This document shows positions 1 to 64,000 of a stretch of DNA of 64,000 nucleotides, one piece after another (the stretch's first letter is position 1; every line of letters begins with the position of its first letter). The DNA comes from Pseudomonas sp. GD03919. Its GTDB lineage: Bacteria > Pseudomonadota > Gammaproteobacteria > Pseudomonadales > Pseudomonadaceae. A program made the position numbers and the translations under genes. The notes beneath the pieces are model-generated. The model saw nothing but the letters and a program-made list of their open reading frames with translations. It was not told the origin of the DNA and ran no database searches. Location: the NCBI RefSeq assembly GCF_029814935.1, contig NZ_CP104582.1, positions 2,356,001 through 2,420,000 on the forward strand, given 5' to 3'.

Positions 1-1536
1 GTGCGCAATATGGCCGGCCCGAGCAACCCGCATCGCCGCCTGCCCACTTCGGCGTTGGCCGAGCGTGGCATCGCCGACGAAGCCAAGCTGCAAGCCGGCA
101 AGGGTGAGGAAGCCCAGGGGCTGATGCCCGATGGCGCGGTGATCATCGCCGCCATCACCAGTTGCACCAACACCTCCAACCCGCGCAACGTCATCGCCGC
201 CGGTCTAGTGGCGAAGAAGGCCAACGCGCTGGGCCTGGTGCGCAAGCCCTGGGTGAAAACGTCGTTCGCGCCAGGCTCCAAGGTCGCCAAGCTGTACCTG
301 GAAGAGGCCGGTCTGCTGCCGGAACTGGAGAAACTCGGCTTCGGCATCGTTGCCTACGCCTGCACCACCTGCAATGGCATGTCCGGCGCGCTCGATCCGA
401 AGATTCAGAAAGAAATCATCGACCGTGACCTGTACGCCACCGCTGTGCTCTCGGGTAACCGCAACTTCGACGGGCGCATCCATCCCTATGCCAAGCAGGC
501 CTTTCTCGCTTCGCCGCCGCTGGTGGTGGCCTATGCGATTGCCGGCACCGTGCGCTTCGATATCGAGCAGGATGCGCTGGGCACCGATGCCCAGGGCAAT
601 CCGATCACGCTGAAGGACTTGTGGCCGAGCGATGAGGAAATCGACGCCATCGTCGCTGCCTCGGTGAAACCCGAGCAGTTCAAGCAGGTCTACATCCCGA
701 TGTTCGACCTAGGCAGCGTGCAGGAGGCCGAGAGCCCGTTGTACGACTGGCGCCCGCAGTCCACCTACATCCGCCGTCCGCCGTATTGGGAAGGCGCGTT
801 GGCCGGCGAGCGCACGCTCAAGGGCATGCGGCCCCTGGCGATCCTGCCGGACAACATCACCACCGATCACTTGTCGCCGTCCAACGCTATCCTGGCCGAC
901 TCGGCCGCCGGTGAGTACCTGGCGAAAATGGGCCTGCCAGAGGAGGACTTCAACTCCTACGCCACCCACCGTGGCGACCACCTCACCGCGCAGCGCGCCA
1001 CCTTCGCTAACCCACAACTGGTCAACGAGATGGTCGTGGTTAACGGTGAAGTGAAGAAGGGCTCGCTGGCCCGCGTCGAGCCGGAAGGGCAGGTGATGCG
1101 CATGTGGGAAGCCATCGAAACCTACATGAACCGCAAGCAGAACCTGATCATCATTGCCGGTGCCGATTACGGCCAGGGTTCGTCCCGTGACTGGGCGGCC
1201 AAGGGCGTGCGTCTGGCGGGTGTTGAGGTGATCGTCGCCGAGGGCTTCGAGCGCATTCACCGCACCAACCTGGTGGGTATGGGCGTGCTGCCGGTGGAAT
1301 TCAAACCGGGCACCACGCGCCTGACCCTGGGTCTGGATGGCACCGAGACCTACGATATCGAGGGTGATATCTCGCCGCGCTGCGACCTGACCCTGGTGGT
1401 CAATCGCCGTAACGGCGAGACGCTCAAGGTGCCGGTGACCTGCCGTCTGGATACCGCTGCCGATGTCAGTGTGTACCAGGCCGGCGGCGTGCTGCAGCGC
1501 TTTGCCAAGGACTTCCTCGAAGGCGCGGTAGCGTGA
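1..1536 (+). CDS. acnD: Fe/S-dependent 2-methylisocitrate dehydratase AcnD, C-terminal part (5' end outside window)
   Basis: This is an aconitase-superfamily enzyme of the 2-methylcitrate cycle, which degrades propionyl-CoA; AcnD works with PrpF to convert 2-methylcitrate towards 2-methylisocitrate. The visible 511 codons cover the end of the catalytic domains and the swivel domain. The [4Fe-4S] ligands are visible: Cys55 in SCTNTSNPRNV, and Cys121 and Cys124 in CTTCNG. The swivel-domain serine loop DYGQGSSRDWAAKG is also present. The family is usually about 860 residues, so roughly 350 residues lie upstream of base 1; the GTG at base 1 is an internal valine, not a start. prpF follows after a repeat-filled gap, which supports AcnD over housekeeping AcnA. 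Confidence 0.93.
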   Translation: MRNMAGPSNPHRRLPTSALAERGIADEAKLQAGKGEEAQGLMPDGAVIIAAITSCTNTSNPRNVIAAGLVAKKANALGLVRKPWVKTSFAPGSKVAKLYLEEAGLLPELEKLGFGIVAYACTTCNGMSGALDPKIQKEIIDRDLYATAVLSGNRNFDGRIHPYAKQAFLASPPLVVAYAIAGTVRFDIEQDALGTDAQGNPITLKDLWPSDEEIDAIVAASVKPEQFKQVYIPMFDLGSVQEAESPLYDWRPQSTYIRRPPYWEGALAGERTLKGMRPLAILPDNITTDHLSPSNAILADSAAGEYLAKMGLPEEDFNSYATHRGDHLTAQRATFANPQLVNEMVVVNGEVKKGSLARVEPEGQVMRMWEAIETYMNRKQNLIIIAGADYGQGSSRDWAAKGVRLAGVEVIVAEGFERIHRTNLVGMGVLPVEFKPGTTRLTLGLDGTETYDIEGDISPRCDLTLVVNRRNGETLKVPVTCRLDTAADVSVYQAGGVLQRFAKDFLEGAVA

Positions 1537-1550
1537 TGACGCGGCCTGCT

Positions 1551-1655
1551 CCCTCTCCCATTTATGGGGGATGGCTGGGGAGAGGGTGGTGCAGGCGGCT
1601 CGATGTTGTCTGATAGGCCCTCTCGCCCGGTCCCTCTCCCGCAAGCGGGAGAGGG
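1551..1655. repeat. Intergenic inverted repeats of the CCCTCTCCC / GGGAGAGGG type
   Basis: Two inverted repeats lie downstream of acnD. One pairs CCCTCTCCC at 1551-1559 with GGGAGAGGG at 1578-1586. The other is a near-perfect hairpin with a short GCAAGC-type centre at 1632-1655. These are typical dispersed extragenic palindromes of proteobacterial genomes. They may stabilise or attenuate the acnD-prpF transcript. Confidence 0.6.
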
Positions 1656-1665
1656 AGGCAAGCGC

Positions 1666-1725
1666 GTAGCCCGGATGAAATCCGGGAAAACCAGCACCAT
1701 CATTCCCGGATTGCATCCGGGCTAC
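1666..1725. repeat. REP-like palindrome, GTAGCCCGGAT family (copy 1)
   Basis: Arms GTAGCCCGGAT... and ...ATCCGGGCTAC flank a short centre containing a second CCGG-rich pair. A second copy occurs at 24963-25020, showing that the element is dispersed in this genome. It lies between acnD and prpF, just ahead of the prpF start. Confidence 0.75.
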
Positions 1726-1739
1726 TCAGGACTGCACCC

Positions 1740-2927
1740 ATGGCTCATCTGCCTCAAGTAAAAATCCCCGCCACCTATATGCGTGGCGGCACCAGCAAGG
1801 GCGTGTTCTTTCGTCTGCAGGATCTGCCCGAGCGCTGCCAGGTGCCGGGCGAGGCGCGCGACAAGCTGTTCATGCGCGTGATCGGCAGCCCCGATCCGTA
1901 CTCGGCGCATATCGACGGCATGGGCGGCGCCACCTCGAGCACCTCCAAGTGCGTGATCCTGTCGAAAAGCAGCCAGCCCGATCACGATGTCGACTACCTC
2001 TATGGTCAGGTCTCCATCGACAAGGCTTTCGTCGACTGGAGCGGCAACTGCGGCAATCTCTCGACCGCAGCTGGTGCCTTCGCCATCCATGCCGGCTTGG
2101 TCGATCCGGCGCGTATTCCCGAGAATGGCACCTGCGTAGTGCGTATCTGGCAGGCCAATATCCAGAAAACCATCATCGCCCATGTACCGGTCACGGGTGG
2201 CCAGGTGCAGGAAACCGGTGACTTCGAGCTGGACGGGGTGACCTTCCCGGCAGCGGAGATCGTGCTGGAATTCCTCGACCCGTCCGACGACGGCGAGGAG
2301 GGCGGTTCGATGTTCCCGACCGGCAACCTGGTCGATGATCTTGAAGTGCCGGGCATCGGTACCTTCAAGGCGTCCATGATCACAGCCGGCATCCCGACGA
2401 TCTTCGTCAATGCCGAGGACATCGGCTACCAGGGCACCGAGCTGCGTGAGGCTATCAACGGTGATCCGACGCAATTGGCGCGCTTCGAGCAGATCCGCAT
2501 TGCCGGCGCGCTGCGCATGGGCCTGATCAAAACGGCGGAAGAGGCTGCGACACGTCAGCACACCCCGAAGATCGCCTTTGTCAGCCCACCCAAGGACTAC
2601 CTCACCTCTAGCGGCAAGCAGGTGAAAGCGGGTGATGTCGATCTGCTGGTACGCGCGCTGTCCATGGGCAAGTTGCACCACGCGATGATGGGCACCTGCG
2701 CGGTGGCCATCGGCACGGCGGCGGCGATTCCGGGCACCCTGGTCAACCTGGCGGCCGGTGGCGGCGAGCGCGAAGCGGTGCGTTTCGGACATCCGTCCGG
2801 CACCCTGCGTGTCGGCGCGCAGGCCAAGATGGTCGATGGTCAGTGGACGGTGACCAAGGCGGTGATGAGCCGCAGTGCGCGCATCCTGATGGAAGGCTGG
2901 GTACGCGTACCCGCTGAAAGCTTCTAG
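1740..2927 (+). CDS. prpF: 2-methylaconitate cis-trans isomerase PrpF (AcnD accessory protein)
   Basis: A 395-residue protein of the PrpF family (diaminopimelate-epimerase fold), which isomerises 2-methyl-trans-aconitate made by AcnD to the cis form. The opening PATYMRGGTSKGVFF is the family signature, followed by DPYSAHIDGMGGATSSTSK and the glycine-rich GNCGNLSTAAGAFA near residue 100. The C-terminal FGHPSGTLRVGA is also typical. The start ATG at 1740 agrees with the conserved N-terminus. It lies about 200 bp after acnD on the same strand with only repeats between, so the two are probably co-transcribed. A perfect terminator hairpin follows. Confidence 0.95.
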   Translation: MAHLPQVKIPATYMRGGTSKGVFFRLQDLPERCQVPGEARDKLFMRVIGSPDPYSAHIDGMGGATSSTSKCVILSKSSQPDHDVDYLYGQVSIDKAFVDWSGNCGNLSTAAGAFAIHAGLVDPARIPENGTCVVRIWQANIQKTIIAHVPVTGGQVQETGDFELDGVTFPAAEIVLEFLDPSDDGEEGGSMFPTGNLVDDLEVPGIGTFKASMITAGIPTIFVNAEDIGYQGTELREAINGDPTQLARFEQIRIAGALRMGLIKTAEEAATRQHTPKIAFVSPPKDYLTSSGKQVKAGDVDLLVRALSMGKLHHAMMGTCAVAIGTAAAIPGTLVNLAAGGGEREAVRFGHPSGTLRVGAQAKMVDGQWTVTKAVMSRSARILMEGWVRVPAESF

Positions 2928-2938
2928 GCCCTGAATGA

Positions 2939-2966
2939 GAAAATGCTCGAAGTTTCGAGCATTTTC
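2939..2966. terminator. Bidirectional intrinsic terminator between prpF and ppsR
   Basis: A perfect stem, AAAATGCTCGAA paired with TTCGAGCATTTT, lies between two convergent genes. Its A-rich and T-rich ends make it work in both directions. Confidence 0.85.
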
Positions 2967-2992
2967 CCTTTGTAAACATGTGCTTGTAGCGA

Positions 2993-3811
2993 TTATTTAA
3001 GGCGTCTTTCAACACCTTTCTCCACCAGAATCTTGGCGGAGATTTCCTCCACCGAGAAATGCGTGGAGTTGATGAAGGCGATGTTTTCGCGGCGGAACAG
3101 GCTCTCGACCTCGCGCACCTCGAACTCGCATTGCGCATAACTGGCATAGCGGCTGTTGGGCTTGCGCTCGTGGCGGATGGCGGTGAGACGATCCGGGTCG
3201 ATGGTCAGGCCGAACAGCTTTTCGCGGTACTTCTTCAGCGAATCGGGAAGCTGCAGGCGCTCCATGTCGTCTTCGGTAAGTGGATAGTTGGCGGCACGGA
3301 TGCCGTACTGCATGGCCATGTACAGACAGGTAGGTGTCTTGCCGCAGCGCGACACGCCGACCAGGATCAGATCGGCCTTGTCGTAATAGTGGGTGCGCGC
3401 GCCATCATCGTTGTCGAGGGCGAAGTTCACCGCCTCGATGCGCTCCATATAGTTGGAGTGCTGGCCGATGGAGTGTGACTTGCCGACCGAGTAGGAGGAG
3501 TGCGAGCTCAACTCCTGTTCCAGCGGCGAGAGAAAGGTCGAGAAGATGTCGATCATGAAGCCATTGGCGGTATCGAGAATGGCTCGAATATCGCGATTGA
3601 CGATGGTGTCGAAGATGATCGGACGTACGCCGTCCCTTTCAGCGGCGGCATCGATTTGTTGTACCATGGCGCGCGCTTTATCGACGCTGTCGATATAAGG
3701 GCGCGTGAGTTTGGTGAACTGAATGTTCTCGAACTGCGCGAGCAGACTCTGGCCCAGGGTTTCGGCGGTGATGCCGGTGCCGTCGGAGATGAAGAAAGCG
3801 GTTCGTTTCAT
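2993..3811 (-). CDS. ppsR: Phosphoenolpyruvate synthase regulatory protein (bifunctional kinase/pyrophosphorylase)
   Basis: Member of the DUF299/PSRP family, which inactivates PpsA by ADP-dependent phosphorylation and reactivates it by Pi-dependent dephosphorylation. The N-terminus [18 protein letters not shown] is conserved. The nucleotide-binding loop GVSRCGKT lies near residue 155. The ATG at 3811 (MKRTAFF) is preferred over the upstream TTG at 3820 because it matches the family start. It is transcribed divergently from its target ppsA, with 260 bp between them, the usual arrangement. About 272 residues, full length. Confidence 0.95.
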
Positions 3812-4071
3812 TTGCGCCAAAGGCCTTAAGCTGAGTTCGATTCTTGGCTATGATAGGCCGCGTTTTTCGCCGGGGCCTACGGGTTCTGGCATTGTTACTT
3901 ATTCAAGGGCAAGGCCACAATCTTGCGGCAGAGCGCCGCCGGATCATCCAGCCCCCCAGGAATTTGTGCAAAGGCTTGCGAGCTGGAGCCTGCTTTTAAT
4001 GCAGCAGGGCGAAGCGCAATTGGCTTTACGCAAATTCTGAGCTTTTCCAACATCTTAGTGGAGAGATCACC

Positions 4072-6444
<2,373 letters not shown>

Positions 6445-6468
6445 GAGCAGTAGCTGACGCGGAAAGAG

Positions 6469-6491
6469 GGCGGGTTGATCCCGCCTTTTTT
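6469..6491 (+). terminator. Intrinsic terminator of ppsA
   Basis: Stem GGCGGG/CCCGCC with a TTGAT loop, followed by six T residues, 25 bp after the ppsA stop. Confidence 0.9.
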
Positions 6492-6599
6492 CTGGGTAGT
6501 CACCCCGAAGCCGTCGCCAGCGATTTGAACGTCGCTCCGACGGTTTTTTATGGGTTTCGTTCTTCTTTGTGGCACAGCGCCATTGCGGTTTTCCGATCC

Positions 6600-7589
6600 A
6601 TGCAAAGCAGTAGTGAGCTTTTCCCCGTCGCGCTGATCAGTGCCGAGCTACGCGGCGATCTCAGTGAAGACGTCTATCGTCTGAAGCCCAACAACAGTCC
6701 GGATTCCAGTGTAGAGCTGGCGTTGACGCGAGTAGGCTTGGCGGGTGTCGAAGGTGCGCGCGGCGTGCCTGTGGTGCTGCTGCATGGCAGTTTTTCCAAC
6801 CGACGTTTCTGGTACTCGCCCAAGGGCATCGGCCTTGGCGCCTATCTGGCGCGTGCGGGGTTTGACGTGTGGATCGCCGAAATGCGCGGCCACGGCCTTT
6901 CACCGCGCAATGAAGGCTATCGCGACAACAGCGTGGCGCAGTACGTGCACTACGACGTGCCGGCCATCGCCGATTTCCTATTCGAGCAGACCGGGCAGGC
7001 CGCACACTGGATTGGCCACTCGCTGGGCGGAGTGATCCTGGCGGCTGCGTTGGGTGGTGGTTATCTCGATCAGTCGCGTGCCAGCTCGGTTGCGTTGTTC
7101 GGCACTCAGGTCAGCCGCAGCTACTGGCCGCTGAAGATACCTCCGATAGAGTGGGGCGCGCGTCTACTGCTGCGCGCCTTTCCTTATCTGTCCGGCCGTC
7201 GCCTGAAGCGCGGCCCTGAAGATGAACCTATCGGGCTAGCGCTGGAAGCACTACGCTGGCTCAGGCTGTTCGGGCGATTCGGTGATGGGCGGAAGGACTG
7301 GTGGGCAGGCCTCGCTGAGGTGAGCGTACCGCTTATGGCCGTGGCAGCTGCTGCCGATTTCGATGATCCTGCTTGGGCCTGTCGCAAGCTTCTGGAGCAA
7401 TGCAGTAGCGCGCCGAGGCACTTTCTACTGTTGGGTAAGGAGAAAGGCTTCAGCAGCGATTTCGGGCACATTGAAATGTTGGTCAGCAAAGAGGCGCAGC
7501 GCGAAGTTTGGCCGCTGACCGAATACTGGCTGCAATACCTGCGACTGCCTGTAGAGTTCACCGAGCAGGCCGCCGTTGCGGGTGTCTGA
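6600..7589 (+). CDS. Alpha/beta-fold hydrolase, esterase/lipase-like
   Basis: A 329-residue alpha/beta hydrolase. The oxyanion-region motif LLHGSFSNRRFWY and the nucleophile elbow GHSLGGV (Ser141) are both present, along with the AEMRGHGLSPRN segment. A late GHIEM motif probably supplies the catalytic histidine. No signal peptide is evident, so it is probably cytoplasmic. The start ATG at 6600 follows a region without coding character, so the longer open frame reaching back into ppsA is not used. The same gene sits between ppsA and rraA in other Pseudomonas. Its substrate is unknown. Confidence 0.85.
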   Translation: MQSSSELFPVALISAELRGDLSEDVYRLKPNNSPDSSVELALTRVGLAGVEGARGVPVVLLHGSFSNRRFWYSPKGIGLGAYLARAGFDVWIAEMRGHGLSPRNEGYRDNSVAQYVHYDVPAIADFLFEQTGQAAHWIGHSLGGVILAAALGGGYLDQSRASSVALFGTQVSRSYWPLKIPPIEWGARLLLRAFPYLSGRRLKRGPEDEPIGLALEALRWLRLFGRFGDGRKDWWAGLAEVSVPLMAVAAAADFDDPAWACRKLLEQCSSAPRHFLLLGKEKGFSSDFGHIEMLVSKEAQREVWPLTEYWLQYLRLPVEFTEQAAVAGV

Positions 7590-7709
7590 GCTATCGTAAC
7601 GTTTCTTCGGCGAGTGCTTGGCGGTAAGATGTGACGCATCGTTTGGTAGTGGTCATTTCCTGATCTTCCACTTGCCTGTCGTTCATTCATTGTCGAAAGG
7701 AGTTCTGCC

Positions 7710-8198
7710 ATGCACTACATCACCCCTGATCTGTGCGATGCCTATCCGGAGTTGGTTCAGGTCGTCGAGCCGATGTTCGCCAACTACGGTGGCCGTGATT
7801 CCTTTGGTGGCCAAATCGTCACCATCAAGTGCCATGAAGACAACTCGCTGGTGAAGGAGCAGGTCGATCTGCCAGGTCAGGGGAAAGTACTGGTCGTCGA
7901 TGGCGGCGGCTCGCTGCGTCGGGCGCTGCTGGGTGACATGCTGGCCGAAAAAGCGGCCAAAAATGGCTGGGAGGGCATCCTGGTCTACGGCTGTATCCGT
8001 GATGTTGATGTCATCGCGCAGACCAATCTGGGTGTGCAGGCGCTGGCCAGTCACCCGATGAAAACCGACAAGCGCGGCATCGGTGATCTGAACGTGCCGG
8101 TTACCTTCGGCGGCGTGACCTTCAAGCCGGGCGACTACCTGTACGCCGACAACAACGGTGTGATCGTCTCTCCGCAAGCCCTGAAAATGCCGGAATAA
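7710..8198 (+). CDS. rraA: RraA-like protein (RNase E inhibitor / HMG aldolase family)
   Basis: 162 residues of the RraA/4-hydroxy-4-methyl-2-oxoglutarate aldolase fold. Conserved elements are the opening [11 protein letters not shown], the [20 protein letters not shown] segment, [14 protein letters not shown] and the terminal [14 protein letters not shown]. The family contains both RNase E regulators and aldolases. The sequence keeps the G-D-x20-R-D pattern linked to aldolase activity, so either role is possible. A good ribosome site (GAAAGGAG) precedes the ATG. cmaX starts 5 bp downstream, suggesting co-transcription. Confidence 0.88.
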
Positions 8199-8202
8199 CC
8201 CG

Positions 8203-9189
8203 ATGGTGGATCAGGACTCGGCACTGCTGCATGCCTTCGTGCTCGATGGCCGTGGTGGTGCGCGCAGCATCAGCCGCGAGCAACTGGATGGCCTGCAACT
8301 GAGCGAGCAGGAAAGCCTGTGGCTGCACTGGGATCGTAGTCAGGCCCCGGCGCAGCACTGGTTGCGCGAGCACAGTGGCCTGGATGAGTTCAGCTGTGAT
8401 CTGCTACTGGAAGAGAACACCCGGCCACGCTTGTTGCCGTTGCCGCGTGATGAACTACTGCTGTTTCTGCGGGGTATCAATCGCAACCCGGGCGCCGAGC
8501 CGGAAGACATGGTCTCGGTGCGCATCTTTGCCGATGCTCGTCGGGTAATTTCCCTGCGCCTACGGCCGCTGCTGGCGACCGATGCGCTGATTGCCGATCT
8601 GCTGGCGGGCAAGGGGCCACGCACGTCCTCCGAGCTGCTGCTGGAGCTGGCGCGGCACCTGACCAACCGCGTCGATGACCTGATCGCCGAGTTGAGTGAT
8701 CAGCTCGATGTCGAAGAGGATCGTCTGGACGCTGACGAGCGCTATCGTCCCGATCACAGCCTGATGTTGCAGCTGCGCCGCCGCGCCGCCGGGCTACGGC
8801 GTTTCCTGGCGCCGCAGCGTGATCTGTATGCGCAGATGATGCGCAGTCGCCAGCCCTGGTTCGTCGAGGATGACGATGATTACTGGAACGAACTGCATAA
8901 CCGGCTGACGCGCTATCTCGAAGAACTCGAATTGTTGCGCGAGCGCGTCAGCCTGGTACTCGAAGCTGAGAATCAGCGCCTTGCAGAGCGGATGAACCGC
9001 ATCATGTACCGTTTTACCGTAATCGCCGGCATGTTCCTGCCGCTGACCTTTCTTACGGGCCTGCTGGGCATCAATGTTGGCGGCATTCCTGGCGCCGAAA
9101 GCCCGCTCGGTTTCTTTATCGCCTGTGGCCTGATGATCCTTTTGGCGCTGGGCCAACTGCTACTTTTCCGCCGCTGGCGCTGGTTGTGA
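8203..9189 (+). CDS. cmaX: CorA/ZntB-family divalent cation transporter CmaX
   Basis: A 328-residue CorA/ZntB-type channel. It has a long cytoplasmic N-terminal domain with a charged helical stalk (ELSDQLDVEEDRLDADERY) and two C-terminal membrane helices, roughly residues 268-290 and 302-322. The loop between them carries GIN, the variant of the CorA GMN motif common in ZntB-like proteins. It precedes crfX-cmpX-sigX in the same order as P. aeruginosa PA1773-PA1776, where it is called CmaX. The metal specificity cannot be read from the sequence. Confidence 0.85.
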   Translation: MVDQDSALLHAFVLDGRGGARSISREQLDGLQLSEQESLWLHWDRSQAPAQHWLREHSGLDEFSCDLLLEENTRPRLLPLPRDELLLFLRGINRNPGAEPEDMVSVRIFADARRVISLRLRPLLATDALIADLLAGKGPRTSSELLLELARHLTNRVDDLIAELSDQLDVEEDRLDADERYRPDHSLMLQLRRRAAGLRRFLAPQRDLYAQMMRSRQPWFVEDDDDYWNELHNRLTRYLEELELLRERVSLVLEAENQRLAERMNRIMYRFTVIAGMFLPLTFLTGLLGINVGGIPGAESPLGFFIACGLMILLALGQLLLFRRWRWL

Positions 9190-9244
9190 TGTGTGACTCA
9201 TCCGCCGGCTACTGCGTCTAGCCGTGACATCCCGTGAGGTGCGC

Positions 9245-9490
9245 ATGCACGATCCATTCGAAGAATCTTTACGCGATTTGCTCAAGGCCGCGCCGTCCAG
9301 CCATGACGAAGATGCCTGTCTGCACCGGGTTCTCAAGACCGCCAACCGCCAGGTCGGAGCGGGTGACCTGTTCAACCTGGTCGGTCACTGGGCGCAGGCG
9401 CTGATGATCGCCCTGAACAACGGTTCGGCGCATGTCGCGCCGGTTTCGCGCCGTACCCAATCCTCTGCTTCTGTTGACAAGGCTGACTGA
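9245..9490 (+). CDS. crfX: CrfX-like small protein
   Basis: 81 residues, starting MHDPFEESLRDLLK, with no signal peptide or membrane segment. Its position between cmaX and cmpX matches crfX of the Pseudomonas sigX locus; its molecular role is not established. A ribosome site (GTGAGG) precedes the ATG at 9245. The stop lies one base before the cmpX ATG, implying translational coupling. Confidence 0.75.
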   Translation: MHDPFEESLRDLLKAAPSSHDEDACLHRVLKTANRQVGAGDLFNLVGHWAQALMIALNNGSAHVAPVSRRTQSSASVDKAD

Positions 9491-9491
9491 A

Positions 9492-10316
9492 ATGGAACTC
9501 GATCCCTGGACCCAAAGCCTGATCTCCGCGATGACCGCACTGTGGAGTAAGGTTGCTGGCTTCATCCCCAATCTGTTCGTGGCGCTGGTGCTGGTATTGC
9601 TTGGCTTCGTCGTGGCCAAGTTGCTCGACACGCTGCTGTCCAAGCTGCTCGGTAAGGTCGGACTGGATCGTCTGATGACCGGTACCGGCCTGACCAAGCT
9701 GCTGGCGCGCGTCGGCATTCATGCGTCGGTATCGACCCTGATCGGCAAGATCGTTTACTGGTTCGTGCTGCTGATCTTCCTGGTATCTGCCGCTGAATCG
9801 CTCGGCCTGCAACGTGTCTCCGCGACCCTCGACGTGCTGGCGCTGTATCTGCCCAAGGTGTTCGGCGCGGCGCTGGTACTGCTGGCAGGCGTGCTCCTGG
9901 CGCAACTGGTCAGCAGCCTGGTGCGTGGCGCCGCCGAAGGTGTGGGCCTCGAGTATGCCAATGGCCTGGGGCGCGTTGCGCAGGGCCTGGTGATCATCAT
10001 CAGCATCTCCGTGGCCATCGGTCAGCTGGAAATCAAGACCGACCTGCTCAACAACGTCATCGCCATCGTGCTGATTTCCGTCGGCCTGGCGGTGGCATTG
10101 GCGCTGGGGCTGGGCAGCCGGGATATCGCCAGCCAGATTCTGGCCGGCATCTATGTGCGCGAGTTGTATCAGGTCGGGCAACATGTGCAGGTGGGTGAGG
10201 TCGAAGGGCAGATCGAAGAGATCGGCACAGTGAAAACCACCCTGTTGACCGATACCGGTGAGCTGGTATCGGTGGCCAATCGCGTCATGCTCGAGCAACG
10301 CGTGAACAGTCGCTGA
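9492..10316 (+). CDS. cmpX: CmpX, MscS-related membrane protein with conserved TM helices
   Basis: 274 residues with about five predicted membrane helices (around residues 20-45, 80-100, 115-140, 155-175 and 185-210). A short soluble MscS-like region follows (GSRDIASQILAGIYVRELYQ and VGEVEGQIEEIGTVKT). The MscS beta domain suggests a mechanosensitive or small-conductance channel. The start at 9492 is chosen because it follows the crfX stop directly and begins the membrane domain. In other Pseudomonas CmpX modulates SigX-dependent envelope stress responses. A GC-rich terminator hairpin separates it from sigX. Confidence 0.85.
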   Translation: MELDPWTQSLISAMTALWSKVAGFIPNLFVALVLVLLGFVVAKLLDTLLSKLLGKVGLDRLMTGTGLTKLLARVGIHASVSTLIGKIVYWFVLLIFLVSAAESLGLQRVSATLDVLALYLPKVFGAALVLLAGVLLAQLVSSLVRGAAEGVGLEYANGLGRVAQGLVIIISISVAIGQLEIKTDLLNNVIAIVLISVGLAVALALGLGSRDIASQILAGIYVRELYQVGQHVQVGEVEGQIEEIGTVKTTLLTDTGELVSVANRVMLEQRVNSR

Positions 10317-10340
10317 CGCCAATCTGTTATTTTATGCAGC

Positions 10341-10372
10341 TGCCCGGCAGGTGTGACCTGCCGGGCACTTTT
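10341..10372 (+). terminator. Terminator hairpin between cmpX and sigX
   Basis: Perfect 12-bp stem TGCCCGGCAGGT/ACCTGCCGGGCA with a GTG loop, followed by CTTTTC. The short T tract suggests partial read-through into sigX. Confidence 0.75.
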
Positions 10373-10398
10373 CGTCCTGACTGTCGGCCCGACTCGTT

Positions 10399-10989
10399 TT
10401 GAACAAAGCTCAAGCCCTGCCAACGCGCTACGACCCCCGCGAGCTCACCGATGAGGAGCTGGTGGCGCGCGCCCATGACGAGCTGTTTCATATCACCCGT
10501 GCGTATGAAGAGCTGATGCGGCGTTACCAGCGAACATTATTTAACGTTTGCGCACGTTACTTGGGGAACGACAGGGACGCTGATGATGTCTGTCAGGAGG
10601 TGATGCTCAAGGTTCTCTATGGCCTGAAGAGCTTTGAGGGTAAGTCCAAGTTCAAGACTTGGCTCTATAGCATCACCTACAACGAATGCATTACTCAGTA
10701 TCGAAAAGAGCGGCGCAAGCGTCGATTGATTGACGCCTTGAGTTTGGATCCGCTCGAAGAAGCTTCCGACGAGAAGACACCCAAAGTCGAGGAGCGAGGC
10801 GGTTTGGATCGCTGGTTGGTGCACGTCAACCCGATAGACCGTGAAATTCTGGTGCTACGTTTTGTCGCAGAGCTCGAGTTTCAAGAGATTGCCGACATCA
10901 TGCACATGGGCTTGAGCGCAACGAAAATGCGCTACAAGCGCGCTTTGGATCGGTTGCGGGACAAATTTTCGGAAACTTCCGAAACTTAG
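10399..10989 (+). CDS. sigX: ECF sigma factor SigX
   Basis: A 196-residue ECF sigma factor. Sigma region 2 spans roughly residues 35-105 (YQRTLFNVCARYLGNDRDAD, then KFKTWLYSITYNECITQYRK). Region 4 spans roughly residues 135-190 (PIDREILVLRFVAELEFQEIA with the helix-turn-helix). Translation starts at TTG 10399; the N-terminus NKAQALPTRYDPREL matches SigX elsewhere. No anti-sigma gene is adjacent, as is usual for SigX. It controls oprF and membrane-lipid genes in other Pseudomonas. oprF starts 107 bp downstream. Confidence 0.95.
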   Translation: MNKAQALPTRYDPRELTDEELVARAHDELFHITRAYEELMRRYQRTLFNVCARYLGNDRDADDVCQEVMLKVLYGLKSFEGKSKFKTWLYSITYNECITQYRKERRKRRLIDALSLDPLEEASDEKTPKVEERGGLDRWLVHVNPIDREILVLRFVAELEFQEIADIMHMGLSATKMRYKRALDRLRDKFSETSET

Positions 10990-11096
10990 TTCAGCTTGCC
11001 GACCACTAAGGGAGGGCGAAACCTGCTAAAATCGCCGCCAAGTTGCCGACTGAAGTTAACGGCGACTTATTAACCACCAAGATGGGGATTTAACGG

Positions 11097-12083
11097 ATGA
11101 AAGTAAAAAACACCTTGGGCGTAGTCATTGGCTCTCTCGTTGCCGCAACCTCCTTCGGCGCGCTGGCGCAAGGTCAAGGCGCTGTCGAGGTGGAGGGCTT
11201 CGTCAATCGCTACTTCACCGACTCTCAGCGCGATTTCGCTCACGACGAAGGCAACCTGTTCGGTGGCAGCATCGGCTACTACCTGACCGACGACGTCGAG
11301 CTGGCGCTGTCCTATGGCGAGTACCATGATCTGCGCGGCGAAGGCTCTCGCGGCAGCAAGAACATCAAGGGCAACCTGACCGACCTGAAGGCCATCTACC
11401 ACTTCGGTCAGCCGGGTGTTGGTCTGCGTCCTTACGTTTCTGCCGGTTTCGGCCATCAGAGCATCGGCGACGCCAACGGCGGTGGTCGTAACCACTCCAC
11501 CCTGGCCATCGCGGGCGCTGGTGCCAAGTACTACTTCACCGAGATGTTCTACGCCCGTGCCGGCGTCGACGCTCTGTACAACATCGACCAGGGCGACACC
11601 GAGTGGCAAGCTGGCGTGGGTGTTGGTCTGAACTTCGGTGGCGGCAGCAAGCCGGCTCCGGCTCCGGCTCCGGTCGTAGCTGCTGCACCCGAGCCGATGC
11701 CAGAGCCTGCTCCGGAGCCGGCTCTGGAAACCGTTCGCGTTGAACTGGACGTCAAGTTCGACTTCGACAAAGACCGCGTCAAAGAAGAAAGCTACGGTGA
11801 CATCAAGAACCTGGCTGACTTCATGAACCAGTATCCGCAGACCACCACCACCGTTGAAGGTCACACTGACTCCGTCGGTTCTGACGCCTACAACCAGGGT
11901 CTGTCCGAGCGTCGTGCCAACGCTGTACGTAACGTGCTGGTCAACCAGTACGGTGTAGACGGCAGCCGCGTGAACGCTGTTGGTTACGGCAAAACTCGCC
12001 CGGTAGCCGACAACGCCACCGACGCCGGCCGCGCCATCAACCGTCGCGTTGAAGCTGAAGTAGAAGCCCAGATCCAGCAGTAA
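11097..12083 (+). CDS. oprF: Major outer membrane porin OprF (OmpA family)
   Basis: 328 residues: signal peptide MKVKNTLGVVIGSLVAATSF..ALA, an eight-stranded beta-barrel domain to about residue 180, an Ala/Pro-rich hinge (about 187-208), and a C-terminal OmpA peptidoglycan-binding domain (VEGHTDSVGSDAYNQGLSERRA, YGKTRPVADN). No cysteine is present, so the hinge disulfides of P. aeruginosa OprF are missing, as in many other Pseudomonas species. It links the outer membrane to peptidoglycan and forms a weakly permeable porin. It lies directly downstream of its regulator sigX and is followed by a strong terminator. Confidence 0.97.
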   Translation: MKVKNTLGVVIGSLVAATSFGALAQGQGAVEVEGFVNRYFTDSQRDFAHDEGNLFGGSIGYYLTDDVELALSYGEYHDLRGEGSRGSKNIKGNLTDLKAIYHFGQPGVGLRPYVSAGFGHQSIGDANGGGRNHSTLAIAGAGAKYYFTEMFYARAGVDALYNIDQGDTEWQAGVGVGLNFGGGSKPAPAPAPVVAAAPEPMPEPAPEPALETVRVELDVKFDFDKDRVKEESYGDIKNLADFMNQYPQTTTTVEGHTDSVGSDAYNQGLSERRANAVRNVLVNQYGVDGSRVNAVGYGKTRPVADNATDAGRAINRRVEAEVEAQIQQ

Positions 12084-12103
12084 TGCTTCTGGTGCTGTAA
12101 GGA

Positions 12104-12133
12104 GAAACCCGGCCTCGGCCGGGTTTCTTTTTT
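12104..12133 (+). terminator. Intrinsic terminator of oprF
   Basis: 11-bp perfect stem GAAACCCGGCC/GGCCGGGTTTC with a TC centre, followed by a run of six T residues. Confidence 0.92.
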
Positions 12134-12238
12134 CTGGGATAAAAGCCCGCAATGGGCAATGCCAGCCACACCGCGTCGATTTACCCAGGTGTTGGAGCTG
12201 CGCCTCGCAGCGAATCGCAGGCAATGACTGCGTAGCGC

Positions 12239-12982
12239 TCAGGCATGCAGACGCTGGGGCATGCTGAGCGAGCTGCTGGCGCGGACGACTTCGCCGATCA
12301 CCAGAATAGCCGGGCTCTTCAGGGCGAATGCTGCTGCGTCAAGCTGCATGGCCGCGAGGCTGCTGCGGCATTCGCGTTGCTCGGGTAACGAGGCGTTCTC
12401 GATCATCGCTACCGGCATTTCGCCGCGCATACCGCCGGCGAGCAACCCGGTCTGGATGTCCGCCAGCTTGGCGACGCCCATATAGACCACCAATGTGGTG
12501 CCGCTCTGGGCCAGAGCCGCCCAGTTCAGGCTGCTGTCGTCCTGGGTGTGCGCGGTGACCAGCGTCACGCCACGCGCCACACCGCGCAGGGTCAGGGGGA
12601 TGCCGCAGTTGGTGGCGCCGGCCAGCCCGGCGGTGATGCCGTTGACCATCTCCACTTCGATGCCGTGCGCGCCGAGCCAGTCTGCTTCCTCGCTGCCGCG
12701 GCCGAAGATGCACGGATCACCGCCTTTCAGGCGCACCACGCATTTGCCCTGGCGCGCGTAGCGCAGCATCAGGCGATGGATGAAGGCCTGCGGGGTGGAG
12801 CGACAACCGCCGCGCTTGCCCACCGAGACGATACGCGCGCCGGGGCAGTGCTCGAGCACGGCCGGGTTGACCAGATCGTCGATCATCACGATCTCGGCCT
12901 GGTTCAGCGCCTTGACCGCCTTGAGGGTCAGCAGCTCGGGATCACCGGGGCCCGCGCCTACCAGCCAGACTTTTGCGCTCAT
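12239..12982 (-). CDS. cobA: Uroporphyrinogen-III C-methyltransferase (SUMT), sirohaem branch
   Basis: 247 residues. It methylates uroporphyrinogen III twice with SAM to precorrin-2, the precursor of the sirohaem cofactor of NirB. Family motifs are VWLVGAGPGDPELLTLKAVKAL at the N-terminus, LKGGDPCIFGRGSEE near residue 85 and GITAGLAGATNCGIPLT near 120. The ATG at 12982 is chosen for its GAGGTGG ribosome site and family match; the longer frame upstream is not conserved. It lies 73 bp after the nitrate reductase gene on the same strand and is the likely last gene of the nirBD unit. Confidence 0.94.
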   Translation of the reverse strand: MSAKVWLVGAGPGDPELLTLKAVKALNQAEIVMIDDLVNPAVLEHCPGARIVSVGKRGGCRSTPQAFIHRLMLRYARQGKCVVRLKGGDPCIFGRGSEEADWLGAHGIEVEMVNGITAGLAGATNCGIPLTLRGVARGVTLVTAHTQDDSSLNWAALAQSGTTLVVYMGVAKLADIQTGLLAGGMRGEMPVAMIENASLPEQRECRSSLAAMQLDAAAFALKSPAILVIGEVVRASSSLSMPQRLHA

Positions 12983-13055
12983 GTTCACCACCTCTCTCGT
13001 GTCACGTGCCGGCGTTTGCCGTTGGTTCCCACGCTCCAGCGTAGGTACGATCAAT

Positions 13056-15773
13056 TCATGCGTTCACTGCAGTGGACTGTTGCGCCAACAGGCGTTTGAT
13101 TTCGGGTACGCAGGAGCCACAACTGGTGCCGCACTTGAGTTCCTGCTTGAGGCCATCCAGATCCAGGCCGCGGGCAATGCCGGCGTGCACAGCGCCTTCG
13201 CTGACGTTCAGGCAGTTGCACAGGGTCTTGCCGCGCGTGTTGACGGCTGCGTTGCCCGGCGGCGCGGAGACCGGGGCGAGCAGCCAGCGGCGCAGGTCGG
13301 CGTCGGCCTGGCCGTCCAGCCACAGGCTTCTGAGCCATTCGCTGGCGGCGGTTTCGCCGGCCAGGCGGATGCTGACGATGCGGCCGTCCTCGATGCGCAC
13401 GCGCTTGCCCACCGCGCGGCGCGGGTCGTCGTAGGCCAGCACTGGACCCTGGTTCAGGCGCAGCAGGCGATCGATCCGCGCCAGCAGCTCAGGCTGCGGC
13501 GCCACGGCACTGGCGGCGCGGATCAGCAGGGCGGGGCGCTCGCGACCGGTGGGGGTGAGGCTGGCGTAGGCGAAGTCCTCGAACAGCGGGCGCAGGGCCT
13601 CGAAGCGGCTCTGCACCTCGCCTTCGACCAGGGCGAACAGTTGCCAGGGTAGCTCGACCTTGCCCACCTCAACACCAGCATGCTTGAGCTCCGGTTGTTT
13701 GGATAACGGATCGAAAGCCGGCTGGGTCAGCACGTTGGTGCCCAGGCCCTTGAGGAAGCGGTCGCCCCAGTGCATCGGCAGCCAGGCCTGACCGGGGCGC
13801 ACCGACTCGTCCGGCTGTACCGGCAGGATCAGGCTGCCGCGGCGGCTGCGCAACCTGACCAGATCGCCGTCCTGCAGACGGCGGCGACGCAACTCGTCCG
13901 GATGCAGGCCGAGTACCGCGGCCTCAACATGGCCGAACAGGCGAGCGGCAGTGCCGGTGCGGCTCATGCCGTGCCACTGATCGCGCAGGCGGCCGGTGTT
14001 GAGGGTGAGCGAATAGCGCGCCTCGCGCTTTTCCTTCGGCGCGCGGTACGGGTCAGCATGAAATTGCGCTCGCCCGCTGGCGGTGGGGAAGCGACCGTCG
14101 GCATACAGCCGCGCGGTGCCCTGGCGCGCGCCAGGCGCAAATGGCCATTGTTGGGGACCTTGGTTATCCAGCAGCGCGTAGCTCAGCCCCGAGAGGTCAA
14201 GGTCGCGCTGGGCGGTCAGGTGCTTGTATTCCTCGAACAGCGCTTCGCTGTCGGCGAAATCGAACAGGCTGGGCAGGCCGGGGCGCAGCAGCGTTTCCAG
14301 GCGACGGGCAAAGTCGCAGGTGATCGACCAATCGGGCCGCGCCTCTGCGGGCGCTGACACGGCGCGGCGTACATGGCTGACGCGGCGTTCGGAGTTGGTC
14401 ACCGTGCCTTCCTTCTCGCCCCAGCTGGCGGCGGGCAGCAGCAGGTCGGCGTAGCGGCAGGTCTCGGTGGTGAAGAAGGCTTCCTGCACCACGACGAAGG
14501 GACAGGCGGCCAGGGCCTCGTGCACCTTGTTCTGGTTCGGCAGCGACTGCGCCGGGTTGGTGCAGGCGATCCACAGCGCCTTGATACGGCCGTCGTGCAC
14601 CGCATCGAACAGCTCGATGGCGGACAGCCCGGGCGTCTCCGGCAGGGCGTCGACGCCCCAGTAGGCGGCGACTTCGGCGCGGTGCTCGGCATTGCCCGCC
14701 TCGCGGTGGCCAGGCAGCAGGTTGCTCAGGCTGCCGGTTTCGCGGCCGCCCATGGCATTGGGCTGGCCGGTCAGCGAGAAGGGGCCGGCGCCGGGCTTGC
14801 CGATTTGCCCGGTGGCCAGGTGCAGGTTGATCAGCGCGCTGTTCTTCGCGCTGCCGGACGAGGACTGGTTGAGCCCCATGCACCACAGCGAAAGGAAGGA
14901 GGGCGCGCGGCCGATCAGTTCGGCGCAACGCTGCAGCGCGTCGAGGCTGATGCCGCAGATATCGGCGGTGGCCGCCGGGCTGTAGTCGCGCACCAGCTTC
15001 TTCAGCGCCTCGAAGCCTTCGGTGTGGGCGTCGATATAGCGGCGGTCGATCCAGCCTTCCCACAGCAGGATATGCAGGATGCCGTGAAACAGCGCCACGT
15101 CGGTGCCGGGCAGGATCGCCAGGTGCAGGTCGGCCAGCTCGCAGGTGTCGGTGCGCCGCGGATCGATGACGATGATCTGCATCTCGGGGCGGCGAGCCTT
15201 GGCTTCTTCCAGGCGGCGGAACAGCACCGGGTGGGCGTAGGCCATGTTGGAGCCGGCGATCAGCAGGCAGTCGCTCTGCTCGATGTCCTCATAGCTGCAG
15301 GGCGGGGCGTCGGCGCCGAGGCTGCGCTTGTAGCCGACCACCGCGCTGGACATGCACAGGCGCGAGTTGGAATCGATGTTGTGGGTGCCGACCAGGGCGC
15401 GGGCCAGCTTGTTGAAGGCGTAGTAATCCTCGGTCAGCAACTGGCCGGAGATATAAAAAGCCACACTGTCCGGGCCGTGTTCGCGGATGGTCTCGGCGAA
15501 CACCGCCGCGGCGTGATCCAGGGCGCTGCCCCAGTCCGTGCGTGAACGTGCCAGGCCCTTGCCCAAGCGCAACTCGGGGTAGAGGGCACGGGCGTCGAGG
15601 TCGCCGGTCAGGTGCAGGGTCGAGCCTTTGCTGCACAGCTTGCCGAAGTTGGCCGGGTGGCTGGGATCGCCGGCGACGCCGAGGATCTTCTCGCCGTCGT
15701 GCTCGATCAGCACGCCGCAGCCCACGCCGCAGTAGCAGCAGGTGGAGGCGGTGATTTGGCTTTGGGTAGTCAT
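13056..15773 (-). CDS. nasA: Assimilatory nitrate reductase, molybdopterin catalytic subunit
   Basis: A 905-residue cytoplasmic molybdoenzyme reducing nitrate to nitrite. The N-terminal [4Fe-4S] ligands are C12-x2-C15-x3-C19 and C47 in GKLCSKG. The molybdopterin domains follow, including SNSRLCMSSAVVGYKRSLGADAPP cut by the usual MGD-binding segments. The C-terminal about 60 residues are a BFD-like [2Fe-2S] domain (CNCLNVSE and CGTSCGSC). The start at 15773 follows the family pattern; a longer frame runs into a repeat. It lies downstream of nirB-nirD and upstream of cobA. The symbol nasA is also used for the nitrate transporter in Pseudomonas, so names vary. Confidence 0.93.
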   Translation of the reverse strand: MTTQSQITASTCCYCGVGCGVLIEHDGEKILGVAGDPSHPANFGKLCSKGSTLHLTGDLDARALYPELRLGKGLARSRTDWGSALDHAAAVFAETIREHGPDSVAFYISGQLLTEDYYAFNKLARALVGTHNIDSNSRLCMSSAVVGYKRSLGADAPPCSYEDIEQSDCLLIAGSNMAYAHPVLFRRLEEAKARRPEMQIIVIDPRRTDTCELADLHLAILPGTDVALFHGILHILLWEGWIDRRYIDAHTEGFEALKKLVRDYSPAATADICGISLDALQRCAELIGRAPSFLSLWCMGLNQSSSGSAKNSALINLHLATGQIGKPGAGPFSLTGQPNAMGGRETGSLSNLLPGHREAGNAEHRAEVAAYWGVDALPETPGLSAIELFDAVHDGRIKALWIACTNPAQSLPNQNKVHEALAACPFVVVQEAFFTTETCRYADLLLPAASWGEKEGTVTNSERRVSHVRRAVSAPAEARPDWSITCDFARRLETLLRPGLPSLFDFADSEALFEEYKHLTAQRDLDLSGLSYALLDNQGPQQWPFAPGARQGTARLYADGRFPTASGRAQFHADPYRAPKEKREARYSLTLNTGRLRDQWHGMSRTGTAARLFGHVEAAVLGLHPDELRRRRLQDGDLVRLRSRRGSLILPVQPDESVRPGQAWLPMHWGDRFLKGLGTNVLTQPAFDPLSKQPELKHAGVEVGKVELPWQLFALVEGEVQSRFEALRPLFEDFAYASLTPTGRERPALLIRAASAVAPQPELLARIDRLLRLNQGPVLAYDDPRRAVGKRVRIEDGRIVSIRLAGETAASEWLRSLWLDGQADADLRRWLLAPVSAPPGNAAVNTRGKTLCNCLNVSEGAVHAGIARGLDLDGLKQELKCGTSCGSCVPEIKRLLAQQSTAVNA

Positions 15774-15800
15774 GGTGCTCGACTCCGTGGTTTGCGGCTT

Positions 15801-15880
15801 GCTGTAGGCGCCAGGGGGCGCTGAGTTCTTGCTGGCGATCCAGGCCGCGAAAAGCATCGCCAGCAAGCTGGCTCCTACAG
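15801..15880. repeat. REP-like palindrome (TTGCTGGCGAT / ATCGCCAGCAA)
   Basis: Arms TTGCTGGCGAT (15829-15839) and ATCGCCAGCAAGCTGGC (from 15856) ending in CTCCTACAG are the classic Pseudomonas extragenic palindrome type. It occupies the gap between nirD and the nitrate reductase gene and may lower expression of the distal genes. Confidence 0.75.
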
Positions 15881-15882
15881 TT

Positions 15883-16209
15883 CTATGAGCACTTTTCGGC
15901 CTGGTTCAGGGCCAGTAGCACACGGCCGCTTTCCACCTTGGCGTGGTGCCGGTGAGCGCAGCCCACATCCGGCGCCACGGCCTCGCCGGACTCCAGCTCG
16001 ATCTGCCAGTTGTGCAGCGGGCAGGCCACGCGCTTGCCGTAGATCAAGCCCTGGGACAGCGGCCCGCCCTTGTGCGGGCAGCGGTCGTCGAGGGCGAATA
16101 CTTCATCGTTACTGGTGCGGAAGATGGCGATATCGCCTTTCGGCCCGGCGACGATGCGCGAGCCGAGCACGTTGATCTCTTCCAGAGCGCAGATATCCAG
16201 CCAGTTCAT
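15883..16209 (-). CDS. nirD: Nitrite reductase (NADH) small subunit, Rieske-type
   Basis: 108 residues with a Rieske [2Fe-2S] fold: CPHKG and CPLHNW supply the two Cys-His ligand pairs. It pairs with the large subunit NirB in cytoplasmic reduction of nitrite to ammonium. The start at 16209 overlaps the nirB stop in an ATGA arrangement, so translation is coupled. The longer frame upstream lies within nirB and is not used. Confidence 0.94.
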   Translation of the reverse strand: MNWLDICALEEINVLGSRIVAGPKGDIAIFRTSNDEVFALDDRCPHKGGPLSQGLIYGKRVACPLHNWQIELESGEAVAPDVGCAHRHHAKVESGRVLLALNQAEKCS

Positions 16210-18662
16210 ACGGTGGCCTCCTCGATTTGCACGACCTTGATGGTGTCGAACTCTTTCTTCAGTTGCGGCGTCTCGATGCGCTCCTTCCACGGGTCCTGCT
16301 CGAACGACAGGGCGTAGTGCAGGCGTGCGGCCAGGGCCTTGCGGTTGGCCTCGTCCTCCAGCACCGCCTTCTTGATGTGTTCCATGCCGACGCGCTGCAG
16401 GTAGTGCACGGTGCGCTCGAGGTAGAAGGCCTCCTCGCGGTACAGCTGGAGGAAGGCGGCGTTGTATTCGCGCACTTCTTCGGCGGTTTTCACCTTGACG
16501 AAGAACTCGGCCACCTCGGTCTTGATCCCGCCGTTACCGCCGATGTACATCTCGAAACCGGAATCCACGCCGATGATGCCGACGTCCTTGATGCCGGCCT
16601 CGGCGCAGTTGCGCGGGCAGCCGGAGACCGCCAGCTTGACCTTGTGCGGCGACCACATGTTGAACAGGTCGTGCTCCAGGTCGATGCCCAGCTGAGTGGA
16701 GTTCTGCGTGCCGAAGCGGCAGAACTCGCTGCCGACGCAGGTCTTCACCGTGCGGATGGACTTGCCGTAGGCGTGGCCGGAGGGCATGTCCAGATCCTTC
16801 CACACCGCTGGCAGGTCGTCCTTCTTGATCCCCAGCAGGTCGATGCGCTGGCCGCCGGTGACCTTGACCATGGGCACGTTGTACTTGTCGGCCACATCGG
16901 CGATGCGGCGCAGCTCGGAGGGATTGGTCACGCCGCCCCACATACGCGGAACAACGGAATACGTCCCGTCCTTCTGGATATTGGCGTGGGCGCGTTCGTT
17001 GATCAGGCGCGACTGCGGGTCGTCCTTGGCCTCGCCCGGCCAGGTGGAGATCAGGTAGTAGTTCAGCGCCGGACGGCAGGTGGCGCAGCCGTTGGGCGTA
17101 CTCCAGTTGAGAAAGGCCATGGTCTGCGCCATGGAGGTCAGGTGCTGTTCACGGATGGCCTTGCGGATCTGCCCGTGGTTGAAGTCGGAGCAGCCGCAGA
17201 TGGCCTTCTCGCTCTTGGGCTTGACGTCCGCCGCGCCGCCGACGGTGCTGATCAGGATCTGCTCGACTAAACCGACACAGGAGCCGCAGGAGCTGCCGGC
17301 CTTGGTCTGTTTCTTCACGTCATCCACCGAAAACAGACCGTTTTCCTGGATGGCCCGGACTATGGTGCCCTTGCACACGCCGTTGCAGCCGCAAATTTCC
17401 ATGCTGTCGGGCATGTTGGCGGTCTTGTCGGCGCCCTGGTGGCCGACGTCGCCGATGGCGCCTTCGCCGAACATCAGGTGGTCGCGGATCTCGCTGACAT
17501 TGTGGTTCTCGCGGATCTGGCGGAAATACCAACCACCGTCGGCGGTGTCGCCGTACAGGCAGGCGCCGACCAGCACGTCGTCCTTGATCACCAGCTTCTT
17601 GTACACGCCGCCGATGGGGTCGGAGAGGGTGATAGTCTCGGTACCTTCGCCGCCCATGAATTCGCCGGCGGAGAACAGATCGATACCGGTGACCTTGAGC
17701 TTGGTCGAGGTCACCGAGCCCTGGTAGCGGGAGAAACCGAGCTGGGCCAGGTGATTGGCGCAGACCTTGGCCTGCTCGAACAGCGGTGCCACCAGACCGT
17801 AGGCGATGCCGCGGTGGCTGGCGCATTCGCCGATGGCGTAGATGCGCGGGTCATAGGTCTGCATGGTGTCGTTGACCAGGATGCCGCGGTTGCAGGCGAT
17901 GCCGGCGCTCTCGGCCAGTTCGGTGTTGGGACGGATACCGGCGGCCATCACCACCAGGTCGGCGGGAATCACCTCGCCGTCCTTGAATTTCACCGCGCAG
18001 ACACGGCCTTCGCCGTTGTCCAGCAGTTCCGCGGTGTGCTTGGGCAGGAGGAACTTCAGGCCGCGGTCTTCCAGGGACTTCTGCAGCAACTCGCCAGCGG
18101 TGCGATCCAGCTGGCGCTCCAGCAGCCAGTCGCCGAGGTGCACCACGGTGACGTCCATGCCGCGCAGCTTGAGGCCGTTGGCCGCCTCCAGGCCGAGCAG
18201 GCCGCCGCCGATGACCACCGCGTGCTTGTGGGTCTTGGCGGTGTCCATCATGGTCTGGGTGTCGGCGATGTCGCGGTAGCCGATCACACCCTGCAGATCC
18301 TTGCCCGGAATCGGCAGGATGAAGGGGTTGGAGCCGGTGGCGATCAGCAGACGGTCGTACTCGGCCTCGCTGCCGTCGTCGGCGATCACCAGGCGCTTCT
18401 TGCGGTCGATCTTGACCACCTTGCGCCCGAGCAGCAGTTTGATGCCGTTATCGGCGTACCAGTTGAGATCGTTGAGCACGATCTCCTCGAAGGTTTGCTC
18501 GCCGGCCAGCACCGGGGAGAGCAGGATGCGGTTGTAGTTGGGGTGCGGTTCGGCGCCGAACACGGTGATGTCGTAGAGATCGGGGGCGAGCTTGAGCAGC
18601 TCTTCGAGGGTGCGCACACCCGCCATGCCGTTGCCGATCATCACCAGCTTGAGTTTTTGCAT
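16206..18662 (-). CDS. nirB: Nitrite reductase (NADH) large subunit
   Basis: About 818 residues. The N-terminal FAD/NAD(P)-binding half has KLVMIGNGMAGVRTLEELL and GGGLLGLEAANGL. A BFD-like [2Fe-2S] region follows (CGCNGVCKGTIV, GSSCGSC, then a second such segment). The C-terminal sirohaem/[4Fe-4S] half has CVGSEFCRFG and SGCPRNCAEAGIKD. It reduces nitrite to ammonium using NADH. ATG 18662 matches the family start and has CAGGAG at the right distance; an in-frame ATG at 18683 is an alternative. Its 290-bp upstream region carries a sigma-54 promoter and an antitermination leader. Confidence 0.95.
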   Translation of the reverse strand: MQKLKLVMIGNGMAGVRTLEELLKLAPDLYDITVFGAEPHPNYNRILLSPVLAGEQTFEEIVLNDLNWYADNGIKLLLGRKVVKIDRKKRLVIADDGSEAEYDRLLIATGSNPFILPIPGKDLQGVIGYRDIADTQTMMDTAKTHKHAVVIGGGLLGLEAANGLKLRGMDVTVVHLGDWLLERQLDRTAGELLQKSLEDRGLKFLLPKHTAELLDNGEGRVCAVKFKDGEVIPADLVVMAAGIRPNTELAESAGIACNRGILVNDTMQTYDPRIYAIGECASHRGIAYGLVAPLFEQAKVCANHLAQLGFSRYQGSVTSTKLKVTGIDLFSAGEFMGGEGTETITLSDPIGGVYKKLVIKDDVLVGACLYGDTADGGWYFRQIRENHNVSEIRDHLMFGEGAIGDVGHQGADKTANMPDSMEICGCNGVCKGTIVRAIQENGLFSVDDVKKQTKAGSSCGSCVGLVEQILISTVGGAADVKPKSEKAICGCSDFNHGQIRKAIREQHLTSMAQTMAFLNWSTPNGCATCRPALNYYLISTWPGEAKDDPQSRLINERAHANIQKDGTYSVVPRMWGGVTNPSELRRIADVADKYNVPMVKVTGGQRIDLLGIKKDDLPAVWKDLDMPSGHAYGKSIRTVKTCVGSEFCRFGTQNSTQLGIDLEHDLFNMWSPHKVKLAVSGCPRNCAEAGIKDVGIIGVDSGFEMYIGGNGGIKTEVAEFFVKVKTAEEVREYNAAFLQLYREEAFYLERTVHYLQRVGMEHIKKAVLEDEANRKALAARLHYALSFEQDPWKERIETPQLKKEFDTIKVVQIEEATV

Positions 18663-18729
18663 GCCGGCCATCTCCTGAGTCATTGATCACGGAAAAAAGT
18701 GGCCGCCATGAATGGCAGGCCAAAAAAAC

Positions 18730-18769
18730 AAAAAAGGCGTCCCGCTAGTCACCTAGCGAGGACGCCTTT
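18730..18769 (-). terminator. Attenuator terminator in the nirB leader
   Basis: On the minus strand an AAGGCGTCC/GGACGCCTT outer stem encloses a CGCTAG/CTAGCG inner stem and is followed by six or more T residues. It lies about 70 bp before the nirB start, so it must be read through for expression. Two ANTAR-type hairpins precede it. Confidence 0.88.
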
Positions 18770-18776
18770 GTCCAGG

Positions 18777-18815
18777 TCCCGTTCTATCGGGAAGTGCAGC
18801 CTTCTTCGTTGAAGG
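18777..18815 (-). promoter_or_regulatory. Dual-hairpin ANTAR (NasT-type) antitermination target of nirB
   Basis: Read on the minus strand, hairpin 1 is CCTTC-AACGAA-GAAGG (18800-18815) and hairpin 2 is TCCCG-ATAGAA-CGGGA (18777-18792). Both six-base loops have A at position 1 and G at position 4, the defining feature of RNA bound by ANTAR antiterminators such as NasT and NasR. The attenuator follows immediately. Binding under nitrate or nitrite should prevent termination. Confidence 0.88.
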
Positions 18816-18847
18816 TCGCGCTTTATGTGTTTGCTGCCAGTAACAAT

Positions 18848-18862
18848 GCAGCGCTTGTGCCA
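18848..18862 (-). promoter_or_regulatory. Sigma-54 promoter of nirB
   Basis: On the minus strand TGGCACAAGCGCTGC has the -24 GG and -12 GC separated by ten bases, as sigma-54 requires. The predicted transcript start is about 20 bases before the first ANTAR hairpin. Confidence 0.75.
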
Positions 18863-18970
18863 ACTTTCTCGGAACCCTGTTTTCCCGGCTTTTCAGCAAC
18901 TTGGCGGTGTGTGGTGACTGGGTTTGTGCACCTTTGCGAGGCGTTTTGCGCTGCTTTGGTGCGAGCTAGG

Positions 18971-20638
18971 CTATTTGAACAGCAGCAGCGCCAGCAGCAG
19001 GTTAAGCAGCAGCGACACCAGCGCCACCGTGCGCCAGACCAGTAGCGGCTCGCGCTCCAGCAGCGGTCGGGGACGGTTGTTCAGCGACTGGCGCTCGCCG
19101 CTTTCCAAGGCCAGCAGCCATTCCTCGGCGGTTTCGAAGCGCTGCGCCGGGGTGGCGGCTACCGCGCGGTTCAAGACCTCGTCGAGCCAGGCCGGCAGAT
19201 CCGGGCGATAGCGGCTGGCCGGCGTTGGCTGGCCGAAGCGTGGGTGTTGGAAGGCCTCGACCTCGCCATGGGGATAGTGGCCGGTAAGCAGGTGATAGAG
19301 GGTCACGCCAGCGGCGTAGAGGTCCTGCTGGGCGCTGGGCGGGCTGCCGGCGAAGGCTTCCGGGGCGATATAGCTGGGGGTGCCGGGCAGGGCATGGGCC
19401 TCGTCGCGGGTCAGGCCCGGACAGTAGGCCAGGCCGAAGTCGAGCACGCGCAGCTCGCCGTCGTCGCCGAGCAAGAGGTTCTCCGGCTTGATGTCGCGGT
19501 GGATGATATTGCGTCGGTGCAGCAGACCGAGGGCCTTGATCAGCCGCGGCGCCAGGTCCTGCCAGTCGGCCAGGCTCAGCGGGCCGTGCTGCTGTAGGCG
19601 CGTGGCCAGGGTCTGACCGGCGTACTCGCGCTGCACGTAATACAGGTGCTGGCGCTGCGGCAGAGCATGCAGCTCGGGAAAATGGCGGCCGGCGACGCGA
19701 CGCAGGAACCATTCCTCCTGCAGCAGTGCCGGGCCGGCCTGCTCCTCACCAGCGCGGCTGGCCGGCAGGGTTTTGAGCAGCCAGGGCTGGTCGTCCGCGT
19801 CGTGCACTCGATAGATCAGCGACTGGCGCGATTCGCCGAGCAGCCCTTCGACTCGCCAGCCCTCGAACTCCTGGCCATCGCGCAGACGCGACGGCAGCGG
19901 CCAATGCTCGAGCTGGGCCAGGGTATCGGCTAGTGCCGCCTCGGGCAATTGCTCGATATGCACCAGCAGGGCGCTGGCGTTGTCCTGGCTGCCGGCACGG
20001 TGCGCTTCGTCGACCAGGGTCTGGCAGATCGTCGCGGCGTCATAGCCCTGTTGCAGCAGCTCGCCGATGCGCTTGTCGCTGAGGCAGGCCCAGACACCGT
20101 CGCTGACCAGCAGGAAACGGTCGCCGGCCTGCAGCTCGCCGTCGCGGTAGTCCACCACCAGGTGCTGATCCAGGCCCATGGCGCGCTTGAGCACGTGTTG
20201 CATGCCCGGCTGTTCCCACACATGGTCTTCGGTCAGGCGCTGTAGCTGGCCGCTCCGCCACAGGTAGGCGCGGCTGTCGCCGATATGCGCCAGGGTGTAG
20301 CAGCGGCCGCGCAGCACCAGGGCGGTGAGGGTTGTGAGCAGCGGCTGGCCGCCGCCGTTGGCTTGCAGCCAGCGGTTATGCGCAATGAGCAGGCGGTCCA
20401 GGCTGTGCTGCACCGGCCAGGTTTCCGGCGTGGAGTAGTAATCCAGGGCCAGCGCCTGCAAGGTGGCGCGCGCGGCCAGGCCGCCGTCGGCGCACTGGCT
20501 GACGCCATCGGCCAGGCCCAGCAGGTAGCCCTTGCTGGCGGCCAGGGCCGGCGCCGGGGTAACCACGCGCAGGGCGTCCTGGTTCTCGCTGCGCGGGCCG
20601 GTGGCGCTGGTTTCGCCGATGCTCAGTTGCAGGGGCAT
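18971..20638 (-). CDS. Bifunctional PP2C phosphatase / Ser-Thr protein kinase fusion, membrane-anchored
   Basis: About 555 residues in two catalytic parts. A PP2C-like domain (roughly 1-235) has SENQDAL, LADGVSQCADGG, AHIGDSRAYLW and DNASALLV. A Hanks-type kinase domain (roughly 255-520) has NIIHRDIKPENLLLG, LDFGLA and PGTPSYIAPEAF. A single C-terminal membrane helix (about 533-553) follows. Opposing activities in one chain suggest a signalling switch. The ATG at 20638 is chosen because conserved sequence begins there; an ATG at 20659 is possible, and no clear ribosome site supports either. It lies between the nitrate transporter and nirB, as in P. aeruginosa (PA1782). Its substrate is unknown. 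Confidence 0.88.
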   Translation of the reverse strand: MPLQLSIGETSATGPRSENQDALRVVTPAPALAASKGYLLGLADGVSQCADGGLAARATLQALALDYYSTPETWPVQHSLDRLLIAHNRWLQANGGGQPLLTTLTALVLRGRCYTLAHIGDSRAYLWRSGQLQRLTEDHVWEQPGMQHVLKRAMGLDQHLVVDYRDGELQAGDRFLLVSDGVWACLSDKRIGELLQQGYDAATICQTLVDEAHRAGSQDNASALLVHIEQLPEAALADTLAQLEHWPLPSRLRDGQEFEGWRVEGLLGESRQSLIYRVHDADDQPWLLKTLPASRAGEEQAGPALLQEEWFLRRVAGRHFPELHALPQRQHLYYVQREYAGQTLATRLQQHGPLSLADWQDLAPRLIKALGLLHRRNIIHRDIKPENLLLGDDGELRVLDFGLAYCPGLTRDEAHALPGTPSYIAPEAFAGSPPSAQQDLYAAGVTLYHLLTGHYPHGEVEAFQHPRFGQPTPASRYRPDLPAWLDEVLNRAVAATPAQRFETAEEWLLALESGERQSLNNRPRPLLEREPLLVWRTVALVSLLLNLLLALLLFK

Positions 20639-20791
20639 GGGGAGTGTCCACAGATTCATCAGTGGGGAAGGGCTGAGGCAAAGGCGGGACGGAGCCACGC
20701 GGTACAGGTGCGTCGCTGCCGACTTCACCCGTTTTTCCTGACCAGTGCAATGCCGCGCGGCTGGCCGGTCCCGCCTTTGCCTCAACGCTTC

Positions 20792-20890
20792 GGGTGGATT
20801 GAGCTATACCGATCCACCCTGGTTTTCATGGTGGATGAACAAAACGTCATCCACCCTACGCTGGGCGGATCGTCGGAGAACGATCCGCCC
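20792..20890. repeat. Block of three consecutive hairpins downstream of the nitrate transporter
   Basis: Three inverted repeats stand in a row: GGGTGGAT.../ATCCACCC (20792-20819), GGTGGATGA.../TCATCCACC (20830-20855) and GGGCGGATCGT.../ACGATCCGCCC (20863-20890). They are dispersed Pseudomonas palindromes. They probably act as a 3' stabiliser or terminator for the transporter gene on the minus strand. Confidence 0.65.
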
Positions 20891-20896
20891 GTACGC

Positions 20897-22108
20897 TCAC
20901 ACCCGCGCGGCGGTCACTGCGGCGCTGCCCCAGGTGGTGCGCCAGCGCTGCTTGACCCCGTGCAGGCCGATCCAGGCCAGCACGCCGAGGCTGGCGAACA
21001 GCCACAGGCCGAGCTGGTAGTCGCCGGTGTGCTGCTTGATGGTGCCCAGGCCGGCGGCGAGGAAGAATCCGCCGATGCCGCCGGCCATGCCGATCAACCC
21101 GGTCATCACGCCGATTTCCCTGCGAAAGCGCTGCGGCACCAACTGGAACACCGCGCCGTTGCCGGCACCGAGGCCGAGCATGGCGGCGACGAAAAACGCC
21201 AGGGCAGCGGTCGCGCTGGGCAGGTTGAAGCCCACCACGGTGATACACAGCGAGGCGATGCTGTACATCATCAGCAACGTGCGAATACCACCGATGCGGT
21301 CGGCCAGGGCGCCGCCGAGCGGGCGCAGCAGGCTGCCGGCGAAGACGCAGGCCGCGGTGTAGTAGCCGGCGGTCACTGGATTAAGCCCGTACTGGTCGCT
21401 GAAGTAGCCGGGCAGGGCGCTGGCCAGCCCGATGAAGCCGCCGAAGGTGACGCTGTAGAAGAACATGAACCACCAGCTGTCGCGATCGCCGAGGGCCTTG
21501 AGGTAGTCGCCGAAGGCCTTGGGCTTGGGCCGCTCCGGCGCATTCTTGGCCACCAGGGCGAAGATCACCAGGGTCGCCAGCAGCGGGATCAGCGCCCAGC
21601 CGAACACGTTCTGCCAGCCGGACAACGCGGCCAGGCCGGGGGCGAACAGCGCTGCCAGCACGGTGCCAGAGTTACCGGCGCCGGCGATGCCCATGGCCTT
21701 GCCCTGGTGCTGCGGCGGGTACCACTGCGAGGCCAGCGGCAGGGCGACGGCGAAGGCGGCGCCGGCAAAGCCGAGGAACAGGCCGAGCAGCAGCGCCTGC
21801 TCGTAGCTGCCGATGCCGATCTGCCAGGCGCAGAACAGCGCGATAATCACCACCACCTGGCCGAGCAGGCCGGCGGTCTTCGGTGACAGGCGGTCGCAGA
21901 GAAAGCCCATCAGCAGGCGCAGCACGGCGCCGGCAAGGATCGGCGTGGCCACCATCAGGCCGCGTTGCTGGGCGTTGAGCTCGAGATCGGTGGCGATCTG
22001 CACCGCCAACGGGCCGAGCAGGTACCAGACCATGAAGCTCAGGTCGAAATAGAGGAAGGCGGCGAACAGGGTGGGGGCGTGGCCGGCTTTCCAGAAACTT
22101 GTATTCAT
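20897..22108 (-). CDS. NNP-family nitrate/nitrite transporter (NarK/NasA type)
   Basis: A 403-residue MFS permease with about twelve membrane helices. Nitrate signatures are visible: AGAGNSGTVLAA in the first half and GLGAGNGAVFQLVPQRF in the second. The length and its place in the assimilatory cluster fit the single-domain assimilatory transporter (called nasA in P. aeruginosa), not the respiratory NarK1/K2 pair. It has its own sigma-54/antitermination leader. Confidence 0.92.
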   Translation of the reverse strand: MNTSFWKAGHAPTLFAAFLYFDLSFMVWYLLGPLAVQIATDLELNAQQRGLMVATPILAGAVLRLLMGFLCDRLSPKTAGLLGQVVVIIALFCAWQIGIGSYEQALLLGLFLGFAGAAFAVALPLASQWYPPQHQGKAMGIAGAGNSGTVLAALFAPGLAALSGWQNVFGWALIPLLATLVIFALVAKNAPERPKPKAFGDYLKALGDRDSWWFMFFYSVTFGGFIGLASALPGYFSDQYGLNPVTAGYYTAACVFAGSLLRPLGGALADRIGGIRTLLMMYSIASLCITVVGFNLPSATAALAFFVAAMLGLGAGNGAVFQLVPQRFRREIGVMTGLIGMAGGIGGFFLAAGLGTIKQHTGDYQLGLWLFASLGVLAWIGLHGVKQRWRTTWGSAAVTAARV

Positions 22109-22304
22109 CGATCACCTCATCAGCGAGAAGGAGCCCGGCATGGCGCGGCGAACCGTGGTCGTGGACACGGCGGCCGTGCCTGCCGGGGAGGCCGTGCACT
22201 TGTGGTGCAGGGCCCTGCGGCCGAAGCCACAGCAGGGTTGAGCGATTGCAGTGCAGGCTCGGATCGCGACGCCTGCGCCGGCCCCGGTCACTGGGGCGAA
22301 CACG

Positions 22305-22352
22305 AAAAAAACGCCGCTTCACCACAGGCCATGAAGGCCGGGTGAGGCGACG
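22305..22352 (-). terminator. Attenuator terminator in the nitrate-transporter leader
   Basis: On the minus strand CGTCGCCTCACC pairs with GGTGAAGCGGCG around a small GGCC-loop-GGCC inner hairpin and is followed by seven T residues. It lies about 200 bp before the transporter start, so it acts as an attenuator. Confidence 0.85.
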
Positions 22353-22368
22353 TCGTTGTCGTGAGGGA

Positions 22369-22388
22369 GGTGGCCGCCGTTGGCTACC
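22369..22388 (-). promoter_or_regulatory. ANTAR (NasT-type) hairpin in the nitrate-transporter leader
   Basis: Read on the minus strand, the stem GGTAGCC/GGCCACC (one mismatch) closes the hexaloop AACGGC, with A1 and G4 as in ANTAR RNA targets. The identical loop occurs in the nitrate ABC transporter leader. A second ANTAR hairpin between this one and the terminator is not clear. Confidence 0.75.
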
Positions 22389-22404
22389 TGGTGCGAGGGA
22401 ACAA

Positions 22405-22419
22405 GCAAGAGCCGAGCCA
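22405..22419 (-). promoter_or_regulatory. Sigma-54 promoter of the nitrate transporter
   Basis: On the minus strand TGGCTCGGCTCTTGC has GG and GC ten bases apart, as sigma-54 promoters need. The predicted start lies just ahead of the ANTAR hairpin. Confidence 0.75.
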
Positions 22420-22499
22420 ACCGGGCAGAGGCTCTGGGATCAGGCGTTACGCACCTTCAGTACGCGCAGTACTGCCGTAAAACGAGGCGCTTGCGCCGT

Positions 22500-22670
22500 C
22501 TATGCCCCCGAATGGGGCAATCGCTGCGTACTGAGAGTGGCTTGAGGCTGGACGCTGGAAAGTTGGCTAACGCTGGTTGCGTGAGTGGGAAGTGGCGCGG
22601 TCAGCAGGGCGAGTGCCAGCAGATTGCTGAGCAGCCCCGCCTGACGGGCACGGCGGTAGGTGTCGGTCAT
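22500..22670 (-). CDS. Small putative secreted protein
   Basis: 56 codons, starting MTDTYRRARQAG, with a hydrophobic stretch LLSNLLALALLTAPLPTHA resembling a signal peptide and only about 25 residues after it. A purine-rich GGGGGATCGAGG stands just before the ATG. No family is recognised. It is retained because of the start context and signal-like N-terminus, but chance coding cannot be excluded. Confidence 0.3.
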   Translation of the reverse strand: MTDTYRRARQAGLLSNLLALALLTAPLPTHATSVSQLSSVQPQATLSTQRLPHSGA

Positions 22671-22807
22671 CCTCGATCCCCCCTTTTTCTGTTCTGACCT
22701 AGGCGTAGCAGACGAATGCCAATGTGTCACGTTATTAGCAGCAATAACTGTGCAGGGTTTGTCAGGCATCTGCTCGCCCATAGCCCTGAAGCGTCGAGAT
22801 CGCTGGC

Positions 22808-23251
22808 TCAGTCGAGCCGATTGACCTTGGGGAACTTGGCGCTGAAGGCTTCCGGCATCGGCACCACTTTCGACTGCAAATAGTCGAAGAACACGAAGCC
22901 GGACTTGGCCATGGCCACCAGCGCACCATCGGCCGGACGGGTGATGCGGAAGGTGATATCGCCGCCATAGCGGTTGAAGTCCATCACCCCGACCTCGAAC
23001 AGTAACTGGTCGCGCGCATGGGCTTCGGCGCGGTAGGTGGTGGCCAGGTCAGTGACGATGATGCCGATACCCTTGCCGTCGGTTTCCTGAATGCCGAACT
23101 CGAAGAGAAAGCGGGCGCGCGCCTCGGAAATCATCGAGATCATCGAATCATTGCCCAGGTGGTTGGCACCGTTGATGTCGGTCACCCGCACCGTCAGTTG
23201 CGTGCGGTAGTAATACTGGTCTTCGGGAAAATCGAGGGTCAGGCGCGCCAT
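22808..23251 (-). CDS. Hotdog-fold acyl-CoA thioesterase (4HBT family)
   Basis: 147 residues of the 4-hydroxybenzoyl-CoA thioesterase-like hotdog fold. TDINGANHLGNDSMISMISEARARFL corresponds to the catalytic helix region, with Asn/His/Asp candidates, in two adjacent stretches. No signal peptide. It probably hydrolyses short acyl-CoA esters; the substrate cannot be inferred. It stands alone between the transporter leader and the broken lyase gene. Confidence 0.8.
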   Translation of the reverse strand: MARLTLDFPEDQYYYRTQLTVRVTDINGANHLGNDSMISMISEARARFLFEFGIQETDGKGIGIIVTDLATTYRAEAHARDQLLFEVGVMDFNRYGGDITFRITRPADGALVAMAKSGFVFFDYLQSKVVPMPEAFSAKFPKVNRLD

Positions 23252-23300
23252 GGTCGAGTCATCGCAAAAGGAAGGCGATGATTGTAAGCCACCTCATGCC

Positions 23301-23989
23301 TCAGCGGTGCAGGCTGTTGAGGTGAAAGAAGGTGACGCGGCCGCCTTCGTCGTCCTCGCCGTAATTGTCCTGAATGTAGGCGCCGGCCTTGAAGTACAGG
23401 TACTGGTCACGCCAACTGCTGCTCAGTTGGCGGTAGAAGGAGCCGGTATCACGCTCGCTGCTGCTGACACTGACACCAAGGCGCCCGCTGGGCGTAATAC
23501 GCAGGCCGTAACCGAAGCGTTCGCCCAGTTGCACGTTTTCCGCCAGCAGGATGTTCTGCACGGCAGTGTCGCCTGGCTGGGCGCGCAGCAGCAGTTCCAG
23601 GCGGCCGACGCCACGGCGGTAGTGGTATTGCAGCTTGACCAGCGGATCATTCTGGCTACCGGGCACGTCGGTGCTGTGGATCTGGCCGATGACCACCTTG
23701 TTGAGGCTGGGTACCTGATCGATCCGCAGCACGGCACTGAGATAGTTGTCCGCACTGGCGTGCAGCCAGTTGCCGAGGCTGCCATCGCGGCGGGTTTCGC
23801 GCAGTTCGCTGCGTGGATAGTGGGCATCGGCCGTGGTGGAGCCGGTCACAGGCACCCAGAAGGTCACGCTGCCGTCGGCATTGCGCCTCAATAGCGGCTT
23901 GCATAGCCGCTATTGAGGCGCTCGGTGGTGATAGTGGCCGGTGTCGGTTCGGTGGGAATCGACAGATTCCAGGTGGTGAGGTCGAGCAT
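23301..23989 (-). pseudogene. Polysaccharide lyase family 7 (alginate-lyase-like) gene with a frameshift
   Basis: The first 33 codons from ATG 23989 read MLDLTTWNLSIPTEPTP..RLNSGYASRY and then meet a stop. The remaining about 196 codons are open in another frame, beginning RRNADGSVTFWVPVTGS. They contain the PL7 motifs YPRSELRET, VVIGQIHS and YFKAGAYIQDN. Restoring one base at the junction (near 23910) gives a continuous protein of about 229 residues, the size of the P. aeruginosa homologue next to the nitrate genes. The break lies inside a perfect palindrome. A sequencing error is possible but the context argues for a real mutation. Confidence 0.8.
23883..23921. repeat. Perfect 17-bp inverted repeat inside the lyase gene
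   Basis: Arms GCGCCTCAATAGCGGCT and AGCCGCTATTGAGGCGC are exact complements around a TGCAT centre. The repeat covers the frameshift and creates the premature TGA. Confidence 0.95.
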
Positions 23990-24086
23990 GTGATTCTCTG
24001 CTTGTCGGTTGAGAACAACGATTCGTCCCCGTGACACGCCAGAGGTTCAATCGCTCCAACCCGCAGGCCAGAGCGGTTGTCACCGC

Positions 24087-24878
24087 TCAGGCAGCGGGGC
24101 GCTGCTGGCGCTGGTAGAGAAACTCCAGCACCGCGGTGCGATAGGCGTGGTATTGCGGATCATTGGCCAGTGCCAGGCGATCACGCGGGCGTGGCAGTTC
24201 AATGTCGAGAATTTCACCGACGGTGGCTGCCGGGCCGTTGGTCATCATCACAATGCGATCGGACAGCAGCACAGCCTCGTCGACGTCATGGGTGACCATC
24301 ACCACGGTGCTCTGGGTCTGCCCGACGATGCGCAGCAGCTCGTCCTGCAGATGTGCACGGGTCAGGGCATCGAGGGCGCCGAAGGGCTCGTCCATCAGCA
24401 GCACCTTGGGCTCCATGGCCAGGGCACGGGCGATGCCGACGCGCTGCTTCATGCCGCCAGAGATCTCGTTGGGATGCTTGTGCATGGCATGGCTGAGGCC
24501 GACCATGTTCAGCGCCTGCTCGGTGCGAGCCTTGAGCTGGGCCTTGCTTTCGCGCGCGCCGAAGACCTTTTCCACGGCCAGGTGGACGTTGCCGAAGCAG
24601 GTCATCCAGGGCAGCAGGCTGTGGTTCTGGAACACCACGGCGCGTTCAGGGCCGGGGCCGTCGATCTCGCGGCCATTGCAGATCAGCCCGCCCTCGTTGG
24701 CATCGAGCAGGCCGGCGATCAGGTTGAGCACGGTGGATTTGCCGCAGCCGGAGTGGCCGATCAACGCCACGAACTCGCCACGGGCGATACTCAGGTTGAC
24801 GTCTGCCAGCGCCTGGAAGCGGCCTTTCTTGGTGTCGAAGTGCTTGCTGACAGCGGTCAGCTCCACGAATTTGTCCAT
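24087..24878 (-). CDS. Nitrate ABC transporter, ATP-binding protein
   Basis: A 263-residue ABC ATPase. Walker A GHSGCGKST, the Q-loop region AVVFQNHSLLPW, signature ISGGMKQR, Walker B VLLMDEPFGALD and the switch histidine in VTHDVDEAV are all present. It matches the NrtD/NasD-type subunit and energises uptake with the permease and binding protein encoded just upstream. A REP-like element separates it from the permease gene. Confidence 0.93.
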   Translation of the reverse strand: MDKFVELTAVSKHFDTKKGRFQALADVNLSIARGEFVALIGHSGCGKSTVLNLIAGLLDANEGGLICNGREIDGPGPERAVVFQNHSLLPWMTCFGNVHLAVEKVFGARESKAQLKARTEQALNMVGLSHAMHKHPNEISGGMKQRVGIARALAMEPKVLLMDEPFGALDALTRAHLQDELLRIVGQTQSTVVMVTHDVDEAVLLSDRIVMMTNGPAATVGEILDIELPRPRDRLALANDPQYHAYRTAVLEFLYQRQQRPAA

Positions 24879-24962
24879 CGGAGTTCTCCCGTTCTTGCAC
24901 TGTCAAGAATTCATTTAAAACAACTACTTGTAATCTGTTATTGAACTGATTTGTAAGCTTGC

Positions 24963-25020
24963 GTAGCCCGGATGCAATCCGGGGAAACCGAGATCGCGCT
25001 CCGGATTGCAGCCGGGCTAC
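24963..25020. repeat. REP-like palindrome, GTAGCCCGGAT family (copy 2)
   Basis: GTAGCCCGGATGCAATCCGGG pairs with CCGGATTGCAGCCGGGCTAC in the gap between permease and ATPase genes. It is the same family as 1666-1725. Confidence 0.8.
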
Positions 25021-25042
25021 GGGGCTGGCGAAACGCGCCTCT

Positions 25043-25894
25043 TCAGCTTGCGTAGTCAAAGCGTTTGGCGATCAACAGCAGCATCTGCTCCAGCGCCAGG
25101 CCCACCAGGCCGACGATGATGATGGCGATGAGAATGTGCTCGACATTGAGGTTGTTCCACTCGTCCCACACCCAGAAGCCCAGACCAATGCCGCCGGTGA
25201 GCATCTCCGCGGCGACGATCACCAGCCAGGCCACGCCGATGGCCAGGCGGATGCCGGTCATCAGGTGCGGCAGCACGGCAGGAAACAGAATGCGCGTCAG
25301 CACCTTGAACTCGGACAGCTTGAGCACGCGGGCCACGTTCAGGTAGTCCTGCGGCACGCTGGCCACGCCGGCGGCGGTGTTGAGGATGATCGGCCAGATC
25401 GAGCTGATGAAGATCACCCAGATCGACGCCGGGCCGGCGGCCTCGAACACCAGCAGGCCAATGGGTAGCCAGGCCAGCGGTGATACCGGGCGCAGCAGGC
25501 TGATGATCGGCGCCAGCATGCCGGCCAGAAAGGCAAAGCGGCCGATGGCGAACCCCAGCGGGATGCCCACCAGCGCCGCCAGACCGAAGCCGACGCCGAC
25601 GCGGCCGAGCGAGTTGAGGATGTTCCAGCCAATGCCCATGTCATTCGGGCCGTTGTCGTAGAACGGGTCGGCAAACAGCACCAGCGCGGCCTGGCCGGTG
25701 CTCAGCGGCCCGGGCAAGCCTTCGCTGTACTGCGCCAGCAGCGACCAGAAACCGATGAAGGCGATGATGCCCAGCAGCGGGGCGATGCCGGCCTTGGCCC
25801 AATTGCCGAGGGTGGCAACGCTCGGCAGCAGGGCGCTCACTGACAGGCGCGGCTTGCCGGCGACGGTGAGTGGTGTTTTCAAAGGCGCGTTCAT
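25043..25894 (-). CDS. Nitrate ABC transporter, permease
   Basis: About 283 residues with six or so membrane helices and the binding-protein-dependent permease EAA-type loop (SVPQDYLNVARVLKLSEFK). It is NrtB-like: the helical segment GIIAFIGFWSLLAQYS and the RPVSPLAWLPIGLLVFE stretch are characteristic. ATG 25894 is preferred over the GTG two codons earlier because GGGAGG stands five bases before it. It follows the binding-protein gene by 12 bp. Confidence 0.92.
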   Translation of the reverse strand: MNAPLKTPLTVAGKPRLSVSALLPSVATLGNWAKAGIAPLLGIIAFIGFWSLLAQYSEGLPGPLSTGQAALVLFADPFYDNGPNDMGIGWNILNSLGRVGVGFGLAALVGIPLGFAIGRFAFLAGMLAPIISLLRPVSPLAWLPIGLLVFEAAGPASIWVIFISSIWPIILNTAAGVASVPQDYLNVARVLKLSEFKVLTRILFPAVLPHLMTGIRLAIGVAWLVIVAAEMLTGGIGLGFWVWDEWNNLNVEHILIAIIIVGLVGLALEQMLLLIAKRFDYAS

Positions 25895-25906
25895 GCTCAC
25901 CTCCCG

Positions 25907-27190
25907 TCAGGCTTTGATGGCGAAGGAATCGGCGTAAGCAGCCGGATTGCTGCCATCCCACACCACACCATCGATCAGTGTGCTGCTGCGCAGAGGGCTG
26001 CTCGGCACGGCCAGCTTGAGGGCGCCGGCCGCCTCGGCGTAGAGCGCGGTCTGGTTGACCTGCGCTGCCACGGCGGCGTAATCCGGCGCATCCTTGAGCA
26101 GGCCCCAGCGCTTGAACTGAGTGAGGAACCACATGCCGTCGGAGTGATAGGGGAAGTTGACGCTGCCGTCCTTGCAGAAGGCCATGGCGTGTTCGTCCTT
26201 CCAACTATTACCCAAGCCGTCCTCGTACTGGGCGAGAAAGCGCGGCTCGATCACTTGCACCGGTGCATTGACATAGGCCTTGCCGGAAATCAGCTTGGCG
26301 GTGCTCTTGCGGTTCTCCTCGCTGGCCTCGATGAAGCGGCTGGCATCGAGAATCGCCATGATCAGCGCGCGCGCCGCGTTCGGATACTGCTCGATAAAGG
26401 CGCGGGTGGTGCCAAGCACCTTCTCCGGGTGGTCCGGCCAGATCTGCTGCGTGGTGGTGGCGGTGAAACCGATCTTGTCGAAGATCGCCCGCGCGCCCCA
26501 GGGCTCGCCGACGCAGAAACCGTCCATGTTGCCGACCCGCATGTTGGCGACCATCTGCGGCGGTGGTACGACGATGGTCTTTACATCGCTCATCGGGTTG
26601 ATGCCGACACTGGCCAGCCAGTAATACAGCCACATGGCATGGGTGCCGGTGGGGAATGTCTGGGCGAAGGTCAGCGGATTGCCGCCTTTCTTCACGTGTT
26701 CGGCCAGTTGCGCGCCGTTGGTCACACCGGCCTCGCGCAGTTGCTTGGACAGGGTGATGGCCTGGCCATTCTGGTTCAGGCCCATCAGCACCGCCATGTC
26801 CCGCTGCGGGCCGGCCAGGCCGAGCTGGGCACCGTACATCATGCCGTAGAGCACGTGGGCAGCGTCCAGTTCGCCGGTATTGAGCTTGTCACGCACGCCG
26901 GCCCAGGAGGCCTCTTTGCTCGGCGTGATGCTCAGCCCGTATTTCTCACCGAAACCCTGGGTGGCGGCAACCACCACCGAGGCGCAATCGGTCAGCGGAA
27001 TGAAGCCGACTTTCAGCGCGGCCTTTTCCGGGGCATCGGAGCCGGCTGCCCAGGCGGCGCTGCGTAGCGAGGCGGGCGCTGACAGACCAAGAGCGGCGAT
27101 ACCGCCCACCGCGCCGGCCAGGGCGATGGATTGCTTGAGGAAGTTACGGCGGCTGTTGTCGACGGTTTTTTTCGAATCACGATCGGTCAT
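25907..27190 (-). CDS. Nitrate ABC transporter, substrate-binding protein (Tat-exported)
   Basis: 427 residues of the NrtA/CmpA family. A twin-arginine signal (SRRNFLKQ) followed by a hydrophobic Ala/Gly stretch targets it to the periplasm. The mature part begins LKVGFIPLTDCASVVVAA, a family hallmark, and includes FPTGTHAMWLYYWLASVGI and NMDGFCVGEPWGARA. It binds nitrate (possibly nitrite) for the permease and ATPase encoded next. Its leader carries the same sigma-54/ANTAR/terminator arrangement as nirB and the NNP transporter. Confidence 0.93.
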   Translation of the reverse strand: MTDRDSKKTVDNSRRNFLKQSIALAGAVGGIAALGLSAPASLRSAAWAAGSDAPEKAALKVGFIPLTDCASVVVAATQGFGEKYGLSITPSKEASWAGVRDKLNTGELDAAHVLYGMMYGAQLGLAGPQRDMAVLMGLNQNGQAITLSKQLREAGVTNGAQLAEHVKKGGNPLTFAQTFPTGTHAMWLYYWLASVGINPMSDVKTIVVPPPQMVANMRVGNMDGFCVGEPWGARAIFDKIGFTATTTQQIWPDHPEKVLGTTRAFIEQYPNAARALIMAILDASRFIEASEENRKSTAKLISGKAYVNAPVQVIEPRFLAQYEDGLGNSWKDEHAMAFCKDGSVNFPYHSDGMWFLTQFKRWGLLKDAPDYAAVAAQVNQTALYAEAAGALKLAVPSSPLRSSTLIDGVVWDGSNPAAYADSFAIKA

Positions 27191-27215
27191 GGGCTGATCT
27201 CTTGTTCAGGCGCAT

Positions 27216-27276
27216 AAAAAAACGGCGTACGTCCGGTCACCTCGATAAGGAGGAAGGTGATCGGACGGACGCCGTT
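27216..27276 (-). terminator. Attenuator terminator in the nrtA-type leader
   Basis: On the minus strand AACGGCGT...ATCACCTT pairs with AGGTGAC...TACGCCGTT in a long, slightly interrupted stem, followed by seven T residues. It sits about 25 bp before the binding-protein gene. Confidence 0.85.
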
Positions 27277-27278
27277 GT

Positions 27279-27307
27279 CCGTGATCCTCGGCTCGCCGCC
27301 GTTGGCG
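27279..27307 (-). promoter_or_regulatory. ANTAR (NasT-type) hairpins in the nrtA-type leader
   Basis: Read on the minus strand, hairpin 1 is CGCC-AACGGC-GGCG (27294-27307) with A1 and G4 in the loop. A weaker second hairpin, CCG-AGGATCA-CGG (27279-27291), follows; its loop has seven bases, so it is less certain. The terminator is directly downstream. Confidence 0.75.
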
Positions 27308-27335
27308 TGCTACGCAGGATGTTGTCAGTGACTTA

Positions 27336-27350
27336 GCAAGGGGCTTGCCA
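27336..27350 (-). promoter_or_regulatory. Sigma-54 promoter of the nitrate ABC transporter
   Basis: On the minus strand TGGCAAGCCCCTTGC has the GG-N10-GC spacing of sigma-54 promoters, about 30 bases before the ANTAR hairpin. Nothing else is recognised between here and the next gene at 27575. Confidence 0.75.
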
Positions 27351-27574
27351 GTTTTTCAGAATGGCCTGCCAGCGCTGCGCCGGTTGTCAGGCAGAGCGTC
27401 TTGCAAGGCGCTGCATTCAAGCCATCACCCAGGAAAATCAACGCATTACAGCCATATGATGAGCGAGCTGTAAGCCTCAGCGGCCCGGCCTACGGGCGCT
27501 GCATATGGCGCCTTATTGAGCCAATGCCGTGCATCCTCATGCAGCGTTGAGCGTTTTTGGGTCGCCATGCCCGT

Positions 27575-27889
27575 TCAAGAGGCCGGCTGTACGTGCGCCT
27601 CTTCGACGTAATCACGCAGCCAGCGCAGCACCTCTACGGCCTCCCAGCGGGCCGGGTCGAACAGTGCATATGCCAAGCCCTGATAGCCGACCACATCCAG
27701 TTGCCGGTGGTAGCCGGCACGTTGCAACAGCGCCTCGATCTCGGCGAAGCAGCTATTGAAATGCTGGCGATTGAACGGTGTACGGCTCTCGGTGACGATG
27801 CCTTCGAGCAGCAGCTCATCGACCATCTCACGCACACGCTCCAGCGGCATGCGATTGACCCGGTGTTTCAGCTGCAATACGTCCAGCAT
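27575..27889 (-). CDS. Conserved hypothetical protein
   Basis: 104 residues from the ATG at 27889 (MLDVLQLKHRVNRMPLERVR). No signal or membrane segment; soluble and mainly helical, with RWEAVEVLRWLRDYVEEA near the end. I do not recognise a family. The internal ATG is preferred because the 13 residues before it look non-conserved. It lies alone between the nitrate ABC operon and the divergent lipoprotein gene. Confidence 0.6.
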   Translation of the reverse strand: MLDVLQLKHRVNRMPLERVREMVDELLLEGIVTESRTPFNRQHFNSCFAEIEALLQRAGYHRQLDVVGYQGLAYALFDPARWEAVEVLRWLRDYVEEAHVQPAS

Positions 27890-28043
27890 GATGGTGCTCC
27901 TGTGTAATCGGTGTAGTACCTGCGTCACAGAGTAATCGAAAAATACTGTACAAATAAACAGTATTGGTTGATAGTGGCCTCACTCAGGCGACAACAACCC
28001 GTCCACCATCCCAGGGTGGACGCCTTGCAAAGGGGTATTGGCA

Positions 28044-28436
28044 ATGCAACAGATGCTGATGACGATTGTGCTATTGGCCCTGCTGAGCGGCTGCGCGCAA
28101 CCGCAGATAGAACGCCCACAGGCCAACGGCGCCTACCTGGTGATAGAAGGTGAACAGGCGTGGGCCGTGTTGGTGTCCGATGGCCAGCGTGTCGAGGAAG
28201 CCGGCGTGGTGCTCGACGTGATTCGCCTGCCCAGCCACCACTCCAACATCGCCGCCAGCTACGTGATCGAAACACCCAACTGCGGCAAGCTGCAGTGGCT
28301 GACCGAACGCCACGGCGCCGCAGAAGGGGAAACCACATTGCTGCCGGCTGCCTTCAACGAACAACTGAGCAAGCCCGGCTGCGTACTGACGCAAGGCCTT
28401 AGCCGAAGCTGGACGGCGCTGGACTACTCGGGCTGA
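28044..28436 (+). CDS. Small lipoprotein
   Basis: 130 residues with a lipoprotein signal: MQQMLMTIVLLALLSGCAQ, where LLSG-C is the lipobox and the Cys is residue 17. The mature part has two further Cys (ETPNCGK and PGCVL) that could pair in the periplasm. No domain is recognised. The ATG at 28044 follows GGGGTATTGGC. A terminator hairpin follows the stop by about 50 bp. Confidence 0.65.
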   Translation: MQQMLMTIVLLALLSGCAQPQIERPQANGAYLVIEGEQAWAVLVSDGQRVEEAGVVLDVIRLPSHHSNIAASYVIETPNCGKLQWLTERHGAAEGETTLLPAAFNEQLSKPGCVLTQGLSRSWTALDYSG

Positions 28437-28482
28437 TCCGCAGGGCGCACGATGCGCACCACCATCAGACGCTGCACAAACA

Positions 28483-28515
28483 AAAGCGCCGCGACCTCAA
28501 AGGAAGCGGCGCTTT
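28483..28515. terminator. Terminator hairpin after the lipoprotein gene
   Basis: AAAGCGCCGC pairs with GCGGCGCTTT around a 13-base loop. It lies between convergent genes and could act on both strands. Confidence 0.75.
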
Positions 28516-28628
28516 CATAGGTGCGCTGTTTCGCGGGCTTGCAGATGCCCTGAAAGGCTAATCATCACCAAGCTGCAGTGCAGGCACGGATGCCTGCCTG
28601 CTCGGGTTTCGGCGTTTCAAGTGTTGCG

Positions 28629-29318
28629 TTAGACCAGGTGCTGCTTGTCCAGCGCAATGGCCGCATCGAGGGTTTCCAGCAGCGCCTTGCGTACCTTCAG
28701 CTTGGTGTTCTTGTGCGCGGTCATGTTGATCTTCTTCATTTGCTGCGCCACGGCCTGGGCGGTGGCCAGCAGTTGCTCGGCCGGCACCACCTTGTCCAGG
28801 AAGCCTGCTTCTACTGCGCCCGCCGGGTCGAACATCTCGCCATTGATCACCGAGCGATGAAACGCTGACTTGCGCAGGCGATCACGGGCCAGTTCGATAC
28901 CGACATGGTGCATGGTCATGCCGATTTGCACCTCGTTCAGACCGATACTGAACGGTCCTTCGACACCGATACGGTAGTCGGCCGACAACAGGATGAACGC
29001 ACCCTTGGCCACGGCATGACCCGGGCAGGCGACGATGATCGGGTAGGGGTGGGCGAGCATGCGTCGCGCCAACGTGGAGCCAGCAGCCACCAGGTTGATT
29101 GCATTCTGCGGGCCCGAGGTCATCACCTTCAGGTCATAGCCGCCGGAAAGAATCCCCGGCTGGCCGGTGATGATGACGATGGCGCGATCCTGCTCCGCGC
29201 GGTCGAGAGCGGCATTGAACGCTGCGATCACGTCGGGCGAAATGGCATTGACCTTGCCATTGCTCAGGCTGAGAGTGGCGATGCCGTCTTCGAGTTGATA
29301 GCTGATCAGGTCGCTCAT
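28629..29318 (-). CDS. Crotonase/enoyl-CoA hydratase family protein
   Basis: 229 residues of the crotonase fold. Typical elements are IATLSLSNGKVNAISPDVI at the N-terminus, the oxyanion-hole segment ILSGGYDLKVM and the second oxyanion segment CPGHAVAKGAFILLSADYRIG. The usual catalytic glutamates are not clearly in place (GLNEVQIGM carries one), so hydratase or isomerase activity is uncertain. The length is on the short side of the family. It stands alone. Confidence 0.85.
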   Translation of the reverse strand: MSDLISYQLEDGIATLSLSNGKVNAISPDVIAAFNAALDRAEQDRAIVIITGQPGILSGGYDLKVMTSGPQNAINLVAAGSTLARRMLAHPYPIIVACPGHAVAKGAFILLSADYRIGVEGPFSIGLNEVQIGMTMHHVGIELARDRLRKSAFHRSVINGEMFDPAGAVEAGFLDKVVPAEQLLATAQAVAQQMKKINMTAHKNTKLKVRKALLETLDAAIALDKQHLV

Positions 29319-29505
29319 GGCGGTTTTCCTTGTTAGAGCCTTGGGGGCGAATGTGGGCAGAAGGTACTCAGCCGAAGCGCTCTGGTAAAGCGCCGCGACT
29401 GACTGGCTGGTCAGTGTTTTTGGCTATCGCGGCGATGCCGGATGGCAATTGGTCGAACGCAAAGCCAGGCCCTTAAGGTGAGCAGCGAACCGAAGGAGCT
29501 GCCCC

Positions 29506-29724
29506 ATGAACACCCTCTACTCCATCCTTTATATGTTTGCCGTGATCGGCCTGCTGCTGGCATCGGTCGTGCTCAGCGAAACCTTTCACCTGCGCAGCCC
29601 ATCCGGCGTGCTGCTGCTATTCGGCTTGGGCCTGTTCATGTCCCTGGGTTTTCTGCTGTTCGGCCACATTCGCTTCGACGAGCAGCCCTGCGAGAAGCAC
29701 GACGAAAACCCGCTTCGCTCTTAA
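29506..29724 (+). CDS. Small membrane protein with two predicted helices
   Basis: 72 residues. Two hydrophobic helices (about residues 4-24 and 33-53) are separated by a short polar loop, and the charged tail is [22 protein letters not shown] stands at the right distance before the ATG. No family is recognised. Confidence 0.6.
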
Positions 29725-29748
29725 GCGCATGAATCCTTTAAAAAAAAT

Positions 29749-29777
29749 TTGCCATCGGGAAAACATTCGACTACATT
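29749..29777 (+). promoter_or_regulatory. Sigma-70 promoter of tRNA-Ser
   Basis: TTGCCA and TACATT are separated by exactly 17 bases, preceded by an A/T-rich tract. The predicted start is about 35 bases before the tRNA. Confidence 0.75.
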
Positions 29778-29817
29778 AGCGCGCCTCGACGGGGTAAACG
29801 CCAAAACGTCGAGATCC

Positions 29818-29907
29818 GGTGAAGTGTCCGAGTGGTTGAAGGAGCACGCCTGGAAAGTGTGTATACGGGAAACCGTATCAAGAGTTCGAATCTCTTCTTC
29901 ACCGCCA
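29818..29907 (+). tRNA. tRNA-Ser(GGA)
   Basis: A complete cloverleaf with encoded CCA: acceptor GGTGAAG/CTTCACC with discriminator G, anticodon stem-loop CACGC-CTGGAAA-GTGTG giving anticodon GGA, a long class II variable arm (ATACGGGAAACCGTAT), and T arm AAGAG-TTCGAAT-CTCTT. It reads UCC and UCU. Its 3' end is the integration site of a decayed island. Confidence 0.97.
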
Positions 29908-29912
29908 CTTTC
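29884..29912 (+). other. Left attachment site (tRNA-Ser 3' end)
   Basis: 29 bases from the T loop to just past the CCA recur with two mismatches at 32839-32867. An integrase pseudogene starts about 90 bp downstream, which supports an att role. Confidence 0.7.
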
Positions 29913-29915
29913 AAT

Positions 29916-29950
29916 AAGCCCTTGATTTTCCTAGAGAATCAGGGGCTTTT
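29916..29950 (+). terminator. Terminator after tRNA-Ser
   Basis: AAGCCCTTGATT pairs with AATCAGGGGCTT around TTCCTAGAG (one G-T/mismatch position) and ends in TTTT. A similar, diverged hairpin (about 32877-32912) follows the right att copy. Confidence 0.8.
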
Positions 29951-30000
29951 GTTTCAGCTAGACGCCTTTCTGATCCCATAGGTACAGAAGGGTGGTACAG

Positions 30001-30485
30001 ATGCACGTCATGACCAAGCCGTGGAAGCATCCTCGTTCGGGGATTTTTTACCTCCGCCGTGAAGTCCCTGAAGACATCCGTCTGATCATCGGCAAGCGCG
30101 AATGGAAGGTCTCACTCAGAACCCGAGACTTCGCCACTGCCCGTCCTCGTTTCGCATCGGAGCTGATCCGTTGTGAGGACATTTTCTTCGCAGCCAGAGA
30201 GCAACTCGCTGGCCGCCCCCGAGTTCTAGCCTCTGATGCCCCCAAGCTCGCCGATAGGTGGGCGCAAGCTGTGCTTGAGTCATAGGAGAGCAAGCCGGAG
30301 GATCTCACCGACTTTCTGATCCAACCTCTTGATGGCGATGACGCCACCAATGTCCAGCTTGCCTGTGATGTTGTCGATAGCAGCAGCTACATGGCTCGCC
30401 AGAACGCTGTAGAAGGGTTCATGAAGTCGGTGCTGGCTGAGCACCATTTGCCTGTTCCTGATGCCTCTGAGCCCGCCTACAGGTG
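30001..30485 (+). pseudogene. Tyrosine-type integrase, N-terminal remnant
   Basis: The first 94 codons read as the N-terminal domain of tRNA-targeting phage/island integrases (KPWKHPRSGIFYLRREVPED, KREWKVSLRTRD). An in-frame TAG at 30283-30285 interrupts it. The same frame then continues with related sequence (ESKPEDLTDFLIQPLDGDD) until a mobile-element remnant near 30485. The catalytic C-terminal domain is missing, so the island can no longer move by itself. Confidence 0.8.
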
Positions 30486-30570
30486 CGGATTCCACGCCAT
30501 TCGGACACTCAGCCCACGCTGATCCGGACACCTGTTCCACGATCATTCGGACAGGCAGTCGGAGCGCAGC
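30485..30570. mobile_element. Remnant of an insertion-sequence end with short direct repeats
   Basis: The motif TTCCACG-N2/3-CATTCGGACA occurs twice, with a related CGGACA repeat between. Arrays like this mark the ends of some Pseudomonas IS21-family elements. No transposase remains here. Confidence 0.4.
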
Positions 30571-30592
30571 GACGCAGGGGTTGCATTGTTAG

Positions 30593-30809
30593 GGCCTGTT
30601 GCCTTTTTACATGGGCAACCATAGGAAGGCGTAGCTTCATCGTTTGCGCTGGCAGCACCTGCGCTGTGCTGGTGAGCCTTGGCATAGCTGCCATCAATGA
30701 ACACCCACTCCATGTCGGGCTCCTCCACCAGCATCTTGAAGACCTTGAACCATTTGCCGGCAGCAGACCATGCGTTGAAGCGTTTGTAGACCTTATTCCA
30801 GTTACCAAA
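30593..30809 (-). mobile_element. IS5-family element remnant with an internal deletion
   Basis: On the minus strand this matches the intact copy at 46972-47824 over the segment [20 protein letters not shown] to AASANDEA. It then jumps directly to the element's right end (CCTTCCTATGGTTGCCCATG) and terminal repeat, so roughly 390 bp are deleted. The 5' part ends abruptly at an IS66 remnant. Confidence 0.85.
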
Positions 30810-30816
30810 CGCCTTG

Positions 30817-31377
30817 GGGGCTGGCCAGGCTCTTCTCGATCAGTTGGGCCGGCTTGTCGGCAGTGATCGGCGCCGCTTCGCAGGCCTTGCAGGCGTAGGT
30901 CTTGCGGATATGACGGATGACCCGCACCTGCATCGGGATGATCTCCAGCTGCTCGCTGGTCTCCTCGCCGATGACCTGTTTGCAGGCGCCACAGGCGCAA
31001 GTCAGCTCGTGCTCGGGCAGGTCGTGGATGACCTCGACACGCGGCAGGTTGGCCGGCAACGGCTTGCGCTTGCCACGGCGCTTGACCGGCGCAACGATTT
31101 CTTCGGCTTCGGCTTCGGCTTCGGCTTCGGCTTCGCTTGGCGCAGCGGCCGCTTCGATCAGCTCTTCGACCTCGTTGAACATGGCCAACTGTGGCGAGTC
31201 GGCGTCTTCAGGGCTGCGCTCGGACTTGGGCGAGAACAGCTTGTGCCGCAGCAGGGCGACCTGTTCCTGAAGTTGTTCTATGCGAGCATCTTTCGCAGCC
31301 GCCTGTTCACTGGCCAGCAGCAGTAAATGCTTGAGCAGGATTGGGTCGTCAGGAAGGGGGGCGGGCACGGCGATCAT
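30817..31377 (-). pseudogene. IS66-family transposase TnpC, N-terminal remnant
   Basis: About 187 codons from the TnpC start (MIAVPAPLPDDP) correspond to residues 1-188 of the full transposase at 59315-60874. The zinc-binding segment [18 protein letters not shown] is included. It stops at IEKSLASP, where the IS5 remnant begins. A TTCGGC hexanucleotide repeat (about 31102-31138) encodes an EAEAEA run not present in the intact copy. The catalytic domain is lost. Confidence 0.85.
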
Positions 31378-31396
31378 GGCCGTGGATTATACCGGC

Positions 31397-31756
31397 TCAG
31401 GTCACGAAACGCGGCGTCAGTATCTGGTGCGGACGGTTGCGCCACAGGTCGATGCCGTCGAGCAGCCAGTTCAACTCATCGACCGTCAGCTCGATGGCCT
31501 CGTCGCCGGCATCGGGCTTGGTCTTGAAGCGTTCGGCTTCCAAACGCTTGAGCCACAGGCAGAAGCCATTGCGCTCCCAGTAGAGGATCTTGACCTGACT
31601 GCGGGTGCGGTTGAGGAACACGAACAGCACGGGGTTGAACACTTCCACCTTGATGTCCAGCTCGACCAGAGCGGCCAGGCCGTTGATGGATTTGCGGAAA
31701 TCGACGGGCTTTGGGTAGAGATAGACCTTCTGCACCTTGGCGTCGGGACGCATCAT
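31397..31756 (-). CDS. tnpB: IS66-family accessory protein TnpB
   Basis: 119 residues starting MMRPDAKVQKVYLYPKPVDFR, closely similar along its whole length to the TnpB at 58937-59296. The frame is intact although its partner TnpC is truncated, so it is not expected to support transposition. Confidence 0.88.
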   Translation of the reverse strand: MMRPDAKVQKVYLYPKPVDFRKSINGLAALVELDIKVEVFNPVLFVFLNRTRSQVKILYWERNGFCLWLKRLEAERFKTKPDAGDEAIELTVDELNWLLDGIDLWRNRPHQILTPRFVT

Positions 31757-31820
31757 GACGGAGCTCCACGGGAAAAAATGGGGAGCCCAGCATCCGGGAA
31801 CGGACAGGTCAGTTGAAGGT

Positions 31821-31840
31821 GGGGTTTATGGAGCGGTTAC
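31821..31840 (-). repeat. IS66 terminal inverted repeat of the remnant
   Basis: GTAACCGCTCCATAAACCCC on the minus strand matches the ends of the intact IS66 element at 58856 and 60917. The other end of this copy is lost. Confidence 0.8.
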
Positions 31841-31977
31841 GGAGCAGGTGACTGCCTGGAGTGCCGTACACGTTCGCGCAGGCTAGCGAAATATCGCTGG
31901 TTAGCAGGCTTTGCTGGCTTGGATTCGGCACCAGCCAGCAACTCATTGCGTAGTTGCTGGCGTTTGTCGTTTGGCAT
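31837..31977 (-). pseudogene. Small hypothetical ORF truncated by the IS66 end
   Basis: 46 codons starting MPNDKRQQLRNELLAGAE, with GGGAG before the ATG. The frame runs into the IS66 terminal repeat at 31840 and stops there by chance, so the original gene was longer. No family is recognised. It is divergent from mqsR. Confidence 0.45.
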
Positions 31978-31998
31978 GGAGGCTCCCTTGAAGAGATT

Positions 31999-32011
31999 AA
32001 CCTAAAAGGTT
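31999..32011 (+). promoter_or_regulatory. MqsA-type operator upstream of mqsRA
   Basis: AACCT-AAA-AGGTT is the palindrome bound by MqsA-type antitoxins. It ends 12 bases before the mqsR ATG, a position expected for autorepression. Confidence 0.8.
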
Positions 32012-32023
32012 ATTTTGTGTGGC

Positions 32024-32320
32024 ATGGAAAAGCGCAAACCCCATTTCAAGCTTGAGCTGGTGAAGCAGGCCATAACCGAGCAGCGTTATCGCTTCACCCG
32101 CGTAGCTTTGGAAGGGGGCGCCGAGCTGGGTATGGAGATGGCTGACATGCTGGCCGTTATCAGTGCCCTGAGCAGCCGCGACTTTTTCAAGAGCATTACA
32201 ACCTATGCGGATCATACTACCTGGCAGGACGTTTACCGACCCGATAACGAGTTCGGGCAGGTCTACTTGAAGTTCACGCTGGTGGCTGATCTGCTGATCG
32301 TTTCCTTCAAGGAGAAGTGA
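32024..32320 (+). CDS. mqsR: Type II toxin MqsR (mRNA interferase)
   Basis: 98 residues starting MEKRKPHFKLELVKQ. The C-terminal half SRDFFKSITTYADHTTWQDV...GQVYLKFTL..LLIVSFKEK closely follows E. coli MqsR, a RelE-fold endoribonuclease cutting at GCU. Lys and Tyr residues of the active region are kept. The ATG at 32024 is chosen by family match. The antitoxin gene begins two bases after the stop, the toxin-first order typical of this pair. Confidence 0.94.
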   Translation: MEKRKPHFKLELVKQAITEQRYRFTRVALEGGAELGMEMADMLAVISALSSRDFFKSITTYADHTTWQDVYRPDNEFGQVYLKFTLVADLLIVSFKEK

Positions 32321-32322
32321 CC

Positions 32323-32724
32323 ATGAAATGTCCAGTATGCGGCGGGGCGGAACTGGTTCACGACACCCGTGATATGCCCTTCACCTACAAGGGCCAGACC
32401 ACCCAAATTACTGCAGTAACGGCTGACTGGTGCGATGCCTGTGGCGAGTCCCTGACTGGGCCGGCTGAGAGTGAGCACGTTATGCGTGCCATGAACGAGT
32501 TTCGCCAGCAGGTGAACGCGCAGGACGGTAATCAGGAGCTGATTCGCAGTGTGCGTAAGCAGTTGCGGTTGAGCCAGCGCGAGGCCGCCGAGCTATTCGG
32601 TGGTGGCCCGAATGCGTTTTCTCGCTACGAGCGAGGCAGCACAGAAGCACCGCAACCGCTGGTGCAGTTGTTCAAGATCCTGGGCCGACACCCGGAGTTG
32701 ATTAACGAGCTGCGTGCAGGTTGA
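32323..32724 (+). CDS. mqsA: Type II antitoxin MqsA
   Basis: 133 residues. The N-terminal zinc domain has MKCPVCGG and WCDACGES (four Cys ligands). The C-terminal Xre-type helix-turn-helix is LRLSQREAAELFGGGPNAFSRYE. It neutralises MqsR and represses the operon through the AACCT-N3-AGGTT operator. AAGGAG precedes its ATG inside the mqsR end. Intact, unlike the rest of the island. Confidence 0.94.
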   Translation: MKCPVCGGAELVHDTRDMPFTYKGQTTQITAVTADWCDACGESLTGPAESEHVMRAMNEFRQQVNAQDGNQELIRSVRKQLRLSQREAAELFGGGPNAFSRYERGSTEAPQPLVQLFKILGRHPELINELRAG

Positions 32725-33116
32725 GTGTCGAAAAAGTGTCGAAATCATAGAGCCGTATAGCGACGAATCGAGCCGGCGAGGGTAGCGGAAAGCCCGTATT
32801 GAGCGGGTTTGGCACGGATCGAGACGCTACCGAAACGGGTTCGAATATCTTCTTCATCGCCACTTTCGCAATACCTAAAGCCCTGAAAGCTAAAAAGTTT
32901 TCGGGGCTTTTTGCTTTCTGGCTTTCTGCTTTTACCCGTCTTCGGTACACCCTGTCTGCGCTTGCGCGAAGCCTCGCCCCCAACCTTTGCCGTGACCGCT
33001 CAGCCGGCGACCCATTGGCAATAACCATGTTTACTATCGAAACCACTGATTTCTGTCTGGCGACGCGGCAGCCTACAGTCAATTCCAACAGAGTTTGAGT
33101 TGGATTGGAGGTGGCT
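32725..33116. other. Gene-free segment at the island's right border
   Basis: About 390 bp between mqsA and the next gene. It contains the right att-like repeat (32839-32867) and a terminator-like hairpin (about 32877-32912). The open frames here show no family features. Confidence 0.6.
32839..32867 (+). other. Right att-like repeat (diverged tRNA-Ser 3' end)
   Basis: 27 of 29 bases match 29884-29912 (the end of tRNA-Ser). The upstream sequence does not fold as a tRNA, so this is a partial 3' copy, as expected for the far border of an integrated island. Confidence 0.7.
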
Positions 33117-33323
33117 ATGCCCCGTATCGATGTGGTGTCCCTGGTTGGTAGCGCCGTGCCGGCTGAGCTCAGAGCCGATGGTCATATGGCGTGCTGGCTG
33201 CTGATGGTCGATGGCCAGCCCAAGGCTGGGCCCTTCGCTTCGCGGGAGGCGGCGCTGGCTTGTCAGGCGGTGTGGATGCTCAGCACTGCTACCCGGCGCG
33301 AGGGTGACTCGCTGCTGGCCTGA
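33117..33323 (+). CDS. Small conserved-looking protein
   Basis: 68 residues starting MPRIDVVSLVGSAVPAELRADG. TTGGAGGTGG before the ATG is a strong ribosome site. No signal or membrane segment; the central WLLMVDGQPKAGPFASREAA resembles small single-domain hypothetical proteins but I cannot name a family. A terminator follows about 40 bp downstream. Confidence 0.5.
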   Translation: MPRIDVVSLVGSAVPAELRADGHMACWLLMVDGQPKAGPFASREAALACQAVWMLSTATRREGDSLLA

Positions 33324-33362
33324 TTATCGTTTTACCCCGCGCTCGCTCCAGCGCTTCCCTTG

Positions 33363-33385
33363 GCCCGCCTCTGGCGGGCTTTTTC
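33363..33385 (+). terminator. Intrinsic terminator before earP
   Basis: Stem GCCCGCC/GGCGGGC with loop TCT, followed by TTTTTCTT. Confidence 0.9.
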
Positions 33386-33430
33386 TTGTCTGCTGGGTAG
33401 AATGGCGATCATTTTCTAGAGGGGCGCTGT

Positions 33431-34573
33431 GTGGCCAGGTGGGACATTTTCTGCAGCGTGGTGGACAACTATGGCGATATTGGCGTGACCTGGCGGTTGG
33501 CTCGGCAGTTGGCGGCCGAGCAGGGGCATGCGGTGCGTCTGTGGGTCGATGATCTGGCGGCGTTCGTGCGTTTGTGCCCTGAAGTCAGTGTCGATGCCGA
33601 GTGCCAGCACTTGCTGGGTGTCGAGGTGCGGCGCTGGGCGGAGCCTTTCCCGGTGGTCGAGCCTGCTCAGGTGGTGATCGAGGCGTTCGCTTGTCAGTTG
33701 CCACCCGCTTATGTCGCCGCGATGGCGGCCAGCGGCACGCGCCGGCTGTGGCTTAACCTAGAATACCTCAGCGCCGAGGATTGGGTCGCGGGCTGCCATG
33801 GTCTGCCGTCGCCACAGCTGGGTGGCCTGCAGAAGTTCTTCTTTTTTCCTGGCTTCGTGGATGGCACGGGCGGCTTGCTGCGTGAGACTGATCTGTTGGC
33901 GCAGCGCCGTGCCTTTCAGGCTGATGCTCAGGCACAGCAGGCGTTTTTGCAATCGCTGGGTGTGACGAGGGAGGCCGGGGCGCGGCTGATTTCCCTGTTC
34001 GCTTATGAGAACGTGGGGCTGACGGGGTGGCTCGATTCGCTGGCGGCCGGCGCGCAACCGACTCAGCTACTGGTGCCGCAAGGCAAGATTCTCGCCGATC
34101 TGCAGGTCTGGCTCGGCGACGCGCAGCTGGCGCCGGGTGATCAGCGCCGGTGCGGCAATCTGCAGATTCATGTGCTGCCGTTTCTCGCGCAGGACGATTA
34201 CGACCGTCTGCTCTGGAGCTGCGACCTCAATGCAGTGCGCGGTGAGGATTCCTTTATCCGCGCGCAGTGGGCCGGCCGGCCGCTGCTCTGGCATATCTAC
34301 CCGCAGGAGGAAGGTGCGCACTGGGACAAGCTGGAGGCTTTCCTGGACCTCTATGGCGCCGAGTTGTCGTCGGCCGTCGCCGCTGCGCATGCCGCGTGGT
34401 GGCGCGCATGGAATGCCGGAGAGGGGATGGAACAGGCCTGGCCTGCGCTTCTGCAGGCGTGGCCGGTATTGCAGCAACATGCCGAGCGCTGGTGCGATTC
34501 GCAGGCCGCTCGGCCGGACCTTGCCACAGCGCTGGAACAGTTTTACCTAAATTGGCTATCATACGCGGCCTAG
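33431..34573 (+). CDS. earP: EF-P arginine rhamnosyltransferase EarP
   Basis: 380 residues, GT-B glycosyltransferase that transfers rhamnose from dTDP-rhamnose to Arg32 of EF-P. The N-terminus [21 protein letters not shown] contains the conserved Asp pair (here Asp12 and Asp16), one of which is catalytic. The C-terminal nucleotide-binding part has [26 protein letters not shown] in two adjoining stretches. Translation starts at GTG 33431. efp, its substrate gene, follows by 34 bp, the standard arrangement. Confidence 0.95.
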
Positions 34574-34607
34574 ATTTCTGTACCTCCCGCATATTTCGGA
34601 TATCCGC

Positions 34608-35180
34608 ATGAAAACTGCACAAGAAATGAGAGTCAACAGCGTGGCCCTGATCGATGGCCAGCCGTGGCTGATCCAGAAGGCCGAGTTCACCAAGTCCGGT
34701 CGTAACAGCGCCATCGTCAAGATGAAGCTGAAGAACCTGCTCAACGGTTCCAAGACCGAGACCGTTTACAAAGCCGACGACAAGATGGAGCCGGTGATTC
34801 TCGAGCGCAAGGAAGTGAACCTGTCCTACATCAGCGGTGAGGACTACGTGTTCATGGATCCGGAGTACAACTCCTACGAGCTGCGTGCCGAAGATCTGGA
34901 AAGCGTTCTGCCGTTCATCGAAGAAGGCATGACCGACGTCTGCGAAGCCGTGTTCTTCGAGGGCAAGGTGATCTCCGTTGACCTGCCGACCACCATCGTG
35001 CGTCAGGTTGTGTACACCGAGAACGCTGCCCGTGGCGACACTTCCGGCAAGGTGATGAAGCCTGCCAAGCTGCGCAATGGTACCGAGATCAAGGTTGCCG
35101 AGTTCGTCGACATCGACGACTGGATCGAGATCGACACCCGTGACGGTTCCTACAAGGGCCGCACCCAGGCTCCGGCCTGA
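34608..35180 (+). CDS. efp: Elongation factor P (rhamnosylated type)
   Basis: 190 residues with the three EF-P domains. The modified loop is KSGRNS with Arg32 at the tip, the arginine type modified by EarP, not the lysine type. EF-P relieves ribosome stalling at polyproline stretches. It lies directly downstream of earP and is followed by a strong terminator. Confidence 0.97.
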
Positions 35181-35197
35181 GCTTGAACGCTACGAAG

Positions 35198-35224
35198 AAC
35201 CCGGCCTAGGCGCCGGGTTTTTTG
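35198..35224 (+). terminator. Intrinsic terminator of efp
   Basis: AACCCGGC pairs with GCCGGGTT around CTAGGC and is followed by a T run. Confidence 0.88.
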
Positions 35225-35253
35225 TGCCTGAGTTTCAGGGTGTGCTCCCACGC

Positions 35254-36216
35254 TTACTGCTGTGGAGCAGCGAGGCTGGCCTGCAGCGCCTGATCCCAGG
35301 GTGGCGGGAAGCCGAAGCGCTGCTTGAGAAAACTCAGCAGCAGGCGCGTGCGCGGGCTGGCTTCGCGCTCCAGGCGCAGGGCGTAGATGCTCACCGGCTC
35401 GACGGGCGGCAGCCCCTGTTCGCAGAACAGCGGGATCAGCTCGCCACGTTGCAGGTGTTCGCTGCTCATCCAGGTGGGCAGGTGCGCGATGCCCAGGCCG
35501 GCGAGGGCGCTGAACAGCAGGGTTTCCGCGTTGTTACTGGTCTGCCGCAGGCGTTTGGGCTTGCACAGTTGCAACTTGCCGTCGACGTCGAAGCGCCAGG
35601 CATAGGGCGGCGCCAGGCTGTCCCAGTCGAGGCCGTCGTGTTGCTCCAGCTCCAGCGGGCTGCGCGGGATGCCGCGTCGGCGTAGGTACTCCGGGCTGGC
35701 ACAGACGATGCGAGACATCGACGCCAGCGGTGTGGCCACCAGGCGGCTGTCCGGCAGCGGGCCAATGCGCACGACGATATCCACTTCGCCCAGGTGTTCG
35801 CCCTGCAGGTCGATGAAGCTGTCGATCAGGCGCAATTGCACGTCGAGGCCGGGGTTGGCGCGCAGGAACTCGGCAATCGCCGGGGCCAGATGGCGTCTGC
35901 CGAAGGGCGAGGGCGCATCGATACGAATCAGGCCTTCCGGCGCGCTGCTCAATGACACCGCTTCGGCGCGGGCCAGGTGCAATTCGGCGAGGATGCGCCG
36001 GGCACGCTCGGCAAATGCCAGGCCGGCCGGGGTGACGCGCACGGCATGGGTAGTGCGACTGAACAGGCTGCTGCCCAGGGCACGTTCCAGGGCGTCGATG
36101 CGCCGTGCCACGGCTGATGGTGTAAGCGGATGGCGCCTGGCCGCAGCGGAGAAGCTGCCGGCTTCCAGTACGTCGAGAAAGAGTTCCAGTTGGTCGGTCA
36201 GGGCATCGGGATTCAT
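35254..36216 (-). CDS. LysR-family transcriptional regulator
   Basis: 320 residues. The N-terminal winged helix-turn-helix is LELFLDVLEAGSFSAAARR..LTPSAVARRIDALE. The effector domain (about 95-300) begins GLIRIDAPSPFGRR. The ATG at 36216 is preferred because conserved sequence starts there. It is divergent from the TSUP permease gene 101 bp away, which is therefore a likely target. The inducer is unknown. Confidence 0.9.
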   Translation of the reverse strand: MNPDALTDQLELFLDVLEAGSFSAAARRHPLTPSAVARRIDALERALGSSLFSRTTHAVRVTPAGLAFAERARRILAELHLARAEAVSLSSAPEGLIRIDAPSPFGRRHLAPAIAEFLRANPGLDVQLRLIDSFIDLQGEHLGEVDIVVRIGPLPDSRLVATPLASMSRIVCASPEYLRRRGIPRSPLELEQHDGLDWDSLAPPYAWRFDVDGKLQLCKPKRLRQTSNNAETLLFSALAGLGIAHLPTWMSSEHLQRGELIPLFCEQGLPPVEPVSIYALRLEREASPRTRLLLSFLKQRFGFPPPWDQALQASLAAPQQ

Positions 36217-36317
36217 GGCGTTCTGTTTGTGCGTATAAGGCACAGCCATTGTGCGCTGCTGTGCGTTTCCACGCTAGCCGTGGCTGCTTAACATGCACGC
36301 CACAGTCTGGAGGTGCC

Positions 36318-37085
36318 ATGAATCTGTTCGACCTGTTGCTCAATCTATTGCTCGGCCTGGGCCTGGGGACGCTGGGCGGGTTATTTGGCATTGGCGGCGG
36401 GCTGATCGCCATTCCGGTGCTGGACATCGTTTTCGGGCTGGATCAGCAGTTGGCTCAGGGCACCGCGCTGGTGATGGTGGTGCCGAACGTGATGCTGGCG
36501 ATCTGGCGATACCATCAGCGCAATCGCATCGATCTGCGCTATGCGTTGCTGCTCGGTGTCACCAGCTTCTTCTGTGCCTGGCTCGCCTCGTTGTATGCGG
36601 TAGAGGTGGATTCACGCACCATGCGCTGGGCCTTCGTCGGTTTCCTGCTGGCCCTGGCGGCCTACAACCTGTTGCGCATGCTGATGGCTCAGGTGCCGGC
36701 CAGTGGCGAGTTGCGCCATCACTGGGGCTGGTTTGGTGTGCTGGGTGGGGTGTCTGGCGCGATGGGCGGGCTGTTCGGTGTGGGCGGCGCGGTGGTGGCG
36801 ACGCCAGTGCTGACCAGCGTCTTTGGCACTACCCAAGTGGTGGCGCAGGGGCTATCGCTATCGTTGGCGTTGCCCAGCACCGGAGTCACGCTGTTCACCT
36901 ACGCGCTGCATGATCACGTCAACTGGTGGATGGGTGTGCCGCTGGCTGTGGGTGGCTTGCTCAGTATCAGTTGGGGCGTGCGTTTGGCCCATTCGCTGCC
37001 GGAGCGTCTGCTGCGCAGCCTGTTTTGTGGCTTCCTGCTGCTCTGTGCGCTGCTGCTCGCGCTGGAGTCGGGCGGCCGTCTATAG
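36318..37085 (+). CDS. TSUP-family (TauE/SafE) permease
   Basis: 255 residues, about eight membrane helices in two homologous halves. The repeated glycine motifs GGLFGIGGGLIAIPVL and GGLFGVGGAVVATPVL mark the sulfite exporter TauE/SafE family. TGGAGGTGCC precedes the ATG at 36318. The divergent LysR gene suggests regulated expression. The substrate (sulfite, sulfoacetate or another organic anion) cannot be read from sequence. Confidence 0.88.
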   Translation: MNLFDLLLNLLLGLGLGTLGGLFGIGGGLIAIPVLDIVFGLDQQLAQGTALVMVVPNVMLAIWRYHQRNRIDLRYALLLGVTSFFCAWLASLYAVEVDSRTMRWAFVGFLLALAAYNLLRMLMAQVPASGELRHHWGWFGVLGGVSGAMGGLFGVGGAVVATPVLTSVFGTTQVVAQGLSLSLALPSTGVTLFTYALHDHVNWWMGVPLAVGGLLSISWGVRLAHSLPERLLRSLFCGFLLLCALLLALESGGRL

Positions 37086-37205
37086 GCGAAAGCCTTCGAA
37101 GATATGCTCGGCCAGGTATTCGGTGACGGGTGACTGACTGCTTTCGTTGCGCAGCAGCACGATGCTGTTCAGCGGCAGGCCTTTGGCCTCATCAATCCCC
37201 GAGGT
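37080..37205 (-). pseudogene. C-terminal remnant of a LysR-type regulator
   Basis: About 40 codons ending LRNESSQSPVTEYLAEHIFEGFRL match the end of a LysR-family effector domain. No DNA-binding domain is present. The remnant joins head to head with a truncated DMT transporter at about 37205-37220. Its stop codon abuts the stop of the TSUP permease on the other strand. Confidence 0.6.
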
Positions 37206-37219
37206 GGACTGCATAAGAA

Positions 37220-37903
37220 ACATTCGCTGGTGGGCTGCGCCACACCACGGCATCGCATATGGCGGTGTTTCTCTATACGGCGCCGATCTTTTCCGCGCTG
37301 GGGCTGCACCTGCTGCTGCCCAGCGAGCGTCTGCGGCGCCTGCAATGGCTGGGCATCGCGCTGTGTTTCGGTGGTGTGGTGATGGCTTTCGGTGTGGGTG
37401 GTAACTGGGCCGAGATCGATGCCGGCATGCTGCTCGGCGATGCCCTGGGGCTGTGCGCCGGTATGGCCTGGGGCGCGACGACGGTGGTGGTGCGCGCTTC
37501 TCGCCTGTCCGAGGCGCCACCTGGACTGACGCTGTTCTATCAATTGGCGGTGGCGTTCATTCTGTTGCTTGGCTATGCGCTGGTGATGGTTGATCTTGGT
37601 CTGCTGCGCTGGAGCCCGATCGCCATCGGCAGCATCCTGCTGCAGGGTGTGGTGGTGTCGTTCTTCACCTACCTGACCTGGTTCTGGCTGCTGCGCCGCT
37701 ACCTGGCGTCGAACATGGCGGTGTTTTCCTTCATGACCCCGCTGTTTGGCGTGACTTTCGGCGTGCTGGTGCTGGACGAGCCGCTGACCCTGAACTTCAT
37801 CATCGGTGCGGCATTGGTGTTGTCGGGTATCGTCCTGGTCAGCAGTGAAGCTTGGCTGCGCCGACGTTTGGCCGACTGGCGCGGTCTGCCGCAACGATCC
37901 TGA
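37220..37903 (+). pseudogene. DMT/EamA-family transporter lacking its N-terminal part
   Basis: The readable frame begins just after a TAA near 37217 with TFAGGLRHTTASH, and an in-frame ATG occurs at 37259 (MAVFLYTAPIF). Two EamA domains with ten helices are normal, about 300 residues. Here the first 80-90 residues (about three helices) are absent. The second EamA repeat (LASNMAVFSFMTPLFGVTFG) is intact. A shortened protein from 37259 is possible but unlikely to work. Confidence 0.75.
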
Positions 37904-38017
37904 TGCAGGGGCTGGCATCTGTTTGCCAGCGCCTCCTTGCGTGCAACGCTACAAGACCATTGGCCGGACTGGCGTTTCAGCCCGGTTTTTACCGAAGTAT
38001 CGCTTTTCGTACAGTGC

Positions 38018-39364
38018 CTAGCGCCTAACCTGCTTCAACGTCTCGGCGATCAGAAAGGCCAGTTCCAGGGACTGGTCGGCGTTCATGCGCGGGTCGCAGT
38101 GGGTGTGGTAACGATCCGATAGACTGTCTTCAGTCACCGGCCGCGCGCCGCCGATGCATTCGGTGACGTTCTGCCCGGTCATCTCGATATGGATGCCGCC
38201 GGCGTAGCTGCCCTCGGCCTGGTGTACGGCGAAGAACTGCTTCACTTCGGAGAGAATCTTCGCAAAGTCGCGGGTCTTGTAGCCGGTCGAGGCCTTGATG
38301 GTGTTGCCGTGCATGGGGTCGGAACTCCACAGCACCTGGCGGCCTTCGCTCTGCACCTTGCGCACCAGGCGCGGCATATGGGCTTCAACCTTATCCGCGC
38401 CCATGCGCACGATCAGGTTGAGGCGACCTGGGTCATTATCCGGGTTGAGGATATCGATCAGGCGGATCAGTTCGTCCGGGTCCATGCTCGGGCCGACCTT
38501 GACCCCGATGGGGTTGCCGACGCCGCGCAGGAACTCGACATGGGCGCCGTCCAGCTGGCGGGTGCGGTCACCGATCCACAGCATATGCGCCGAGCAGGCG
38601 TAGTCACCGCCGGTCAGGCTGTCGCGACGGACGAAGGCCTGTTCGTAGTTCAGCAGCAGCGCCTCGTGGGCGGTGAAGAAGCTGGTCTCGCGCACCTGGC
38701 TCGAGCCGTCCATGCCGCAGGCACGCATAAAAGCCAGGGTTTCGTCGATGCGGTCGGCCAGGTGGCTGTACTTCTCGGCCAGAGCCGAGTTGGCGATAAA
38801 GTCCAGGTTCCACTGGTGCACCTGATGCAGGTCGGCGAAACCACCCTGAGCGAAGGCGCGCAGCAGGTTCAGCGAGGCAGTGGACTGGTGATAGGCCTGC
38901 AGCAGGCGCTCCGGGTCCGGCACACGGCTGGCGGCGTCGAAGCCGATGCCGTTGACGATATCGCCACGGTAGGCCGGCAGGGTCACTCCGTCGATGGTTT
39001 CATCGTTGGCCGAGCGCGGCTTGGCGAATTGTCCGGCCATGCGCCCAACTTTCACCACCGGGCAGCCGGCGGCGAAGGTCATGACAATGGCCATCTGCAG
39101 CAGCACCTTGAAGGTGTCGCGGATTTTCGCGGCGGAAAACTCGGCAAAACTCTCGGCGCAATCGCCACCCTGCAACAGGAAGGCCCGCCCCTGGGTCACT
39201 TCGGCAAACTGACGACGCAACTCGCGCGCTTCACCGGCAAACACCAGCGGCGGATAACCGGCCAGGGTTTGCTCGACACGGCCCAGGTGGGCGGCGTCCG
39301 GGTAGTGCGGTTGTTGCTGGATCGGCTTGGTTCTCCAGCTATCAGGGCTCCAGGGTTGCGACAT
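38018..39364 (-). CDS. 3-deoxy-7-phosphoheptulonate synthase, class II
   Basis: 448 residues of the class II (plant-type) DAHP synthase family, which condenses PEP and erythrose 4-phosphate as the first shikimate step. Motifs include [12 protein letters not shown] near residue 64, [15 protein letters not shown] near 106, [16 protein letters not shown] and the C-terminal [15 protein letters not shown]. The start [11 protein letters not shown] is typical. It stands alone; regulation is not visible. Confidence 0.95.
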
Positions 39365-39467
39365 TGCGGCTCTCGGCTTTAGTCAATTCAGGCAGACGGG
39401 CATGGTAACCGATAAGCCAGGCGCTTCAAGCTGATAGCCGTGATAGAGCCGCTGCATAAAGCGCAGC

Positions 39468-39636
39468 TCAGGCTGTGGCAGGTTTGAAGCCACGGGCGGT
39501 TGCCGTGCGTGGGGCAACATCACGGCCCGGCAGAAAGTGGCCAAAGCCCTGTTGTGTACCCAGTGCCTCGGGGTACTCGCTGCCACGCCGATAGGCGATA
39601 CGGCCGTTGATCAGGGTGGCATCCACCGCCGCATCA
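39468..39636 (-). pseudogene. C-terminal remnant of an amidohydrolase-like gene
   Basis: About 55 codons ending in GTQQGFGHFLPGRDVAPRTA preceded by LINGRIAYRRGSEYPEA resemble the end of an amidohydrolase-type enzyme. Upstream on the minus strand the sequence changes to unrelated restriction-region DNA. The family assignment is tentative. Confidence 0.45.
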
Positions 39637-39781
39637 TTAACAGCACGGGACAAGATCGCATCGTTTTCCCTGCCGAGAAGGTCCCGGCTAAGAAGCTGCT
39701 CCAGTTTCTGAACGAAGAACTTTTCTGGGGAGCCACCACTGAGCGACTGTTTGAAACCAACTCGAAGCGCATTGCGGACTG
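39637..39781 (+). pseudogene. C-terminal remnant of an unidentified gene upstream of hsdR
   Basis: About 47 codons (TGQDRIVFPAEKVPAKKLLQ, then FLNEELFWGATTERLFETNS) end in TGA 30 bp before an hsdR-like start. The 5' part is missing. In intact type I operons this position holds hsdS or an accessory gene; I cannot identify which. Confidence 0.4.
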
Positions 39782-39811
39782 AAGGCATTAATTTGCAGAA
39801 GGAAGTGCACC

Positions 39812-40088
39812 GATGAACTCAGTCGGCTAAGACCCAGCAACGTGTGGCCAAGCCAGCAAGGGCCTGTATGACCGTAACAGGGCGGTTTATGAGCTGCTGC
39901 GCTATGGGGTCAAGATCAAGCCTGAGGTGGGTGAAAACACTCAGACAGTCTGGCTGATCGACTGGAAGCATCCTGAGCACAACCACTTCGCGATTGCCGA
40001 GGAAGTCACCGTCAAAGGCGCTGATGCCAAGGCCAACAACAAGCGCCCGGATATCGTGCTCTATGTAAATGGCATTGCCCTGGGCGTA
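39812..40088 (+). pseudogene. Type I restriction enzyme R subunit (HsdR), N-terminal remnant
   Basis: A start MNSVG at 39812 with GAAGGAAG before it is followed at once by an in-frame stop. From about 39857 the HsdR N-terminal nuclease domain is readable: AVYELLRYGVKIKPEVGENT, TVWLIDWKHPEHNHFAIAEE and KRPDIVLYVNGIALGV. All helicase motifs are lost; at 40088 the sequence switches to a metallopeptidase remnant. Confidence 0.8.
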
Positions 40089-40690
40089 TCCGCCGCAAGG
40101 ACGTGTGCGTGCGGCCGCGCCGATGGCGGTAGATGACGAAGCCGTGCGCCTGGCGGTGGTCAGCAAGCTGGGCTGGATCAAGCGCCAACGGGCCAAATTT
40201 CAGGCCCAGCCCCGGCAATCCCAAAGGCGCATGGTCAGCGGCGAGAGCCATTACTTCCTGGGGCAGCGGTATCGTCTAACAGGCCGTTGAAAAACTACCT
40301 GCGTTGGCAATGCTGCGTTAAAAACGGCCTCAAAATGCTCATTTACAACGCGTAAACTGCGCTTTTTCGGCCGTTTTTGCCTTGCCTTGCCTGCCTCGCC
40401 TACGTTTTTCAACGGCCTGCTAAAGGTGATAGAGGAGGGTGGTCACCCCGACTGACCCTCAGGGGAAAGGCTTCGATGGTTTTGACTGTGCGCCCTGACA
40501 CGACGCCAGAGAAAAAGCGGGAAATTCTCCATGCCTTTTACCGCGCAGAACTGAAAAAGCTTGCTCCTGAGCTATTGGACAAGTGGCAGCCAATCCTAGG
40601 CGTTACGGTCAGCGCTTGGGGCATCGAGCGTATGAAAACCAAATGGGGGACGTGCAACATCGAAGCGCGGCGCATCTTCCGCTCCTGCTG
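40089..40690 (+). pseudogene. YgjP-like (DUF45) metallopeptidase remnant, interrupted by a MITE
   Basis: The two parts DEAVRLAVVSKLGWIKRQRAK..SGESHYFLGQRYRL (before 40280) and KVIEEGG..LTVRPDTTPEKKREIL..ERMKTKWGTCNIEARRI (after 40420) join in frame once the MITE and one CTAA copy are removed. Both ends are missing: the start at 40089 abuts HsdR sequence and the 3' end stops before the HExxH zinc motif. YgjP-like genes often follow hsdR. Confidence 0.75.
40280..40419. mobile_element. 140-bp MITE with 4-bp CTAA target duplication
   Basis: Terminal inverted repeats CAGGCCGTTGAAAAAC stand at both ends, flanked by CTAA at 40276-40279 and 40420-40423. There is no coding capacity. Removing it and one CTAA restores the host reading frame exactly, which fixes the borders. 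Confidence 0.88.
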
Positions 40691-40735
40691 AGCCCTTACG
40701 GTTTTTCAACCTATCGCGGCAACTGAGCATGCTGC

Positions 40736-40764
40736 AGCCTTGCCCCTGCCATGGGGCAAGGCTG
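40736..40764. terminator. Palindrome downstream of the GGDEF gene
   Basis: GCCTTGCCCC pairs with GGGGCAAGGC around a five-base centre. There is no T tract, so it is a weak or factor-assisted 3' end for the minus-strand cyclase gene. Confidence 0.5.
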
Positions 40765-40776
40765 GATTTATGCAGG

Positions 40777-41934
40777 CTATATTCCCACTGCAGGCGGCTC
40801 TTCGGCGGTTGATACCTGCGTCTGATTACGGCCAGTCTTTTTCGCCCGATAAAGGGCCTGGTCAACACGCTCGATCAGATCCGCCAGCGCCTCATCCGGC
40901 TGCAGCTCGCCCAGACCAATCGATAACGTGACAACTCCGACATTCTCGTGCTGGCTGTCCGCTACAGCCTGGCGACAGCGCTCGGCCAGCAGCAGGGCAT
41001 GACTCAGATCGCAGCCGCCAAAGATCAGTAAGAACTCCTCACCGCCCCAGCGAATGACACTGTCATTGGCCCTGAGCGCGGCAATCAAATTTCCCGAAAC
41101 CGTTTTGAGTACCACATCACCCGTGCTGTGGCCCCACTGATCGTTGACCTGCTTGAAGTGATCGATATCCGCCAGGGCAATCGACATGGGCAGTTTGCTG
41201 CCGCGCGACTGCATAAAGGCATTCTCCAGCGCCAGCTCTCCAGCCGTCCGGGTCAGCGCCCCAGTCAGACCATCAAAACGCACCATCTCGCGGAGCATCT
41301 TTTCTTCCAGAACCCTTGTGGTCAGGTCGCGAAAGATGCTGACGTAATGGGTGATGGTATCGTTTTCATCGGTAAGCGGAGTGATGGTCTCGTCGCAGTA
41401 GATCAGCTGGTCATTCTTGCCCCGGTTCACAAAGGTGCCTTTGTATGAATGCCCCTGCTTCAGGGTGTTCCACATCTCTGTGTAGAAATCGGCATTCTGC
41501 TCCCCGGACTTGAGCATGCTGGGATTGCGACCGAGTACCTCGGTCAGGCCATATCCGGTGATTTTTTCAAAACCCCTGTTAACAAACTCAATGGACGCAC
41601 CGCGCACAGGCGAAACACTCCACTCGACAACGTACGGGCGACCGTCCTTGCGATAGTTGATGGTCGAACCCTGAAAGAATGTGCCGTCCGCCAGGCACTG
41701 ACGAAGGCGCCTGATGACCTCGCCGCAAGTATCAGGCCCCTGAAGGATGCGCGGGTTTTGTCCCAGAATTTCTTCTTCGCCATAGCCAGTCATGCGCAAA
41801 AATGCGGCATTGGCATATACGATACGGTGCCCACCCTCGCCCTCGTGTGCATCGGTAAGCAAAACGGCATTCACTGACTGATCCAGTGCCTGGGCAATCA
41901 CGCTGGCTTCGATATGACTGGCGATACTCTTCAT
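40777..41934 (-). CDS. PAS-PAS-GGDEF diguanylate cyclase
   Basis: About 385 residues. A first PAS domain (about 15-112) has YANAAFLRMTGYGEEEILGQ. A second PAS begins at ASIEFVNRGFEKITGYG, directly after the VEWSVSPVR end of the first, so the linker and the start of PAS2 appear deleted in frame. The GGDEF domain (about 220-380) has DGLTGALTRTAG, DIDHFKQVNDQWGHSTGD and an active-site RWGGEEF, so it should make c-di-GMP. No transmembrane segment. The start at 41934 (ATG) or the GTG three codons earlier cannot be decided; neither has a good ribosome site. Confidence 0.88.
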   Translation of the reverse strand: MKSIASHIEASVIAQALDQSVNAVLLTDAHEGEGGHRIVYANAAFLRMTGYGEEEILGQNPRILQGPDTCGEVIRRLRQCLADGTFFQGSTINYRKDGRPYVVEWSVSPVRGASIEFVNRGFEKITGYGLTEVLGRNPSMLKSGEQNADFYTEMWNTLKQGHSYKGTFVNRGKNDQLIYCDETITPLTDENDTITHYVSIFRDLTTRVLEEKMLREMVRFDGLTGALTRTAGELALENAFMQSRGSKLPMSIALADIDHFKQVNDQWGHSTGDVVLKTVSGNLIAALRANDSVIRWGGEEFLLIFGGCDLSHALLLAERCRQAVADSQHENVGVVTLSIGLGELQPDEALADLIERVDQALYRAKKTGRNQTQVSTAEEPPAVGI

Positions 41935-42039
41935 GCTGGACACAATTCATCCTGAATGGTCTCTGGAGTATGGCAGCCCGCCCATGCGCATGCATAAGCC
42001 TTTGCGCAGAAGCTTCTGCTCATACGCGCGGCAGCAATC

Positions 42040-42205
42040 ATGAGCCTGATCCAGTCGGCCCGCATGAACGGGCATGATCCGTATGCCTATCTCAAGGACG
42101 TGCTGACACGCCTGCCGACGCAACGGGCGAGTGAGGTCGGCCAACTGCTGCCGCATCAGTGGGCGCCTGCCTGAGTCGCGCAAGGTGAGTTCGGCGTACG
42201 CTTAC
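42040..42205 (+). mobile_element. IS66-family TnpC C-terminal remnant and element end
   Basis: 44 codons (MSLIQSARMNGHDPYAYLKD, VLTRLPTQRASEVGQLLPHQ) are the C-terminus of an IS66 transposase of a different subtype from the copy at 59 kb. The terminal repeat GAGTTCGGCGTACGCTTAC follows and ends at 42205. Confidence 0.8.
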
Positions 42206-42370
42206 ACTGGAGCGGGGGACGCCATCCGAGCATTGGTTTGGCTTGGCGAGGCAAGCGCGGGGGATGCAGTTTCCAAACTTCATGAGCTGCTACCCGAGAG
42301 CGAATGTGGTGCTCTTGTGTCAGCTCACCGCTCGTTACCTATCTGGATGGCGAATGCAATCTGCGCTCAG
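42206..42370 (+). pseudogene. Unidentified gene fragment next to the IS66 end
   Basis: A frame reading GAGDAIRALVWLGEASAGD, AVSKLHELLPESECGALVSA continues out of the IS66 end, so the IS cut an existing gene. The protein family is not recognised with confidence. Beyond it, to 42444, no feature is seen. Confidence 0.35.
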
Positions 42371-42444
42371 TCGAGTTGCACCTGCACCCACCCTGTCAAG
42401 TTGGGCTAGCGGTTAGCTGTAGCCTACTTACCGCCAGACCGGCA

Positions 42445-43821
42445 TTATCTGGGATGGGGCAATTCGATGTGAAAGCCCGTGAGGCTAGCCGCTGAGGTGC
42501 ACCAGATGCGGCCTTTGTGAGCCTCAATGATGGATCGGGTGATTGCAAGCCCGAGCCCGGCGTTGCTCGGGCTGCCCTCCCGCCGAGCGGGGTCAACCCG
42601 GTAAAAACGGTCGAAGAGCTTCTCTAGATGCTCTGAGCTGATTGTGTCCCCTGGGTTCTCGATACTGAAGGTAGTGGAGTCCTCTGTCTCGCGGATCAGA
42701 ACCGAAATTGTCTGTCCCGCCGGCGTGTAGCGCAGCGCATTGGACAGCAAGTTGGATAGCGCGCGATCAAGCATCACCCGATCTCCCAGCACTTGGCCTT
42801 TGCCTGTGAGCGATAGCTCAATGCCGCGCTCTTCGGCCAGAAGGTGGTAGTAGTCAAACAGCTTGAAGACTACGTCAGCCAGTTCGATCCTGGCCTGCTC
42901 GGGGATGATCAGGCCATTATCAGCCTTGGCCAAGAACAGCATGTCATCAATCATCCGAGACATGCGCTTCAAGTCCTCCAGGTTGGAGTACAGATTCTCC
43001 TCATAGGCATTGATATCGCGTTTTTTACTCAGCACGACCTCGGTGTGGGTCATCAGATTGCTGACTGGAGTTCGTAGCTCGTGGGCAATGTCGGCCGAAA
43101 AATTGGAGAGCCTAACGAAGGCATCCTCTAGCCGAGTCAACATCGCATTGAAGGAGAGAACCAGTTGCTGAAGTTCCCGCGGCACTGGTTCGAGAGGGAT
43201 TCGCTCCTGTAACGAGCGAGCGGACATCCCGGAGGCCACGCGAGTGACTTGCCGCAGAGGCCTAAGGCCGCTGCGAGCAACCACCCAGCCGAGTGCGGCA
43301 CTGAACAGGGCGCTGATGACCAATCCAATCCAAAACCATCGTTGCAGCGTGCCGAAAAAGTGTGTGTGATTGGTGACGTCAAGAATCAGCAACGCAGTGA
43401 GCGGCTCAGCCTGATCGGCTACCGAGATTTGCTCCGTCATGCCACGGTACATGTGTTGGCCGTTCTGCCACTCCCACATGCTCTGCTCATTTGCACGTCT
43501 GAAACGCTCAGGTACTTCGACTGCTCTGGGGTCGGAAAACAGTACAGAACCGTCACTGGCCAGGATAGTGGCGGCCAGATCCTGATGGGCTCCCAGCAAA
43601 GCTCGCAACTGCGGTAATTCTTCCGAAAGGCTCGCTTCACCGCGAGCATTGTTGAGGATATGTTTGGCGGATTCGAGTTTCTCCACCAGGGCCTGCCGAT
43701 CCAGCATCTTGAAGTGGTGCTGGCTGAGCATATTGAAACTCAGCCCTGCTACCGTCAGGACTGCAATTACCGCGGACATGAACATCAGGCTCATGCGTGC
43801 GGTCAGCGAAAGGTGCTTCAT
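42445..43821 (-). CDS. copS: Heavy-metal sensor histidine kinase CopS/CusS
   Basis: 458 residues: membrane helices at about 13-35 and 163-185 flank a periplasmic sensor domain, followed by a HAMP domain (RSGLRPLRQVTRVASGMSAR). The phosphorylated His247 is in FSADIAHELRTP, with ATP-binding N and G boxes (LSNLLSNALRYTP, NAGLGLAITRSI). It senses periplasmic copper and phosphorylates CopR. ATG 43821 follows CCGGAG; the GTG two codons earlier is too close to that site. The start lies three bases from the copR stop, so the pair is co-translated. Confidence 0.93.
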   Translation of the reverse strand: MKHLSLTARMSLMFMSAVIAVLTVAGLSFNMLSQHHFKMLDRQALVEKLESAKHILNNARGEASLSEELPQLRALLGAHQDLAATILASDGSVLFSDPRAVEVPERFRRANEQSMWEWQNGQHMYRGMTEQISVADQAEPLTALLILDVTNHTHFFGTLQRWFWIGLVISALFSAALGWVVARSGLRPLRQVTRVASGMSARSLQERIPLEPVPRELQQLVLSFNAMLTRLEDAFVRLSNFSADIAHELRTPVSNLMTHTEVVLSKKRDINAYEENLYSNLEDLKRMSRMIDDMLFLAKADNGLIIPEQARIELADVVFKLFDYYHLLAEERGIELSLTGKGQVLGDRVMLDRALSNLLSNALRYTPAGQTISVLIRETEDSTTFSIENPGDTISSEHLEKLFDRFYRVDPARREGSPSNAGLGLAITRSIIEAHKGRIWCTSAASLTGFHIELPHPR

Positions 43822-43823
43822 AT

Positions 43824-44501
43824 TCACTCCGGAGCATCCATCATGTATCCCATGCCGCGGGCGGTATGAATCAGCTTGAGATCGAAATCGTCATCGATTT
43901 TTGCGCGTAGCCGGCGTACCGCAACCTCAATAACATTGGTGTCGCTGTCGAAATTCATGTCCCAAACCTGAGAGGCAATCAGCGACTTCGGGAGCACCTC
44001 GCCGCGCCGGCGCAGTAGCAGTTCCAGCAGTGAAAACTCCTTCGCGGTCAGGTCAATTCTTTTCCCGCCACGGATCGCACGCCGCTTCATCAGATCGACT
44101 TCCAGATCGGCAATTTTCATGGTGGTCTGCGTCGGCGAACCATTACCTCTGCGCAACAGCGTTCTGACCCTGGCCAGAAGCTCTGAGAAAGCAAATGGCT
44201 TGATCAGGTAGTCGTCCGCACCCAGCTCCAACCCTTTTACGCGGTCTTCCACACCATCGCGTGCCGTCAAGAACAGTACGGGGACGTCTTTTCCTGCTGC
44301 GCGCAACATGCGCAGCACTTCCCAACCGTCCAGCCCAGGCATCATTACATCCAGAATTAGCAGGTCATAGGCTTCGCTAAGTGCATGCTGAAGGGCATCT
44401 GTACCGGTCATAACCCGGTCGACATTGAACCCAGCCTCGGTGAGACCTTGCTGGAGGTACGTACCGGTTTTGGGTTCGTCTTCAGCTACCAGTAGTTTCA
44501 T
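43824..44501 (-). CDS. copR: Heavy-metal response regulator CopR/CusR
   Basis: 225 residues of the OmpR/PhoB type. Receiver domain: [16 protein letters not shown], phosphoacceptor Asp51 in [15 protein letters not shown], and Lys in YLIKPFAF. The C-terminal winged helix contains [20 protein letters not shown] and [18 protein letters not shown]. It should activate copper genes through the TKAC-N5-TGTART boxes in this island, one of which lies 65 bp before its own start. Confidence 0.94.
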
Positions 44502-44565
44502 GTGTGCAGACTCCAAAAGTCGGGTGGCCTGAGTTTGCAGGCAAACCGCGGCCCCAACCAGAAGC

Positions 44566-44580
44566 TTACGAAAATGTAAT
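44566..44580. promoter_or_regulatory. Putative CopR box 1 (copR / 44708 gene)
   Basis: TTACG-AAAA-TGTAAT lies between divergent copR and the small periplasmic protein gene. It matches six other sites in the island. Confidence 0.7.
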
Positions 44581-44707
44581 TCTGACTTCAGCTCACTGAC
44601 AGGGTGGCTTGTCTAGGGTGCAAGCATGAGTACTAGGTTGTGCTCTCGGCCCTCGACAGACCAAAAGCAGAGGTGCCGGCCATAGTTTGCACTGATGGAG
44701 ACTGCCC

Positions 44708-45067
44708 ATGAAATCGCTGAAACCTTTGCTTCTGGTTGGTTCGCTACTGCTGTCTTCCATGGCTTGGGCCGAAGGGGGCAGCGACCGTGTATTCGAGCGC
44801 ATCCAGCAGATGCGCGACAAAGCAGAAGCCGTGCTGATCCAGGCGGAGAAGGCCCCGGTCGGCGAGCGGCATGTGCACATGAAGGAGCATATGAACATGC
44901 TCGAAGACATCATGAGCCAGCTGCACAACGAACATCCCGCGCCAAACATGTCTGCCGAAGAGCATCTGGCCTGGATGGAAAAGCATGACAAGCTGGTAGA
45001 CGACGTGCTGGCTCAAATGATCCGCGAGCACAAGCTAATGATGGCCGACAAAGAGTGCCATCGATAA
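44708..45067 (+). CDS. Small periplasmic copper-island protein with a PtrA-like N-terminus
   Basis: 119 residues. Signal peptide MKSLKPLLLVGSLLLSSMAWA, then AEGGSDRVFERIQQMRDKAE, a module shared with the proteins at 53006 and 61954 of this window. The C-terminal part is helical and rich in His and Met (HVHMKEHMNMLEDIMSQLHN, EEHLAWMEKHDKLVDDV), suggesting periplasmic copper binding. A CopR-type box stands 128 bp upstream and a terminator follows. The exact function is not established. Confidence 0.75.
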   Translation: MKSLKPLLLVGSLLLSSMAWAEGGSDRVFERIQQMRDKAEAVLIQAEKAPVGERHVHMKEHMNMLEDIMSQLHNEHPAPNMSAEEHLAWMEKHDKLVDDVLAQMIREHKLMMADKECHR

Positions 45068-45113
45068 GGATTTTCCCATCTTCCAGGCCTTCCGTGATTG
45101 CTCCTTTGGCCTA

Positions 45114-45141
45114 GCGGCGCCTTTATGGCGCCGTGCTTTTT
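45114..45141 (+). terminator. Intrinsic terminator after the 44708 gene
   Basis: GGCGCC/GGCGCC stem extended by G-C and G-T pairs, with a TTTAT loop, then GCTTTTTC. Confidence 0.8.
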
Positions 45142-45147
45142 CCCAGC

Positions 45148-45162
45148 TGACGCAATTGTAGT
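45148..45162. promoter_or_regulatory. Putative CopR box 2
   Basis: TGACG-CAAT-TGTAGT, 72 bp before the first cupredoxin gene. Confidence 0.6.
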
Positions 45163-45233
45163 TTTGGGGTCAGCGGCCTGGCAGCAAGCGGGGAATAGCA
45201 TGAGATTTCCAGCACCCATCTCGAGGTCTCACC

Positions 45234-45791
45234 ATGAAACGCTTACCCCTTAAACTGCTGATCAGCACTCTGTTCATCAGCACCACCTTTCCGGCATTTG
45301 CCGAGGTCGGCGGCAGTAGCAATGGCATTGGGCAGCAGGCCCAGGCGACGCCAGCGACTCGTACCATCTTGGTAAAGATGGACGACATCAACTACAGCCA
45401 GAAAACGATCGATGTGAAGCCAGGTGAAACCGTGCGCTTCGTTCTGAAGAACGAGGGCGCGTTGATGCACGAGTTCAACATCGGGCAGGCAGCGTCCCAG
45501 CTGGAGCACCAGCGCAAGATGGCGTCCTTGTTCAAGGACGGCACACTGACCCCGACCGGCATGGCCGAGCGCATTGTCTGGCATGAGCGTTATGGCATGG
45601 GAGACTCCAACCCTCCAGGCTATCCGGAAGTCATCAAAGCCAAGCATGACGACCCGAACGCGGTTCTCGTCGAGCCCGGCACAACCAAAGAGTTCGTGTG
45701 GACCTTCCCTAAGGCGGGCAGTTTGAGCTTCGCCTGTACATTGCCTGGGCATTACCAGGCGGGGATGGTCGGTGAGTTTGCTCTGCGTTAG
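45234..45791 (+). CDS. Periplasmic cupredoxin-domain protein, copy 1
   Basis: 185 residues with a signal peptide (MKRLPLKLLISTLFISTTFPAFA). A plastocyanin-like fold with type 1 copper ligands His79 (LMHEFN), Cys168, His173 and Met178 (ACTLPGHYQAGM). A 40-residue insert follows the first ligand (LEHQRKMASLFKDGTLTPTG). It probably binds or shuttles copper in the periplasm. A CopR-type box is upstream and a second, related gene lies downstream. Confidence 0.88.
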   Translation: MKRLPLKLLISTLFISTTFPAFAEVGGSSNGIGQQAQATPATRTILVKMDDINYSQKTIDVKPGETVRFVLKNEGALMHEFNIGQAASQLEHQRKMASLFKDGTLTPTGMAERIVWHERYGMGDSNPPGYPEVIKAKHDDPNAVLVEPGTTKEFVWTFPKAGSLSFACTLPGHYQAGMVGEFALR

Positions 45792-45796
45792 TCCGG

Positions 45797-45838
45797 CATC
45801 GGTGCTACCCGTTGGCCGCGAGCTGGGTAGCACCGATC
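45797..45838 (+). terminator. Hairpin after cupredoxin copy 1
   Basis: ATCGGTGCTACCC pairs with GGGTAGCACCGAT around a GC-rich loop. There is no T tract, so it may be partial. Confidence 0.55.
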
Positions 45839-45847
45839 TGACGAACC

Positions 45848-45862
45848 TTACTGCGATGTAGT
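45848..45862. promoter_or_regulatory. Putative CopR box 3
   Basis: TTACT-GCGA-TGTAGT, 77 bp before the second cupredoxin gene, nearly the same spacing as box 2. Confidence 0.6.
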
Positions 45863-45938
45863 TTTCACGTCAGCGTACCGCCAGCTGCACCTCATTAGCA
45901 TCGGGACTCATCCCTCCTCAACACCTCAGAGGCACACC

Positions 45939-46472
45939 ATGAAACTCAGACCCGCTTTCATAATCACCACCCTTGGCTTGCTGCTCAGTGCTGCCAATGC
46001 GCTGGCCAGCCCGGGCCACAAGAAAGACAGTATTGGGCAACCGGGAGACGGTCAGGCAGTAGATCGCACCATCGAAGTCCGGATGGGGGACATCTTCTTC
46101 GAACCCAAAGCAATGGAGATCAAAGCAGGCGAGACAGTTCGCTTCGTCCTGAAAAATGACGGTGCACTGCTACACGAATTCAATCTTGGCAAAGCGGCAT
46201 CCCATGCCGCGCACCAGAAAGAGATGGCCGCGATGTTTCAGAACGGCACGCTGTCCCCTACAGGTGCACATGACATGAGCAATATGGGCCATGCCATGGG
46301 CGGCATGAAGATGGTCGGTATGGAACACGATGACCCCAACAGTGTTCTTGTCGAACCTGGAGCACGCGAAGAGTTGATCTGGACCTTCTCCGCCGCCACC
46401 GAACTGGAGTTCGCCTGCAATATTCCAGGACATTATCAGTCGGGAATGGTCGGTAAGGTGACCGTACGCTGA
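45939..46472 (+). CDS. Periplasmic cupredoxin-domain protein, copy 2
   Basis: 177 residues, signal peptide MKLRPAFIITTLGLLLSAA. Type 1 ligands His79 (LLHEFN), Cys160, His165 and Met170 (ACNIPGHYQSGM). The insert loop is Met/His-rich (HDMSNMGHAMGGMKMVGMEH), adding possible Cu(I) sites absent from copy 1. Clearly a paralogue of the upstream gene. It is followed by the DUF2933 gene and the P-type ATPase. Confidence 0.88.
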   Translation: MKLRPAFIITTLGLLLSAANALASPGHKKDSIGQPGDGQAVDRTIEVRMGDIFFEPKAMEIKAGETVRFVLKNDGALLHEFNLGKAASHAAHQKEMAAMFQNGTLSPTGAHDMSNMGHAMGGMKMVGMEHDDPNSVLVEPGAREELIWTFSAATELEFACNIPGHYQSGMVGKVTVR

Positions 46473-46551
46473 CGTTTATTGATACTCGCCAACTCCGTCC
46501 AGTCTGAGACACCTATAGTGATCCGGCCGCCATTGAAACGAGGCTATTGTC

Positions 46552-46800
46552 ATGGACCATACCCATCACACCAGTACCACTGAGCCGCCTTTTTGGAAGA
46601 GCAAGATTGGCATTGCGCTGATCATGCTGGCCGTAATCGGCATCTTCTATGTAGCGCGTGAGCATTACGGTCATCTTTCGCAGGCCCTGCCGTACCTCAT
46701 CCTGCTGCTATGCCCGCTGATGCATCTGTTTGGCCACAATCACGGCGGGCACTCCCACTCCAGCAGCACCGCTGTTTCCAAGGACGAAGAAAGGACATAG
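46552..46800 (+). CDS. DUF2933 small membrane protein
   Basis: 82 residues. Two hydrophobic helices (about 17-35 and 44-58) are flanked by His-rich ends (MDHTHHTS and HLFGHNHGGHSHSS). The pattern ALPYLILLLCPLMHLFGH is characteristic of DUF2933, which is found in copper and heavy-metal islands. Its stop lies 5 bp before the ATPase ATG, so the two are co-translated. Confidence 0.82.
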   Translation: MDHTHHTSTTEPPFWKSKIGIALIMLAVIGIFYVAREHYGHLSQALPYLILLLCPLMHLFGHNHGGHSHSSSTAVSKDEERT

Positions 46801-46971
46801 ATCGCATGCAAAAGACCTCCTGCCATCATGACCAGGATCATTCACATAACTCGCACGCCCACTCCGAGAGCCAGCGCGACCCGGTGTGTGGCATGGAGGT
46901 CAAACCTGATGGCCCTTATCGCGAGAGCTTTGAAGGGAAGGCCTATCATTTCTGCAGTGCGAAGTGCCTAG

Positions 46972-47824
46972 GGTCTGTTGCCGTTTCGCGCTAACCAATT
47001 GATTTATAAGAGCAAGCTCGTATCGTTGAAGCTCTAACCCGACATCGATACGAGCTTGCAATGCCCCGATTACTACTCAACGACGAGCATTGGTCGAAGC
47101 TGCGGGAAATTCTCCTGCACAAGGCCATCTACAACAAGCGTGATCTACGAATGACCGTGGAGGGCATGCTGTACCGCATGCGCACGGGATGTCCCTGGAG
47201 AGACCTGCCCAAGGAGTTTGGTAACTGGAATAAGGTCTACAAACGCTTCAACGCATGGTCTGCTGCCGGCAAATGGTTCAAGGTCTTCAAGATGCTGGTG
47301 GAGGAGCCCGACATGGAGTGGGTGTTCATTGATGGCAGCTATGCCAAGGCTCACCAGCACAGCGCAGGTGCTGCCAGCGCAAACGATGAAGCTATAGGGA
47401 AAAGCCGAGCCGGCAATACCAGCAAGATTCATCTGGCGGTGGACGCCCATGGCTTGCCCATCGAGTTTGAAATCACGGGAGGCCAAATCAATGACTGCAC
47501 TCAGGCACCCGCATTGATTTCCAAGCTCCCAGCGGCAGAAACCATCGTTGCGGATAAGGGCTATGACAGCGAGAGAATCCGAGAGCAAGTTGAGCGACAA
47601 GGGGCCAAGGCCGTGATCCCGAGCAAGCGTAACTCTGTGAAAGGCAACGCGAATCTGGACAGAGGTCTGTACCGCAATCGCCACCTGGTGGAAAACGCTT
47701 TCGCCCGGCTGAAGCACTACCGGGCGGTGGCCTCTCGATTCGACAAGCTCAAGAGAAATTACGAGAGCGTGGTGGCCATGGCCTGCGCCTTCCTATGGTT
47801 GCCCATGTAAAACGGCAACAGGCC
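46972..47824 (+). mobile_element. IS5-family insertion sequence, intact, with CTAG duplication
   Basis: 853 bp bounded by GGTCTGTTGCCGTTT and AAACGGCAACAGGCC (imperfect inverted repeats), flanked by CTAG at 46968-46971 and 47825-47828. Removing it and one CTAG restores the ATPase frame. A deleted copy lies at 30593-30809. Confidence 0.92.
47061..47810 (+). CDS. IS5-family transposase
   Basis: 249 residues with an N-terminal DUF4096-type domain ([37 protein letters not shown]). The DDE catalytic residues lie in [27 protein letters not shown] and [17 protein letters not shown]. Full length and apparently active. Confidence 0.93.
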
Positions 47825-50128
47825 CTAGAGAAATTCCAAGCAGATCCTCATCAGTACATGAGCCATCAGTCTCATGGGGAGCATCACCAGCACGCGACTC
47901 CAGCACCCACATCGACACCTGTAGGTGCTGAATACACCTGCCCGATGCATCCAGAAATCCGTCAACCGGCTCCCGGAAACTGCCCGATCTGCGGGATGAC
48001 GCTGGAACCTGTCATCCCGGAGCTGGAAGAGGAGGAAAATCCAGAGCTGAAGGACTTCTCGCTGCGGTTCTGGTGGACCCTACCGTTGACCGTCATCGTG
48101 ACCGTATTGGCGATGGCCGGCCATTCCTTGCAACTGTTTCATGGCACGACCCAGAACTGGGTCGAGCTGGCTCTGGCGACGCCCGTGACGCTATGGGGTG
48201 GCTGGGTATTCTTCACCCGCGGCATTGACTCCATCCGCCACCGCAGCCCCAACATGTGGACCCTGATCGGTTTGGGAACGGCCGCTGCCTACCTCTACAG
48301 CGTGGCCGCTACCTTGGTTCCGCAGTGGTTTCCGGCGGCTTTTGCCCAGGACGGACGTATCGGCGTCTATTTTGAAGCAGCCGCGGTGATTATCTCACTC
48401 ACGCTGTTGGGCCAAATGCTCGAACTCAAGGCCCGCTCGCAGACTTCGGCAGCCATCAAGTCACTGCTGAGGCTGGCACCAAAGACTGCGCGTCGCATCA
48501 AGCCCGATGGCCAGGAAGAAGATATTCCGCTGACACATGTCCATCAGGGCGACCACCTACGTGTCCGGCCGGGAGAGAAAGTCCCGGTGGACGGTACGGT
48601 TCTAGAGGGGGAGAGCGCCGTCGACGAGTCGATGCTTACCGGAGAACCGTTACCCGCGACCAAGCGGGTAGGGGATGCCCTTATCGGTGCCACCCTGAAC
48701 ACCCACGGCAGCCTGGTGATGGAGGCGCAGAAGGTCGGTGCCGAGACCATGCTGTCGCAGATCGTTCAGATGGTGGCCAGAGCCCAACGTTCCAAGGCCC
48801 CCATGCAGCGTATGGCTGATGCGGTGGCAGGGTATTTCGTGGTCGGGGTGATCCTGATCGCGATTCTGACCTTCTTCGGCTGGGGGCTATTAGGGCCGGA
48901 ATCAGGCTGGGTATTTGGCCTGATCAATGCGGTGGCGGTGCTAATCATTGCGTGTCCCTGCGCTCTGGGTCTGGCAACCCCGATGTCCGTCATGGTTGCG
49001 ACTGGCAAGGCCGCTAGCAGCGGTGTGTTGTTCCGCGATGCCAGCGCCATCGAAAATCTATGCAAGATCGACACGCTCATCGTCGACAAGACTGGAACCC
49101 TGACTGAGGGGCGTCCCGTATTTCATAGTGCGGAAGGGACAGGCGGTTACGACTCCAATGAAGTGCTGCGCCTGGCTGCTAGTCTCGACCAGGGTAGTGA
49201 GCACCCGCTGGCTCATGCCATCGTCGATCATGCGCGCGGTCAGGGCATTGCACTGGTCAAACCGGACACTTTCGAATCTGGCTCGGGTATTGGTGTGCGC
49301 GGCCAGGTCGATGACCATCAGCTGCAGCTCGGCAACACCGCACTGATGGACGAGGCGGGCGTCGATATTACCCCGCTGCGCAATCGCGCCGAGCAACTGC
49401 GTCTGGAAGGCATCAGCATCATCTATTTGGCCGTTGATGGTCGCCTGGCGGGACTCCTGGCCGTTTCCGATCCGATCAAGCCTACTTCTCAACAGGCTGT
49501 CTCCAAGCTTCAAAGCGAAGACGTAAAGGTCATCATGGCCACTGGTGATGGCCTCACCACAGCAAGAGCCGTGGCGAAGCAGCTCGGAATCGAGGAAGTG
49601 CATGGTGAGGTCAAACCGCAGGATAAGGAGAAACTGGTCGCCGATTTGCAGGGCTATGGCCGTCGTGTCGCCATGGCGGGTGACGGCATCAACGATGCGC
49701 CCGCCCTGGCCAGGTCTGACGTAGGTATCGCCATGGGCACCGGTACCGATGTGGCGATGAACAGCGCCCAAGTGACGCTGGTCAAGGGAGATCTGATGGG
49801 CATCCTGCGAGCGCGCACCCTGTCAGTGGCAACCGTGAAAAATATGAGGCAGAACCTCGCCTTTGCGTTCCTCTACAACGCGATGGGAATCCCGCTAGCA
49901 GCGGGGCTGCTGTACCCGCTGACGGGGCATCTTCTGTCGCCCTTGATTGCTGCGCTGGCGATGAGTGTCAGCTCGGCGTCGGTGGTCTTCAATGCTCTGA
50001 GGTTGAAATCAACGGACATCGGATAGGCTTCCATACCACCGACCAGGTGATTATTCAGAAGCGCATCTGACCGGAAAATGCCGTACGGTAGTTTCCGGTC
50101 CGACCTATCTGTCGCAACACATACGGGC

Positions 50129-50159
50129 TTGACCTTGCCATCGTGTCAAGGTCGATGCT
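50129..50159 (+). promoter_or_regulatory. CueR-type promoter of copZ
   Basis: TTGACC and GATGCT are separated by 19 bases, the long spacer of MerR-family promoters. The spacer carries the dyad ACCTTG...CAAGGT, as in CueR-controlled copA/copZ promoters. It lies about 45 bp before the copZ start. Confidence 0.8.
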
Positions 50160-50203
50160 GTCCGTGCGGTAACTTGAGCCGCGGACGAAATGAGGTGAAA
50201 GAC

Positions 50204-50404
50204 ATGTTTAGTCTGAGTGTTGCGGGGATGGGCTGTGGCAGTTGCGTGAGCAAAATCACGAAGGCCATTCAAGCTCTGGATCAGGATGCACGAGTAGAAG
50301 TGGATCGAGCGGCCGGCAAGGTCACCGTTGAGAGCACAGAAAGTGCCGAATCGATCCGCGAACTCATCCAGGAGCTTGGCTATTCGGCCCAGGTCAGCGC
50401 TTGA
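50204..50404 (+). CDS. copZ: Copper chaperone CopZ-like (HMA domain)
   Basis: 66 residues, a single heavy-metal-associated domain. The Cu(I) site is GMGCGSC (CxxC), followed by the conserved helix ESIRELIQELGY. GAGGTG precedes the ATG at 50204, and a CueR-type promoter is upstream. It buffers cytoplasmic Cu(I) and delivers it to the ATPase. A palindrome over its stop codon separates it from the convergent bufferin operon. Confidence 0.88.
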   Translation: MFSLSVAGMGCGSCVSKITKAIQALDQDARVEVDRAAGKVTVESTESAESIRELIQELGYSAQVSA

Positions 50405-50414
50405 GCGCTGACCT
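50391..50414. terminator. Palindrome over the copZ stop codon
   Basis: AGGTCAGCGCT and AGCGCTGACCT are exact complements around TG. It sits between convergent genes; without T tracts, termination is probable but not certain. Confidence 0.6.
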
Positions 50415-50423
50415 GCTATCCCA

Positions 50424-50738
50424 CTAAATCTCCAGTTCTGAGAGCTCTTTTAGCCCTGGGATACTGGTGACCTCGTTGGTCATACCTTCTGAACCATCTC
50501 GGCCGCGAAGCCAGTTTGAGTGATCGCCTGGCTCGCGCATTTCCAGCGTGTCATAGGAGTACCGCTTGCGCTTGAACAGGCTTTTCAATGCAGCGAACTC
50601 GTGGCTTTTTTCGTCTTCTATGCCGACGACTTCTCCTGCAAGCCGCTCCCAGTGACCAACGCCGTCGGCCAGCATTGCCTGATAGGTCTCCGGGTCAAGC
50701 AAGGCTTGCTGTTTGAAATGAATGATGCGGTGAGTCAT
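50424..50738 (-). CDS. Uncharacterised protein, last gene of the bufferin-type operon
   Basis: 104 residues starting MTHRIIHFKQQALLDPETYQ. No signal peptide, membrane helix or cysteine, and rich in charged residues, so it is probably cytoplasmic. I do not recognise a family. It lies 50 bp after the DUF2063 gene on the same strand with no terminator between, hence likely co-transcribed. The ATG at 50738 is preferred over the longer frame because the residues before it are not protein-like. A role in bufferin production or copper response is inferred only from position. Confidence 0.6.
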   Translation of the reverse strand: MTHRIIHFKQQALLDPETYQAMLADGVGHWERLAGEVVGIEDEKSHEFAALKSLFKRKRYSYDTLEMREPGDHSNWLRGRDGSEGMTNEVTSIPGLKELSELEI

Positions 50739-50788
50739 AGAAGCGCTCGGAGTGGCCAAAGAGAGAGCGCTAGCCTAAAGGTTCCGGG

Positions 50789-51583
50789 TCATTCGTGTAA
50801 TAGCTGGCCGCGCTTTAGCAAACCGTCGTTGACCCACAACTTCAACCAGGTCGCGGCTTGCAAGGGAGCTTGCTCGCCATGCGTGGCGCTCAACGACTCG
50901 CAGAGTTCAGCGAACGATCCGCCCTCGATGAGAAACTGCAATGCCGAAGCCTCCGCTGGCTCCAGGCTCCGGTACTGGCAGACGAGTTCATGACGCCAAA
51001 CAAGACAGGCTAGGTTCGTAGGCAGGCGGGTAACATCAGGCAGCAAGCTGCCGGACTTGGCGGCTTTCCACAACTCCAGCGTGTTGTACTGCAGCTGCAA
51101 CCACCGGGCAGATGCAGTCAGGGAAACCCTGAGTGAAATCCAGTCTTCAGCCGAAAAATCACTCATGGTCTCCAGCGAAAGCGCTTCGACATCCTGAGCG
51201 TCGAAGGCCAGTGTAAAGGCCCATTCCAGTTCCGCGAGTTCGCGCATCGGCGATAGTTGGGGTTCTTCGACGTAGCTGCTAATGAACTCGGGCAGCTTCT
51301 CGCCCAGCCAGCGAATGCTGAAATGTCGTGGTGGCCAGGCGGCCAAGTAGGCCAGTGCGAGCTGCTCGAATGATTCGTTGCCGATCCAGTGAAGCAGGGC
51401 AGGGAAGTCTTCTCGCAAGACCGCAAGCAGGCGCGAACGGTAAGCGTTGTGGTAGATCTGCAGGCCTTCGAGAGCACTCAGCGCTGTGCTACCTCGGATC
51501 TGCTGCAAAAGCTCGTTGGAGGGCAGGGCACTGTCACCTGTCAGGTAAGTTTCAAATGCAGTCTGTAGGGCGATCAGGCTCAA
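50789..51583 (-). CDS. bufC: DUF2063-family protein (BufC-like RiPP partner)
   Basis: 264 residues. The N-terminal DUF2063 domain (about 5-95) shows LEGLQIYHNAYRSRLLAVLR, ALLHWIGNESFEQLALAYLA and PPRHFSIRWLGEKLPEF. The C-terminal half is a helical domain. In bufferin and related systems this protein works with the DUF692 enzyme to bind or modify the precursor peptide. The start is a TTG (51583) whose bases overlap the upstream stop as TTGA, so translation is coupled. Confidence 0.85.
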   Translation of the reverse strand: MSLIALQTAFETYLTGDSALPSNELLQQIRGSTALSALEGLQIYHNAYRSRLLAVLREDFPALLHWIGNESFEQLALAYLAAWPPRHFSIRWLGEKLPEFISSYVEEPQLSPMRELAELEWAFTLAFDAQDVEALSLETMSDFSAEDWISLRVSLTASARWLQLQYNTLELWKAAKSGSLLPDVTRLPTNLACLVWRHELVCQYRSLEPAEASALQFLIEGGSFAELCESLSATHGEQAPLQAATWLKLWVNDGLLKRGQLLHE

Positions 51584-52416
51584 GGGGTGGCCCCCGATAT
51601 CACAGATTTGGCGATAGCACGGGCATGTGCTAATTCGGACAACAGCTCTTCCAGCGGCGGAAACTGGTCATCCCGCTCGATCAAGGTCGATGTCGGGCCC
51701 AAGTAGCTCAAAGTCTTGCTGTAGAGAGACCAAACCGGATCAGCGATGGGCTGGTCATGGGTGTCGATGAGGTACTGCCCGTAATCGCTGTGCCCGGCCA
51801 GGTGAATTTGCCGAATCCGCTCGTGCGGCAATTCCATGATGAACTGCCAAGGGTCGAAACCCTGGTTGCGCGAACTGACGTAGACGTTGTTCACGTCGAG
51901 AAGCAGCTCGCACCCGGTCAGGTAACTGAGCTCCGAGAGGAACTGAGACTCGCTCATGCTGGATGTTGTCCACTGCACGTAGGAGGAAACGTTCTCCAGC
52001 ACGATGGGACGTTCCAAAACATCCTGCACCAAGCGCACCCGGGCCGCGACATGCAGCAGGCTCTCCTGGGTAAACGGCAGCGGTAGCAGATCGTGAAGTT
52101 GATGGGCGTTGCCTCGACTCCAGCACAGGTGATCAGACACCCACTGAGGCTGCACCCGATCCGCCAGCTGCTTGAGCTGTCGTAGGTAGTCTATGTCCAA
52201 GGCATGTGAGCCGCCAATCGAAAGAGATACTCCGTGCATCACCAGGGGGTAGTGCTCGCCGATCGCATCAAGGAAGTAGAGAGCCTTGCCGCCCTCCACC
52301 AGGTAATTCTCGGAAATGATCTCGAACCAGTCGACCGCAGGCCGTTCCTCCAGGATCTGCCGGTAATACTCGTTACGAAGGCCAAGACCGAAACCCAGAG
52401 TTTTGCGCTTACTCAT
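51580..52416 (-). CDS. bufB: DUF692-family multinuclear iron enzyme (BufB/MbnB-like)
   Basis: 278 residues, TIM-barrel DUF692 family, which oxidises cysteines of RiPP precursors (MbnB in methanobactin, BufB in bufferins). Metal-binding segments are visible: VMHGVSLSIGG, VSDHLCWS, VLENVSSY, LLDVNNVYVS and IHLAGHSDYG, each with His, Asp, Glu or Asn ligands. The ATG at 52416 has GGAG seven bases before it; the ten upstream residues are not conserved. It lies 44 bp after the precursor gene and overlaps the DUF2063 gene. Confidence 0.92.
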   Translation of the reverse strand: MSKRKTLGFGLGLRNEYYRQILEERPAVDWFEIISENYLVEGGKALYFLDAIGEHYPLVMHGVSLSIGGSHALDIDYLRQLKQLADRVQPQWVSDHLCWSRGNAHQLHDLLPLPFTQESLLHVAARVRLVQDVLERPIVLENVSSYVQWTTSSMSESQFLSELSYLTGCELLLDVNNVYVSSRNQGFDPWQFIMELPHERIRQIHLAGHSDYGQYLIDTHDQPIADPVWSLYSKTLSYLGPTSTLIERDDQFPPLEELLSELAHARAIAKSVISGATP

Positions 52417-52460
52417 TCGAGACTCCAGCAGGGGAGTGGCATGCACTCCCCTGAACCGCC

Positions 52461-52721
52461 TTATTCGCTGGTTTTGCCACCGGCTTCGTCACATTTGGTC
52501 TGGGTCATCAACTTGAACCCTTGGCCTTTGCATTCGCCTTGGCCTTTGCAGTCGTTTTTCGCGGTCATGCAGTCGTTCTGCCCTTTGCAACCATTGATCC
52601 CGAAGCACTTCACTTCTGCTGCTTTGGTTTCCTGAGCAGCCTGGACGGGCAGGGTGGAGAACAGGCTGGCGGCCACCAGAGCCAAGGCGGCACCGGTAGC
52701 TACGTTGGATTTGTTCGACAT
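52461..52721 (-). CDS. bufA: Bufferin-type RiPP precursor (DUF2282, BufA-like)
   Basis: 86 residues. A signal peptide (ATGAALALVAASLFSTLPVQA) sends the peptide to the periplasm. The core has six cysteines: 39, 45, 51, 58, 64 and 77. KCFGI, GQNDC, CKGQ and TKC correspond to the four family cysteines of DUF2282 precursors; Cys45 and Cys64 are extra, inside repeated CKGQ-type segments. Members of this family become copper-binding peptides after the DUF692 enzyme alters conserved cysteines. A CopR-type box lies 165 bp upstream. Confidence 0.88.
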   Translation of the reverse strand: MSNKSNVATGAALALVAASLFSTLPVQAAQETKAAEVKCFGINGCKGQNDCMTAKNDCKGQGECKGQGFKLMTQTKCDEAGGKTSE

Positions 52722-52885
52722 AGTGGCTATCTCTCTTGATTGTTTGATGGTCGCGATCCGTCGGTGCGAATGAACGAGTTAGCTCAGGCATTGCTACCGA
52801 TCAGGCCCATGGAATCCGCAAGGCTGCGCGGGCAGGAAGACAGTACCGAGCCTTCAGGAGGGCCTACAAGAAAGAAATAGCAAAC

Positions 52886-52900
52886 TGACAGAACTGTAAT
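52886..52900. promoter_or_regulatory. Putative CopR box 4 (bufferin operon / 53006 gene)
   Basis: TGACA-GAAC-TGTAAT lies between the divergent bufferin-type operon and the PtrA-like gene and could serve both. Confidence 0.7.
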
Positions 52901-53005
52901 GTTCGGATCAGGTTGCTGACAGGCCCTCTTAGTTAACGTGACATCGAGCCTAAAGCTCGGCCTCTGCAGTTGCAGGGACCACTTAACTTACGAGGAATAC
53001 CCAAA

Positions 53006-53212
53006 ATGAAATCGATCAAAACCCTGTTTGTAGTTGCTGCCCTGAGTGTTTCCAGCCTGGCGATGGCCGAAGGCGGTGCTGATCGCACGTTTGCACGCAT
53101 GGAGCAGGCACGCCAGACGTCTCTGGAGGCCTACCGGGTGGCCCAGCAGCAGAAAGTTGAGGCTCCTGTAGCCAGCAGTCCAACCGAGCAAGCAGAGCAC
53201 ACCAACTGCTGA
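53006..53212 (+). CDS. PtrA-like small periplasmic protein
   Basis: 68 residues. Signal peptide MKSIKTLFVVAALSVSSLAMA followed by AEGGADRTFARMEQARQ, matching the N-terminal domain of the copper-inducible Pseudomonas protein PtrA. The tail ends in HTNC, a possible metal or disulfide site. CGAGGAAT precedes the ATG. It has a CopR-type box 106 bp upstream. PtrA is linked to copper tolerance and type III secretion control in P. aeruginosa; which role applies here is unknown. Confidence 0.8.
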   Translation: MKSIKTLFVVAALSVSSLAMAEGGADRTFARMEQARQTSLEAYRVAQQQKVEAPVASSPTEQAEHTNC

Positions 53213-53223
53213 AGTCATCTACC

Positions 53224-53238
53224 TTACAGAAATGTAAT
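53224..53238. promoter_or_regulatory. Putative CopR box 5 (copABC operon)
   Basis: TTACA-GAAA-TGTAAT, a palindromic core TTACA/TGTAA, 162 bp before the multicopper oxidase. Confidence 0.75.
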
Positions 53239-53399
53239 CACCGGATGGTTGAGATATGGCAGTTTCATACTGCTTGGTGTCAGGGGGAACTTGCGCAGCA
53301 CGCAAAGCTTGAAGATCAAATCTCCCGACACTGGAGCAGTCAATGAACCCGAGACCGGATGCATATCACCGGCTCATCTGACGGATTGGACATAACGGC

Positions 53400-55196
53400 A
53401 TGCAAAGCAAAACCACAAGACGTACTTTCGTCAAAGGCCTCGCCGCCGCCGGTATTCTCGGCGGCATGGGCATGTGGCGCACGCCGGTCTGGGCGGTGAA
53501 CAGCCCCGGCCAGCCCAACGTACTGACTGGTAACGAATTCGACCTATTCATCGGTGAAACCCCGGTGAACATCACCGGCGCAGCGCGCACGGCCATGACC
53601 ATCAACGGCTCGCTCCCTGGGCCGATTCTTCGTTGGCGCGAAGGCGATACCGTCACATTGCGCGTGCGCAACCGCCTCAAGGAGGACACCTCCATCCATT
53701 GGCACGGCATCATCCTGCCGGCGAACATGGATGGTGTTCCTGGCCTGAGCTTCCATGGCATCGCCCCTGACGGCATGTATGAGTACAAGTTCAAGGTCAA
53801 CCAGAACGGTACCTACTGGTATCACAGTCACTCGGGGCTGCAGGAGCAGGTCGGCGTATACGGCGCGCTGGTCATCGATGCCAAGGAGCCCGAGCCCTTC
53901 AGTTACGACCGTGATTACGTCGTGTTGCTGAGCGACTGGACGGATGAAAATCCAACGCGGGTACTGGCCAAGCTCAAGAAACAGTCGGACTACTACAACC
54001 AGCACAAACGCACCGTTGGTGACTTCATCGATGACGTAAGCGAGATGGGTTGGTCCGCCGCCGTAGCCGACCGTAAGATGTGGGCCGAAATGAAGATGAG
54101 CCCGACTGATCTCGCCGACGTCAGTGGCTACACCTACACCTACCTGATGAACGGCCAGGCACCTGATGGCAACTGGACCGGCATATTCAAACCGGGCGAG
54201 AAGATTCGTCTGCGTTTCATCAATGCCTCGGCCATGACGTACTTCGATGTGCGCATCCCAGGCCTGAAGATGACTGTGGTTGCGGCCGATGGTCTGCACG
54301 TCAAACCGGTCAGCGTCGACGAGTTCCGTATCGCCGTGGCCGAGACCTACGACGTGATCATCGAACCAGACAGCGAACAGGCCTATACCGTGTTTGCCCA
54401 ATCCATGGACCGCACTGGCTATGCGCGCGGCACCCTTGCGGTACAGGAAGGGTTGAGTGCACCGGTACCAAGCCCTGACCCGCGCCCACTGATTGCCATG
54501 GGTGACATGGGCATGGACCACGGCAGCATGGGCGGCATGGATCATGGGAGCATGGCCGGGATGGATCACGGCAGTATGTCGGGCATGGATCATGGGAGCA
54601 TGCAGGGTGGCATGGCCGGCATGGATCACAGCCAGATGGCGGGAATGGATCATTCGGGCATGGCAGGTGCCATGCAGGCACACCCAGCCTCAGAGACCAA
54701 CAACCCGCTGGTCGATATGCAAACCATGACACCAATGCATAAGTTGGACGACCCAGGTATTGGTTTGCGAGACAACGGCCGACGCGTCCTCACGTACTCT
54801 GACCTGCGCAGCACCTTCCCTGATCCGGACGGGCGTGAGCCAAGTCGCACCATCGAGCTGCACCTCACCGGGCATATGGAGAAATTCTCCTGGTCCTTCG
54901 ATGGAATCAAGTTCTCTGACGCCGAGCCTCTGCGCCTCAAGTACGGCGAGCGTGTTCGCATCACGCTGGTCAACGACACCATGATGACTCACCCGATCCA
55001 TCTTCATGGCATGTGGAGTGATCTGGAGGATGCGAACGGCAATTTCCTGGTGCGTAAACACACCATCGACATGCCGCCAGGTTCCAAGCGCAGCTATCGA
55101 GTGACTGCCGATGCGTTGGGTCGTTGGGCCTATCACTGCCACCTGTTGCTCCACATGGAAATGGGCATGTTCCGTGAAGTTCGTGTGGATGAGTAA
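53400..55196 (+). CDS. copA: Periplasmic multicopper oxidase CopA/PcoA
   Basis: 598 residues. A twin-arginine signal (TTRRTFVKG) exports the folded enzyme. Copper ligands are His100 and His102 in IHWHG, HSHS near 143, HPIHLHGMW near 535 and HCHLLLHMEMGM from His579. Between about residues 370 and 420 lies a run of MDHGSM/MDHSQM repeats that binds extra copper. It oxidises Cu(I) to Cu(II). The following genes form the rest of the operon. The symbol copA here is the PcoA-type oxidase, not the ATPase. Confidence 0.95.
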   Translation: MQSKTTRRTFVKGLAAAGILGGMGMWRTPVWAVNSPGQPNVLTGNEFDLFIGETPVNITGAARTAMTINGSLPGPILRWREGDTVTLRVRNRLKEDTSIHWHGIILPANMDGVPGLSFHGIAPDGMYEYKFKVNQNGTYWYHSHSGLQEQVGVYGALVIDAKEPEPFSYDRDYVVLLSDWTDENPTRVLAKLKKQSDYYNQHKRTVGDFIDDVSEMGWSAAVADRKMWAEMKMSPTDLADVSGYTYTYLMNGQAPDGNWTGIFKPGEKIRLRFINASAMTYFDVRIPGLKMTVVAADGLHVKPVSVDEFRIAVAETYDVIIEPDSEQAYTVFAQSMDRTGYARGTLAVQEGLSAPVPSPDPRPLIAMGDMGMDHGSMGGMDHGSMAGMDHGSMSGMDHGSMQGGMAGMDHSQMAGMDHSGMAGAMQAHPASETNNPLVDMQTMTPMHKLDDPGIGLRDNGRRVLTYSDLRSTFPDPDGREPSRTIELHLTGHMEKFSWSFDGIKFSDAEPLRLKYGERVRITLVNDTMMTHPIHLHGMWSDLEDANGNFLVRKHTIDMPPGSKRSYRVTADALGRWAYHCHLLLHMEMGMFREVRVDE

Positions 55197-55208
55197 AGGA
55201 GATTTCTG

Positions 55209-55523
55209 ATGAGCACTTTTATGAAGCGAAATGCCCTGGCTGGCAGCGCAGTCATGTTCAGCCTATTGGCTGTCCTGCACGCACCGGTTTCGTTGGCAGG
55301 TGAGGGGCACAGTGAGCACGAACAACATGCTGCCGAGTCGGCTGTGCCCAAGACCGCCAGTGGCAATCACGCAGATCAGTCGAAGGATAAGGCGGCTGGC
55401 CAGCATATGGATCATGGCGCCATGGATCACGGAGACATGAAGCATGACGGCATGAATCACGAAAACATGATGGATAAGCATGGCGGCACCGAAGCCGAAG
55501 CAGGTTCGAACCATGACCACTAG
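55209..55523 (+). CDS. Met/His-rich small periplasmic protein
   Basis: 104 residues: signal peptide to about residue 30 ([13 protein letters not shown]), then a low-complexity tail rich in His, Met and Asp ([20 protein letters not shown]). It is typical of copper-sequestering proteins between copA and copB. It starts 13 bp after copA, and its last 11 bases overlap the copB start. Confidence 0.75.
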
Positions 55524-56604
55524 GTTTTCACGTCCATCTCTCTTGGCGCTGGCTGTGTCGCTGAGTGCGTTCAGCGGCGGCGTTACTTTGGCTGCGGAAG
55601 AAATGGATCATTCGGCAATGGGGCACGGCACCATGTCGATGGACCATAGCCAGATGAGCCACGGCGCTACCAAAGCGCAGATGGAGGGCATGGATCACAG
55701 CAAGATGGACCATGGTGCCATGCAGGGTGGTTCGGGCAGCATGGATCATAGCCAGATGGGCCACGGCCAGAGCCAAGAGAAGGCCCAGGCTATGGATCAC
55801 AGCAAGATGGGGCATGGCGCCATGCAAGGACAGATGGAGGGCATGGATCATTCAAAGATGAACCATGGCTCCGCTGAAGCCCCGAGAACCACCAGCCGTA
55901 CGCCGATTCCCGTTCTGACGGATGCTGATCGCCAAGCGGCTTTCCCGCCATTACCTGGCCACAAGGTTCACGACAGCGCCATCAACAGTTTTTTCCTGCT
56001 CGATCAGCTCGAATACCAGGACGCAGATGAGGGCAGCACCCTGGCCTGGGATGCGTCGGGCTGGGTAGGCGGTGATATCAACCGGGTCTGGTTCCGCTCC
56101 GAAGGCGAGCGTACCAACGGCGTGACCGAGGATGCTGAATTACAGCTGCTGTACGGCCGCTCGATCGGCCCTTGGTGGGATGTCGTCGCGGGCGTTCGCC
56201 AGGACTTCAAACCGGAGTCGCCGCAGACTTGGGCCGCCTTCGGTATCCAGGGCATGGCGCTTTACGCCTTTGAGGCCGAAGCCACGGCCTTCGTCGGCGA
56301 GAATGGCCAAACTGCTGCCCGACTGGAGGGCGAGTACGACATTCTGCTGACCAACCGGCTGATTCTCCAGCCAACTGCCGAAATGAACTTCTACGGCAAG
56401 AACGATCCTGAGCGAGGTGTGGGGTCTGGGTTGGCAAATACCGAGCTCGGCTTGCGTCTGCGTTACGAGATTGTCAGGCAGTTTGCCCCCTATATCGGGG
56501 TTTCCTGGAGCCGCTCCTATGGCAACACGGCAGACATGGTGCGCGACGAGGGCGGTGATGTAGACGAGGCGCGTTTTGTCGCCGGTATCCGGATGTGGTT
56601 TTGA
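55513..56604 (+). CDS. copB: Outer membrane copper resistance protein CopB/PcoB
   Basis: 363 residues. Signal peptide, then a Met/His-rich region (about residues 27-120) with repeated MDHSKM and MDHSQM units, then the CopB beta-barrel domain ([19 protein letters not shown] to the C-terminal [24 protein letters not shown]), ending in the aromatic residue of outer membrane proteins. The ATG at 55513 lies inside the end of the previous gene. It sequesters copper at the outer membrane. Confidence 0.94.
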
Positions 56605-56613
56605 GAACCTGAC

Positions 56614-57456
56614 ATGAAAAGAACAATTAAAACTTTGGTGGCGGCCGGCGTGGTCGGTAGCACAGCTGTCCTGGCCGGCGCCTACTTTGGCGTGGTCAAC
56701 GTGGGGGCCGACGATCCCCATTTTCCTGCAGTGCATGCGTTTCTCACGATGGCCCGTGACCGCTCTATCGAAGTCCGTTCGCGGGACATCGAGGTTCCCA
56801 ACCTGGATGATCAAGCTCTTATTCGCGCCGGTGCGGGCAACTACAACTCCATGTGTATCGGCTGTCATTTGGCGCCAGGTGTGGCGGAGACCGAGCTAAG
56901 CCAATCGCTTTATCCTGCGCCCCCCAACCTCGCCAAAATCGGTCTCGATGGCAATCCGTCAGCAGCGTTCTGGGTGATCAAGCATGGCATCAAGGCAACG
57001 GGTATGCCTGCGTGGGGCAAGAGCATGGGCGATGAGTACATCTGGGGCATGGTTGCCTTCCTCAACCAACTGCCGACGATGGATGCCAAGCAATACCAAA
57101 CACTCGTCGCATCCAGTGGCGGCCATCAGCACGGTGGTGGGGAAACGCAGATGCATAACCATGAAGGACAGCACGGCGACAACAAGCCTGGCCATCATGA
57201 CAATAGTGGCGGTGGCGATGACCATCATGGATCAGGTGATGCTGGAGAGCCTGGTCATCACGATGCCGCGGCTACGGATAGCGAGGGTGGCTCCGCACCT
57301 AAGGCAGGTCACCATTCGGATATGAGTGGCGATGACCACCATGCTGGGGATGAGGCGTCGTCCAACGGAGGTGATCATCACGCCGAGCAGGCTCCGAACG
57401 CCTCGCCCAAGACCCACACCCACGCCGATGGCAAAGAGCACGTACATGAAAGCTAA
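56614..57456 (+). CDS. Class I cytochrome c with a long His-rich tail
   Basis: 280 residues. An N-terminal signal/anchor helix, then a cytochrome c domain (about 60-165) with the haem site C81-IG-C84-H85 and axial Met131 in GMPAWGKSMGDEYIWG. Residues about 170-280 are a low-complexity tail with many HH and HD pairs, likely to bind copper. It may pass electrons linked to copper oxidation. It starts 9 bp after copB and overlaps the DUF411 gene by 11 bp. Confidence 0.85.
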   Translation: MKRTIKTLVAAGVVGSTAVLAGAYFGVVNVGADDPHFPAVHAFLTMARDRSIEVRSRDIEVPNLDDQALIRAGAGNYNSMCIGCHLAPGVAETELSQSLYPAPPNLAKIGLDGNPSAAFWVIKHGIKATGMPAWGKSMGDEYIWGMVAFLNQLPTMDAKQYQTLVASSGGHQHGGGETQMHNHEGQHGDNKPGHHDNSGGGDDHHGSGDAGEPGHHDAAATDSEGGSAPKAGHHSDMSGDDHHAGDEASSNGGDHHAEQAPNASPKTHTHADGKEHVHES

Positions 57457-57889
57457 ATATCTGGCCTTACTGGCCGCTCTCTCCGTCACGTCTGCGGTTC
57501 AAGCAGCTGATGCCCTGACGATTGATGTCCATCGTGATGCCAATTGCGGATGTTGCAAGAAGTGGATTTCACACCTCGAAGCGAATGGCTTCAAAGTCGT
57601 CGACCATGTCGAAAGCAACATGACAGCAGTGAAGCAAAGTCTGGGCGTCGCGCCGCGGTTGGCGTCTTGCCACACCGCGCTGATTGACGGCAAGTTCGTC
57701 GAAGGTCATGTACCGGCGGCTCAGGTCATCGAACTCACCAAGCGCGATGATCTGCTGGGCATCGCTGTTCCCGGGATGCCGGCGGGCTCCCCCGGCATGG
57801 AAGTCGATGGCGTACAGCATGCCTACCAGGTCATTGGCTTGACCAAGACGGGTTCTGATCAGGTCGTTGCAGAATATCCCACCCAGTAG
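57446..57889 (+). CDS. DUF411 metal-binding periplasmic protein
   Basis: 147 residues: signal peptide MKAKYLALLAALSVTSAVQA, then the DUF411 domain with CGCCKKW near residue 34 and LASCHTALIDGKFVEGHVPA near 80, followed by GIAVPGMPAGSPGME. The Cys motifs probably bind Cu(I). The start lies inside the end of the cytochrome gene. It is the last gene of the operon on this strand. Confidence 0.88.
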   Translation: MKAKYLALLAALSVTSAVQAADALTIDVHRDANCGCCKKWISHLEANGFKVVDHVESNMTAVKQSLGVAPRLASCHTALIDGKFVEGHVPAAQVIELTKRDDLLGIAVPGMPAGSPGMEVDGVQHAYQVIGLTKTGSDQVVAEYPTQ

Positions 57890-57958
57890 TATTGCCTGCC
57901 CGCACGGCTGCTTGCGTCTAGAGTGGCCGATTCTTTTTCATACATCCTTTAACCTAAG

Positions 57959-57981
57959 TAAAAAAGGCGCCCGAGGGCGCC
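57959..57981 (-). terminator. Terminator of the OprD-family porin gene
   Basis: On the minus strand GGCGCCCTCGGGCGCC forms a tight hairpin followed by a TTTTTT tract. Confidence 0.85.
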
Positions 57982-58936
57982 AAGGGCTGTCTCCAAACCA
58001 AAGGAGCACTACGAGGGGACAGCAGGACCACGGCGCGAGCGGGCAATCAACCCGCTCGCGCACCGAGGTTAGAGAACTTCCAGCGGGTATTCGACAATGA
58101 AGCGGAACTCATCCAGATCCGACTCGAAGTCGGTGGCGCGAGTCGTGGCTTGTCGAATGCGAAAGGACATGTCCTTCAACGACCCAGACTGCACAACGTA
58201 CTTGGCCTCGATGTCCCGCTCCCAGCGCTTCTGGTTGGTCAACGGATCGCCGTTGTCATCACGGCGCATATAGACTTCGTTGGCGTTGCTGTAGTCGGCA
58301 TCCCAGCCCTGGGCATATCGAGTCATGAAGCTCAATCCAGGCACACCGAAAGACTCCATATCCAGGTCGTAGCGCACTTGCCATGACTTCTCCTTCGGCG
58401 AGTTGAAGTCGCTGTACTGGATGGAGTTGTCGAGGTAGATGGAGTCCGATTGGCGCAAGTAATCGAAGTCATCATCGCCATTGTTGCGCTGGAGACCCAC
58501 CAGCACTGTGTGAGCGCCGAATTGGATGCCGACATTGCCGCTCCAGATGTTGTTATCGAAGCTCCCGAGGAGCTGCTTCCCTTCATCGACCGCCTTGTAG
58601 TAGTTCAGCCCGCCGATCAAGGCGACATCGTCCGCAAGCGGGTAGCTCAGCGTGGTGCCCGCATAATATTGATTCCAGGCATCCTTGAGGCGGCTGGTGT
58701 AGAGACTAAAGCCGACGTTGTCATTAAGCGTGTAATCACCACCGAAATAGGCGATCCATGGCGAGTCCACTTCGCCCGCGTAGAAGGTAGCGAAGCCGTC
58801 GCGCATGCTGCTGGTATTGGGTTGGCTCATCGAGTGGAGGCGACCGCCCTGAAGCGTAACCGCTCCACAAACCACACCTTCAAGTGAAGTGAAGGCCCAC
58901 AGATGCTGTGCTCCCGATTTTCCTGGAGCCCAGCCC

Positions 58937-59296
58937 ATGATGCGTCCCGACCCCAAGGTCAAAGCCGTTTACCTTTACCCCAAGCCGGTCGATTTCCGCA
59001 AATCCATCAACGGTCTGGCCGCCTTGGTCGAGTTGGATATCAAGGTGGCGGTGTTCGACCCGGCGTTGTTCGTTTTTCTCAACCGCACGCGCAACCAAGT
59101 GAAAATTCTGTATTGGCATCGTAACGGTTTCTGTTTGTGGCTCAAGCGCTTGGAGGCCGAGCGGTTCAAGACCAAACCGGATGCCGGTGACGAAGCGATC
59201 GAGCTGACGGTGCGGGAATTGAATCAGTTGCTGGAGGGCATCGACCTCTGGGGCAATCAACCGCACAAGGTGCTGACACCACGTTTCGTGACTTGA
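58937..59296 (+). CDS. tnpB: IS66-family accessory protein TnpB
   Basis: 119 residues starting MMRPDPKVKAVYLYPKPVDFR, preceded by CTGGAG. This is the IS66 Orf2 protein needed for transposition. tnpC follows by 18 bp. The tandem ATG at 58937 matches the start of its relative at 31756. Confidence 0.92.
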   Translation: MMRPDPKVKAVYLYPKPVDFRKSINGLAALVELDIKVAVFDPALFVFLNRTRNQVKILYWHRNGFCLWLKRLEAERFKTKPDAGDEAIELTVRELNQLLEGIDLWGNQPHKVLTPRFVT

Positions 59297-59314
59297 GCCG
59301 GTATAATCCATGGC

Positions 59315-60874
59315 ATGATTTCCGTGCCTGAACCCCTTCCTGACGACCCCGCAGCGCTCAAGCAATTGCTCGCTGAGGTGCTGTCTTCTGCACAGAAATT
59401 GGCCAAGGACAAGGACGGGCAGATCGAGCACCTGCGCGAACAAAACGCACTGCTGATCCAACGCCTGTTCGGTCGCAAATCCGAGCAGACGGCCGATCCT
59501 GACTCGCCGCAGTTGGAGATTTTCAACGAAGCCGAAAGCCTCACCGAAGCCGCGCCCGAAACTACTGCCGAAGAGATCGAGGAAGACGTCGTCGCGCCGG
59601 TCAAACGTCGTGGCAAGCGTAAACCACTGCCGGCTGAGTTGCCGCGCGTTGAGGTTATCCATGAGCTGCCCGAGCACGAGCTGACCTGTGCCTGCGGTGC
59701 TTGCAAGCAAGTGATCGGTGAGGAAACCAGCGAACAGCTGGAAATCATCCCGATGCAGGTGCGGGTCATCCGCCATATCCGTAAGACCTACGCCTGCAAA
59801 GCCTGCGAAGCCGCCCCGATCACCGCGGACAAGCCCGCGCAACTGATTGAGAAAAGCCTGGCTACGCCCAGCGTGTTGGCGATGCTGCTGACCACCAAGT
59901 ACGCCGACGGCATCCCGCTGTACCGCTTCGAGAAAGTCCTCCATCGCCATGGCATCGACATCCCGCGGCAGACCCTGGCTCGCTGGGTGATCCAATGCGG
60001 TGACTATCTGCAACCCTTGCTCAACTTGATGCGCGACACGCTGCTGGATTATCCGGTGTTGCACTGCGACGAAACCCGGGTGCAGGTGCTCAAAGAACCG
60101 GGGCGCGACCCGAGCAGCCAATCCTGGATGTGGGTGCAAACCGGCGGCCCGCCAGACAGGCCGGTGGTCCTCTTCGACTACACAACCAGTCGTGCGCAGG
60201 ACGTACCCTTGCGCCTGCTCACCGGCTATTGCGGTTATTTAATGACCGACGACTACTCCGGCTACAACGCCGTGGCCGCGCAAGCGGGCATCGAGCGGCT
60301 GGCCTGCTGGGCCCATGCGAGGCGCAAATTTATCGAGGCGCAGAAGGTGCAGCCTAAAGGCAAAACTGGGCGAGCCGACATGGCCCTGAACCTGATCAAC
60401 AAACTCTACGGTATCGAGCGCGAGCTAAAAGACGCCTGCGACGCTGAACGCCTGAGCGCCCGCCAACAGCGCAGTCAACCCGTGCTCGACCAGCTCAAAG
60501 CCTGGCTCGACAAAGCTCAGCTGCAGGTCGCCGGACAGACCTCCCTGGGCAAGGCGGTGAACTACTTGGCCAACAACTGGAGCCGCCTGGAGCGCTACAT
60601 CGAAGGCGGAAACCTGCCCATCGACAACAACCGCGCCGAGAACGCCATCCGCCCGTTCGTCATCGGCCGCAAAAACTGGCTGTTCAGCGACACACCCAAA
60701 GGCGCCACGGCCAGCGCACAGATCTATAGTCTGATCGAAACCGCCAAAGCCAATGGCCAAGAGCCCTACGCCTACCTGCGCCACATCCTTGAGCGCCTGC
60801 CTCAGGTCAACAGCGTCGAAGGCTACGAAGCGCTGTTGCCGTGGAACTGCTCGCCAGCGCCAGCTGCTTCCTGA
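59315..60874 (+). CDS. tnpC: IS66-family transposase TnpC
   Basis: 519 residues. An N-terminal coiled region with [19 protein letters not shown], a zinc-binding segment ([22 protein letters not shown]), then the DDE domain: [24 protein letters not shown] and the C-terminal [24 protein letters not shown] motif (here [18 protein letters not shown]). Full length and intact. Confidence 0.95.
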
Positions 60875-61590
60875 AAACAACCCCGTCCGCTAGGACGGGG
60901 GTTTATGGAGCGCTTACCCTGAAGCGACAGTCCTTCCACGCTGCTGTTGACCACGGTGACACCTCGGAAACTCTCCGGTAAAAGCCGTGCATCACCGTAT
61001 TGGACGACCGGGCTGACGGGAAAGACGTCGCCTACCTTGATCTCGGTATCCATGAACCGAGTTTTCACCGCGCCCCCCAGTTTTGAGTAGTTGTCCTCAG
61101 CCTGCCCGAGGCTGTTGTAAGGCATCACGTCGACTGTGCCGCCTGCTCCAGAACGGCCGTCGCCGGTGTCAAGCTTGAGCCCTAGCATGGCAAAGGCATC
61201 GACACCAAAACCTATGGTGCCCTCCGTGAAACCAGACTCGAATCGGCCTATCACGCCATGCGCCCACTCTTCCGAATAGCCATTACCCGAGCTGCTGGAC
61301 TGGCCTTTACGGAAATCGCGGTTGAAGTAGAGGTTTCGATTGAGGATGGTCAGGCTGCTGCCTTCGATAAATCCCTCGCCTTTCTCGCCGGCGGCCATTG
61401 CAGCTTGCCCGGTACTGACGCTCAGAGTGAGCAGAGAAAGTCCTAACAGGGTTCTGTTATTCATAAAAGCTCCTGATGTTATTGGCAGTTGTCATTGTGT
61501 GGTCGCATATATGTGCCAAGCGCGCCGGGCATAGCCAGGCACGCCTTGGTCATATTTCCACATGCCAAATAACGTCAGGGTGACTTGGAA

Positions 61591-61605
61591 ATTACATTTC
61601 AGTCA
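61591..61605. promoter_or_regulatory. Putative CopR box 6 (OprD-family porin)
   Basis: On the minus strand TGACT-GAAA-TGTAAT, 127 bp before the porin start. Confidence 0.65.
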
Positions 61606-61621
61606 GCGCGATGTCATTTAT

Positions 61622-61954
61622 CTAGTTTTGATTACGGCAACCTGTCCCGGCTGCCCGGTATTCAAGAATATTCAGATCGCCATTGGAGTCCTCGTAGGTC
61701 ATCTGGGCCGGCATCACACCGCAGCTAGAGTCCGTCGGGGTAATGGCCACGACCCTGGCGATATCGAGCTTCATGCCGTAGCGGTAATGAATAACTTCAG
61801 GCGGATTCTTTCCGTTAGCGGCAGCATACTCTTGCATGGCCTGCTCATTGGCCTGAATCATCCGACCATAAACACGATCAGCGCCGCCTTCTGCCAGAGC
61901 GGCAGAGGAAACAACCATAACGGCAAGGGCTGCAATAACTTTGAGGCTTTTCAT
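61622..61954 (-). CDS. DUF2790-family periplasmic protein with a PtrA-like N-terminus
   Basis: 110 residues: signal peptide MKSLKVIAALAVMVVSSAALA, then AEGGADRVYGRMIQANEQAM, shared with the 53006 and 44708 proteins. The C-terminal part (VIHYRYGMKLDIARVVAI, then MPAQMTYEDSNGDLNILEYR) is the DUF2790 domain, common in Pseudomonas metal loci. It has two Cys (CGVM and GCRN) that may pair. A CopR-type box stands 70 bp upstream. Function unknown. Confidence 0.82.
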   Translation of the reverse strand: MKSLKVIAALAVMVVSSAALAEGGADRVYGRMIQANEQAMQEYAAANGKNPPEVIHYRYGMKLDIARVVAITPTDSSCGVMPAQMTYEDSNGDLNILEYRAAGTGCRNQN

Positions 61955-62023
61955 ATTTAATCACTCCTTCAAGGTGGTGATTAAAATATATCCGCTCAAC
62001 CTGTCATAAAAATGAAGTCAAAG

Positions 62024-62038
62024 TTACATCGCTGTAAT
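62024..62038. promoter_or_regulatory. Putative CopR box 7
   Basis: TTACA-TCGC-TGTAAT, with a palindromic core, 70 bp before the DUF2790 gene. Confidence 0.72.
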
Positions 62039-62053
62039 GCTTCCTGCCGCGTT

Positions 62054-62091
62054 ACCCGGGCGAGTCAGCTTGGCGCGTGGCTTGCCCGGGT
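62054..62091 (-). terminator. Hairpin downstream of the RND pump gene
   Basis: ACCCGGGC pairs with GCCCGGGT across a 22-base loop, just after the cusA/czcA stop. There is no T tract on the minus strand, so it is only a probable terminator. Confidence 0.45.
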
Positions 62092-62099
62092 TTGTAAAG

Positions 62100-64000
62100 C
62101 TATATCTCCTGTGGTGCGCGAACCTTCTGTGTACGCTGCCTTCGCATCAGCCAGTAGGCGGCCGGCAAAACCAGCATGGACATCAGCGGCGCGGTAATCA
62201 TGCCGCCGACCATCGGCGCGGCGATGCGCTTCATCACTTCGGAACCGGCACCGCCGCCCCAGAGGATCGGCAGCAGGCCGGCGATGATCACGGCCACCGT
62301 CATCACCTTAGGCCTCACGCGCAGCACCGCGCCCTCACGAATGGCCTCAAGCAGGGCCGGATCACCGCTGCGTCCAGAGTCCAGCCGAGCATGCCAGGCG
62401 TTCCTCAGATACAAGAGCATGATCACCCCGAACTCGGCTGAGACGCCGGCCAGGGCAATGAAGCCGACCCCAGTGGCCACCGACAAGTTGAAGCCGAACC
62501 AATAGAGCAGCCAGATGCCCCCCGACAGGGCGAAGGGCAGGGTGGCCATGATCAGCAGGGCCTCGCTGAAGCGGCTGAAGGTCAGGTAGAGCAGCACGAA
62601 GATAATCAACAAGGTCGCCGGCACCACCCAGGACAACCGCGCATTGGCGCGCTCCAGGTACTCGAACTGACCGGAGTAAGAAACGGTCATGCCAGCGTCG
62701 AGTCTTACCCGCTCAGCTACGCGTTGCTGCAGCTCACGCACGGTCGATGCCAGGTCGCGCCCACGGACATCGACATAGACCCAGCCGGACAGGCGCCCGT
62801 TCTCGCTGCGCAGCATCGGTGGCCCTTCGGTCAGGCTAACCTGGGCGACGGTGCCCAAGGTGATCTGCTGGCCGGCAGGGGTGAGGATCGGCATACGCCT
62901 TAGCGCCTGGGGACTGTCCCGCCACTCCTTGGGATAGCGCAGGTTAATCGGAAAGCGGGCCAATCCTTCGACCGTCTCGCCGATATTGCTGCCGCCAATG
63001 GCACCCGATACCACCGCTTGTACGTCGGCAATGCTCAGGCCGTAGCGTGCCGCGACCAGGCGATCGATCTGGATATCCACATAGCGTCCGCCGGTGAGGC
63101 GCTCTGCCAGCGCTGAGCTCACCCCAGGTACATCTTTGGCCACCACCTCGATATCGCGAGTAATGCGCTCGATATCGACCAGGGAGGTTCCGGAGACCTT
63201 CACGCCGATGGGGCTCTTGATCCCCGTGGCCAGCATGTCGATGCGGTTGCGAATTGGCGGCACCCAGATGTTGGACAGCCCTGGGACTTTCACCGCACGA
63301 TCCAGCTCCTCAATCAGCTTCTCCGGCGTCATACCCGCGCGCCATTGCTCGCGCGGCTTGAACTGCACGGTGGTCTCGAACATTTCCAGCGGCGCCGGGT
63401 CGGTGGCTGTCTCCGCTCGCCCGGCTTTGCCGAATACCCGGGCCACCTCCGGCACCGTGAGGATCATGCGGTTGGTTTGCTGCAGCAGCTGGGTTGCCTT
63501 GCTCGCCGGCAAGCCGGGCAGGGCCGAAGGCATGTACAACAGATCGCCTTCGTCCATGGGCGGCAGGAACTCTCCTCCGAGTCTGCTGAGGGGCCACAGA
63601 CTGGACACAAAGACCAGCACGGCCAGCGCCAAGGTCACCTTGGGCCAGGCCAGCACCCACTCCAGCACCGGCCGGTATGCGCCGATCAGCCAGCGGTTCA
63701 AGGGGTTTTGCTGTTCGCTGGGGATATGCCCACGAATCCAGTAGCCCATCAGCACCGGTACCAGGGTGACCGAGAGGCCGGCGGCGGCGGCCATGGCATA
63801 GGTCTTGGTGAAGGCCAGAGGGCCGAACAGGCGCCCTTCCTGGGCCTCCAGGGTAAATACCGGGAGGAACGATAGGGTGATGATCAGCAGGCTGAAGAAG
63901 AGTGCCGGTCCGACTTCGGCTGCGGCTTCGCCGATCACTCGCCAGTGCGCCTCGCCTTGGAGCCGCTCATTGGGGTGCCGAGCCTTCCAGGCCTCGATGT
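62100..64000 (-). CDS. cusA: Heavy-metal RND efflux pump CusA/CzcA, C-terminal part (5' end beyond window)
   Basis: At least 633 codons are visible; the family has about 1,045. The frame runs to the window edge ([20 protein letters not shown]). It shows the HME-RND features: TM helix [20 protein letters not shown], the large periplasmic loop with [20 protein letters not shown] and [10 protein letters not shown], and late helices with [16 protein letters not shown]. The island suggests a Cu/Ag pump (CusA), but Zn/Co/Cd cannot be excluded. The cusB, cusC and regulatory genes must lie outside. Confidence 0.92.

Follow-up and report, generated by a model that had tools for sequence, protein, structure and literature searches.

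A Buf2-type bufferin operon with a CopR-type box in a Pseudomonas copper-resistance island

Bufferins are newly recognised copper-buffering peptides, and the locus considered here raises the question of which kind of bufferin is encoded in a Pseudomonas copper-resistance island and whether it takes part in the copper response of its neighbours. Within the window (the whole stretch of DNA analysed, 64,000 nucleotides), sequence comparison gives good support to bufA, bufB, and bufC being a Buf2-type bufferin operon, with an MNIO and a DUF2063 partner, located in a copper island and accompanied by a CopR-type box. Operons of this kind are already known, and an earlier note on this DNA recognised the kind correctly but gave it a partly wrong name. 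The part worth following lies at the level of the lineage, namely, the linkage to cop genes, the CopR-type box, a Cys-Met site in the precursor, and an additional gene, ORF4.

Layout of the locus

According to the open reading frame listing of the window, bufA, bufB, and bufC follow each other in operon order, all on the minus strand. The first gene, bufA (52461..52721), encodes a Buf2 (BufA2) bufferin precursor of 86 aa that matches NF050166 with 92.3 bits against a cut-off of 60, and bufB (51580..52416) encodes an MNIO (DUF692) bufferin maturase of 278 aa, matching NF050167 (374.6 bits, cut-off 310) and PF05114. The start of bufC (50789..51583) overlaps the end of bufB; its product of 264 aa is a DUF2063 partner protein (PME type 1) according to PF09836 (72.3 bits, cut-off 27.2), with 30.7 bits for HvfC (NF050145), under the cut-off of 142, and only a chance-level match to solved structures. 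After a further 50 nt comes ORF4 (50424..50738, minus strand), coding for 104 aa without a known domain, and ending 19 nt from the end of a convergent gene for a copZ-like HMA chaperone (50207..50404, plus strand; PF00403, 62.1 bits). The convergent ends form a hairpin (50385..50430; −24.4 kcal/mol, z −4.35, folded as minus-strand RNA), possibly a two-way terminator, which the terminator scan did not call.

While copZ bounds the buf genes on one side, on the other side they face a divergent ptrA-like gene (53006..53212, plus strand; NF041599, 83.5 bits), followed on the same strand by copA, encoding a periplasmic multicopper oxidase (53400..55196; PF07732, PF07731, PF00394), a small ORF, copB, encoding an outer-membrane copper resistance protein (55480..56604; PF05275, 310 bits), a cytochrome c gene, and a DUF411 gene. 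To the left of copZ are genes for a P-type ATPase, a DUF2933 protein, two cupredoxins, a second ptrA-like protein, and CopRS. The earlier note had described a DUF692 enzyme and a DUF2063 partner in operon order between copZ and copA-copB with no DoxX-type gene adjacent, and the Pfam and NCBIfam matches agree with this throughout, adding only the ptrA-like gene to the genes in between; no DoxX domain was found in the 19 window proteins (a subset of the window ORFs) scanned against Pfam. The range given there for the operon, 50424..52900, does contain the buf trio, but ORF4, with which it begins, was left unmentioned.

Two Buf2 lineages and a mobile island

In order to place the locus among its relatives, two sets of loci were compared. 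The cop set comprises 37 loci, many of them copies of one mobile island: the window, 26 loci in named genomes found via ORF4, and ten found via BufB, which was searched for in 298 genomes of the family (nine loci at 78-88% BufB identity, and G232, with 100% identity and no ORF4 match). The core set comprises 31 loci, that is, 30 BufA2 model matches, and one from genome G269, seven repeats among 38 rows having been dropped. These sets represent two Buf2 groups in Pseudomonadaceae. A ptrA-like gene and copA adjoin bufA, which is divergent from both, in 36 of 37 cop loci; they were not found at the remaining one (L088), whose contig starts close by. In the core set, no copA, copB, or ptrA-like neighbour was found at any of the 28 loci for which 14-16 kb of sequence was covered; nine of these loci do resemble CopR or CopS at 24-35% identity, and we take these matches to be other two-component systems. 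A tree built from 53 distinct BufB sequences unites all 23 cop rows in one group with support 100/100; it has only a midpoint root and contains a very long core row (L074), and a short core sequence (L015) was excluded.

The precursors differ as well. The residue after the third cysteine is Met in 36 and Ala in one of the 37 cop loci, in contrast to Lys in 29 and Ala in two of the 31 core loci. Of 201 database relatives, the 120 listed ones include 115 that conform to the motif pattern and five that do not; the former have Lys (94), Met (17), or another residue (four) at this position, and the 17 Met-type relatives are all among the closest 21 matches. Although all 37 cop loci have Phe after the first cysteine, this residue is not cop-specific, since at least 15 database relatives among the matches listed combine it with Lys after the third cysteine; Gln after the fourth cysteine occurs in four cop loci. 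Outside the family, no cop-type BufB was found in 369 class-wide genomes, where only the window's own sequence exceeded 61% identity. At least seven genomes (G286, G284, G279, G232, G094, G070, G086) carry a Buf2 operon of each type, core and cop, which makes them a natural comparison, and the contrast between Cys-Met and Cys-Lys offers a ready test of which cysteines are modified by the MNIO. The literature searched, mostly outside subscription journals, yielded no account of a Buf2 lineage linked to CopR.

The island is present twice in the same genome, the second copy being located at 543578-558180; the copies show four and 11 differences over 4532 and 10076 bases, respectively, and their buf regions are identical. 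Moreover, six Pseudomonas plasmids, two of them typed as conjugative, contain the buf region at 86.6-87.5% identity. One of these plasmids, pKF715B, retains the same gene order; in it, an IS5-like transposase gene separates bufA from the ptrA-like gene, and copZ is preceded by two other genes. If the cop lineage is fixed in mobile CopRS islands of chromosomes and plasmids, bufferins would belong to the acquired copper resistance of Pseudomonas.

ORF4 has no family match in Pfam or NCBIfam, and the structure predicted for it, with a mean pLDDT of 44.6, is unusable. A single-sequence search yielded 21 relatives, and a profile search, 27; a profile scan of genome contigs yielded 26 loci, with bufA, bufB, and bufC beside ORF4 in 26 out of 26, these loci belonging to one mobile island and hence not counting as 26 independent events. 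Among the 15 places in the 298 family genomes with BufB at 92% identity or more, ORF4 is present in 14, being split in one of them (G179); the exception is G232, where BufC has only 80% identity. ORF4 is absent from the nine cop loci with BufB at 78-88%. Full-length, gapless copies account for 19 out of 26 and represent ten distinct sequences without internal stops, the remaining copies being cut, split, or gapped. Compared with the two most distant intact copies, dN/dS is 0.11 and 0.14; for one locus (L086) it is 1.4 on six changes, and the closest copies are too alike to judge. ORF4 is likely the last gene of the buf unit in one sub-lineage, and we take it to be a useful but dispensable gene. 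In the 16 kb of sequence that contain a relative with 47% identity in G024, no match to BufA, BufB, or BufC was found; the ORFs beside this relative resemble, by eye only, restriction-type genes.

The CopR-type box and its possible clients

The sequence CTGACAGAACTGTAAT at 52885..52900 (plus strand), in the 284-bp intergenic region between bufA and the ptrA-like gene, exactly matches the P. aeruginosa CopR consensus CTGACAn5GTAAT, as quoted in the available text of PMC11195947. The window contains four matches to this consensus with at most one mismatch versus 0.37 expected and no more than two in 100 shuffles; one of them, at 56462 inside copB, is probably due to chance. The published repeat is TGACA-N4-TGTCA, with footprints up to −185 from start codons (PMC12428095, available text). 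The palindrome TKACAnnnnTGTAAT has seven matches at five places in the window versus 0.46 expected, the pattern having been drawn up after inspection of two window sites, so that this control is post hoc. Both scans identify a second CopR-type box upstream of copA (53223..53238, plus strand). With at most one mismatch, the palindromic site occurs in each of the 36 complete bufA/ptrA-like intergenic regions of the cop group, the window among them, with 33 exact matches; another such site precedes copA in 36 out of 36 cop loci, with 35 exact matches. No box was found within 400 nt upstream of bufA in any of the 31 core loci, and hence copper control by CopR is not a trait of the Buf2 family.

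The distance from the box to the ptrA-like gene is 104-106 nt in 33 of 36 loci, and to bufA, 131-185 nt in 35 of 36; in L099 an insertion of approximately 3 kb parts bufA from the box, and in L089 it is the ptrA-like side that is parted. In 13 chosen sequences, the 62 nt on the bufA side of the box (52823..52884, minus strand) have 21 invariant columns versus two out of 82 in the leader beyond, and two short elements keep fixed spacing in 12 of the 13; on the ptrA-like side, 30 of 60 columns are invariant in the same sequences. Based on this conservation, the flanking blocks are read as putative promoters in both directions, the former being the candidate promoter of bufA. The steadier distance and the more conserved flank mean that the ptrA-like gene may be the main client of the box. 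The earlier note is correct in placing a CopR-type box upstream, but the box is common to bufA and the ptrA-like gene and stands in closer register with the latter.

These data bear on an alternative in which the Buf2 operon is real and lies outside the CopR response, the box serving the ptrA-like gene only, and bufA being constitutive or answering another signal, such as zinc, oxidative, or thiol stress, and travelling with the island. The tighter register with the ptrA-like gene and the core Buf2 operons without a box would fit it, as would the similarity of the sites recognised by CopR, CusR, and CzcR (PMC11195947, available text), and a scan of 50300-53450 found no standard sigma-70-like promoter; P. 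putida cop promoters also do without typical boxes (PMC12428095, available text). A related Microbulbifer MNIO peptide is described as not copper-induced (PMC12538549, available text). Nevertheless, bufA lies beside the box in every complete locus of the cop group, and the conserved block on its own side of the box has fixed spacing in all but one of the aligned sequences, so we consider bufA independent of CopR unlikely.

Precursor, maturase, and proposed mechanism

The precursor contains six cysteines (39, 45, 51, 58, 64, 77), all of which occupy Buf2 family columns in an alignment of 41 rows, four being invariant and two conserved at 90% or more; its N-terminus has a signal-like stretch, as judged by eye. 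The family cysteines are thus all present, but the division made in the earlier note into four family cysteines plus Cys45 and Cys64 does not survive the alignment. Six cysteines occur in 90% of Buf2 members (PMC12452194, available text) and in all 31 core precursors, if counted from the motif onward (five of 31 rows have 7, 8, or 10, the extras coming from an open frame upstream of the start). As six cysteines are normal in Buf2, the six-cysteine form is nothing special, and the suggestion that it might be a clade was dropped. Cys45 and Cys64 do lie in CKGQ segments, as had been noticed, but a third copy, at Cys58, had been missed.

DUF2282, the family to which the precursor had been assigned, was dropped in favour of Buf2: model PF10048.14 matched neither the precursor nor anything else in the genome, while the Caulobacter vibrioides control was matched. 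The newer PF10048.16 labels most of the close bufA homologues among the matches listed, and so the boundary of DUF2282 depends on the model version. These labels could be seen as favouring a DUF2282 or Buf1-type bufferin with two extra cysteines, as could the KC-aromatic-G and NDC spacing of the precursor, which we take to resemble that of Buf1. Against this stand the NF050166 score well over its cut-off, the null result for PF10048.14, the placement of all six cysteines in family columns, and the residue Asp250 of BufB, as in Cys-Lys enzymes (see below), leaving this possibility, already disfavoured, highly improbable.

BufB shares with its solved relative 3bww the motifs HG, SDH, EN, LDVNN, AGH, DTH, and ERD, which presumably hold the metal ligands, and scores 62 bits with the MbnB model, under the cut-off of 325. 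At the specificity site, 3bww has ERDF where BufB has ERDD (Asp249-Asp250 within ERDDQ), the latter being present in 37 out of 37 cop loci. Asp replaces Phe250 of FonB in MNIOs of the Cys-Lys group (PMC12668002, available text), and Asp250 of BufB, following the proposed catalytic Asp249, occupies exactly this position, as in enzymes for Cys-Lys captophorins. The cysteines of the CKGQ segments, Cys45, Cys58, and Cys64, are the predicted modification sites.

Taking all this into account, we favour, with a probability of about 0.7, the reading that a bufferin operon of the Buf2 type forms part of the CopRS copper-resistance module on a mobile Pseudomonas island, is induced by CopR, and yields a thiooxazole-modified peptide binding Cu(I). 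This appears to be the best explanation because the BufA2 and BufB models score well above their cut-offs and are accompanied by the DUF2063 partner, the six family cysteines, and Asp250, and because of the copper neighbours, the exact and conserved CopR consensus, the conserved block flanking the box towards bufA, and the single cop clade. When periplasmic copper rises, CopR would bind the intergenic box and raise the transcription of both bufA and the ptrA-like gene. The precursor would be made with a Sec-type signal peptide, and BufB, tethered to it by BufC, would convert Cys45, Cys58, and Cys64 (each in Cys-Lys-Gly-Gln) into 5-thiooxazoles before export. In Buf1, the central cysteines are modified and a disulfide joins the first and the last one (PMC12452194, available text); by analogy, Cys39 and Cys77 may close a disulfide, and the mature peptide of approximately 6.1 kDa could bind Cu(I) in the periplasm beside CopA and CopB. 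With an assumed cleavage site, residues 29-86 have a calculated monoisotopic mass of 6103.74 Da before modification; at a loss of 4 H per thiooxazole (PMC12538549, available text), three thiooxazoles would lower it by 12.09 Da and four by 16.13 Da, and a disulfide would remove a further 2 H. The proposed thiooxazole chemistry, disulfide, copper binding, and export are modelled on published relatives.

That the island carries the operon as an inert passenger whose modified peptide is no longer made is hardly credible: ORF4 is truncated or split at several loci and bufC has an internal stop at one locus (L084), but the frames of bufA, bufB, and bufC in the window are open, and the changes in bufB and bufA are mostly silent (dN/dS 0.03-0.06 where dS exceeds 0.4).

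An extension of the favoured reading, to which we attach only tentative belief, considering it possible rather than probable, is that of a mobile Buf2 lineage with a two-way CopR promoter shared with the ptrA-like gene and copA, a third site shifted from Cys-Lys to Cys-Met, and a sub-lineage with a dedicated ORF4 acting together with BufABC. The shift, if true, would leave three thiooxazole sites and a Cys-Met pair, perhaps forming a different copper site.

Comparison with known systems

The island resembles CopRS-controlled copABZ islands of the GI-7 type in having CopRS, copZ, copA, copB, a P-type ATPase, and two cupredoxins; the likeness is one of gene content only, and bufferin genes are not named in the available part of the GI-7 description (PMC8872213). 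With methanobactin MbnB/MbnC, the system shares an enzyme of the MNIO superfamily acting, here by prediction, on cysteines of a copper peptide, but methanobactin has another partner, chemistry, and role (copper uptake), and forms a separate family. Captophorins of the EGKCG type (fontiphorin, oxazolin, bulbicupramide) also have an MNIO-PME1 pair, and by analogy with them 5-thiooxazoles might be expected in the window peptide; their repeats are Lys-Cys and their specificity residue is Phe, as opposed to Cys-Lys and Asp here (PMC12668002, PMC12538549, available texts).

Buf1 of Caulobacter (DUF2282, BufA1B1C1) is similar in the MNIO, the DUF2063 partner, the cysteine-rich precursor with a signal-like N-terminus, and the copper context (PMC12452194, available text), but has four cysteines and another precursor family, consistent with the failure of PF10048.14 to match the window precursor. 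The closest counterparts are the Buf2 bufferins (Buf_6/12Cys; NF050166), which share the precursor model, the six cysteines, the signal-like N-terminal stretch, and the gene order with an MNIO and a DUF2063 partner (PMC12452194, available text). From these the window operon differs in the lack of a DoxX gene, in its location in a cop island with a CopR-type box, in Cys-Met at the third cysteine, and in the presence of ORF4.

Two copies of the copper island and their surroundings

This genome holds two copies of the copper island, one at window positions 42440-57899 and one at 543578-558180 of contig G000:C1. They share 99.9% identity, and their buf regions are identical. In the window copy (46972-47823), the gene for the copper P-type ATPase is broken near its beginning by an IS4/5-family transposase gene (47061-47810); this insert is absent from the island copy at 543.6-558.2 kb, where the ATPase gene is an open frame of 835 codons. 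A few kb ahead of that copy, locus L004 (about 531.8-539.9 kb) encodes a CopR/CopS-like pair other than the island's own, at 56% and 34% identity respectively, along with a protein that weakly matches CopZ (36%).

By eye, the ORFs at window 58889-60874 resemble an IS66-type transposase pair, and they part what appears to be a porin gene into two pieces (58069-58962 and 60823-61464).

ORF4, the gene behind bufC, has a relative (47%) in another surveyed genome, G024 (locus L066, 7654-7968), with no buf matches nearby.

Predicted regulatory elements

RNA folding yields a stable hairpin between bufA and bufB (window 52417-52463; -22.2 kcal/mol, z -2.8), which might reduce bufBC relative to bufA.

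A motif scan of the window found further CopR-type sites at 44566-44580, 61591-61605, and 62023-62038, which adjoin copR/ptrA-like genes or lie upstream of a PtrA-N/DUF2790 gene, and suggest a CopR regulon spanning the whole island.
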